Below, piece after piece: positions 1 to 47,065 of a stretch of DNA of 47,065 nucleotides (its first letter is position 1; each line of letters starts with the position of its first letter). The notes below the pieces were generated by a model. It did not search any database and was not told the DNA's origin. It was given only the letters and a program-made list of their open reading frames with translations. Origin of the DNA: Blastochloris sp. GTDB lineage: Bacteria > Verrucomicrobiota > Verrucomicrobiia > Methylacidiphilales > JAAUTS01. The translations under genes and the position numbers were made by a program. Where the stretch lies: the NCBI GenBank assembly GCA_012031345.1, contig JAAUTS010000004.1, forward strand, positions 1 to 47,065, read 5' to 3'.

Positions 1-984
1 CAAGGCCCGCGAGTTCGGCGCGGAAGGCATCGGGGCTGTGCCGCACCGAGCACATGTTCTTCGGCGAGGACCGGATCGTCGCGGTGCGGGAGATGATCCT
101 CGCCACCGACGAGGAGGGCCGCAAAAAGGCACTCGCCAAGATCGAGCCGTTCCAGAAGTCTGACTTCGTGGGACTGTTCCAGGCGATGGCCGGTCTGCCG
201 GTGACGATCCGCCTCTTGGACCCGCGCTCCACGAGTTCCTGCCGCACGACGCCAAGGGGCAAGAGGAAGTCGCCAGGCAAATCGGCGTCGCCCCCGAGAA
301 GATCAAGGAGCGGGTCGAGGAGTTGCACGAGTTCAACCCGATGATGGGCTTCCGCGGCTGCCGGCTGCCGCTGGTCTTCCCCGAGATCGGCGACATGCAA
401 GTCCGCGCGATCATCGAGGCGGCGATCGAGGTCAAAAAAGAAGGCAAGGAAGTTCTGCCCGAGATCATGATCCCGTTGATCGGCACCGTCGAGGAACTTG
501 TCATCCTCAAAAGCGGGCGATTCAGGTGGCCGAGGAGTGCATGGCCAAGGCCAACACCCAGGTCGCGTACCTGATCCGGCACCATGATCGAAATCCCCGC
601 GCGACGATCGTCGCCGACAAGATCGCCGAGGAGGCCGAGTTCTTCAGCTTCGGCACCAACGACCTGACACAGACCGCTCTGGGCATGAGCCGCGACGACT
701 CCGGCAGCTTCCTCCCCGCCTATGCGGAAGAGGAAATCGTGAAGAAAAACCCCTTCGCCACCATCGATCAAAGCGGGGTTGGTCAACTCATGGAAATCGC
801 CGCCGCCAAGGGTCAAAAGACCCGTCCCGGCATCAAACTCGGCATCTGTGGTGAACACGGTGGAGACCCTGACTCCGTCAAGTTCTGCCACAAACTCGGC
901 CTCACCTACGTGAGCTGCTCCCCCTTCCGCGTCCCCGTGGCGCGCCTGGCCGCAGCCCAAGCCGCGCTGGCCGATTCCAAATAA
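1..984 (+). CDS. ppdK: pyruvate, phosphate dikinase C-terminal part (5' truncated by window; several frameshifts)
   Basis: Motifs split over three frames: [61 protein letters not shown]. Confidence 0.85.
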
Positions 985-1014
985 ATCCTTCGATCCCTAC
1001 ATCGAACCCAAGAA

Positions 1015-1042
1015 GGGCGGCTCCACGGAGCCGCCCTTTTTT
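1015..1042 (+). terminator. Rho-independent terminator
   Basis: GGGCGGCTCC-AC-GGAGCCGCCC followed by TTTTTT, between convergent ppdK and nadD. Confidence 0.85.
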
Positions 1043-1087
1043 ATATCCCAATATCCCCCCCGAGTTGGCAGCGAAGCAGACCGCATC

Positions 1088-1693
1088 TCAGCGATAGAGC
1101 CCCTGCCTGTGAATGTAGTCACGCACCTTGGGATGCAAAATATTCCGTCCTTCCTCCCCCTCCGCCAAGGCTTCCCGAACCATGGTCGAAGAAACATCCG
1201 GAATGGTCCGGGACGACCAGCGCAAGCGCCAACCAGGGTCTGACGATTTCCGTCCGTAATCCGTGCCACGACCAAAAATCAGAAAGTCCACCCGACTACC
1301 CCAGACCTCGATTCGTGCCCATTGACTCAACAACTCATACTGATCCTGCCCCAGAATCAGGCAAAGCCTGTCTTCTGGATACAAACCCCACAAAAACTCC
1401 AGCGTCTGCCAGGTATAGGAAATCGGCGGCCCCTCGATCTCATGACGCGAAACCTCGATCCGCGGCTCATCCCCAAAAACCAAATTCAACATCTGCCAGC
1501 GATGCTCCCCGGAAGTCGGCTCCGCAAAACCACCCGCCTCCAATTTGAATGGGGAACGATGACAGGGCATCACAATCAAATGATCCACTCCCTCCACCAA
1601 AGCCGCCCGCGCCATCGCCTCATGTCCGCAATGCACCGGATCAAAAGTCCCACCAAACAATCCAATCGTTTTCAAGATAAAGAATACTAACAC
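1088..1693 (-). CDS. nadD: nicotinate-nucleotide adenylyltransferase
   Basis: GLFGGTFDPVHCGHEAMARAA and ISYTWQTLEFL motifs. Confidence 0.92.
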   Translation of the reverse strand: MLVFFILKTIGLFGGTFDPVHCGHEAMARAALVEGVDHLIVMPCHRSPFKLEAGGFAEPTSGEHRWQMLNLVFGDEPRIEVSRHEIEGPPISYTWQTLEFLWGLYPEDRLCLILGQDQYELLSQWARIEVWGSRVDFLIFGRGTDYGRKSSDPGWRLRWSSRTIPDVSSTMVREALAEGEEGRNILHPKVRDYIHRQGLYR

Positions 1694-1919
1694 AAAAAAT
1701 GCAAAACAAACACCAGCTCCTCACCCAAATTTCCCCTTCTTTTAAGTAGTCAGTGGTCAGTAATTCAAAAAACTAGAAACTGCTCGCCCCTAAGCCGCTT
1801 CCAAGTGTGTTTTTCCCACACTCGAAACCCGAAACTCGTAACCTTCCTCGTCCCCTATATCAAGAGGGGCAGAAAGGGTCGCAGGCCCGCTTCCGGGTGT
1901 GTTTCCCCCCCGCTCCTGG

Positions 1920-2004
1920 CCATTCGACGCACTTCACTTGCCCATGGTCTCAGGCCGCGCTTTAATTCATCTTATTCCTCTCATCGACCAAGCGCGTCGA
2001 ATGG
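1920..2004. repeat. inverted repeat in a non-coding stretch
   Basis: CCATTCGACGC (1920-1930) and GCGTCGAATGG (1994-2004), perfect 11-bp arms. Confidence 0.55.
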
Positions 2005-2194
2005 TCCCGAGCTTGTCGAGGGGCATCCCCTTCGTTTACATCCTCCCCCTGAGTACGACGGCCTCTACGTCGGCTGCTCAACGGACCAGGAGCAACTTGC
2101 GGCTGACTATCTTTGGCTTCATCTCCTGTTTAATCACCTAGCCCGCCCGCAGAAAGATTCTTTGCGCTTTGGCGTCCTCCCACTACAAGGGGAG

Positions 2195-2542
2195 ATGCTT
2201 ACGATCACTGAATTGACGGAACGTATCCTCCTCTTTCGGGATGCCCGGAACTGGAGGCAATTTCATGGCCCTAAGGATATAGCCGTAGCCATCAGCGTGG
2301 AGGCTTCCGAACTTTTGCAACACTTTGTCTGGCAGGACGCCGCACAGTCCGAACAACGCATCCGGGAACGCCGGGACGAGATCGCTTCGGAAATGGCGGA
2401 TGTGGCCATTCTCCTTTTTGAAATGGCAGCCAACAGCGACATCGACCTGGGCCGGGCCATCGAGGCCAAGCTGCAACGGAATGAAGAACGTTACCCGGTG
2501 GACAAGGCCCGGGATTCCAACAAAAAATACAACGAATGGTGA
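2195..2542 (+). CDS. MazG-like nucleotide pyrophosphohydrolase
   Basis: EASELLQHFVW...EIASEMADVAILLFEMA motif; start at internal ATG 2195, the upstream ORF extension looks non-coding. Confidence 0.85.
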   Translation: MLTITELTERILLFRDARNWRQFHGPKDIAVAISVEASELLQHFVWQDAAQSEQRIRERRDEIASEMADVAILLFEMAANSDIDLGRAIEAKLQRNEERYPVDKARDSNKKYNEW

Positions 2543-3594
2543 ATCCCGACGATCCCAGTCCCGCAGTTCCCGAGGATCTTCCGAGGCATCGGAGACGTCC
2601 ACGTTATGCGGGCAAACATCCCCGCAAGTTTCAGGAAAAATACAAGGAACTGAGACCGGATCTTTACCCTGAGACAGTCGCAAGGGTTCTGGCCTCGGGT
2701 AAAACTCCGGCAGGCTCCCATGTGCCGATCATGGTGACGGAAGTTCTGGATCATCTCCAGCCTCGCGCCGGGCAGCGTCTGGTCGATTGCACGCTCGGCC
2801 ACGGAGGTCATGCCCGCCGGATATTGTCGCGACTTCAGCCGGAAGGACATCTTTTGGGATTGGATGTGGACCCCAAAGAGCAGGCCCGCACGGAAGCCCA
2901 GTTGCGAAAGGAGGGTTTTGGTCCTGACATTTTCTCGGTGCAACGCAGCAACTTCGCCGGAATAAAACGGGCCTTGGCCATGCAGGGCTGGGAAAAGGTT
3001 CACGGAATTCTGGCGGATCTGGGTGTTTCCTCCATGCAACTGGATGAGCCGGAGCGGGGCTTTTCTTACAAGCTCGAAGGCCCCCTCGATATGCGCATGA
3101 ATCCTGACAAAGGATCTCCGGCCTCGGAATGGATTCGCAACTCTACGCCGGAAGAACTCAGCACTATCCTACACCAAAACGCAGACGAACCCCAGGCTGT
3201 TCTGCTCGGTCAAGAACTGGCGGGCCAAAACCTAAGCAGCACCAGCGAGTTGAAGATGCAGATTACCCAGGCCCTGCCCGGCTTGAACGGGGAGGAACAA
3301 ATCAAAACCATGCGTCGTGTCTTTCAAGCTCTGCGTATTGCGGTGAATGAGGAATTCAAATCCCTCGAAACCCTGCTCAAACACGCTCCCGACTGTCTTG
3401 AGTCCGGGGGACATATCGTCATTCTGAGCTTCCATTCCGGGGAGGATCGTCGAGTCAAAAGAGCCTTCCAAGAGGGTCTGCAACAAGGTCTCTACGCTCA
3501 GATAGCCGATCAACCGCTGCGCCCCTCCCCCGCCGAGTGCCGGGCCAATCCCCGGGCCAGCTCAACCAAGTTGCGTTGGGCCCGACGTTCTTGA
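2536..3594 (+). CDS. rsmH: 16S rRNA (cytosine(1402)-N(4))-methyltransferase
   Basis: HVPIMVTEVLDHL, DCTLGHGGHA, ADLGVSSMQLDEPERGFSY, ILSFHSGEDRRVKRAF; about 60-aa N-terminal extension. Confidence 0.93.
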   Translation: MVNPDDPSPAVPEDLPRHRRRPRYAGKHPRKFQEKYKELRPDLYPETVARVLASGKTPAGSHVPIMVTEVLDHLQPRAGQRLVDCTLGHGGHARRILSRLQPEGHLLGLDVDPKEQARTEAQLRKEGFGPDIFSVQRSNFAGIKRALAMQGWEKVHGILADLGVSSMQLDEPERGFSYKLEGPLDMRMNPDKGSPASEWIRNSTPEELSTILHQNADEPQAVLLGQELAGQNLSSTSELKMQITQALPGLNGEEQIKTMRRVFQALRIAVNEEFKSLETLLKHAPDCLESGGHIVILSFHSGEDRRVKRAFQEGLQQGLYAQIADQPLRPSPAECRANPRASSTKLRWARRS

Positions 3595-3737
3595 ATCCTT
3601 ACAGCGCGCATTAAAATTTACGAGTTATCCTGACGTTTCACAGAAACGTCCTACATTTTATACCAGAATTTAGCTGTGCTTGCCTGGTTCTCATTCTTCT
3701 TTCCTCTTCGACTCTTCTGTGGTTTTGTCATTTCCCT

Positions 3738-4133
3738 ATGTCAACATCCGCATTGGAAAAAGGTCTGGCTTATCTTCAACAAAACTCAAAGCGGGAGGAT
3801 GTTCACTGCACCGCCTCCGGCCTGCAATATGAAATTCTGGTGGCAGGCACAGGCCAGAGCCCGAAAGCCACGGACTCCGTGCTGGTTCACTATGAGGGAA
3901 CACTGATTGATGGAACCGTGTTTGACAGCTCTTATCGCCGCAAGCAGCCGATTGATTTTCCCCTGAACATGGTGATCGCAGGTTGGACCGAGGGGGTGCA
4001 ACTGATGCAGGAAGGGGCGAAGTTTCGTTTTACCATTCCTTCCGAACTGGCTTATGGCCGCAGCGGGGCGGGCTCGGACATCGGGCCGGACGAGACGCTG
4101 ATTTTTGATGTGGAGCTGCTCAAGGTGATGTGA
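3738..4133 (+). CDS. FKBP-type peptidyl-prolyl cis-trans isomerase
   Basis: VHYEGTLIDGTVFDSSYRR, AGWTEGVQLMQEGAKFRFTIPSELAYG, LIFDVELL. Confidence 0.92.
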   Translation: MSTSALEKGLAYLQQNSKREDVHCTASGLQYEILVAGTGQSPKATDSVLVHYEGTLIDGTVFDSSYRRKQPIDFPLNMVIAGWTEGVQLMQEGAKFRFTIPSELAYGRSGAGSDIGPDETLIFDVELLKVM

Positions 4134-4159
4134 GGAAAACGAGGTGGCGGGACAAGGTT

Positions 4160-6228
4160 TCAGTTCGCCGTCTCATGTCCGCTGAAAGCCGCGTATTGAT
4201 TCAAACGCTCACGGAGTCGGGGATAAGCTTTCAAGGCCGGGTCCTGCTCCATGAGGCGTTGCGCGTGTTGCCTGGCCTCAGAGAGAAGCTTCATGTCCTT
4301 GCCCAGGTTGGCCACACGTAGAGGAGGCAGACCGCTTTGTTCCGCACCCAGAATGTTGCCCGGCCCACGAATCTTCAAATCTTCCTCCGCCAATTTAAAT
4401 CCATCCTGCGTCTCCTCCATGATCTTGAGACGTTTCCAGGATTCCTCACTTTTCGGTTCCCCGACCAGAACGCAGTAGGATTGCAGGTCACTGCGCCCAA
4501 CCCGTCCCCGCAACTGGTGCAACTGGGCCAGACCGAAACGTTCGGCATGTTCAATCACCATCATGGTGGCCCGGGGAACATCCACCCCCACCTCGATGAC
4601 CGAGGTGGCCACCATCACATGTTTTTGTCCGGCGCGAAACTCCGCCATGTGCCGTCGCTTTTCCTCCGCATCCATTTTGCCGTGAAGCATGACCACTTCA
4701 TTTTTTCCAAAAATTTCCTGCAACTGTTTGTAGGCCTGGGTGACGGATTTTAAATCCAGCTTCTCGGATTCTTCCAACACGGGATAAACCACGTAAGCTT
4801 GGCGACCTTTTTTGATTTCCGATTGAATGTAAAACCACACCTTGGGCAACTCCTCCTCCGAGCGCAGGACGGTTTTGATTTCGCGCCGACCCGGTGGCAT
4901 TTCATCCAGGATGGACACATCCAGATCCCCATACAAAGTCAGGCAGAGAGTGCGCGGAATCGGGGTGGCGGTCATGACCAGCAAATCAGGGTTGTCTCCC
5001 TTGGCCAAAAAAGCCCGGCGTTGCAGAACACCGAACTTGTGTTGTTCATCGATCACCCCCAGACCCAGACGTGGAATAACCACCTTCTCCTGAAAGAGCG
5101 CGTGGGTTCCGACATAAACCGTTCCTACCACAGCGAACAAGCCCGTGCCAGAGGGTTTCCGAGTGCGGGTCCAGAGTTCCACCCGGATGCCCAACGGTTC
5201 CAAGAGCTGTCGGAAATTGCGCGCATGTTGTTCCGCCAGAGTTTCCGTCGGAGCAAGCAAGGCCGCGTTGCTGCCCGCCTCCAGGGTTTTCAACATGGCG
5301 TAGCAGGCCACCAAAGTTTTGCCCGAGCCCACATCCCCTTGCAAAAGACGGTTCATGGGCCGGGGCTTGGAGAGGTCCGCATCCAATTCAGTAAAGACCC
5401 TTCGTTGGGCACCGGTGGGTTGATAGGGCAAGGAGGCCAACCAACGCGCACTGAGGGATGCTGTTGCCTGGTCCGAACCCGTGGGTGGTGGCATCGCACG
5501 GTCCTTGTGGAGAACCGCCACGCTTTGGCGTCGCTTGGCCAAGAGGATCTGCATGAGAAAAAGTTCCTCAAAGGCCAAGCGTTGTCGCCCCTCCTCAAGT
5601 TCCGCCCAGGACGCGGGAAAATGAATAGCTTGATAAGCCTCCCGCGCGCTGATCCAGGAGCCGGGCAGCGGCAACATTTCCACCACATCAAAGTCCGGTG
5701 CGTGGAGCACGCCGTGGATGCGGGAGCGGATGACCCGTTGATTCAAGCCCGTGGTGGAGGGATAGATCGGGGTGATACGATCAAGATGAATCGCCGCCTG
5801 GGGATCGGGGGAGATGACTTCGATTTCCGGGTGCAGAATTTTTCGTTTCTTGCCACTGAGCGTCAGTCTGCCGTGGGCAATGAGCTCCTTCCCTTCCTTC
5901 AGATAATTTTTAAAAATGGCATGTTATACCATACCAAGGTCAGGGTTTCGAAAGTGCCCAGAGGTTGCATCTGCAATTCAAAGGAACTCCGCCCGCCACG
6001 CCAGCGATTCAGCTTCGCGCTGACCACAACTCCGCGCGTGGTGAGCAGGGCACCATCGGGCAGGCTGAAGGGATCCAGCCATTGTGCACGATCCTCGTAA
6101 CGCCGGGGGAAGTGATGGATCAAATCTTCATCCCGAAGGATTCCGAGTTTGGCCCAGGCTTCCGGCATTTTTTTCTTGGGGGTGCTGACAACTTTCTCGG
6201 ACACAAGTTCACCCTGCCCCGTTTTCAT
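4160..6228 (-). CDS. recG: ATP-dependent DNA helicase RecG, in two frames (6228-5899 and 5746-4160 plus bridge)
   Basis: LLQGDVGSGKTLVA, DEQHKFGV, TATPIPRTL, QLRGRVGRS; the reading frame bridges at U5A5 (5907-5916). Confidence 0.92.
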
Positions 6229-6328
6229 GGGGCAATCAAGTCAGCCTCTTCGTTTCTTCCGAAATCTTGAATTAACATTTTTCTGCCACCATTGACACAG
6301 TCCACAGGGCAACGGTAATCTCTTCTGG

Positions 6329-7441
6329 ATGCCCGACACCGCTGAACTTCTCGAAACAACCCTCGCCCCCTCCCACAAAGCCCTGGGAGCGCGTATGGTT
6401 GAATTCGGCGGTTGGAACATGCCCGTTTCCTACAGCAGCATTCTGGAGGAACATCGGGCGGTGCGGGAAAAGGCCGGGCTTTTTGACATCAGTCACATGG
6501 GACAAATTTTTGTCTCCGGCGCCGGAGCCGAAGCCTGGCTCAACACCACGCTGACCAACGACGTCCGCCGCCTCTCGGTGGGCCACGGGCAATACACCCT
6601 CATGCTGAACGAAAGCGGAGGCACCGTGGATGACTTGATCATCTATCGCCTGGAGGATTTGCGCTACCTCCTGCTGGTCAACGCCTCACGGATCGAGGAC
6701 GACTTCACTTGGTTGAACCGCCGCAAAAATGCCAACATCACCCTTGAAAATCTCAGCCCTGAATTCGGCGGACTGGCCCTGCAAGGACCCGAGTCTGAGA
6801 CCGTCCTGCGCCGCAGCTTTGACGAGGAAAAACGACCCCTCAAACGGAACCAACTTCTCATCACCCCGTTCGAGGGCTTGGATGTCATCCTGACCCGCAC
6901 TGGCTACACGGGGGAGGACGGTTTTGAACTCTTCGCATCAAATGAACTCCTGCCCAAACTCTGGGATCGTCTGTTGGCGGAAGGCAAACCTCTGGGCCTG
7001 CAACCCTGCGGTCTGGGCGCACGCGACACCCTGCGCCTGGAAGCTTGCTACCCTCTCTATGGTCATGAGCTGGATTCCTCCATCACTCCCTTGGAAGCCG
7101 GGCTGGGCAGCTTCCTGTGCTTTGATAAACCGGAGAAATTTGTCGGCATCGACGTCCTGCGCAAACAAAAGCAGGAGGGGCTAAGCCGCAAATCCGTCGC
7201 CTTACAGGTTCTGGGAAATGGCGCACCACCCCGGGCCCAATATCCGGTTTTGAAAGACGGCCAACGCATCGGAGAAGTCACCAGCGGCAGCCATTCCCCC
7301 ACGCTGAAACGAGGCATCGCCCTGGCCCTGATTGACAGTGCCCACGCCGAAGCAGGCACCCTCTTGGAAATCCTGGTGCGCGAGCGCCCCGTCAGCGTCC
7401 AAGTGGTGAAAAAACCTTTTTACCGTTCCTCCTCTTTATGA
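6329..7441 (+). CDS. gcvT: aminomethyltransferase (glycine cleavage system T protein)
   Basis: VEFGGWNMPVSYSSILEEHRAVREKAGLFDISHMGQ; GYTGEDGFE. Confidence 0.95.
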   Translation: MPDTAELLETTLAPSHKALGARMVEFGGWNMPVSYSSILEEHRAVREKAGLFDISHMGQIFVSGAGAEAWLNTTLTNDVRRLSVGHGQYTLMLNESGGTVDDLIIYRLEDLRYLLLVNASRIEDDFTWLNRRKNANITLENLSPEFGGLALQGPESETVLRRSFDEEKRPLKRNQLLITPFEGLDVILTRTGYTGEDGFELFASNELLPKLWDRLLAEGKPLGLQPCGLGARDTLRLEACYPLYGHELDSSITPLEAGLGSFLCFDKPEKFVGIDVLRKQKQEGLSRKSVALQVLGNGAPPRAQYPVLKDGQRIGEVTSGSHSPTLKRGIALALIDSAHAEAGTLLEILVRERPVSVQVVKKPFYRSSSL

Positions 7442-7818
7442 ATCATCCTGACACCCTCCTCTACTCCGACACCCATGAATGGCTCAGCGTCCACGACGGC
7501 ATTGGCACCGTGGGCATCACCGATCACGCACAAAATGCCCTGAGCGATGTGGTTTTTGTGGAACTGCCCAAGCCGGGCAAGGTCGTGAAGCGCAAGGACC
7601 CCACGGCAGCAGTGGAAAGCGTCAAGGCCGCCTCGGATATTTATGCCCCCGTCTCCGGCGAAATTATTGAAGTGAACTCGGGCTTGAGCCAAAACCCGGA
7701 GTGGGTGAACGGTTCCCCTTACGAGCAAGGTTGGATTTTTAAAATCAAACTCAGTCAACCCGAGGAGACCAGCACCTTGAAGAAGGCCTCTGATTACGTC
7801 GCGGGCCTGGGCCACTGA
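7438..7818 (+). CDS. gcvH: glycine cleavage system H protein
   Basis: THEWLSVHDGIGTVGITDHAQNALSDVVFVELP, AAVESVKAASDIYAPVSGEI lipoyl site. Confidence 0.95.
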   Translation: MNHPDTLLYSDTHEWLSVHDGIGTVGITDHAQNALSDVVFVELPKPGKVVKRKDPTAAVESVKAASDIYAPVSGEIIEVNSGLSQNPEWVNGSPYEQGWIFKIKLSQPEETSTLKKASDYVAGLGH

Positions 7819-7846
7819 TTCCAACTCACTTCACCTCGCCACCCTC

Positions 7847-8413
7847 ATGCTCAAAAAGATCAACCCCCACCTGATCGAATGGCACAGCTACAGCCAGGAA
7901 TGCAAAGCGGATCTTCATGCCCACGCCTACATCTCCGAGGGCAAGCTTCTGCTCATTGATCCGATCCAGCCGGATGCCGCCACCCTGCAGGCCATCCAAA
8001 CTCTGGGCAAACCCTGTGCCATCCTGCTGACCAACGGCAACCATGAACGATACTCCCGCATCATCAGCGATCTGATTAAAGTTCCCATCGCCGCTCCCGC
8101 CTTTGCCATCCAGGAACTTTCTTACAAACCGGACATCGTGGTGGACGGACTCAAACAACTCCACGGCCTGGTGCCCATGGCCTTGGAGGGAGCCGGACCG
8201 GGGGAACATGCCTATTACTGCCCGGCCAACCGCATCCTGTTCATCGGCGACGCCCTCATTCACAGCACCAAAAAAGGTCTCGAACTTCTCCCAGCAAAAT
8301 ACTGCAGCAATCCCAACCAACTCAAAACCAGCCTCCGCAGTCTCTTCGACCTCAAAATTGATCTCATGGCCTTCGCCCACGGCGAGCCCTGGCCCAACCC
8401 CTGCCAGCATTAA
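7847..8413 (+). CDS. MBL-fold hydrolase-like protein
   Basis: LLIDPIQPD...ILLTNGNHERYS...ILFIGDALI resembles the metallo-beta-lactamase fold. Confidence 0.6.
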   Translation: MLKKINPHLIEWHSYSQECKADLHAHAYISEGKLLLIDPIQPDAATLQAIQTLGKPCAILLTNGNHERYSRIISDLIKVPIAAPAFAIQELSYKPDIVVDGLKQLHGLVPMALEGAGPGEHAYYCPANRILFIGDALIHSTKKGLELLPAKYCSNPNQLKTSLRSLFDLKIDLMAFAHGEPWPNPCQH

Positions 8414-8426
8414 AAAAGCTGTTATC

Positions 8427-9302
8427 ATGAAGTGTATCCGCCACTTGCCCCTGCTGCTGGGTCTCCTCCTTTGCCTAACTTCACCTTCTCTTCGCGCCGC
8501 CTCCAGTGACGATTCCCGCATCAGCGCCACACCCCAGCCCGCTCGACTCAAGACAAGCAGCGCTCCTTCCCTGGAAATTCCCGCCAACGCCCAGCGTCAG
8601 TTGAACCAATTCTTTTCCACCCTCCAGTCCGGCAACTCCAAACTCGCCTTCTTGAATCTCTTCGACAAAACCCAGTTCAAGGAAGACACCGAAATCATCG
8701 AAAACTTCATCACCGCCTCCCAAGGCTCCATCGAACGCTTCGGACCCTACAAAAAATTCGCACCCTTCGAGACCACCCGCATCGGTTCCCGACTCTACTT
8801 GCTCTCCTACATTTCGGAGCAAGGAACCAAACTCTTCCGCTGGCAATTTCTCTACTTCACCCCCATCGGCAACGAATGGCGTCTGGCCAACATCCGCGTC
8901 GATGACATGCGTGAATACATGCCCGCCCAGCCCAACCCCGTCAACCCACCCAAAGAAGTGGCTTTGAAGATAGAAAAGTTTTTCATCACCATCCAAAGCA
9001 ACCGCAGCCCGGACGCCTTTAAGGAACTCCTCACCGGTTCCAGTATTGATTCCACTGGTCCGAATGTGGACGGCTTTGTTCAGCGCACGGAGAAAGCGAT
9101 CAAGGAATACGGTGCTATGAAAAATTACGAACTTTTCGATCATCGTCCCCTCACGCCGGAATTCTCCCTGCTCATCTATTTCAGTCATCTGGAAACCGAA
9201 CCGCTCCGCTGGCACTTTTACTTTGAAACCAAAGGGGAGGCCTGGAAGCTCATCAATCTGCGCGTGGACGACTCGCTGGATGAGGGCATCCTCAACAACT
9301 GA
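8427..9302 (+). CDS. secreted hypothetical protein with two homologous domains
   Basis: Signal peptide MKCIRHLPLLLGLLLCLTSPSLRA; repeated FF.T.QS...W.F.F...W.L.N.RVDD pattern. Confidence 0.75.
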   Translation: MKCIRHLPLLLGLLLCLTSPSLRAASSDDSRISATPQPARLKTSSAPSLEIPANAQRQLNQFFSTLQSGNSKLAFLNLFDKTQFKEDTEIIENFITASQGSIERFGPYKKFAPFETTRIGSRLYLLSYISEQGTKLFRWQFLYFTPIGNEWRLANIRVDDMREYMPAQPNPVNPPKEVALKIEKFFITIQSNRSPDAFKELLTGSSIDSTGPNVDGFVQRTEKAIKEYGAMKNYELFDHRPLTPEFSLLIYFSHLETEPLRWHFYFETKGEAWKLINLRVDDSLDEGILNN

Positions 9303-9397
9303 AGATCCCGCCCTGACCCGGCCACCTGCCCTTTTTCCCTGACCTCTCCGCCGCTTTTCTGTTGGAATCCGGCACTCTGCCTGCTTATGTAGAACCC

Positions 9398-12114
<2,717 letters not shown>

Positions 12115-12143
12115 CTCGCACTGAATGAACGTCCTCCAAAGCC

Positions 12144-12527
12144 ATGAAAATCATCGCCGCAGCAGTCTTTGCCGGCCTGGGCCTGATCGCCTTGGCCATC
12201 TACTCTAAAAAAGACCCAGCCAACCCAACGATAAGTTTGCCGGAGATCAAGCAGCCATTCACCCTCGATGAAGTCAAGTTGGCGGCCCAGGAGACCCTGC
12301 ATCGTAGATACCCTGACGGCATCATCAAAGAGCAAGATTTACCAATTTATAAAATTGAGATCGATGAAGTTCGCATCAACGAAACTAAAGATACTTATCG
12401 CATCTATTATCACGTAACAAATCTTAAAGATCAGAAAAAAGCACTGGATGAAGTCGATCTGAATGGAGATTCTTTCGGTGTCTGGAAGGCATCAATTCAT
12501 GGTGTGAAGCTCGTCATGAAAGAGTAG
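12144..12527 (+). CDS. hypothetical protein with N-terminal TM segment
   Basis: MKIIAAAVFAGLGLIALAIY N-terminus; ORF only. Confidence 0.5.
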   Translation: MKIIAAAVFAGLGLIALAIYSKKDPANPTISLPEIKQPFTLDEVKLAAQETLHRRYPDGIIKEQDLPIYKIEIDEVRINETKDTYRIYYHVTNLKDQKKALDEVDLNGDSFGVWKASIHGVKLVMKE

Positions 12528-12600
12528 CTTTACAAACCTGACACGGCCTCCCCTTCCCGATCTTATTGCCGTTAAAAAAGTTTTTTGTTAAACATACCCC

Positions 12601-13224
12601 GTGCGTTCCATCCGAAATGCTTTCAGCCTGATTGAACTTTTGGTGGTTCTGGCTGTGATTATTTTGTTGTTGGGACTGCTTTTTCCCGCCGTGCAAATGG
12701 CACTGAACAAAGCCCATACCGCCAAAGCAGCCAGCAACCTTCGCCAAATCGGCATCGCCTTTCAGCTCTATCTGCAAAACAACGACAACACCATGCCGCA
12801 ACGCTTCTATCCCTCCGCTTCACCACGCACGGGTTATGATGAATTGTTGCTGCCCTACACCAATGGCGACACACAGATCTTCCAATGTCCGGCTCACAAG
12901 CAGCGCGACTATCCCTACGAGCCTTCCTACGGCATGAATTGGTATTACGACAACTGCAATGTCCTTCTGGTCACGGAGAATTCAAAAACCATTCTTGCCA
13001 CAGGCACCCTGGGCGGTGCCGGGATCGGCTCTCATCGCGCAGACCGCGATAGTGGGGATCCCGGAGTGCTGGACACTCGAAGACATCAAGGCAAGGCAAA
13101 CTACCTTTTCTTTGATGGCCATGTTGAACTGCTGAAATTTGAGCAAACCCTCAGTCCCGTGGATCTATGGGGAACCGATCACGGCATGCACGACGAACCC
13201 TTGCCTGAAACCCACAGCCCCTGA
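12601..13224 (+). CDS. type II secretion pseudopilin-like protein (DUF1559-like), GTG start
   Basis: Prepilin motif NAFSLIELLVVLAVIILLLGLLFPAV; ANYLFFDGHVE C-terminal motif. Confidence 0.85.
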   Translation: MRSIRNAFSLIELLVVLAVIILLLGLLFPAVQMALNKAHTAKAASNLRQIGIAFQLYLQNNDNTMPQRFYPSASPRTGYDELLLPYTNGDTQIFQCPAHKQRDYPYEPSYGMNWYYDNCNVLLVTENSKTILATGTLGGAGIGSHRADRDSGDPGVLDTRRHQGKANYLFFDGHVELLKFEQTLSPVDLWGTDHGMHDEPLPETHSP

Positions 13225-13255
13225 ACCACCTTCAGGCCCGGCCCCCTTATTATTC

Positions 13256-14326
13256 TCAGAATCCATCCGAACAAATCGCCAGAGCCTCACGAATCCGCTC
13301 CTCGCTAACCTCCGTCGTCAGCAGAGTCCGACCAATCTCCGGCATCAACACCCACTGAATCCCGGTGGCTCCCGCCTTCTTGTCCCGCATCAAGGCAGGC
13401 TGGACCTGTGCCAAAGTCAGCCCCGGATGGGTGATGGGTAGTCCATGATTTTTAAGGATGGTCCGAACCTTCTCCACACTCCCTTCCGCCAAGCCCGCGC
13501 AACGTTCCGACAACCAAGTCGCCGCCACCATACCGATCGAGATGGCCTCCCCGTGCAGCAATTCCCCATATCCTACCGATTGCTCGATGGCGTGACCCAG
13601 GGTGTGCCCGAAGTTCAATACTGCACGCAAGCCTGTCTCCTCCCGTTCATCTGCGGAAACAATCTCCGCCTTGATCTCCACACATCGTTTGATGATCGGG
13701 GCCAGATTCCGGGGCCGCCCCCCGGCCACCTCGGCCAACAACCCGGGATCACGGATCAATCCATACTTGATCACCTCCGCCATCCCTGCCGCCAGTTCGC
13801 GCTCCGACAGGGTTTCCAAAAAATCAAGATCTACTAACACCTGCTCCGGCTGATAAAAGGCACCGACCAGATTCTTCCCCTCCGGTAAATTCACTCCGGT
13901 CTTCCCCCCCACACTGCTGTCCACCGCCGCCAGCAAGGTGGTCGGAATTTGAATGAACCGCACTCCGCGCAGATAACTCGCCGCCAGGTAACCCGCCAGA
14001 TCTCCCACCACTCCACCTCCCACCGCCAAAACCGTGGTCTTGCGGGAGAAACGGTCCTGGGCCAAACGGGAACAGAGATCGGAAAATTGGGATAATGACT
14101 TGCTGCCCTCACCCGCAGGAACCTCGTAAACAGAGCATTTCGGGGTCAACCCGGACAGCTCTTGTCGGAGGGTCGCGAACCAGTCTTGTCGCATCACATT
14201 CCCGTCCGTGACCAAGGCAATCCCGGACTTAAAATCCAGGCCCTTGAGCGCATCCGGCAGCAGGCCCTTTCCGATGTCGATGGGATACGAACGCTCCGCT
14301 AACTGAACTACAACCCTTTCCATCAC
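13256..14326 (-). CDS. aroB: 3-dehydroquinate synthase
   Basis: GGGVVGDLAGYLAASYLRGVRFIQIPTTLLAAVDSSVGGKTGVNLPEGKN. Confidence 0.95.
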   Translation of the reverse strand: MMERVVVQLAERSYPIDIGKGLLPDALKGLDFKSGIALVTDGNVMRQDWFATLRQELSGLTPKCSVYEVPAGEGSKSLSQFSDLCSRLAQDRFSRKTTVLAVGGGVVGDLAGYLAASYLRGVRFIQIPTTLLAAVDSSVGGKTGVNLPEGKNLVGAFYQPEQVLVDLDFLETLSERELAAGMAEVIKYGLIRDPGLLAEVAGGRPRNLAPIIKRCVEIKAEIVSADEREETGLRAVLNFGHTLGHAIEQSVGYGELLHGEAISIGMVAATWLSERCAGLAEGSVEKVRTILKNHGLPITHPGLTLAQVQPALMRDKKAGATGIQWVLMPEIGRTLLTTEVSEERIREALAICSDGF

Positions 14327-14521
14327 GACAACCTAGAGAAAACCCAGCTCTTGCCAATGGCATTTACCGTGGCGAACACTTCGCCTGCTTGCTGAGGAAG
14401 AATCCTGCGCTCTCATCCCGGCGTTTCCCGCGCGCGTGAGATATGTCCTCACACTGCTTCCAATTCACGATCATGGCTCAGGCCAGACTTGCCCCCACCT
14501 GTTTTCTCAACTTGAGTGGCC

Positions 14522-14686
14522 AGAGGCTGTCTAAAAAGTGGGTGAGCTAAAATTTCAAGAGAAAATTTCGTCCGGCGAGGAGCGACGAAGGCGCCTATCC
14601 ACAAGGATACGCAACTGAGAAGCAATAACGCAGGAAGAAATTTTTCGCAGAAAGTTTGCCTTGAGCCACTTTTTTAGACAGCCTCT
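14522..14686. mobile_element. MITE-like palindromic element, about 165 bp
   Basis: Terminal inverted repeats AGAGGCTGTCTAAAAAGTGG (14522-14541) and CCACTTTTTTAGACAGCCTCT (14666-14686); interior partly palindromic, no ORF. Confidence 0.75.
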
Positions 14687-14689
14687 TAG

Positions 14690-15205
14690 ATGAAGTTCGT
14701 GCCTCGGCTTCCACTCAACCCTGCCCAGATTCAGGCCAGAATCTTTGGCTTGCTGATACTGATCGGTTTTTTGATCTTGGCCCGTTTCATCAACCCCCGG
14801 CATGGTTCGGAATTTATTCTGTCAGGCTTCAGAAGAATCACCGGCCTTCCCTGCCCCCTCTGTGGCGGCACCCGAGCCACGCATTATCTACTTCAGGGGA
14901 ACTTGGAACAAACCCTTTACTACAATTGGCTGGCCATTCCTTCCCTCCTCGTCGCCCTGATCCTCATCATATGCTGGACCGCGGAGATCATCACCCGACG
15001 CATCCTCCTTCCCCACTTCAAAGTCCCGGTAAAAGTCTGGTTTCTGGCCCTGCCCCTGCTTTTATTGGTTTGGGGAATACAAATCCACTCCGCACTGAAT
15101 CATCCCAAACCCGAACTTCTCAATGCTCGTGGGCTTTACTTTAAATTCAATTCTGGAAGCATTCCCCCACAACCACTCACTCCAACCCCGGAAGAACCTC
15201 AATAA
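14690..15205 (+). CDS. DUF2752 membrane protein
   Basis: ITGLPCPLCGGTRATHYLLQGN motif with TM segments. Confidence 0.8.
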   Translation: MKFVPRLPLNPAQIQARIFGLLILIGFLILARFINPRHGSEFILSGFRRITGLPCPLCGGTRATHYLLQGNLEQTLYYNWLAIPSLLVALILIICWTAEIITRRILLPHFKVPVKVWFLALPLLLLVWGIQIHSALNHPKPELLNARGLYFKFNSGSIPPQPLTPTPEEPQ

Positions 15206-15819
15206 TGAAACAATGGTATTACGCTCAAAATGGTGAACGCAAAGGCCCCCTTGATAAAGCCACCGTCTTGAACCTCTACCAGAACGGTCAGATCCGGGCT
15301 GATGACTTGGTTTGGGAGGAAGGCATGAGTGACTGGGTCAAGGCCTCCACCGTCTTGACCTCCACTAACATCAATACTCCAGTTCCTAACTTGAGCACCC
15401 CTGCTGGTCCCAATCCGCTCAGCCCGGACACCTCAGGGAATCTGCCCGATTATGGGGATTTCCTCTGCTGGGGCATCGCCCTGATGTTGATCCCTTGTCT
15501 CGGCTTCGCGACTTTCATCGCCCTGATTGTCTTTCACATTTTGGAACTGATCGCGGTGCGCGAAAAAGTCCAGGCAGGTCAGGCTCAAGCTAGTTCCTAC
15601 AGCAATGTTCATCCAGTCCTCATGGCTCTGGGACTTCTTTGCTGTGGCTTTATCTTCTACCCCCTTTTCATGCACTGGCGCAATGAAACCAAATTATTCA
15701 AACCCCAACCCCATGCCGTCTGGTTTTCCATCGTCATTTTGGGCATCGTCCTCATCCTCTGGACTTCCTTGCAATTCTTAAATGCCTTCATGAACCTCTC
15801 CTCCCTCAACAACCTCTAA
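15205..15819 (+). CDS. GYF_2/DUF4339-domain membrane protein
   Basis: MKQWYYAQNGERKGPLDK...GQIRADDLVWEEGMSDWVKA N-terminal domain plus TM helices. Confidence 0.8.
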   Translation: MKQWYYAQNGERKGPLDKATVLNLYQNGQIRADDLVWEEGMSDWVKASTVLTSTNINTPVPNLSTPAGPNPLSPDTSGNLPDYGDFLCWGIALMLIPCLGFATFIALIVFHILELIAVREKVQAGQAQASSYSNVHPVLMALGLLCCGFIFYPLFMHWRNETKLFKPQPHAVWFSIVILGIVLILWTSLQFLNAFMNLSSLNNL

Positions 15820-15834
15820 CACCCCTTGCCCAAA

Positions 15835-16350
15835 ATGAAGCGATGGTTCTACGCCCGCAACTCCGAACGCATCGGTCCCGTCGATGCCTCGGTTCTGCGT
15901 GAACTGTTTGCCGCAGGTCAAATCCGACCGGATGACCTTGTTTGGGAAGAGGGCATGAAAGATTGGGTCAAAGCGGGTGATGCCCTCCCCTCTCTCAACC
16001 AGCCTCCTCCGGAAATCCCCGTCGCAACTCCTAACCAAGCTTGGCCCGACCCTCAGGTCCACCCCTATCCAGCCCAGGCCCGTGACTCCTCCCTGGCTAT
16101 CGTATCCTTGGTTTCCGGCATCATCAGTCTGGTCACCTTTATTTTTTGTTGTGGAATATTGGGCCTCGTGCCCATCGTCACCGGACATCTCGCACTTCGG
16201 GAAATCCGGGATCAACCCGGACTCTCCGGTAAAGGTATGGCTCAGGCAGGTCTCATCATGGGTTACATTTCCCTCTCGATCACCGTCCTTATTATTCTGT
16301 TCTATGGAATCATCTTCGCCATCGGCCTCTCTTCAGAACTCAACAAATAA
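15835..16350 (+). CDS. GYF_2 domain + DUF4190-like membrane protein
   Basis: MKRWFYARNSERIGPVD...GQIRPDDLVWEEGMKDWVKA; C-term SLAIVSLVSGIISLVTF...GHLALREIR. Confidence 0.82.
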   Translation: MKRWFYARNSERIGPVDASVLRELFAAGQIRPDDLVWEEGMKDWVKAGDALPSLNQPPPEIPVATPNQAWPDPQVHPYPAQARDSSLAIVSLVSGIISLVTFIFCCGILGLVPIVTGHLALREIRDQPGLSGKGMAQAGLIMGYISLSITVLIILFYGIIFAIGLSSELNK

Positions 16351-16357
16351 CGCCACC

Positions 16358-17371
16358 ATGTTTCCTGACTCCAGACTTCCTGACCCCAAACCGCTTCGTC
16401 GTCCCCGTCGTAATCGCCGCAGCGAAGGTCTCCGCACTGCCCTGCGCGAAACCCACCTGGGCCTGCAACATCTGGTTACCCCTCTTTTTGTCAAAGAAGG
16501 ACTGAGCCAACCCGAACCCATCGATTCCCTCCCTGGGATCTTCAGATTTTCCCCCGACGCACTGCTCCACGAAATCGAGAGACTTCATGGCCTGGGCCTC
16601 AGCACCTTCGCCCTCTTCCCTTGTCTCCCCCCGGAAAGCAAAGACCTGGAAGCTTCGGAAGCACTGAACCCTGACAATCTCATCAACCGCTGCCTGCGCC
16701 GCATCAAAACCTCCCTGCCCGGAGTTACTCTGATCAGTGATGTCGCCCTCGATCCCTACACCACACATGGGCACGATGGCATCCTCGACCCTTCCGGTAA
16801 CGTGGCCAACGACGCTACGGTGACCATCCTGGCCCGCATGGCTCTGCTGCAAGCCCAGGCCGGAGTCGATTACGTCGCGCCCTCCGACATGATGGATGGC
16901 CGTGTCCGTGCCATCCGTCATACCCTCGACCTCGCAGGTCACGAATCAACCGGCATCCTGGCCTACTCCTCCAAATTTGCCTCCGCCTACTACGGACCTT
17001 TCCGGGACGCCGTTGGCAGCCGCGTTTCCGGCTCCTACTTGGATAAACGCAGCTATCAACTCGATCCCGCCAACTCACGGGAAGCCCTGCTCGAAGCCCT
17101 GCTGGATGAGGAGGAAGGAGCCGACATTCTTATGGTCAAACCGGCCGGACTTTATCTGGATATCCTCAGCAAGCTACGCCAAAAGACATTGCTCCCCTTG
17201 GCTGCCTATCAAGTCTCAGGAGAATACGCTCAAATCCACGCCGCCGCCCAAAACGGCTGGCTTGACCTGAAACAAGCCCGTGACGAATCCCTCCTCGCCA
17301 TCCGCCGGGCCGGAGCCGATCTCATTTTCAGCTACTTTGCCCCCGCCATCGCGGCGGAATCTTCTATCTAA
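16358..17371 (+). CDS. hemB: delta-aminolevulinic acid dehydratase
   Basis: LVTPLFVKEG, DVALDPYTTHGHDGI, DYVAPSDMMDGRVRAIR, ADILMVKPAGLYLDI. Confidence 0.95.
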   Translation: MFPDSRLPDPKPLRRPRRNRRSEGLRTALRETHLGLQHLVTPLFVKEGLSQPEPIDSLPGIFRFSPDALLHEIERLHGLGLSTFALFPCLPPESKDLEASEALNPDNLINRCLRRIKTSLPGVTLISDVALDPYTTHGHDGILDPSGNVANDATVTILARMALLQAQAGVDYVAPSDMMDGRVRAIRHTLDLAGHESTGILAYSSKFASAYYGPFRDAVGSRVSGSYLDKRSYQLDPANSREALLEALLDEEEGADILMVKPAGLYLDILSKLRQKTLLPLAAYQVSGEYAQIHAAAQNGWLDLKQARDESLLAIRRAGADLIFSYFAPAIAAESSI

Positions 17372-17439
17372 AAAGCGGCAGCTGCCCATCGTTATTTTCG
17401 CGCCCGAAATTGGTTGTTTGCAGCTGATATGCAGCTTGT

Positions 17440-20253
17440 ATGGCAAATCTTTTGATTTATGTTTATTGGATGCGTTCAAGTCGGTTTCACTTCTTGCCAT
17501 TCTGGAAAATTCTACTCTGCTCCGTCCTCTTCTACCCCATATTCTGCCCGGCAGAAACGACCACCAATCTGCTGCGTAACGGCAGCTTCGAGGGCTCCCT
17601 TCTCTATTGGAATGGTCAAAATAAAAAGGAAGTCGTCGAAGGCGGTAAATTTGGAAAATACGCTTTTAAGATGACCGGCGACTGGTCTCTCAGCGCCCCC
17701 ATTCCCATGGAGCGCGATGCCGTTTACACCATCACACTCTGGGCCAAACTTGCTACGGAAGGCAACAATGTCCTCCAATTCGGTATGCGTCCCATGGCCC
17801 GCGAACATGAGGTCAGGCCAACACGTCTCTCCGAGCCACCTCCCAAGGGCGGCTTTCCGCTCACGACCGAATGGCAACGTTTCTCCGCCACCTTTAAAGC
17901 GGATTGTCCACGTCACGGCATGTGGCCGCTTCCCCACTACGGAATCAGTCTGGACAGCAACGATGATCGCACCCCGATTCTTATTGATGGCGTGACCGTG
18001 ACCAAGGGAGATCAACCCGCCGCCACTTATCTCCCCCGCAGTCCGATTGAAGTCACCATCCTTCCCACCAATTTGCCAGGCTATCGCGGAGCAGCGGGAA
18101 ACATGTACAAAAAAGGGGCCACGGCCACCCTGGATGCCCTTCTGCACAATCCCGGCGATCAGGCCCGGGAAGTCCTGGCCCGCTGGCAACTCATGGATTA
18201 CGAGGGCAGCGTTCCTTTGGCGGAGCCTGTGGACACCAAGATCAAAATCGCTCCCGGTGCCACGATCAAGGTTCCAGCCACCCTGCCCTTGAGTGCCAAC
18301 GGAACCGTCCTGGCTCGTTGTAGCATCCTCGATAGTTCTGGTAAGGTTCTGGATTCCTCCCACATTCCGCTCACTTCCCTGCCTTACGAAAAAGCCGCCA
18401 CTCAACCCAACTACGAGGAACGTTTCGGCGGCTCCTTCGCCGGTGGTGTGGAGTGTCTGGACCGGATGCAACGCATCGGCTTTGGCTGGACCCGTTGGTG
18501 GGCCAACAACAAGTGGCATGATTACGAACCGGAAGAAGGAAAATTTGACTGGTCCATGGACAAGCAACAACAAGCCTGGGACCGTGGCATCTCCAATCAC
18601 ATCGTCCTATACGGCTGGCCCAAATGGATCATGGACCAGGATCATCCCCTGCCCAGGGACATGCGCTGGCCGGCGGAGGATCCACGCTGGGAGGATCTCA
18701 GCGTGGTCACGGCCTGGGATCGCTTCGTCAAAGCCGCAGTCGAAAACTTTCGTGGCAAGTCGGTTGTCTTTCAAATCGCCAACGAACCCGGTCATGACCA
18801 GTGGAAAAAAGGTTGGATCAAGGAGTATGTGAAATTCAACCAACGCACCGCCAGGTTGATCAAACAAACCGACCCCAAGGCACGCGTCTCAGTCAACAAT
18901 GTTTATCTTAACCCCAGTCCTGATAACGCCGCCCTGCTCGGAGCGAAGGATTTCAAAAATTTCGATGTCTGGTCCTGGCACGACTACCATGCGGGCTGGT
19001 TGGGAGACGCCGTCACCATGAAGCGCATGCACTCCATGCTCGCGGAGGCCGGGGGCAAACACCTTGAAGTTTGGTTCACCGAGGGTTGGGCCTTCACCAA
19101 TACCTTGGTGGATCAACCCATCGCCTGCACCAGCTTGACCAGTGTCGAAAGCACCCACGCCATCATGAACTCCGTGGCGGAATTGACCGCCAATGGCCAT
19201 GATAAAATGGTTCTTTTCCATCTCATGTATGGCACCCATGGCATGAGCTTCTGGGATTACAGCGGCCCCGGAGTGATGCTCTGGGATTGGTATGACTATC
19301 CCACCGCCTTGGTCGGTGCCTGGAATGTCATCAACCATCACATCGGCCTCAGCCGGCAAGTGGGTTTTGTCCGTCCTCCCGGCGCCAATTTCTGCATCTT
19401 CACCGACCTTCGCAACAACCGCGGCGTCATGATCGCCTTCGCAGACCGTAATGCCAAAAATGACGTGGTCATCGACTTGCCCTTGAGCGGACTGACGGCG
19501 GAGGACCTTCAAGCCAATCCCGTTCAGATGGATGGAACCAAACTCACGCTGAAGGCCTCCGGCCGTCCCGTCATCCTCTACACCGCCACCGGAGGCAAGG
19601 GCGAGGATCTCCTGCCCAAACTCGAACCTCTGGATCGCAAACATCTCGGTTTTGTTAGTGCGGGTGAGGGCCAGACCAAAATCTATCGACTACCCGACGT
19701 CTGGGATGGCGTGGAAAAGAAAAGCAGCAAAGGCAACCCCGTGCTCAACGGAGACCAACCCATTTGGCGCGTGGACCGACTTTATCCTAACGACCCCATC
19801 ATGCCCGCCAACTACAGCCCCATGGTCTGGGGCAACCAACGCTGGGAGGCACCTGACTACTCCCAAGGCGGACATCCCAGCGTCACTTTAAAAGATGGCC
19901 TCGTCAGCATGGGCACGCTCGGACCATGGAACGGTAAGGACACCAATTTTAAAAAACAGCCCGCCCTCGTCTTTATTGTCCCGGAGAGCGGAGTGTATCA
20001 GATCCAATTCACCGCCCACTCCGATCCCTGGGGCGGAACCAAAGCGGATGCCTTCCTCTATCTCATGAAACGTGATGAACAGCGCGTTGGTGAATTGAAA
20101 AAAATTACCCTCAAAGCCGACCAAACCCCGATCAAATTTGAACTGGAGCTGGATGCCGCCTCAGGGCATGAAATCGTGATTCTGAGCGAGATGCCCAATC
20201 ACAACGGCTCAACCAACGTGATCTTAAAAGATCTCAGCATCACGAAAAAGTGA
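17440..20253 (+). CDS. secreted glycoside hydrolase-like protein (GH clan A type TIM barrel, N-terminal CBM-like region)
   Basis: Signal peptide; NLLRNGSFEGSLLYW; FQIANEPGHDQW (acid/base Glu) and LEVWFTEGW (candidate nucleophile). Confidence 0.75.
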   Translation: MANLLIYVYWMRSSRFHFLPFWKILLCSVLFYPIFCPAETTTNLLRNGSFEGSLLYWNGQNKKEVVEGGKFGKYAFKMTGDWSLSAPIPMERDAVYTITLWAKLATEGNNVLQFGMRPMAREHEVRPTRLSEPPPKGGFPLTTEWQRFSATFKADCPRHGMWPLPHYGISLDSNDDRTPILIDGVTVTKGDQPAATYLPRSPIEVTILPTNLPGYRGAAGNMYKKGATATLDALLHNPGDQAREVLARWQLMDYEGSVPLAEPVDTKIKIAPGATIKVPATLPLSANGTVLARCSILDSSGKVLDSSHIPLTSLPYEKAATQPNYEERFGGSFAGGVECLDRMQRIGFGWTRWWANNKWHDYEPEEGKFDWSMDKQQQAWDRGISNHIVLYGWPKWIMDQDHPLPRDMRWPAEDPRWEDLSVVTAWDRFVKAAVENFRGKSVVFQIANEPGHDQWKKGWIKEYVKFNQRTARLIKQTDPKARVSVNNVYLNPSPDNAALLGAKDFKNFDVWSWHDYHAGWLGDAVTMKRMHSMLAEAGGKHLEVWFTEGWAFTNTLVDQPIACTSLTSVESTHAIMNSVAELTANGHDKMVLFHLMYGTHGMSFWDYSGPGVMLWDWYDYPTALVGAWNVINHHIGLSRQVGFVRPPGANFCIFTDLRNNRGVMIAFADRNAKNDVVIDLPLSGLTAEDLQANPVQMDGTKLTLKASGRPVILYTATGGKGEDLLPKLEPLDRKHLGFVSAGEGQTKIYRLPDVWDGVEKKSSKGNPVLNGDQPIWRVDRLYPNDPIMPANYSPMVWGNQRWEAPDYSQGGHPSVTLKDGLVSMGTLGPWNGKDTNFKKQPALVFIVPESGVYQIQFTAHSDPWGGTKADAFLYLMKRDEQRVGELKKITLKADQTPIKFELELDAASGHEIVILSEMPNHNGSTNVILKDLSITKK

Positions 20254-20281
20254 TGCCGATCACTCACCCTGCCAACCCAAC

Positions 20282-20386
20282 TCAGGCCTTCTTCTTGCCC
20301 GCCGCGACAATACGATCATGTTTGGCGCGACGGCGTTGGCGTTTTTTGGCATTGGTGCGAGCTTTGGTTGAATTGGATGTACCCAT
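20282..20386 (-). CDS. 34-aa highly basic small protein, possibly ribosome/nucleic-acid associated
   Basis: Manual minus-strand translation: MGTSNSTKARTNAKKRQRRRAKHDRIVAAGKKKA*. Confidence 0.6.
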   Translation of the reverse strand: MGTSNSTKARTNAKKRQRRRAKHDRIVAAGKKKA

Positions 20387-20503
20387 AACCTATGCCAACA
20401 CCCTTCCCCATCCTGTGCAAGTGGAATCGCTTTCCATCACGCCATGCCGAAACACTCTGGATTGACGGCATCGCCTCAACGCAGGCATGATCTTCCTTTC
20501 AAC

Positions 20504-21619
20504 ATGCACCCTCAGGTCCCCTACTTCTCCCTCTCCGAACAACATCAGGCCCTCAAAAAGGATCTGCTCCACGCCATCGAAAAAACCATCGACCAAAACA
20601 ACTTTTGTCTGGGACCGGACGTGGATGCTTTTGAGACCGAATTCAAACCTTTCTCCGGCACGGATTTCTGCGTCGCCATGAACAGCGGCACCTCCGCCCT
20701 CCACATCGCTCTCCTGCTGCACAACATCGGACCCGGCGATGAAGTCATCACCACTCCCTTCACCTTCGCATCCACCAGTTGGGCCATTTCCTACGTCGGT
20801 GCCAAGCCCGTCTATGTGGACATCGAACCGAATACCTATCAAATCGATCCCACAAAAATCGAAGCAGCCATCAACTCCCGCACCAAAGCCATCCTTCCCG
20901 TTCACCTTTACGGACATCCCTGCGACATGGACGCCATCCTCGCCATTGCTGATAAACACGGACTCCCCGTCATCGAAGACGCAGCCCAAGCTCATGGGGC
21001 TGCTTACAAAGGCAGAATCGTCGGCAACCTGGGCCGTCAATCCTGTTTCAGTTTTTATCCCACCAAAAATCTCGGCGCCTGCGGGGAGGGAGGCGTGCTC
21101 TGCACCAATCAACCTGACTTGGCCCGACGCGCCATCGCTCTGCGCAATCACGGCTCCTACCAGCGTTATCACTACGAGGAGGTCGGCTACAACTATCGCA
21201 TGGAAGGAATTCAAGCCGCCGTGCTTCGGGTCAAACTGAGACACCTCAACTCCTGGCTCGAAGCTCGTCGGAGTCACGCTGAAGTTTATCATCAGCGGTT
21301 GGCGACTCTGACCTCCCTGGGACTCATTCTTCCTCAGGAACAAGTTTGGGCCCGCTCCTCCTGGCATCTCTACGTCGTGCGGCATCCCCGTCGGGATGCC
21401 CTGCAACAACATCTCCAGGATCACGGCGTCGGCTCGGCCATTCACTATCCCATCCCCTTGCACTTGCAGAAATGTTATGAACCTCTCGGTTATGCCCCCG
21501 GTTCCTTCCCCGTGGCGGAGCAAGTGGCCCGCGAATGTCTCGCCCTGCCCTTTTATCCTGAAATGACCCCGACACAGATCCATCGCGTCTGTGAAGTCCT
21601 GCAAGCTTACCCTGCCTGA
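20504..21619 (+). CDS. DegT/DnrJ/EryC1/StrS family aminotransferase
   Basis: GTSALHIALLLHNIGPGDEVITTPFTFAST, IEDAAQAHGAAYKG, FSFYPTKNLGACGEGG. Confidence 0.93.
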   Translation: MHPQVPYFSLSEQHQALKKDLLHAIEKTIDQNNFCLGPDVDAFETEFKPFSGTDFCVAMNSGTSALHIALLLHNIGPGDEVITTPFTFASTSWAISYVGAKPVYVDIEPNTYQIDPTKIEAAINSRTKAILPVHLYGHPCDMDAILAIADKHGLPVIEDAAQAHGAAYKGRIVGNLGRQSCFSFYPTKNLGACGEGGVLCTNQPDLARRAIALRNHGSYQRYHYEEVGYNYRMEGIQAAVLRVKLRHLNSWLEARRSHAEVYHQRLATLTSLGLILPQEQVWARSSWHLYVVRHPRRDALQQHLQDHGVGSAIHYPIPLHLQKCYEPLGYAPGSFPVAEQVARECLALPFYPEMTPTQIHRVCEVLQAYPA

Positions 21620-21633
21620 ACCCAACGCCCGAC

Positions 21634-22073
21634 ATGCCCGAACTGCTTCTCCTGCTCCAACTCAGCACCTGCCTGGCCATGACTGGCCTCATCTGGTATG
21701 TTCAGGTTGTTTCCTACCCTCTCTTTCACAAGGTCGGAGCCGCCGCCTTCCCGGCTATCACCTCGGCCTGACCCGCCGCACCGCCTTGGTCGTAGGACCC
21801 ATCATGCTGCTCGAAGCTCTCAGCTCCCTGCTCCTGCTTCATTGGATTCCCACTCCCCACAGCATGATCCCCTTCCTCACCCTTTTTGCATTGCTGGTCC
21901 TGATCTGGCTCTCCACCTTTCTCCTGCAGATGCCCCAACACTTTCGTTTGGAAAAAAACAAAAATCACCAAGCCATCCATCATCTCATTCTAGGCAACTG
22001 GGTTCGCACCCTCCTCTGGAGCCTGCGTAGCCTCGCCCTGATTCACCTCACCTGGCTTTCTCTCTGCCAATAA
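21634..22073 (+). CDS. small integral membrane protein, frameshifted at about 21750
   Basis: MPELLLLLQLSTCLAMTGLIWYVQVVSYPLFHKVGAAAF joins by a one-base shift to YHLGLTRRTALVVGPIMLLEALSSLLLL. Confidence 0.65.
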
Positions 22074-22130
22074 CTGAATCTCCGCGCTTGCCAGAACCTC
22101 TCTCTTTCGTTGATACTGTTTCACGCTTTT

Positions 22131-22403
22131 ATGGATCGTAAAACCATCATCCTCGTTGCCGCCCTCGGCTTGATCGCTGGACTCTGTGCCTACGGTGCCC
22201 GGCGCCAGTACAACCTGAAAAAAGCCCGCGCTCTCCGGGCCAGTTTCCGACCCCACTACACCAACGGTTGTTACATGGTCAAAATTGTGGATGGCCCCGC
22301 CTGGTCCATTGGGGAATTCGGCACCTTCGACGCCTCCAGCAACAGGCTCCTGATTGAAGGTGAAGACTTCGACGCCCAGGAATTTGAGTTCATTTTGGCC
22401 TAA
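22131..22403 (+). CDS. hypothetical small membrane protein
   Basis: MDRKTIILVAALGLIAGLCAYGARR N-terminus; ORF only. Confidence 0.45.
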   Translation: MDRKTIILVAALGLIAGLCAYGARRQYNLKKARALRASFRPHYTNGCYMVKIVDGPAWSIGEFGTFDASSNRLLIEGEDFDAQEFEFILA

Positions 22404-22429
22404 GCTCACTAGGCCCCCTTCACCATCAC

Positions 22430-22502
22430 TGCACCCGGCGGGGGTCGAACCCACAACCTTCGGCTTCGGAGGCCGACGCTCTATCCATTGAGCTACGGGT
22501 GC
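22430..22502 (-). tRNA. tRNA-Arg(CCG)
   Basis: gcacccgtagctcaatggatagagcgtcggcctccgaagccga...gggttcgaccc...cgggtgc cloverleaf; anticodon loop CTCCGAA. Confidence 0.93.
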
Positions 22503-22651
22503 TTGTTGGATTTAAAATCCTACTCAGGGCTGTCTGACCCGCAAGAAAATTGATCCTCGCCTCCCACATCCCAACAACCCGGAAACCCCACACCTTCATC
22601 GCAATTTCTTGACGTCACCGCCACCAAGTCTGATAGGCTTCCCACTCCATC

Positions 22652-23968
22652 ATGAGCAACACCTACTTCCCTGACATTCCTAAAATCCAATACGAAGGCC
22701 CTCAATCCAAAAATTCCCTCGCCTTCAAACACTACAACCCTGATGAAAAGGTCGAAGGTCGGACCATGAAGGAACAGCTCCGCTTCGCCGTCTCCTACTG
22801 GCACACCTTCCGCGGCACAGGCTCGGATCCCTTCGGTGTCGGCACCGCCATCCGGCCCTGGGACGATGGCAGCGCCAGCCTCGCCAACGCTCAAAAGCGG
22901 GCTCATGTTGCTTTTGAATTCATGGAAAAACTCGGTGCCCCTTTCTATTGCTTCCATGACCGGGACGTCGCCCCGGAAGGCGCGACCTTGGCCGAATCGA
23001 ATCAAAACCTCGACGCCGTGGCCAAGGTGCTGAAAGAAGAACAGGAACGCACCGGCATCCGATTGCTCTGGGGCACGGCCTGTCTCTTTGTCCACCCACG
23101 CTACTGCCATGGGGCCGCCACCAGTTGTAATGCAGAAGTCTTCGCCTACGCCGGCGCTCAGGTCAAGAAAGCCCTGGAAGTTACTCATCATCTGGGCGGT
23201 GCCGGTTATGTTTTCTGGGGAGGACGCGAAGGCTACAGCACCCTGCTCAACACCAACATGAAAAGGGAGGTCGATCACTTGGCTAAACTCCTTCATCTGG
23301 CGGTTGAACATAAAAAGAAAATCGGATTCACCGGCCCCTTCTACATCGAGCCCAAGCCCAAGGAACCCACCCGCCATCAATACGACTCGGATGCCGCCGC
23401 TTGCCTCAACTTCCTGCGGGAATACGGCCTGCTCGAACACTTCAAACTCAACATCGAGACCAACCACGCCACCCTCGCAGGACACACCATGCAGCATGAA
23501 CTGGAAGTCGCCGCCGCCGCCGGAGTCCTCGGTTCGATTGATGCCAACACCGGAGACGAGCTTCTCGGCTGGGACACGGACCAATTCCCCACCAGCATCT
23601 ACCTCACCACCCAAATCATGCTCTCTCTCATGAAAGCAGGCGGCTTCACCACAGGCGGCTTAAACTTCGACGCCAAGGTGCGACGCGAAAGCTTCGAACC
23701 GGTCGATCTTTTCCACGCCCACATCGGCGGCATGGACGCCTTCGCCCGTGGCCTTAAGATCGCCGCCGCCATCCGCGCCGACGGACGCCTCGACCGCTTC
23801 GTCCAGGAACGCTACAGCTCTTGGGATCACGGCATCGGGGCCCAAGTCGAACAAGGCAAGGCCTCTCTGACAGACCTCGAAGCCTACATCTTGAAAAATG
23901 GCGAACCCAAAACCAACAGCAGCGGTCGCCAGGAAATGCTGGAAAATTTGATCAACGAATTCATCTGA
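22652..23968 (+). CDS. xylA: xylose isomerase
   Basis: [21 protein letters not shown]-like [42 protein letters not shown]. Confidence 0.95.
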
Positions 23969-24018
23969 TCCTGAAAAGTGGGAGGGGCGTGATTTTTCCA
24001 GAAATCCGCCCCCTCACT

Positions 24019-25166
24019 TCATTTCTCAAAAACTTTGCTCCCCTGTTCACGCACCAGAATCCCCACCTTTTCATCAAAGGAATCCTTGGCTCCAGAAGCA
24101 CCCTCTTTTTTCTTCTCCTCTGCCAGAAAGCGGGAACGTTCTGCGGAAACTTTGGCGATTTCCTGATAAATCTTTTCACGTTCCTCCTCTTTTTCCTTCA
24201 GCTTGAGTTTGATTTCAGATGGGCTCAAGCCCCTCCAGGCCTCCGGTAAATCCTCTTTTTCAGTTCATCGAGTTTTACCACTCCATCCTTCATATCATCC
24301 AACAAATCGCCCCGGCCTTGCACCGCCTTGCCTGACTTGCTGTTATAGCCCAGTCGATCCGCTATTCTGGCGGCTGGGGCAGACTCCGAAACGGACTGTT
24401 TGTTTAACACTTCAGCCCGTTGTCTCCTGCTCCCGTAAGGCAACAAGGTTGCACCTGCTTGGCGGTTGAGCTCCTCCAATCGTTTGTCCTGCGGTGCTTC
24501 GCGCACCACCATGTCTCCAGTCTGACCCAAAGCCACATAGCGACCATCCGTCAGGGAAGCGATCTTTTGCCAAACCACATCCGTTCCTTCCAGATTACCG
24601 CACTGCACCGTGTTGATCAGGATGCCCCGTTCCACAGCCTTTTGGCAGGAAACCGGATACTTGATGTCATCCTGATAACTCATCTGCGGGGGAGCGTCCC
24701 CGACCAGAAAAATCATTCGCAACACCTTGCCCGAACCCGTCCAATCCATCAAATCCACCGCTTCCGCCAAGGCCTGATTTACCGACTCCGGCGTGTCCCC
24801 ACCCCCGTCAGCCTGATACTGAAGCAGCTCCGCGTAAAGGGCATCGAGATCATCCGTTAACCCAAAACGTTTGGTGACATAGGCATCACCCCGGTCGCGA
24901 TATCCGATCAAACCCATCCGCACTTTGGCTCCCGGATGAGCTTCTAGAATTTCTCCGGCGATCGACCAGATTTTGTCCTTGGCTCCCTCAATCAAACCGG
25001 ACATGGATCCCGTCGTATCCAAGACAAAACAAACCTCGATCCTGGGAACCTCAGAGCTTAAACGGGACAGCCCGGACGAAGCCTGACCGGAACCTTCGTT
25101 TTTGCAACTTGTGAAGAAACCACCCAGACCCAACACCATCCATGCAACGCAGAGTTTGATTTTCAT
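24019..25166 (-). CDS. von Willebrand factor A domain lipoprotein, frameshifted at T5 run 24256-24260
   Basis: Lipobox-like FFTSC; VCFVLDTTGSMSGLIEGAK MIDAS; extra A restores the frame into EDLPEAWRGLSPSEIKLKLKEKEEER. Confidence 0.8.
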
Positions 25167-25270
25167 ATCCACCACTCTGCCTCCGATCCCCCGAGACCTT
25201 GTCAGAGAAGGGTAAGATGTTTGTGAAAAAGTTGTCAGCCCAAACCGGCCCGATCCTAACACCATGAAAA

Positions 25271-25738
25271 TCAGGGTAATTCCTGTAACCCTTCCCCGCC
25301 CCTTTTTTTCTCCCGTTGACGTTGAAAGAAGGATTGCAGCAGCTCCAGGCTTTCCCGCTCCCTCACCCCGGTCGAAATTTCGCAGTGATGATTCCACGCC
25401 TCCAGTTGCAGGAGGTTCATCGCCCCACCCGCCGCTCCTACCTTCGGATCGCTCACTCCATAGACCACACGCCCCATCCGGCATAAAACCAGGGCACCGG
25501 CACACATCGGACAGGGCTCCTTGGTCACGTAAAGAGTGCAGGCATTCAAACGACGATCCCCCATGGCCTCCTGAGCCTGGGTCAATGCGATCATCTCCGC
25601 GTGGGCGGTTCCGTCATGCAACAATTCCACCTGGTTGAAGGCTCGTCCAATGATCTGTCCTTCATGCACAATCACCGCCCCCACCGGAACCTCCTCCGAC
25701 TCGAAGGCTTTGCGCGCCTGACGCAAGGCCTGATCCAT
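25271..25738 (-). CDS. tadA: tRNA-specific adenosine deaminase
   Basis: EEVPVGAVIV, HAEMIAL, EPCPMCAGALVLCRMGRVVYG. Confidence 0.92.
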   Translation of the reverse strand: MDQALRQARKAFESEEVPVGAVIVHEGQIIGRAFNQVELLHDGTAHAEMIALTQAQEAMGDRRLNACTLYVTKEPCPMCAGALVLCRMGRVVYGVSDPKVGAAGGAMNLLQLEAWNHHCEISTGVRERESLELLQSFFQRQREKKRGGEGLQELP

Positions 25739-25923
25739 GAAATATCCGTCCAGATCCTGTATGATGTCCACCCCCTCATCTATAGCCCGAGCTCCCCCAC
25801 TGTTAAGTTGAAAGATTTCCCCAACCGACAACCTGTGAATAACTCCCAAGATTTCGCTTTACATTCCTGTCGATACCTAAAAATTCCATTCGCCAAAGTT
25901 CACATAATCGTCATAATTGTTTT

Positions 25924-26406
25924 ATGGAAAGCACTAAAAAAGATTGGGTCGCCTCGGATGAATTGGTCGAACTCGCAGATCTCACCATGTATCTGCAACG
26001 ATTTTTTCTCGTCTCCCTCTCCGAGCATGTTCAAAAGCGCAAGATCTCCATTTCCCAATATACTTTGCTCGGATTTCTTTCCGTTCAGGACTCCCTCAAC
26101 ATGACCACACTCGCCTCCCTCATGGGACACTCCACGCCCGCCACCACCGGACTCATCAACCGCTTGGTCGAAGCTCAACTCGTCCAACGCAGCACCAGCA
26201 AGGAAGACGGCAGGGTCACTCTGGTTCAGATCACGCGCCGTGGCCGGGCTGTCATGGAGGAAATGAAACTTGAACTCATGCAGAACCTCGATGCCATCCG
26301 CCAACAACTCAACCCGGAAGATCAACAAAGCTGGCCCCGCATCTACAAGGTTATGAAGGAATCCTGCGCCCAACGCTTGCGTTCCACAGGACATCCGGTT
26401 GACTGA
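25924..26406 (+). CDS. MarR family transcriptional regulator
   Basis: LASLMGHSTPATTGLINRLVEAQLVQRSTSKEDGRVTLVQIT winged helix. Confidence 0.88.
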   Translation: MESTKKDWVASDELVELADLTMYLQRFFLVSLSEHVQKRKISISQYTLLGFLSVQDSLNMTTLASLMGHSTPATTGLINRLVEAQLVQRSTSKEDGRVTLVQITRRGRAVMEEMKLELMQNLDAIRQQLNPEDQQSWPRIYKVMKESCAQRLRSTGHPVD

Positions 26407-26412
26407 AACCTG

Positions 26413-27060
26413 ATGCCCTCCCAGACCCTGTCCCTCCGCTTTCCCGAGCTTCAACACCCTCAGGTCACCCACGCCTTCACACTCCGCGACCCCGAGGCTG
26501 ATCCACAGCGGGACGCCCGACAAGCCCTCGCCGCGATTGATTTTCCCCAAGACCCTCTGATCCTGGCCGCCCAACCCCACAGCAATCAAGTTGCCTGCGT
26601 GACCACCTCGGATGCTGGCGGCGAGATTCCTGATGTGGACGGACTTCTCACCAATCAGGCCGGACTGACCCTGGCCATCCGTTGTGCCGACTGCGGCCCA
26701 CTCTTTCTCCTCGATCCCCGACGACTTGCCGTAGGCGTTCTACATTCAGGAAAAAAAGGCACCCAGTCCAACATCCTGCACCAGGGCATTGCCGCCATGC
26801 AGCAACACTTTCAAACCTCCACCGAGGATCTCATCGTCGTTCTGGGTCCCTGCATTCGCCCTCCATACTACGAAGTGGATTTTGCTGCCGATATCCGCCG
26901 ACAAGCTTTGGACGAAGGATTGAGACATTTTTATGATTGCGGGGAAAACACCGCGTCCCATCTGAACCGGTTCTATTCCTACCGTATGGAAAAAGGTCAG
27001 ACGGGCCGACACTATGCCGCCATTCGCATTCTCCCGACGTCAGGGCTTGATGTTGTTTGA
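26413..27060 (+). CDS. pgeF: polyphenol oxidase/laccase-domain (YfiH/PgeF) family protein
   Basis: QPHSNQVACV, DGLLTNQAGLTLAIRCADCGPLFL, GVLHSGKKGT, LGPCIRPPYYEVD. Confidence 0.88.
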   Translation: MPSQTLSLRFPELQHPQVTHAFTLRDPEADPQRDARQALAAIDFPQDPLILAAQPHSNQVACVTTSDAGGEIPDVDGLLTNQAGLTLAIRCADCGPLFLLDPRRLAVGVLHSGKKGTQSNILHQGIAAMQQHFQTSTEDLIVVLGPCIRPPYYEVDFAADIRRQALDEGLRHFYDCGENTASHLNRFYSYRMEKGQTGRHYAAIRILPTSGLDVV

Positions 27061-27825
27061 CATGGACTGTCGATACCTGACAAACGCCTCTTGAATCTCC
27101 CGCCCCAGTTGGGCCTGGGGCTTCACGTGTGGGAAGCTCCACCAAGGCGTCATACCTAACAAATCACTACACACTTGGATTTGTCCCGTCGTGCTCAGGC
27201 CGGAGGCAATTCCAATCGTGGGTATGGACAAATTCCGGGTGATCGCGCCAGCCACCTCCGCCACCACCGCTTCCAACACGATGGAGAACATCCCCATGGT
27301 TTCCAAAAAAAGCGCGTCCTGACTCAATGCCTCCACCTCATCCGCCCGGCGCCCTTTTTTACGATAGCCCCCCTCCTCCACCACGTGCTGCGGCAACATG
27401 CCCAAATGACCCTGCATCTCAATCCCCGCCGACCTGAGTGCCAAAATCTGCGGCTCCAACTCCCGTCCCCCTTCCATTTTTACCGCATCCGCACCAGCCG
27501 CCACCAGTCGGCGCGCATTGATCAAAGCCTGCTCCGGATTCTCATAACTACGGTAGGGTAAATCCGCCGTGATCAACGCCTGTTTCCTCGCCTTGGCCAC
27601 AGCCTCCGTGGCACGCAGAATATCCTCCATCGTCACCTGGGTCGTATTGTCATGTCCCAACATCACCATGCCCAGGGAATCCCCCACATGCAAAATATCC
27701 ACTCCGGCCTCATCCAGGTGTCGCGCCATGGGATAATCATAAGCCGTGACCGCCAGGATCGGACGCAGCTCCTTCCAATGACGAATGCTCTGACAATTCA
27801 AGGCAAAGGCCCTTTTTTCTGACAT
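27040..27825 (-). CDS. panB: 3-methyl-2-oxobutanoate hydroxymethyltransferase
   Basis: AVTAYDYPMARHLDEAGVDILHVGDSLGMVMLGHDNTTQVTMEDI; ADAVKMEGG; GHLGMLPQ. Confidence 0.93.
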   Translation of the reverse strand: MSEKRAFALNCQSIRHWKELRPILAVTAYDYPMARHLDEAGVDILHVGDSLGMVMLGHDNTTQVTMEDILRATEAVAKARKQALITADLPYRSYENPEQALINARRLVAAGADAVKMEGGRELEPQILALRSAGIEMQGHLGMLPQHVVEEGGYRKKGRRADEVEALSQDALFLETMGMFSIVLEAVVAEVAGAITRNLSIPTIGIASGLSTTGQIQVCSDLLGMTPWWSFPHVKPQAQLGREIQEAFVRYRQSMSNNIKP

Positions 27826-28298
27826 ATCTGATCGTGGGCGACCGCTTCCAAATCGGCAAGAAGATCGGACACCTTCTTCACCTGACCGGGCAGGATTAAA
27901 TCCGGTCGAATTTCCGCCAAGGGTTTGAGCACAAACAAACGTTCCTGAATCCTGGGATGAGGCAGAGTCAACGTGGACGTATTCATCTCCAACTCCCCTG
28001 CATAGAGCAAATCCAGATCCACCGGACGCGGACTGTTGCGCTCCCTCACTCCGGGACGACCCCGCTTCAGCTCGTAAGCCTGACACTTTTCCAGGAGATA
28101 ACGCACACCATCGCCAAACTCCACTTCCAACACCGCATTCAAAAATGGGAGGGATTGCGCTGTGCAATCTACGGGTGAACTTTCATAGATCGAGGAACAA
28201 AGCTTGACCCGGCCCAACTGATTTAAAAATGCCAGAGACTCCCTCAACTCCAGCTCACGGTCTCCCAGATTCGATCCCAAAGCCACACCTACATTCAT
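27798..28298 (-). CDS. folK: 2-amino-4-hydroxy-6-hydroxymethyldihydropteridine pyrophosphokinase
   Basis: VALGSNLGDRELELRESL, ESSPV, RPVDLDLLYAGE, LPHPRIQERLFVLKPLAEI. Confidence 0.93.
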   Translation of the reverse strand: MNVGVALGSNLGDRELELRESLAFLNQLGRVKLCSSIYESSPVDCTAQSLPFLNAVLEVEFGDGVRYLLEKCQAYELKRGRPGVRERNSPRPVDLDLLYAGELEMNTSTLTLPHPRIQERLFVLKPLAEIRPDLILPGQVKKVSDLLADLEAVAHDQICQKKGPLP

Positions 28299-28495
28299 GA
28301 AGAAACTCTACCACAGAGAAAAGACAGAACACGGGATTTTTCCCGCCCATCGCAAAGCATCCCTTTCATGCTCACGTCTGCTTCCTTCAAAAAAAGTGAG
28401 CCAACGCGTGCCGGAAGCCATCTGTTGCCTGACCAGCAGCGTTGAGGGATCAAAACTTTATCCACACTTTCTCCTCTCGAACCGCGCCCAAGCCT

Positions 28496-28957
28496 TCAGG
28501 GAAGCTTGAGCGTCTGGCCGGGCTTAATCGTGTCAGTAGTTAGGCTGTTGATCTGGCGCAGGACATCGACAGAAATGCCATACTTTTTTGAAATACCCCA
28601 CAAGGTATCGCCAGCCTGCACCGTATGTACCCCAGTTGCCGGGGATGAAGTGACCTGGGGAGGAGGAGTGGGTGCTGGAGTTGCGCCGCTGTTGCTTGCG
28701 GGCGTGGGATTCGGAGCTGACCTTAAATCGCGGGTCGGTCCGGGGTAATCATAAATGATAGGCTCGGAGCGGGATGCCGTTAAACCGGGTTGGCTCGAAG
28801 AGGGAGCCGGAGTCGAGCTGCGCTGCGGGAGAGCTTCGCTGGTTGTGGCCGTGGGAATTTCCGATCCGGGACGGCTCGGGCCTGCACAAGAAGCCAGAAA
28901 TACCAGCAGACCCAGCACCGCGATAGCTTCCACCTTGAATATGTAATCTTTTCTCAT
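28496..28957 (-). CDS. LysM domain lipoprotein
   Basis: Lipobox LVFLASC; VHTVQAGDTLWGISKKYGISVDVLRQINSLTTDTIKPGQTLKLP. Confidence 0.88.
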   Translation of the reverse strand: MRKDYIFKVEAIAVLGLLVFLASCAGPSRPGSEIPTATTSEALPQRSSTPAPSSSQPGLTASRSEPIIYDYPGPTRDLRSAPNPTPASNSGATPAPTPPPQVTSSPATGVHTVQAGDTLWGISKKYGISVDVLRQINSLTTDTIKPGQTLKLP

Positions 28958-28975
28958 TCCACCTTAAATTAAAAT

Positions 28976-29049
28976 CGCTCCCGGCAGGATTCGAACCTGC
29001 GACCCACGGATTAGAAATCCGTTGCTCTATCCAACTGAGCTACGGGAGC
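28976..29049 (-). tRNA. tRNA-Arg(TCT)
   Basis: gctcccgtagctcagttggatagagcaacggatttctaatccgtgggtcgcaggttcgaatcctgccgggagc; anticodon loop TTTCTAA. Confidence 0.95.
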
Positions 29050-29332
29050 TTGAGGAAAGAGTATATGGAATCAAAACCACGCTGACAAGCCTGCGGCAAA
29101 GACCCCTCAGGGCGAACGCTCTTAAATTTCAGAAAGAGGAAGGAGTCTAAACCACGAACTCCGACACGTCGCGAGCAGGTGGACACTAAGTTACACGAAA
29201 TAAAAAGTTTTTTCCTTGAGGCGGCGGGGCGGTAGGGGGTGGATTCGTGGGGCTTCGTGGTTAAAAAAGGTTCTTCTCTGATTCAAACAGCACAGTCTCA
29301 ACAACTTTTAGTGCGTTTGCCCTGAAAGACCC

Positions 29333-29800
29333 CTACGTTTTGCCTCCCTGACTTTTCAGCCAGGCCAAAACCTCCTCCACGTGCCCCTCCGGCTTCACCT
29401 TGCGGAAAGCCTCCCGCACGGTGCCATCCGGCCCCAGAATAAAGGTCGAACGCTCCACGCCCATATACGTCTTGCCATACATGGATTTCTCCACCCAAAC
29501 CCCAAAACTCTGAGCCCACACTTGATCCACGTCCGCCACTAAATCAAAGGTCAGTTGATGTTTTTGAATGAATTTTTGATGCGACTTGGCCGGGTCAGGG
29601 CTCACCCCGAGAATTTCCGCCCCGAACTCACGCACTGCCTCGTGTCCATCCCGAAAAGAACAGGATTCTTTCGTGCACCCGGGGGTGTCATCCTTCGGAT
29701 AAAAATAGAGAACCAGATGGCGTCCCCGGTAATCCTTGAGACGGATGGGTTCCCCCTTTTGATTGATACCTTTCAGCAGCGGTGCTTTTTTTCCAACCAT
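29333..29800 (-). CDS. bcp: thioredoxin-dependent peroxiredoxin (Bcp family)
   Basis: LVLYFYPKDDTPGCTKESCSFRD. Confidence 0.93.
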   Translation of the reverse strand: MVGKKAPLLKGINQKGEPIRLKDYRGRHLVLYFYPKDDTPGCTKESCSFRDGHEAVREFGAEILGVSPDPAKSHQKFIQKHQLTFDLVADVDQVWAQSFGVWVEKSMYGKTYMGVERSTFILGPDGTVREAFRKVKPEGHVEEVLAWLKSQGGKT

Positions 29801-29817
29801 GACTTTTCTCCTATGTT

Positions 29818-30228
29818 ATGATGAAGCTACAGGAAAAAGTCACCCGCTCAACTTTCCCTGCAATATTCATGAGACGCATCGCCTCCATTCTGCTGAACCT
29901 CCTGGCTTTCCCAGGGACGGGCACCATGCTCTCAGGGCGCATTATGTTAGGACTGCTGCAACTCTGCCTGGCCCTGTTGGGCTTTGGCTTGAGCTTATGG
30001 GGCACCGTGGACCTGGCCAAACTCGTTTTCACCACAAACCGTGAACTCCTTTCCACTGCCGAAATTCAGGAAAATATCCTCAACGCTCAGATTCTTTCCC
30101 TGGAACAATTTCTCCTGGCTCTGGGAATCGCTATCTTGGGAGTTTTCCTCTTCAGCATCGCTTGGATTTGGGCCGCCCTCAGCTCCCTCTGTCGTAGCTC
30201 TCCCCCACCCTTACCCAGCCAACCATGA
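29818..30228 (+). CDS. hypothetical integral membrane protein
   Basis: Hydrophobic TM segments; ORF only. Confidence 0.5.
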   Translation: MMKLQEKVTRSTFPAIFMRRIASILLNLLAFPGTGTMLSGRIMLGLLQLCLALLGFGLSLWGTVDLAKLVFTTNRELLSTAEIQENILNAQILSLEQFLLALGIAILGVFLFSIAWIWAALSSLCRSSPPPLPSQP

Positions 30229-30288
30229 ACTCAAGATTTACGCATTTACAAAGTAAAGGGCTGATCCATCATTTAACTAGACCCTGTT

Positions 30289-31281
30289 ATGAGTAGTCAC
30301 GAGTCGATCGATCCCGAGAACGAAGTGGAGTTTTCCGAAGAAGCTTACCTGGCCCAACTTCGCAAATCCATGGCGGGTTTCTTGGCCCATAAAATTTCTT
30401 TCTCCCTCTTTGAAGCTGGCAAAAATGAACTGCTCCGACACACCCTCGAGCATCTCGTGGATGAACGCTTGCGGGAACAAAAAATCAGTCTGGAACCACA
30501 ACTTCGGGATCGTTTGATCCATGATATTTACGAGGGCCTGCCGGTGAAAAAGCCCAGCACCCCAGCCAAGGAAGAAAAAACCAACCCCCGAATCCCTACG
30601 CCCCGTGGTGGCCGCGTATCTGGCCAAACATCTCAGCAATGAACTGATGCAACCCGGCCATGAAAAGGCTTTATCCCGTAAAATTCAGGTCTTGCTCGAT
30701 GAAAAGCTGGCACTGGACCAAATTCAAATCAGCGCGGAAACCCGCTATCAACTTCTCTCCCTGCTTTGTCAGGGCATGAACGTAACGGTGCCGGAAGAAG
30801 CTCCCCACGCCGACTCCGTCCCGGCAGCGGAAAAAGCCTCACCCGAGAACAAAACCGTCACCCCTCCTCCAAATCCTGCCGTCCAAGCTTCCGTCCCACC
30901 CAAGCCCGCCGCAGCTCCCGCGGCACCGGCCGCTCCCGCCCCGGCCCGCTCCGCTTCACCTCTCTTCCCTCCCCATCCCCGGAACATTCTCCCACCAAAA
31001 AAGTCCCCAAACTTTCCATGCGCGCTCATGCCGAAGAAGAGGGCAAGGAAGTTGAAGAAATCCCCTTCACGGATGAACATCGTCGCCATCTTCTCTTCAC
31101 CTTGGGCTCGAAACTCAAACCGGAAATCATGGGCAGTGGCGATCCCAAGATCGTTTACAAACACATCATGGAAGCTTTGGATCAGGTCTGTGGCGAAGAG
31201 AACGTCGAAATCGACAACGAAATCAAAGAACTCCTCCTCAACGCCATCCTCAGTGGAGAGGGTCTCGAGTTCCAACTCTGA
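30289..31281 (+). CDS. hypothetical helical protein in three frames (about 30560 and 30975 frameshifts)
   Basis: Conserved-looking segments LRDRLIHDIYEGL / ETRYQLLSLLCQGM / EIKELLLNAILSGEG in successive frames. Confidence 0.55.
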
Positions 31282-31296
31282 TTCTCCCCTGCGGGC

Positions 31297-31935
31297 ATGA
31301 TCAGATCCTTTTCCCCGCCCCGCGACGCCCTTTCCTGGGATTTGGAAGATCAAGCCGTCGCTCGGGGTTTCATCGTCATCGCCGGAGTCGATGAGGCGGG
31401 CCGTGGCTGCCTCGCTGGTCCGGTTGTGGCTGCCGCTTGTGTTTTTCAACAACGAAGCATCTGGCCGGAAGGTTTGAACGATTCCAAAAAATTGTCTCCC
31501 GCACGAAGAAAAAAAATCCACGATGAGCTGACCCGGAGCCCCGCTGTTTCCTACGCGATTGCCCAAGCGGAGCCGGAGGAGATTGATCAGATCAACATCC
31601 TTCAGGCCAGTTTACTGGCCATGACCCGCGCTGTGCGAAAGCTTGGCAACCTCCCTGACTATCATCTGATTGACGGACCTCAACTCCCTCTGGATTTACA
31701 CCCGGCCCAGGCTGTCATTCGGGGTGATGCCCTGAGCCCCTCCATCGCCGCCGCATCCATTCTTGCCAAGGAAAGTCGTGACCGCATCATGGAACAGCTC
31801 GATCTTGAATTTCCCCAGTATGGTTTCCGAAAACACAAAGGCTACGGCACCCCGGCCCATCTGCTGGCTCTCCAAACTCATGGGCCCTGCCCTCAGCATC
31901 GTAAAAGTTTTGCTCCCGTCCGGGCCGCGGCTTGA
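31297..31935 (+). CDS. rnhB: ribonuclease HII
   Basis: IAGVDEAGRGCLAGPVVAAAC, LNDSKKLSPARR, AAASILAKESRDRIM. Confidence 0.95.
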   Translation: MIRSFSPPRDALSWDLEDQAVARGFIVIAGVDEAGRGCLAGPVVAAACVFQQRSIWPEGLNDSKKLSPARRKKIHDELTRSPAVSYAIAQAEPEEIDQINILQASLLAMTRAVRKLGNLPDYHLIDGPQLPLDLHPAQAVIRGDALSPSIAAASILAKESRDRIMEQLDLEFPQYGFRKHKGYGTPAHLLALQTHGPCPQHRKSFAPVRAAA

Positions 31936-32323
31936 CCCGGAACTCGCTCCACACCTGCGTTCCGGTCAACAAGGTGAAAAAGCCGCCGCGCGCTTTCTGA
32001 AGCAACAGGGCTACCAGGTTCTGGTCCGCAACTACAGCTCGCGCTGGGGCGAAATCGACCTGGTGTGTCGTCACCAGAAAACCCTCGTGTTTGTCGAAGT
32101 CAAAACCCGGGCAGAAGATTCCTGGGACAAACCCGCCGCCGCCGTGACCCGCTCCAAACAGCGTCGCCTCATCCGCACCGCCCACGCTTACCTTCAGGAA
32201 TTGGAAGAGCGCGACATTCCCACCCGCTTTGATGTGGTGGAAGTTTACCTGGATGATTTCGGTCAACCCCGCTGTGAACTCCTACCCCACGCCTTCAGTT
32301 TGAACGACGGGAACCGGATCTAA
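31880..32323 (+). CDS. yraN: UPF0102 family protein YraN
   Basis: GEKAAARFLKQQGYQVLVRNYSSRWGEIDLVCRHQKTLVFVEVKTR. Confidence 0.92.
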   Translation: MGPALSIVKVLLPSGPRLDPELAPHLRSGQQGEKAAARFLKQQGYQVLVRNYSSRWGEIDLVCRHQKTLVFVEVKTRAEDSWDKPAAAVTRSKQRRLIRTAHAYLQELEERDIPTRFDVVEVYLDDFGQPRCELLPHAFSLNDGNRI

Positions 32324-32414
32324 AGCCCTCATAAAAAATCGCACAAGTTCCAACCCGCCCACCCCAGACGATGCTTGCTTCCCGCGCCAAGCCAGATTAA
32401 ATTCTTGCTTTCCA

Positions 32415-32501
32415 GGACAGGTGGCTGAGTGGCCGAAGGCACTCGACTCGAAATCGAGCGACGTTTAATCGCGTCCGTGGGTTCAAATCCCACCCTGTCC
32501 G
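32415..32501 (+). tRNA. tRNA-Ser(CGA)
   Basis: ggacaggtggctgagtggccgaaggcactcgactcgaaatcgag + long variable arm + gggttcaaatccc + cctgtccG. Confidence 0.93.
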
Positions 32502-32707
32502 ATTTTTTCCCAAGTCCTTGCGCCGCAAGGAAAAGCCCGGAAAAAGAGGCCAGACTGGCCCGTTTTGCCAGAGGGATTGCCAGAGAATGAAGCCTCCCAA
32601 GGCGGACTTTTCTGGGCTCTGCGGAAGCTCGGGCAGAACTCAGCCACTGCCCGCTGACTTCCCCGGAGCCTGCCGACGTAGACTGCTGTTGCAACAGGAG
32701 TCCACTC

Positions 32708-33847
32708 ATGCAGGAACGTTACTGGCTCTACCGCCGCGACAACGGCGTGTATTACTTGCAAGACCGCAAAAACGGCAAACAGCAAAGCCTCAAGACGAAG
32801 GACAGGGCGGAGGCCAAGCGTCTGGCCGCCGGACGCAACCAGGCCGAGCAAATGCCCGCCCTCAACCTGGCCATGGCCCGGACCTATCTCCTGGCCAAAT
32901 CGCCCCAGATGGTCACGCGGACCTGGGGAGATGTCATGAAGGACAAGGAGGCGCAATACGCCCACGCCGGGGCCAATTCCACGCTGAAACGCTGGCAAAA
33001 GGTCTGCCGCAGCAAGCCATGGTCCGTGCTGCATGCCCTGCCTCTGGTGGAAACCGAGCCGGATCATTTCCTGTCAGTCCTGCGCCATCCGGATTCGGGT
33101 TCCTCCACCAACGTCTGGCTGCGCATCCTACACAATTACGCACTGGACATGAGTTGGCTTCTGGCGGCGGTCCTCCCCAAAAAGCGGTGGCCCAAAATCC
33201 ACTACAAGGAAAAGCGAGGCATCACGGAGGACGAACACCGCTCCATCCTGGCCCTGGCCGTGGAAGGGACCGAAGAAGCGGCCTACTATGAACTGCTCTG
33301 GGAAACGGGCGGCTCGCAAACCGACATCGCCAGCCTCGACGACACCCGGATCGATTGGGACCAGCGCAGCATCCTCTACCGGAGGATGAAAACGCAGAAC
33401 CGGGGCTATGAGTTCGCCAAGGTGCGTCTGGGGTCGCGGCTCATCGCCCTCCTGGAGGGCCTTCCCAAGCAAGGCCCACTCCTGCCCACCCTGGCGGCCA
33501 TGAGCCTGGAAAACCGGGCCAAGCTGTTCCGGAGGCGGGTGCGGGCACTGGGCCTCAAAGACATCAGCCTGCACTGCTACCGCTACGCCTGGGCGGAACG
33601 GGCGAGGAAAGCGTAAGTGCCCCTGCGCGTGGCCATGGAAACCCTGGGCCACCGCAGCCGAGCCGTGCATCAAGCCTACGCCAAGAAAGTCGAGGTCGAC
33701 CTCATGCCCCTGGAATACTACGAGCGCAAAGCGGCCGAAAACATCGTGGACTTCCAAAAATACGCTCCGCCCGCGGCGGAAGCGCGGTTGGCAGCGGTGC
33801 CCTTGAAAGGAGACAAACACCGGCAAATCGTCTCATCCACTATCTGA
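32708..33847 (+). pseudogene. tyrosine recombinase/phage-type integrase interrupted by in-frame TAA at about 33614-33616
   Basis: LHCYRYAWAERARKA*VPLRVAMETLGHRSRAVHQAYAKKV; both halves in one frame; adjacent to tRNA-Ser. Confidence 0.8.
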
Positions 33848-33865
33848 GAAGCTCTTTGGGGAAAC

Positions 33866-33895
33866 GGGGGATAATCCCCCTCTAAAAAAGAGGGG
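33866..33895. repeat. two overlapping, mutually exclusive hairpins
   Basis: GGGGG-ATAAT-CCCCC (33866-33880) and CCCCTCT-AAAAA-AGAGGGG (33877-33895). Confidence 0.6.
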
Positions 33896-34029
33896 CATGA
33901 AAGCCCGGAGGGCGCTGAAGTTGATCCGCCTCTGGCGGGGGTGTGTGGTCTTGGAACGCCTGACGCGCTCCGCTTGCCCTGCTTCCTAGCCGTCGAGAAG
34001 GGTTATTCCAACCAGCTTCTGAATCTTGA

Positions 34030-34046
34030 TCATGAATAATTCATGA
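34030..34046. repeat. 17-bp perfect palindrome TCATGAAT-A-ATTCATGA
   Basis: Direct reading. Confidence 0.8.
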
Positions 34047-34588
34047 CGATGTGCGAGGTCTATGGGGTGAATCGCGGACGCTTCTTGAAGCGGCTGCGGG
34101 ACAGCACGCCGAGATAGGCGTCCATTCTCTCCAGCATCTCTCGCTCTCTAGCCACCGCCCGGCAATGAGGGCGATCCAACCCAATCCAACCCCCGCCCGC
34201 CGCGCCTCTCCTCCGTTCCGGGGCGCGCCGGGCGCGGGTTCTGATTTTACTCTCGGGGTGGGAGAAACCGCGTGCCACGGCGTTTGGCGGTGGCACGCGG
34301 CTTGCCAGCCTTCGGGGCCGGTAGACAAGTGTTGATTTTGCTGGGGGCCTCGCGTGAGTCGTCAGGTGTGGAAAGGCCGCGCTCCTGCGCTTCGCGGCGA
34401 TGGTGCGGAAAGGGCGAGGCGGAAGCGAGCGCCGCGAGCCCGCCCCGGCTTTTCCGCCGCCATGGCCGCTCATGAGAACCTGCGGAGAGTCCACCCGGAC
34501 GTGGGGAGCGCCGCGGAGGCACGAAGCGGCTTTCCCCGCGCCGGGGTGGCCGGAGTGGTCGCTGGTTGAGGCCGCGCCTCGTTGGAAA

Positions 34589-34615
34589 TTCAGACCGGGC
34601 CGCGCAGATCGCGCA
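34589..34615 (+). repeat. 27-bp direct repeat, copy 1 (left flank of cassette)
   Basis: TTCAGACCGGGCCGCGCAGATCGCGCA. Confidence 0.9.
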
Positions 34616-34900
34616 TCTGGGGCGATGAGGCTGATTTGGATGGGGGCCAGGTGTTTCCGTGTGTCGTGAACGCGTTTTCCAGTGGTTAAAACCAAGCCTC
34701 AATCTTCAAGCGGTCACGAGGGCTGAAATCCCGCAGAAGAACCTAATCGCTAGCGTCAACATCCCCAATTGACCCCTGCTTGGCGTCGTGTCAGAGTTGA
34801 CACTCAATCGAATCCAATCTCGTATCCTTGCCGCTGCTCGACGCGCTGCTGCCAAAGGTGCTGAGTGGAGAGCTAAACGTGGGCGGAATTTCAAACTGAA

Positions 34901-36730
34901 TTGAACATGAAATTACTCAGTATAAAGCTCCACAACTTCCGAGGCATACTCGAACAAGAGGTGCAGTTCCACTCATATAGCCTCTTGGTTGGTCCCAACA
35001 ATGCGGGCAAGAGCACGTTCATTGATGGCATCCGCGCGTTCTACGAAAAGGACGGTTTCAAATTCAAAACTGACAAGGATTTCCCATTCTCGAAAACCGC
35101 TGATGATGAGTCTTGGGCCGAACTTAATTTCCGGCTGGCTGATGACGAACATGCCTCGTTAAAAGAAGAGTATCAGGTCACTGACAAGACGCTACGAGTC
35201 CGAAAACTCTTTCAGACAAAGGAGAAGGGTGCAGCAGGCTTCATCTACGCTTACAAGAACGACGGAACGCTATCCAGGGACCCGTTCTACGGCGCAAAGA
35301 ATGTTCAGAGTGGAAAGTTCGGCGATCTCATCTACATCCCAGCAGTCAGTAAGGTCGACGAGCACACCAAGCTGACTGGACCTTCGGCATTGCGAGATCT
35401 CCTTACCGATGTGATGTCTGATGTCGTTGAAGGCGGAAAGGCATACGGTGAATTTGCCGCCAGCGTTGAAACCTTTGCCTCAACGATCTTGAAGGAGAAG
35501 ACGAAGGACGACCGCTCCCTTGAGGGATTTCAGGAGTCGTTTAATAAGCTACTCGAACCTTGGCAGACAAAGTTTGCCCTTCGATTTCCTCCGCCTTCGG
35601 CGGCCGACATCATCAAGCAGATGGTCAATTGGGATTTGCTTGATGAGTTTCACGGTAAACCGCAAGGCGTCGATTACTACGGCTCGGGCTTTCAACGGCA
35701 CTTCATCTACTCACTGATTCAACTCGGAGCACAATACATTGGAAAGAAGGCTGCGAAGAAGGCCAAGGATTTTGTTCCTTCTCTAACTCTAATTCTCTTT
35801 GAAGAGCCGGAGGCATTTCTTCATCCGCCACAGCAGGAGGTTCTTGCCCGAAGCCTGGTGGCGATGGCCAACAAAGACAGTTGGCAGGTTGTATGCACCA
35901 CTCACTCGTCACATTTCGTAAGCCGGAATGCTGACTCCATCCCCGCGATTGTGCGCGTCATGCGCACTGGCGGAAATGTGGAGTCATTCCAAATTAAAGA
36001 TGCTGACTGGTCGGTGATCGTGGCTGCCAACAAAGCCATCGAGGCAATCGTAGCCAAGTATCCCAATATGCAGAAGAAACTGCACGCGGACGACATTCGG
36101 GCTGAGATGGAGGTTGTTAAGTACTTTCTTTGGCTAAATTCAGACCGATCCGGGATTTTCTTCGCCAACCATGCCATCCTGGTCGAAGGCCCGACTGAGG
36201 TTGCACTCATTAACAAGCTCATTGACGACGGAAAAATCAGCGGGGCGGACTGTGGACTCCAAATTCTGGACTGCCTCGGAAAATACAATATCCATCGGTT
36301 TATGAATCTACTTGGTCATCTCGGGATTGCCCACTCGGTTATTCACGATGACGATAACAACAAGGACGAGCATGCAGACTTGAACCAACTCATCCAAAGT
36401 TCAAAGCACGGGAGTCTGACTCATTCAATTCATGCTATTGCGACAGACCTTGAGACCTTCTTAAACATTCCTTCGCCAGGCTCTGACCACCGCAAACCAC
36501 AGCATGTTCTTTATCTCTACTCCGAGGGAAAAATTGATGCAGGTAAACTGGGCGCATTCTGCTCAGTTGTAGAAGGCTGCCTGCCAAAGCTTGCATTGGC
36601 AGCAGCTGCGCCTAAAGCCCCAGCCGGAACCCCTCCCCGCTGCCATTTCATAAACATGACCCTCACCGAGCCCATCGTCGAAGATGCCGCCCTGACGTGG
36701 TTCGTAGAGGCTGGTCCATATGGTCGTTAG
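34901..36730 (+). CDS. OLD-family ATP-dependent endonuclease (AAA ATPase + TOPRIM; GajA-like)
   Basis: Walker A VGPNNAGKST, LILFEEPEAFLHP, CTTHSSHFVS, TOPRIM ILVEGPTEVALI and VIHDDDNNKDEH. Confidence 0.9.
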   Translation: MNMKLLSIKLHNFRGILEQEVQFHSYSLLVGPNNAGKSTFIDGIRAFYEKDGFKFKTDKDFPFSKTADDESWAELNFRLADDEHASLKEEYQVTDKTLRVRKLFQTKEKGAAGFIYAYKNDGTLSRDPFYGAKNVQSGKFGDLIYIPAVSKVDEHTKLTGPSALRDLLTDVMSDVVEGGKAYGEFAASVETFASTILKEKTKDDRSLEGFQESFNKLLEPWQTKFALRFPPPSAADIIKQMVNWDLLDEFHGKPQGVDYYGSGFQRHFIYSLIQLGAQYIGKKAAKKAKDFVPSLTLILFEEPEAFLHPPQQEVLARSLVAMANKDSWQVVCTTHSSHFVSRNADSIPAIVRVMRTGGNVESFQIKDADWSVIVAANKAIEAIVAKYPNMQKKLHADDIRAEMEVVKYFLWLNSDRSGIFFANHAILVEGPTEVALINKLIDDGKISGADCGLQILDCLGKYNIHRFMNLLGHLGIAHSVIHDDDNNKDEHADLNQLIQSSKHGSLTHSIHAIATDLETFLNIPSPGSDHRKPQHVLYLYSEGKIDAGKLGAFCSVVEGCLPKLALAAAAPKAPAGTPPRCHFINMTLTEPIVEDAALTWFVEAGPYGR

Positions 36731-36757
36731 CAATACTTCTTCAATTTTCAATAATCG

Positions 36758-37687
36758 ATGAGCGCTTTATTCATGGATTATAACGAGCGAGTCGTTTGTG
36801 AGATTTCTCACAACCCTCCGATTTTCGGGTTGGGAAGCGAGGGGTATGCGGTCCTTGTGGTTCAGCCCAGGATGACATTGCGAGGTCCGAAAGCAGCCAA
36901 GCACGGCTATTCTTTTAAGAACTTCCAGTGCAAACTTTCTCCTTTTGATGGCGTTTATTTGACATCCAATCCTTTGGTGAAACTAGACAATCTTTTGGGA
37001 GCTGGAGAGGAGTTTGCGAATCAGGTCCAGATCGAGTTTCCGATTTCCCGAGAGAATCTGGAACGTGTTGAATCAATGAGGAAATCAGGCGACGTCCGCT
37101 TTCGCCTGGATCTGTATCTCTCGTTTGATGAATTGGTCCAATTGGGTTCTACGCCAGAACTTGGGCATGAAAGCCCGATTTGGGGGCTCAAACGCCACTG
37201 CTCGACATCAGCTCAGGTATCCCTGCACATTCCCCGTTCGGACTGGATTGAGCGAATTCTGCCGCAGTTCCAGTTAGACCGCGTTCACCTAATCGAGATT
37301 CCTGCCATTCCCTTAAAGGAAGTCGCTAATTTTCAGGCTTCATTCGAAGCGCTGAAAGAAGCCCAAGAGCATCATAAGCAGGGCTTTTTCAATGCTGCGG
37401 TCATGAATTGTCGGCAGGCTTTGGAAAAATTGATGGATTCTCAAATGGAAATTGTGGTTAAGAGTGAGAAGAAAAAAGTCCCTGCTTTGAATGAACGATG
37501 GAAACGGAAATTGGGCGAATCCACCTATCGTTGGCTGAATGAGGCATTTGCGGCTTTGAAGACCGTGAGTAATGACGCGTCGCATCGGAACAGAGACAAT
37601 TTTGATCAGTTTGAGTCCCAGATGATCCAGGCAATCACTTTGTGCTTGATTGCCTACGCGGCAAGAAATGAGCCTGGGGCGGAGTAG
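36758..37687 (+). CDS. hypothetical protein with beta-rich N-terminus and HEPN-like helical C-terminus
   Basis: SDWIERILPQF...LIEIPAIPL followed by HHKQGFFNAAVMNCRQALEKLMD...NDASHRNRD; 27 nt downstream of the OLD gene. Confidence 0.65.
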   Translation: MSALFMDYNERVVCEISHNPPIFGLGSEGYAVLVVQPRMTLRGPKAAKHGYSFKNFQCKLSPFDGVYLTSNPLVKLDNLLGAGEEFANQVQIEFPISRENLERVESMRKSGDVRFRLDLYLSFDELVQLGSTPELGHESPIWGLKRHCSTSAQVSLHIPRSDWIERILPQFQLDRVHLIEIPAIPLKEVANFQASFEALKEAQEHHKQGFFNAAVMNCRQALEKLMDSQMEIVVKSEKKKVPALNERWKRKLGESTYRWLNEAFAALKTVSNDASHRNRDNFDQFESQMIQAITLCLIAYAARNEPGAE

Positions 37688-37833
37688 CTTTGGGCACGGT
37701 TTGTCACTTCAGGGTTCCGGGAGAAGTGACTCGGCGTGAGTATGCCGTTTGTTTCATCGTGGCGCTGGCGAGCATTTCCCAAGTCATTTCAGCCGCGACG
37801 GGCTATGGCAGGTGAACGATTGATTCCTTACGT

Positions 37834-37860
37834 TTCAGACCGGGCCGCGCAGATCGCGCA
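37834..37860 (+). repeat. 27-bp direct repeat, copy 2 (right flank of cassette)
   Basis: TTCAGACCGGGCCGCGCAGATCGCGCA, identical to 34589-34615. Confidence 0.9.
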
Positions 37861-38188
37861 CAGGACGCGGCCTGCTCGGGCTGGAGGTTTCCGTAGTTGT
37901 TGCCGGCATGGAAGTGGGGGCAGATGGTGGTGAAGCCGTGTTTTTGCCGATGGCCATGTCCTGACGCCGCCGCTTGATCTCGGCGGAGTATCGGCGGCAG
38001 AAGCGCCGGACCGTGTGTGGGGACACGGTGACCCCGCTGTCTTGCAGCATGTCGGCGATGGCGTCGTAGCTGGCCTCCTTGGCGCGCAGCAGGATCACGG
38101 CATCATGATGGGGTTCGAGGATCGATGGCCGTTGGGCCATCTGATAATCCGCTGCCATCTGGGCGACCTGGGCTTGAACATCGTTCAT
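37835..38188 (-). CDS. small helix-turn-helix protein, possibly associated with mobile element
   Basis: EPHHDAVILLRAKEASYDAIADMLQDSGVTVSPHTVRRFCRRY HTH-like; C-terminus RDLRGPV* lies in the 27-bp repeat. Confidence 0.65.
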   Translation of the reverse strand: MNDVQAQVAQMAADYQMAQRPSILEPHHDAVILLRAKEASYDAIADMLQDSGVTVSPHTVRRFCRRYSAEIKRRRQDMAIGKNTASPPSAPTSMPATTTETSSPSRPRPVRDLRGPV

Positions 38189-38462
38189 GGAGGCATGGTA
38201 GGCGGGCGCGTCTCATGCGGCATCCGGGCAGTGGACGAGTTCGGGAGGGCAGTGCGGGCGTCATGGCGGCGCAAGGACCATGATGCGAGGCAGGATCGCG
38301 GCGGCAGCATGCGTCATGCATCTATAAATAACTTGGTTTCTTCTGCGGCTGGCATGGCCGACTCCGAAGCATGCGCTGTGCGTGCCCATGAGCCAACCAT
38401 GAGGCGGCGGTGATGCAGGCTTGATGCACTTTGACCCAGCGCTGCTGGGGGGTGGCGTGTCA

Positions 38463-40699
38463 GTGCGACAAGATAGGAGGAAAAGGAATTGTTCTATGTA
38501 GAAAGTTAGAAACTTGAACAAGGGAACCTGCGATTCCGTTCGCAGTAGCCTACTGGCATTTGCTGGACTGGTAACGGTCTGGTGAAAAGCTGCCAGGACA
38601 ACATACTTCCGCCTTCGGGCAGGGGGATTTCCGCGAGGAAAGCCCCTGGATTCCCAGTGTCAGGGAATCGGAAGGTCAGGCTGGAGGACAAGCCCAACAC
38701 AAGTGAACTGCCGCAGATACCGTCACTCCCAAGGAGCCAAAGACGCTGACAGGCTCTGACCAAAAGGTGCGCAGCCGGTTGTTTCCCTCTGACACTGGGA
38801 ACACACGGACTTACGGCTGCCGGTATGAGAGGCAGGGGCTAAACCCTCCGTGTTCCTTTCCTTCAACTTGGTAAACCCGTCATTCCGCCCCGGGTGGGGC
38901 AGGCGCGCCGCAAGGCCCGCTGTTGGAATGGTGGGCAGAGGATGTTGGAAAAAGCGAAAGCCGCCCCGTAATCGGGCGGACAGGGGTTGAAAGATCACCC
39001 TGCCGCGCAAGCGGGCTGACTTCCAACGGGTCGATGATGACGAGAAAACCATGCAAAACCATCCCAGGAAGAAATCGCAAATGAACGCGGGTCAAACCGC
39101 GTGTGCCTCTTCCGGCAAGGCGGGAATGTGGGACCAGATCAACTGGCCCCGCCATGACCGCCAAGTCAGGCGGTTGCAGGCGCGTATCGTCAAGGCAACA
39201 CGGGAAGGCCGTCATCACAAGGTGAAAGCCTTGCAATGGCTGCTGACCCACTCTTTTGGGGGCCGTGCCTTGACCGTCAAACGGGTGACAGAAAACAAAG
39301 GCAAACGAACCCCCGGAGTGGATGGCGCCCTCTGGCAGACTCCGGCGGGCAAGTTCACCGCCATCCAATCGCTGCGGCGGCGGGGCTATCAACCCCAGCC
39401 TCTGCGGCGGGTCCACATTCCGAAAGCCAATGGGAAGCTGCGGCCCCTGGGCATACCGACGATGAAAGACCGGGCCATGCAGGCTCTGCACCTGCTGGCG
39501 CTGGCCCCCATCGCGGAAACCACGGGTGACCCCAACTCCTACGGCTTCCGGCCTGCCCGTTGCACGGCGGACGCCATCGAGCAGTGCCACAATGTCTTGT
39601 CCAAGAGGGTTTCCCCTCTTTGGGTATTGGAAGGGGACATTCGAGGCTGTTTTGATCACATCAGCCATGAATGGATGCTGCGCCACATCCCCACGGACAA
39701 GGCGGTATTGCGCCGCTGGCTCCAGGCAGGGTTCGTGGAACATCAATCCTTCTTCCCCACGGAAGCAGGGACACCGCAAGGAGGCATCATCTCGCCGACA
39801 TTGGCGAATATGACTCTGGATGGATTGGAAGCCCTTCTGAAGACCGCTTTTCGCAAGCGGTACGGCAGGAAGGCATTCCATCCGAAGGTGAACCTGATCC
39901 GGTATGCGGACGACTTCATCATCACCGGCAGCTCGAGAGAGTTGCTGGAAAACGAGGTTCGTCCGGTGGTGGAGCGGTTCCTTGGGGATCGGGGTTTGCT
40001 CCTCTCCCCTGAGAAAACCTGCGTCACCTCGGTGGAAGACGGGTTCGACTTCCTCGGGCAGCACCTGCGGAAACGAAAAGGAAAACTGCTGGTGCAACCC
40101 TCCAAGAAGAACACGCATCAATTCCTGGAAAAGGTACGGGCAGTCCTTCGTAAGAACCAAAGTGTGACTCAGGAAAACTTGATCTGGACGCTCAACCCAA
40201 TCCTCCGGGGTTGGGTGAACTACCACCGCCATTGTGCGGCCAAGAAGTCCTTCAAGAAAGTGGACGCGGTGATCTGGCGTTGTCTCTGGCAGTGGGCCAA
40301 GCGCAGGCATCCCGGCAAATCGCGGCGCTGGGTTCTCCGGAAATACTGGAAACCATGGCGGCGCAACAGCTGGAGGTTTGCGACAGAAACCAAGGAATGG
40401 AAACCCGACGGAAAGCCGGTCCTGCTCCAGTTGGTCAGCATCAACTCAGCCAGGATCGAGCGCCACTGGAAGGTCAAAGGGGATGCCAATCCCTACGACC
40501 CCCAGTGGCAGCCGTATTTTGAGGATCATGCGTTCCTCAGAAAATACGGGTTCCCCCGCCACGAGATCAGTGAAAATCGATCGTGTTGACCGGCCCTGCT
40601 CACGCAGGGCTTTGCCATCGGCTTGAGCCGGATGAAGGGAAACTTTCAAGTCCGGTTCTTAGGGGAGGAGACGGCGGCAACGCCGTCTCCTTACCCGAC
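38463..40699 (+). mobile_element. group II intron (ribozyme + IEP)
   Basis: 5' GTGCGACAAGATAGG; domain V gagccggatgaagggaaactttcaagtccggttc (about 40625-40658); domain VI and ...ttacccgac at 3' end. Confidence 0.85.
39051..40589 (+). CDS. ltrA: group II intron reverse transcriptase/maturase
   Basis: RVHIPKANGKLRPLGIPTMKDRAMQ, SYGFRPARCTADAI, GTPQGGIISP, IRYADDFIITG, ILRGWVNYHRH maturase X. Confidence 0.95.
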   Translation: MQNHPRKKSQMNAGQTACASSGKAGMWDQINWPRHDRQVRRLQARIVKATREGRHHKVKALQWLLTHSFGGRALTVKRVTENKGKRTPGVDGALWQTPAGKFTAIQSLRRRGYQPQPLRRVHIPKANGKLRPLGIPTMKDRAMQALHLLALAPIAETTGDPNSYGFRPARCTADAIEQCHNVLSKRVSPLWVLEGDIRGCFDHISHEWMLRHIPTDKAVLRRWLQAGFVEHQSFFPTEAGTPQGGIISPTLANMTLDGLEALLKTAFRKRYGRKAFHPKVNLIRYADDFIITGSSRELLENEVRPVVERFLGDRGLLLSPEKTCVTSVEDGFDFLGQHLRKRKGKLLVQPSKKNTHQFLEKVRAVLRKNQSVTQENLIWTLNPILRGWVNYHRHCAAKKSFKKVDAVIWRCLWQWAKRRHPGKSRRWVLRKYWKPWRRNSWRFATETKEWKPDGKPVLLQLVSINSARIERHWKVKGDANPYDPQWQPYFEDHAFLRKYGFPRHEISENRSC

Positions 40700-41128
40700 C
40701 TTTCATAAATTGAGAGGTACTGGCGAATGCTGCGGAAGGTGCCAGGGAAATTCACTTGCAGGCGGGCAGACAGATCTTCTTTTCCAGGAGCTGCTGACGG
40801 ATCAAGAGGAGTGTCTGGAAGGAAACGGATCGGCCTCGTTGAGGAGGATGCGCCAAATGAGGCCAAAGTCCTCCGTGCCATCCTGGCGCAGTCCTTCGGG
40901 AAGGGGGCATTTGTGAAGGAGTGAGAGTGGCTGTCCCAACTCCATGACCGTAGGGTGGCGGAGCGGCAGGGATTGAAAGCCCGCCTCTCGCCCAAACTTT
41001 CCACGGGATTATCTCTCCATGCGGGTTAACCCGCCGGAAGCCGATGAGTGGAAAGGGCCGTGGGGATCGATTATGCCCGAGATCCATTCGGCCCACACTG
41101 TCCGCCCTCAAGGTGCGGCCCTTGTGCC

Positions 41129-41723
41129 TCAGTTCGAGGCCCCATGATTTTGGATACCGTGCCAATCTTCCGCTGTGTTGGCGTTGCGAAACCAAACTTT
41201 GCCCTCTTCGGGAACTTCCCACGCCTTGATCCATCCGATGGCGCTTGCAGCAGCCAGCCATTCTTGAAGCCCCAAACGGCCTGCTTCAATGCTTTGCTCG
41301 AAGGAAGCCAGTGCCTCAACGGGGTAGAGCGCGGCCAGGGGCTCCCAGCCACGACAGGAACGGGGCACCACCCCAACCCCGGGTTCCGATTGTGCCAGCA
41401 ACAAACGCCCCCAGCGTTCATCCAGAAAGGGCAAGTCAACCGCCATGACCAGCAAGTGCGCCGAAGCCGTCGCGCCCAGACCCCTGGCGATTCCCTCCAT
41501 CGGGCCCCGGTCGGGCTCGCGGTCGGGCAGGATTCCTTCCACTCCCGGCGGAATGTGGGTATCCATCCGGGATATCCATAGCTTGCCTGCCCCCAAAGTG
41601 CGCAGGAGGGCGAGGTGGCGATCCAGCAACGTGCGGCCTCCCAAGAGAAGGCCGGCCTTGTCGCAACCCATGCGACGGGACCGCCCCCCCGGCCAGCACC
41701 AAGCCGTCGAAACAGGGAGTCAC
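41129..41723 (-). CDS. mobA: molybdenum cofactor guanylyltransferase, frameshifted at C7 run 41684-41690
   Basis: GLVLAGG|RSRRMGCDKAGLLLGGRTLLDRHL; VMAVDLPFLDE. Confidence 0.85.
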
Positions 41724-42187
41724 TTCCCGGTCTCCAGGAAGCCATCGCTTAAAATCCGGGCGCGCAGCCCGCCGCGGTTCTGGAGGGCGTCTTCGGCACC
41801 GGGTGCGAAAGCCTGGTCCATCCAATAACAGGGCGTGCACTCCGCCACCCCTGCAAACTCAATTCCCTGCACCGTGAAGGTTTTTCCGATGAGGCTGTTC
41901 AGATCCACCCCGCGGGTCAGCACGTTCCGCCGAAAGACGGACGGATCGCGGTCCGCCACACCGAGACGGCGGCACAGGTCCTCATAGACTTCCATGGCAA
42001 AAACGTTGATCTGCCCCTTGTAATCCTCCTTGTGTCCGAAGAAGCGGTCTCCGACCAATCCCTTCCCTGCCACACACTCGACTCGCAGCAATGCGGTCAT
42101 CGCATGCCCCCCGGCCGGCATGCCGTGGTGCCCGAAGAAGTTGTGACCCGGCGAGATGTAGATGGCTTCAATACGCATAAGGATCAA
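41720..42187 (-). CDS. MOSC domain protein
   Basis: VECVAGKGLVGDRFFG, RRNVLTRGVDLNSLIGKTFTVQGIEFAG, CTPC. Confidence 0.85.
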   Translation of the reverse strand: MILMRIEAIYISPGHNFFGHHGMPAGGHAMTALLRVECVAGKGLVGDRFFGHKEDYKGQINVFAMEVYEDLCRRLGVADRDPSVFRRNVLTRGVDLNSLIGKTFTVQGIEFAGVAECTPCYWMDQAFAPGAEDALQNRGGLRARILSDGFLETGK

Positions 42188-42236
42188 TCACTCATTCACA
42201 TTCATTTTCCTAAAATGAGTGCATACGGAGTGTCGA

Positions 42237-42706
42237 TTAGGGTTGGATATGTTTCAAGCACTCCCGGATGGCCGGTACGAGCATGGGGAGGCATTCGCCG
42301 ATGGCCTTGGGGTTGCCGGCAGATTGATGATGAGGGACGCGCCCCGGATGCCGGCTGTCGCCCTGCTGAGAATCGAAGTCGGCACCGTGGCAAAACTCCG
42401 CATGCGCATGGCCTCACCAAATCCGGGCAACTCCTTGTCGATGACGGACTGTGTCGCCTCCGGAGTCACATCTCGGACGGACGGTCCGGTGCCCCCCGTG
42501 GTGATGACCAGCGGACAACGTTGCTGGTCGCACAACTCCACCAGGGCCTTTTCGATGGCGATGCGCTCGTCCGGGAGCAGGCGGACCTCGAATTCGCAGG
42601 GGGCCTCCCATGCCGCGCGGAACACGCGTTCGATCTCGGGACCGGAAAGGTCCTCATACACCCCGGTGCTGGCCCGGTCACTGAGCGTGATGCGTCCGAC
42701 GAGCAT
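42237..42706 (-). CDS. MogA/MoaB family molybdopterin adenylyltransferase, frameshifted at about 42313
   Basis: LVGRITLSDRASTGVYEDLSGP, VITTGGTGPSVRDVTPEAT; C-term LPGNPKAIGECLPMLVPAIRECLKHI restored by one G. Confidence 0.87.
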
Positions 42707-42774
42707 GCAGATTGAACCACTAAAGTACACTAAATTTGAAGCCCTGTGTAGGGCTGTTTTTCAATTAGTGAGTA

Positions 42775-43248
42775 TTAATGCTGATGAGTGGTTTCCTTGG
42801 TTTTCGAGGCCACCTTGACCGCTTCGATCCGCATGGTCTTGTCCACGGCCTTCATCATGTCGTAAAGCGTTAGGGCAGCGGCGGACACTGCGGTCAGCGC
42901 CTCCATCTCGACCCCGGTCTTTCCCGTGGTGGCGGTGGTCGCGGTGATGGCGATGTGCCCGGCTTTGACGGTGAATTCCACACGGACATGGTCGAGCGGC
43001 AGCGGATGACAAAGGGGAATGAGCGTGGCGCACTGTTTGGCCGCCTGGATGCCGGCGATCTGCGCCACGGTGAGGGCATCCCCTTTCTTCAGCGCCTTTT
43101 GTCGGAGCAATCGGATCGTGGCCGCTTGGCACACCAACCGGCCCGTGGCGGTGGCGCGTCGGACTTGGTCGGGCTTGCTGGAGACATCGACCATCGAGGC
43201 TTTCCCCTGCTTGTCCAGATGGCTGAAGTGTTGCGATTTGTTTTTCAT
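42775..43248 (-). CDS. moaC: cyclic pyranopterin monophosphate synthase
   Basis: FSHLDKQGKASMVDVSSK, AGIQAAKQCATLIPLCHPLPLDHVRVEF, TGVEMEALTAVSAAALTLYDMMKAVDK. Confidence 0.95.
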   Translation of the reverse strand: MKNKSQHFSHLDKQGKASMVDVSSKPDQVRRATATGRLVCQAATIRLLRQKALKKGDALTVAQIAGIQAAKQCATLIPLCHPLPLDHVRVEFTVKAGHIAITATTATTGKTGVEMEALTAVSAAALTLYDMMKAVDKTMRIEAVKVASKTKETTHQH

Positions 43249-44430
43249 AAGAGATGGACTTCGACCCCGGTTCCGGCGGGGAGATGCGGTGCCGCACCAA
43301 GATGGAGCAGGGCCTCCGCCCCGGACAAGCCGCAAAGATCACCGGAACTGGCCGGACGCAGCGGCTCGGCCTGGAGCCTGTCCTCCCGCATGACCACGCC
43401 GGCCCGCCACCAGACGTCGCGCGGCCCCCATCGCCCTCCCAAACCGAGGCCAGGGGGAGTTGCACGCGGCGGAGCGCCGGGGCCCCCGTCCACGCGTCTC
43501 CCAAAGGACGGACGAACAACTGCCAGGTGACCCAGTGTGAAACAGGGTTGCCCGGCATGACCAAAAGGATCGTGGAGGTGCCGCGGCCGCAGAGAAGGGC
43601 TTTCCGGGTCGGAGATCCACGCCGTGAAAAACCACCTCCATGCCCAGGTCCTCCAGCAACCGGCGTCCCAGATCGTGGTCACCCGGTCCGGCACCGCCCG
43701 AGACCACGATGAACTCCGGATTCCCCGCGGCCAGACGGTGAAGGGCCGCCCTAGCCATCCCGAATTCGTCCCCCACGCGCTCCCGGCCCACCCATTCCAT
43801 GCCCGATTCCAAGGCCAGTCCGGCCACCAGCGATGCATTGGTGTCCCGGATGGTTCCCGGCCCGGCCGCCGCAGATGGGTCCACCAATTCGCTGCCTGTC
43901 ACCAAATGGGCCAACCGGGGACGGCGGATCACTTGCGGCCGCACCACACCCTCCTGCGCCAACAGGGCCAGTTCGGGCGCACGCAGACGGGTGCCTCCCG
44001 GCAGGAGCAGGTGACCCGGGCGGGCATCGTCCCCCCGGTGGCGGATGAAGTGCGTTCCAGGCATGCGGTCCACTTGGATCCGGGGTCCCTCCACCCTCAC
44101 CACTTCCTGGGGAACCACGCGTGTGGCCCCCACCGGCACGGCGGCCCCGGTGAAAATGCGCACTGCCTGACCGGGAGCGAGGGGTTGGGGATGGATGCCG
44201 CCTGCGGGAACTTCACCGACCACCTCGAAACGGGCCGGCGTATCCCCGGCCACGGCATACCCATCCATGGCCGAACGGTCGTAGGCCGGGCGATCCTCCC
44301 CACATACCAGGTCATCCGCCAGCACACGCCCATGGGCCTGGTCCAGGGGGACCGCTTCTGAAGGCAGTGTCGTCACGCCGCTCAAAAGCCGGGCCACCGC
44401 ATCGGCAACGGGAAGCAGAGAAGTGTTCAC
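43245..44430 (-). CDS. moeA: molybdopterin molybdenumtransferase, two frameshifts (about 43598, 43435)
   Basis: DRPAYDRSAMDGYAV, FTGAAVPVGATRVVPQE, VVSGGAGPGDHD, VMPGNPVSHWVTWQLFV. Confidence 0.88.
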
Positions 44431-44475
44431 CAGACGTTCTCCGGAAAACGGGGGTGCCCGATCTTGCTGCCTTCC

Positions 44476-44506
44476 CATTCGTGTCCCTTCGTGTCCATTC
44501 GTGGTC
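44476..44506. repeat. short degenerate tandem repeat of TTCGTG units
   Basis: cATTCGTGTCCCTTCGTGTCCATTCGTGGTC: three units spaced 10-11 nt. Confidence 0.7.
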
Positions 44507-44903
44507 AGCTTTCTTTTTTTTCTTCGGGCAGGCTGCGAACTTTCCAGATTGGCACATCCTGCTTCAGCCGGTCCATGAATCCGGCCAGGAAACCGAAGGC
44601 CTCCGCACGGTGCCGGGATCGGACCCGGACCCAGATGGCCGTCTCGCCGACGGGAATGGCGCCAGTGCGGTGGATGATCTCCACATGGTCCACCGGATGC
44701 CGCTTCGCCTCCTCCTCCGCCACCCGACGCATTTCCCGTTCCGCCATGCCGGGATAGGCTTCGTAGACCAGTGCGGCGATGGGCTGCCCGTTTTCTTCCC
44801 CTCGCACCACGCCGTAAAATTCCGCCACCGCGCCGATGCCGTCGCATGCCGGGTGGGCCGGGGGTTGGATAATCCCCTCCTGCAACTTCACCTCCAACAT
44901 CAC
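44505..44903 (-). CDS. moaE: molybdopterin synthase catalytic subunit
   Basis: GAVAEFYGVVRGEENGQPIAALVYEAYPGMAEREM, IHRTGAIPVGETAIWV. Confidence 0.93.
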   Translation of the reverse strand: MMLEVKLQEGIIQPPAHPACDGIGAVAEFYGVVRGEENGQPIAALVYEAYPGMAEREMRRVAEEEAKRHPVDHVEIIHRTGAIPVGETAIWVRVRSRHRAEAFGFLAGFMDRLKQDVPIWKVRSLPEEKKES

Positions 44904-45352
44904 AAGGGCACCTTCAGCCCCGCGTAGCGGGCCAGTTGGCGTTGCCGTTTGTCGAAGGTGAGGAAAGTCCTCGCGCCAAGATGGACCGCCGTGGCCACAT
45001 GCAGGACATCCAGCGTGCGATGGCCCCCGCGCGCCGTGCGTTGCAGGGAATAGGCGCGGGCCAGCCGGAGCACCGCGTCGTGGTCCGCAGGGACCGGCAC
45101 ATGGAGGCCCGCGGCCACGTCGGCCTCCCAGTTCGCGATCATCGCATCGGCTTCCGATTCGCCATACCCTTTTGTCCGGTCGGCGGCATGCATCCAGACT
45201 GGCAGGCGGATGGCCTGGATGAACTCAAATTCCAGCAGCGGGGTAAAAGGCAGGGGCTCCTTCATCGTCCCCCGGAAGGCCAGTGCTTGCGGGGTGTGAA
45301 CCTGCTTGCGATAGACCGAGCACAGGAAGCTGGTGTCTGGATAGTGGGTCAT
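44900..45352 (-). CDS. PIN-domain (VapC-like) toxin
   Basis: YPDTSFLCSVY...LEFEFIQA...TLDVLHVATAVHLGARTFLTFDKRQRQLARYAGL. Confidence 0.85.
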   Translation of the reverse strand: MTHYPDTSFLCSVYRKQVHTPQALAFRGTMKEPLPFTPLLEFEFIQAIRLPVWMHAADRTKGYGESEADAMIANWEADVAAGLHVPVPADHDAVLRLARAYSLQRTARGGHRTLDVLHVATAVHLGARTFLTFDKRQRQLARYAGLKVPL

Positions 45353-45606
45353 GGCTCGCCGGTTTCAAACGCCCGCATTTCGTCCACCTCAGCCTGGGTA
45401 AATACGCGATCCCCCCAAATGTGCTGGAGCCGTGCCTTGTAATTCGGATGCCGAAGGGTCTTGCGGCGGGTGGCGCTCTTGGCAGGCGGCAGGAGCCGGG
45501 CCACCGGCTTGGCGTGCTTGGTGATGAGCACCTCCTCACCACCGGCCAGCAGGGCCTCAATGCGGGGGAAATCGTAGCGCAGGTCGCGGACGGTGGCGGT
45601 TTTCAT
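45349..45606 (-). CDS. Phd/YefM-family antitoxin
   Basis: MKTATVRDLRYDFPRIEALLAGGEEVLITKHAKPVARLLPP; overlaps toxin start. Confidence 0.85.
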   Translation of the reverse strand: MKTATVRDLRYDFPRIEALLAGGEEVLITKHAKPVARLLPPAKSATRRKTLRHPNYKARLQHIWGDRVFTQAEVDEMRAFETGEP

Positions 45607-45640
45607 TCCATCACAATTTTGTGATACTTTGGATCCCGCG

Positions 45641-45880
45641 TCAACCCCCGGAAACCGGGGGAATGAGCGCCACTTCATCCCCCGGGTGGAGCCGTTCACT
45701 TCCTGCCAGATAGTCCTGGTTGCGGGCGATCCGCGTGCTGGCGGCAAAGCGGGAAATGCCTGGATGGCGTGCCTCCAGCGCTTCCCAAAGCTGTGCCGGA
45801 GTCATCGGGCCATCCGTCGCCAGGACAAACGATCCCGTCCCGGCGTATTCACGCAGCGTGTGGAAGAGGAGGACCGTCAT
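45641..45880 (-). CDS. moaD: molybdopterin synthase sulfur-carrier subunit
   Basis: Ubiquitin-like, HPGDEVALIPPVSGG ending in Gly-Gly. Confidence 0.92.
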   Translation of the reverse strand: MTVLLFHTLREYAGTGSFVLATDGPMTPAQLWEALEARHPGISRFAASTRIARNQDYLAGSERLHPGDEVALIPPVSGG

Positions 45881-45958
45881 GGTTTTGCTCGCGTGCTCCT
45901 GCCCGCTCTCCTTCCCGTGGCCCGGCGCCTGCTTGGGGGATGGAGGGCGGGGAAGGGC

Positions 45959-46936
45959 CTATCCTCCGATGGCCACCATGGGGCGGCCGGGTTCGTAGGT
46001 GGTGTTGAACTCATGGTCCTTGGGTTTGCCCGACAGGCAGGCCAGGAATTGACCGCGCGCGGCGGCGAGGTCGTTGGAGCGGAGGGCGGGGAGAAGGTCC
46101 ACTTCGCCATGGCGGCCCAGGCAGGGGCGCAGTTTGCCATCGGCGGTCAGGCGGAGCTTGTTGCAGGCGGAGCAGAAATCCACTTTGGTCAAAGCGCCGA
46201 TGAAGCCCACCACCGCTCCCGTGGGTTCATGGCGGTAGTAACTGGCTGGGCCATGGCCGATGCGGGTATCGGGCGCGGGCGTGAAGTCCCCGCGCCCCCC
46301 CGAGCAGGCGCATGGCTTCGGCGATGGGCAGAAACGAGGACTCCGTCCATCCCTCTTCCCGCGAAAGGGGCATGAGTTCGATGAAACGCAGCGGATGCCC
46401 ATGGGCGGCGGCATATTCCAAGAGGCGCGGCAGTTCGGCCTCGTTCTGCCCGCGCAGGAGAACGGTATTGAGCTTGATGCGTTCGAAGCCTTCCGCCGGG
46501 CGGCTTCCAGGCCTTGAAGGACGGACTCGACGCGTCCGCCGGTGAGCCTCTGATAGGTGGCGTCATCCAAGGCATCCAGGCTGACATTGAGGGAACGGAC
46601 ACCCGCCTGCCGGAGGGGACGGGCCAGATCGGCGAGCCGGGTGCCATTGGTGGAGAGACCCAGGCTTTCCACCCCCGGGAGGTTCCAAATGCGTTCGGCG
46701 ATTCCGACCAAATCAGGCCGGATGAGCGGTTCGCCACCGGTGAGGCGGAACTTGCGGAAGCCGAGGCCCGCCGCGGTTTCGACCGCACGGACGACTTCAT
46801 CCGCCGTCATGTGGTCGGGCTTTAGCGCCCAACCTTTGTAACCTTCGGGCATGCAGTAGAGACAGCGCTCGTTGCATCGGTCGGTGACCGAAATGCGCAG
46901 GTAGTCGATGGTGCGGCCGAAGGGGTCGGTGTTCAT
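45959..46936 (-). CDS. moaA: GTP 3',8-cyclase, with two compensating frameshifts (about 46490 and C7 46295-46301)
   Basis: DYLRISVTDRCNERCLYCMPEGY, FRLTGGEPLIRPDL, FCSACNKLRLTADGKLRPCL; middle segment in another frame. Confidence 0.92.
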   Translation of the reverse strand: MNTDPFGRTIDYLRISVTDRCNERCLYCMPEGYKGWALKPDHMTADEVVRAVETAAGLGFRKFRLTGGEPLIRPDLVGIAERIWNLPGVESLGLSTNGTRLADLARPLRQAGVRSLNVSLDALDDATYQRLTGGRVESVLQGLEAARRKASNASSSIPFSCAGRTRPNCRASWNMPPPMGIRCVSSNSCPFRGKRDGRSPRFCPSPKPCACSGGRGDFTPAPDTRIGHGPASYYRHEPTGAVVGFIGALTKVDFCSACNKLRLTADGKLRPCLGRHGEVDLLPALRSNDLAAARGQFLACLSGKPKDHEFNTTYEPGRPMVAIGG

Positions 46937-47065
46937 GACAGCAACAATTTGAGTGAAGCAGAAAACAGAACGAGGGCCAGGGCCGCACGCAAATGGGGGA
47001 TGCGGGCCAGGCCGCTGCCCCAGCGCGCGCCGATCCAGCCTCCCAAAACCACGGCGGCGGCGGCG
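46933..47065 (-). CDS. C-terminal fragment of TauE/SafE-like membrane permease (runs off window)
   Basis: AAAAVVLGGWIGARWGSGLARIPHLRAALALVLFSASLKLLLS*; stop overlaps moaA start. Confidence 0.55.
   Translation of the reverse strand, partial: AAAAVVLGGWIGARWGSGLARIPHLRAALALVLFSASLKLLLS

What the first reader, a model, noticed from the sequence alone, without database searches (positions are those of the whole stretch)
34901..37687. Two-gene OLD-nuclease + HEPN-like cassette: candidate undescribed anti-phage system
Seen: an AAA ATPase-TOPRIM protein (GPNNAGKST; LILFEEPEAFLHP; ILVEGPTEV; HDDDNNKDE) followed after 27 nt, same strand, by a 309-aa protein whose C-terminus looks like a HEPN-type helical bundle. 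Known: OLD-family GajA works with a UvrD-like helicase GajB in Gabija, and other OLD proteins act in Lambda-P2 exclusion and retron systems. No helicase is present here; the partner is a different protein. Inference: sensor/nuclease plus effector pair. The cassette looks lower in GC than its flanks and sits in a tRNA-proximal island.
Basis: partly seen in the sequence, partly recalled or inferred. Interest (0 to 1): 0.78.

Follow-up and report, generated by a model that had tools for sequence, protein, structure and literature searches.

The report
Two defence genes from dismantled restriction locus
An OLD-type nuclease gene and a poorly known second gene sit side by side, but both look like separate defence cargo left over from a broken type I restriction-modification operon, so they are probably not one matched two-gene anti-phage system.

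Summary
Both genes are real and intact. The first (ATG 34907-36730) is an OLD-family ABC-ATPase/TOPRIM nuclease with all catalytic residues, closest to class 1 (single-gene) OLDs. The second, 'P2' (36758-37687), belongs to a rare family absent from PADLOC, with an N-terminal beta-sandwich and a C-terminal helical region only weakly like DUF4145/HEPN; the HEPN RNase motif is not met. The two-gene-system idea is not supported. The 3' end of an hsdS gene lies just before OLD, and OLD's odd C-terminal tail is the 5' end of an hsdR gene: the order is hsdS'-OLD-hsdR'-P2. An 89%-identical OLD in another family of the class has the same scars and no P2; shared DNA ends at the scar. OLD relatives at 48%, 43% and about 35% also lack P2. 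Of five intact P2 genes only this one is next to an OLD; two others lie between hsdS and hsdR (near PDC-M31 and a PARIS AriAB fusion), one in a defence-rich region, one alone. Most likely OLD and P2 are separate type I R-M-embedded modules left together. New points: an R-M-embedded OLD lineage, an unnamed R-M-associated family, and repeated hsdS'/hsdR' scars around cargo.

The parts
32415..32501 (+). tRNA-Ser (CGA), upstream end of the region
   Evidence: ARAGORN; Rfam
32708..33847 (+). tyrosine-recombinase (integrase) gene with an in-frame stop at 33614-33616; reading frame continues through a LGHRSRAVHQAYAKK motif
   Evidence: weak Phage_integrase/DUF6538 match; translation
34589..34615 (+). 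left copy of an exact 27-bp direct repeat bracketing the hsdS'-OLD-hsdR'-P2 segment
   Evidence: only two copies found in the genome by BLAST
34816..34899 (+). hsdS 3' remnant (...LLDALLPKVLSGELNVGGISN*)
   Evidence: HMM of three HsdS C-termini: 22.7 bits, E 5.7e-6, next window hit 0.38; best hit in 639 kb of control DNA 10 bits; same scar before the 89%-identical OLD
34907..36730 (+). OLD-family ABC-ATPase + TOPRIM nuclease (K35; E427, D455, D481, D483 in ATG numbering); OLD-homologous part ends about residue 565
   Evidence: dN/dS about 0.05 against the 89% orthologue
36656..36727 (+). hsdR 5' remnant read in frame as the C-terminal tail of the OLD ORF (MTLTEPIVEDAALTWF...)
   Evidence: DNA alignment to the hsdR' scar after the G091 OLD (E 1e-17) and to a second hsdR' in that locus (8e-8); protein HMM alone weak, 11.5 bits
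36758..37687 (+). P2: 309-aa protein, N-terminal beta-sandwich, C-terminal helical DUF4145/HEPN-like region with invariant N272-x3-H276
37834..37860 (+). right copy of the 27-bp direct repeat, at the 3' end of a minus-strand HTH ORF (37835-38188)

Best explanation
The pair is a junction of two separate type I R-M-embedded cargo genes left behind after the R-M core was lost. The OLD gene is a class-1-like, self-contained ATPase/TOPRIM nuclease that once lay between hsdS and hsdR. P2 is a second R-M-associated cargo gene joined 3' of an hsdR fragment. Inferred mechanism: OLD acts on its own as a back-up to restriction. The ATPase dimer holds the TOPRIM nuclease inactive until infection (for example DNA ends, a nucleotide change, or an anti-restriction or anti-RecBCD protein) releases it to cut phage DNA or a host tRNA. 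P2 is an independent accessory, most likely a nucleic-acid- or protein-binding adaptor built on a HEPN-like scaffold rather than a canonical HEPN RNase. Shown here: gene identities, intact catalytic residues, hsdS' and hsdR' scars, the separate occurrence of each gene, and purifying selection on OLD. Inferred: the trigger, the target and the role of P2.
For: OLD identity. hsdS' before OLD. hsdR' at the end of OLD. G091 carries an 89%-identical OLD with the same hsdS' and hsdR' scars but no P2; shared DNA is window 34816-36726 only. G156: hsdM-hsdS-OLD-hsdR, no P2. P2 elsewhere: L003 hsdM-hsdS-P2-PDC-M31A-PDC-M31B-hsdR; L104 hsdM-hsdS-...-AriAB-hsdR'-P2-DUF4268-...-hsdR; L014 in a defence-rich region and L002 alone, both without OLD. 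dN/dS of OLD about 0.05. Single-gene OLDs are known (PMC10568477, PMC13261556); defence genes between hsdS and hsdR are known (PMC12255303, PMC11411939).
Against: The two genes are only 27 nt apart and could be co-transcribed. The three P2 genes in R-M loci all have an ABC-ATPase module nearby (3/3 against 4/40 random hsdS loci of the class; Fisher p 0.003, or 0.017 leaving the window out), which hints at a functional link. The window's hsdR' is short, and its protein-level score alone is weak. No function was measured.
Confidence: 0.66

Rival explanations
1. A true two-gene OLD + P2 defence system: P2 is the dedicated sensor or effector of this OLD, in the way GajB is of GajA.
For: Same strand, 27 nt apart, both intact, lower GC than the flanks, bracketed together by a 27-bp repeat.
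Against: No second OLD-P2 pair in any of the (partly overlapping) genome samples or collection scans searched with either gene; the 89% orthologue has no P2; an hsdR fragment lies between the genes; each gene has other contexts.
Confidence: 0.13
2. P2 is a promiscuous accessory of ABC-ATPase/TOPRIM modules (OLD, PARIS AriAB, PDC-M31) in type I R-M loci, regulating whichever such nuclease it lands beside.
For: All three P2 genes in R-M loci have such a module within one to two genes, against 4 of 40 random hsdS loci.
Against: Only three loci; gene order differs (P2 before M31A, after AriAB with an hsdR' between); two other P2 genes have no such module beside them; M31B is TOPRIM-like only by a short motif; both gene types prefer the hsdS-hsdR slot, which alone can bring them together.
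Confidence: 0.16
3. A decaying island: remnants without function, carried along after the R-M locus broke down.
For: hsdS and hsdR are reduced to fragments, the integrase has an in-frame stop, OLD reads on into an hsdR fragment, and a group II intron sits next door.
Against: Both ORFs are open over 609 and 309 codons, catalytic residues are kept and OLD shows dN/dS about 0.05, although that measures the lineage and not only the time since the break.
Confidence: 0.15

Closest known systems
Class 1 OLD nucleases (phage P2 Old; Thermus scotoductus OLD 6P74; E. coli YbjD/OldB)
   Same: N-terminal ABC ATPase and C-terminal TOPRIM with the conserved acidic residues; acts as one gene; best PDB match is T. 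scotoductus OLD, P2 Old is 24% identical over 90%.
   Different: Class 1 is described as single genes not next to other defence genes (PMC10568477); this lineage lies in type I R-M loci between hsdS and hsdR, or their remnants.
Gabija (GajA-GajB)
   Same: GajA is an OLD-family protein of the same domain plan.
   Different: No UvrD-like helicase here; GajA models score far lower than Old.
Defence genes embedded in type I R-M operons (RloA/RloB = AbiLi/AbiLii, DarTG2, TgvAB, PrrC)
   Same: Same slot between hsdS and hsdR; the host genome itself has hsdM'-hsdS-AbiLi-AbiLii on another contig.
   Different: Here the R-M core around the cargo is gone and only hsdS' and hsdR' scars remain.
DUF4145-like HEPN proteins
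   Same: Weak DUF4145 match over residues 201-280; DUF4145 genes are known in operons with R-M (PMC3710099).
   Different: Below the Pfam cut-off, only one of the members checked matches, no R in the Rx4-6H positions in the window copy, distinct N-terminal beta-sandwich.

Membership tests
OLD-family nuclease (class 1) | ABC ATPase with Walker A and signature/Walker B plus C-terminal OLD-type TOPRIM (E, DxD) | tested here: met
   Pfam AAA_15 and OLD-like_TOPRIM above cut-off; invariant K35, E427, D455, D481, D483 in five homologues
OLD-family nuclease (class 1) | single gene, no helicase or reverse-transcriptase partner | tested here: met
   relatives stand without a fixed partner; the nearby RT is a group II intron maturase
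OLD-family nuclease (class 1) | isolated from other defence genes | tested here: not met
   closest relatives and this copy lie at type I R-M loci or remnants
[quoted passage not shown]
   the downstream gene P2 has no helicase match
Class 3 OLD (retron) | retron reverse transcriptase and ncRNA next to OLD | tested here: not met
   neighbouring RT has RVT_N and GIIM domains and group II intron RNA
PARIS | AriA ATPase plus DUF4435 AriB | tested here: not met
   TOPRIM is OLD-type and no DUF4435 match in the window pair; an AriAB fusion is near P2 only in L104
DUF4145/HEPN | curated profile score | tested here: inconclusive
   21.9 bits against cut-off 23.1; no DUF4145 match in L002, L003 or L104 members
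HEPN RNase | Rx4-6H catalytic motif | tested here: not met
   N-x3-H is invariant in five members but the positions for R are S/V/T in the window copy; only L002 has Rx6H in register
type I R-M-embedded cargo | lies between hsdS and hsdR | tested here: met
   hsdS' before and hsdR' after OLD in the window; hsdS and hsdR flank the homologues in G156, L003 and L104. In the window P2 itself has an R-M scar only on its 5' side.
any anti-phage system | protection against phage | not testable with these tools
   needs plaque assays

The most novel reading that the evidence does not exclude
P2 founds a new family of type I R-M-embedded accessory proteins that control ABC-ATPase/TOPRIM nucleases of several kinds (OLD, PARIS, PDC-M31), and these modules are swapped between R-M loci by recombination at the conserved hsdS 3' and hsdR 5' ends, leaving scars.
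Probability: 0.18. Interest if true: 0.7.

Novelty: new variant of a known kind. Interest (0 to 1): 0.42.

Why it matters
It shows how close spacing in a defence island can imitate a two-gene system: an hsdR fragment between the genes and an orthologue without the partner give it away. It also puts an OLD lineage inside type I R-M operons, where class 1 OLDs are not expected, and suggests that hsdS 3' ends and hsdR 5' ends act as joints for cargo exchange. That can be tested by counting scars across R-M loci and would help guilt-by-embedding searches separate partners from neighbours.

Tried and rejected
P2 in plasmid, phage and viral collections: no homologue. PDB sequence search with the P2 alignment: nothing convincing. 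Fold search of the P2 model: only low-TM matches of the beta-sandwich to Ig/LEA/ApaG-like folds. Separate fold of the C-terminal domain: pLDDT 52 and no significant match, so it neither supports nor excludes HEPN. tRNA-Ser 3' end as a second attachment site in the window: none (a 14-base near-match at 41092 is within chance). tblastn of the 29-aa hsdS remnant against plasmids: no match, query too short for that search, hence the profile test with controls. The HTH ORF at 37835-38188 has no plasmid match. Consensus promoter scan: not above shuffles. A retron reading was rejected because the RT is a group II intron maturase.

Full report
1. Observation. Both ORFs exist as described. The first is an OLD-family protein: AAA_15 6e-30, OLD-like TOPRIM 9e-17, PADLOC Old 4e-61 against GajA 4e-31, best solved relative T. 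scotoductus OLD, 24% identical to phage P2 Old over 90% of its length. Walker A K35 and TOPRIM E427, D455, D481 and D483 (numbered from ATG 34907) are invariant in five homologues. The second gene, called P2 here (no relation to phage P2), has a borderline DUF4145 match and no PADLOC match. GC is 0.49-0.53 in the pair and about 0.6 on both sides. tRNA-Ser lies 2.4 kb upstream.

2. Where the genome belongs. No taxonomy is given, but the class sample around the window's genome and that around the genome of L003, titled 'uncultured Verrucomicrobia subdivision 3 bacterium', share genomes with identical hit coordinates. The window is therefore from Verrucomicrobiota; the order is not established.

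3. Remnants of a type I R-M operon. Just before OLD the plus strand reads ...LLDALLPKVLSGELNVGGISN-stop, the usual end of HsdS. A profile from three other HsdS C-termini finds it with E 5.7e-6, next window hit 0.38; in 639 kb of control DNA the best score is 10 bits against 22.7 here. The last ~24 residues of the OLD ORF, MTLTEPIVEDAALTWF..., have no counterpart in other OLDs and match the start of HsdR. The protein score alone is weak (11.5 bits), but the DNA aligns with a clear hsdR 5' fragment directly after the orthologous OLD of G091 (E 1e-17, with the OLD tail included) and with a second hsdR 5' fragment in that locus (8e-8). The order is hsdS'-OLD-hsdR'-P2.

4. OLD without P2. G091, in another family of the class, has an OLD 89% identical over about 566 residues, preceded by hsdS' and followed by hsdR', with no P2 in the 16 kb read. 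Shared DNA covers window 34816-36726 and stops at the scar, before P2. In G156 a 48% homologue lies between hsdS (split in two ORFs) and hsdR, overlapping hsdR by 4 nt, with no P2. G087 (43%), plasmid relatives at 35-37% and two viral contigs (one of them ends inside the gene) also show no P2. OLD is under purifying selection: dN 0.062, dS 1.16 between window and G091 (dS is near saturation).

5. P2 without OLD. Five intact members were found, all in Verrucomicrobiota as far as named. L003: hsdM-hsdS-P2-PDC-M31A-PDC-M31B-hsdR, P2 overlapping the hsdS stop. L104 (G788): hsdM-hsdS-CBASS cyclase and 2TM effector-AriAB (PARIS fusion)-hsdR fragment-P2-DUF4268 (PDC-S11)-...-hsdR. L014 (G377): P2 followed by an overlapping 168-aa gene, near QueC-like, SMC-like and DUF4365 genes. 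L002: alone among housekeeping genes, with a helical minus-strand neighbour. Degraded pieces occur in G120 and G693. P2 was not found in plasmids, phages or viral contigs.

6. Is there a partner rule? In 40 hsdS loci drawn from the class, 4 contain an OLD/AAA ATPase by an iterated OLD profile. All three P2 genes in R-M loci have an ATPase/TOPRIM module near: Fisher p 0.003, or 0.017 without the window, which was chosen for it. This is suggestive, not decisive: numbers are small, the detector is imperfect, order and spacing differ, and a shared insertion slot can produce it.

7. P2 itself. A model from three sequences has mean pLDDT 72 with a well-predicted N-terminal beta-sandwich and a poor C-terminal helical part. 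Fold matches are low in TM-score, to Ig/LEA/ApaG-like sandwiches. The C-terminal domain alone gives pLDDT 52 and nothing significant. N272-x3-H276 is invariant in five members; R is absent at the Rx4-6H positions in the window copy and present in register only in L002. HEPN families lacking R but keeping H are known (PMC3710099), so a HEPN relation is possible and canonical RNase activity unlikely.

8. Mechanism. Class 1 OLDs work as single genes; P2 Old is reported to sense RecBC inhibition and cut a host tRNA, and E. coli YbjD gives phage phenotypes alone (both from PMC13261556). Genes between hsdS and hsdR are recognised embedded defences (DarTG2, PMC12255303; TgvAB, PMC11411939), and PrrC shows how an embedded nuclease backs up restriction (described in PMC3710099). 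By analogy this OLD is most likely an autonomous back-up nuclease. That is inference.

9. Scars as a pattern. Besides the window, G091 has one hsdS' and two hsdR' fragments; L104 has three hsdS' fragments and two hsdR' fragments beside the full genes, one of them an hsdR'-hsdS' hybrid (4957-5319); L109, L140 and L147 have extra HsdS-C-terminus-like fragments. Recombination at these conserved ends would explain cargo exchange. Searches of the open literature held here found the hsdS-hsdR site called a potential recombination hotspot (PMC12255303) but not these scars; absence from this library does not show novelty.

10. Verdict. The genes are real and defence-associated; the two-gene system is improbable. 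New variant of a known kind, interest 0.42.

Noticed in passing
window 38527-40699 (+): Complete group II intron: Rfam D1-D4-7 match at 38527-38675, Intron_gpII match at 40623-40699, and a 512-aa RT/maturase ORF at 39051-40589.
   Followed up: partly
window 32708-33847 (+): Tyrosine recombinase next to tRNA-Ser with an in-frame TAA at 33614-33616 between the catalytic boxes; either a pseudogene or a sequencing error.
   Followed up: partly
window 34589-34615 and 37834-37860: Exact 27-bp direct repeat bracketing the low-GC segment, only these two copies found in the genome; the right copy forms the 3' end of a minus-strand HTH ORF. Possibly recombination sites.
   Followed up: partly
L019 (own genome, contig C21) 101-3711: The same genome carries hsdM'-hsdS-AbiLi(RloA)-AbiLii(RloB), another type I R-M locus with an embedded ATPase/TOPRIM pair.
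   Followed up: yes
L104 (G788) 89-17451: Stack of defence genes between hsdS and hsdR: CBASS cyclase and 2TM effector, PARIS AriAB, P2, DUF4268, RmrA-like HTH, PIN-like, HipA-like, with repeated hsdS' and hsdR' fragments between them.
   Followed up: partly
L002 5968-6687 (-): Helical protein with an RNCLVH motif (a canonical HEPN Rx4H) next to the solitary P2 homologue; no Pfam match.
   Followed up: no
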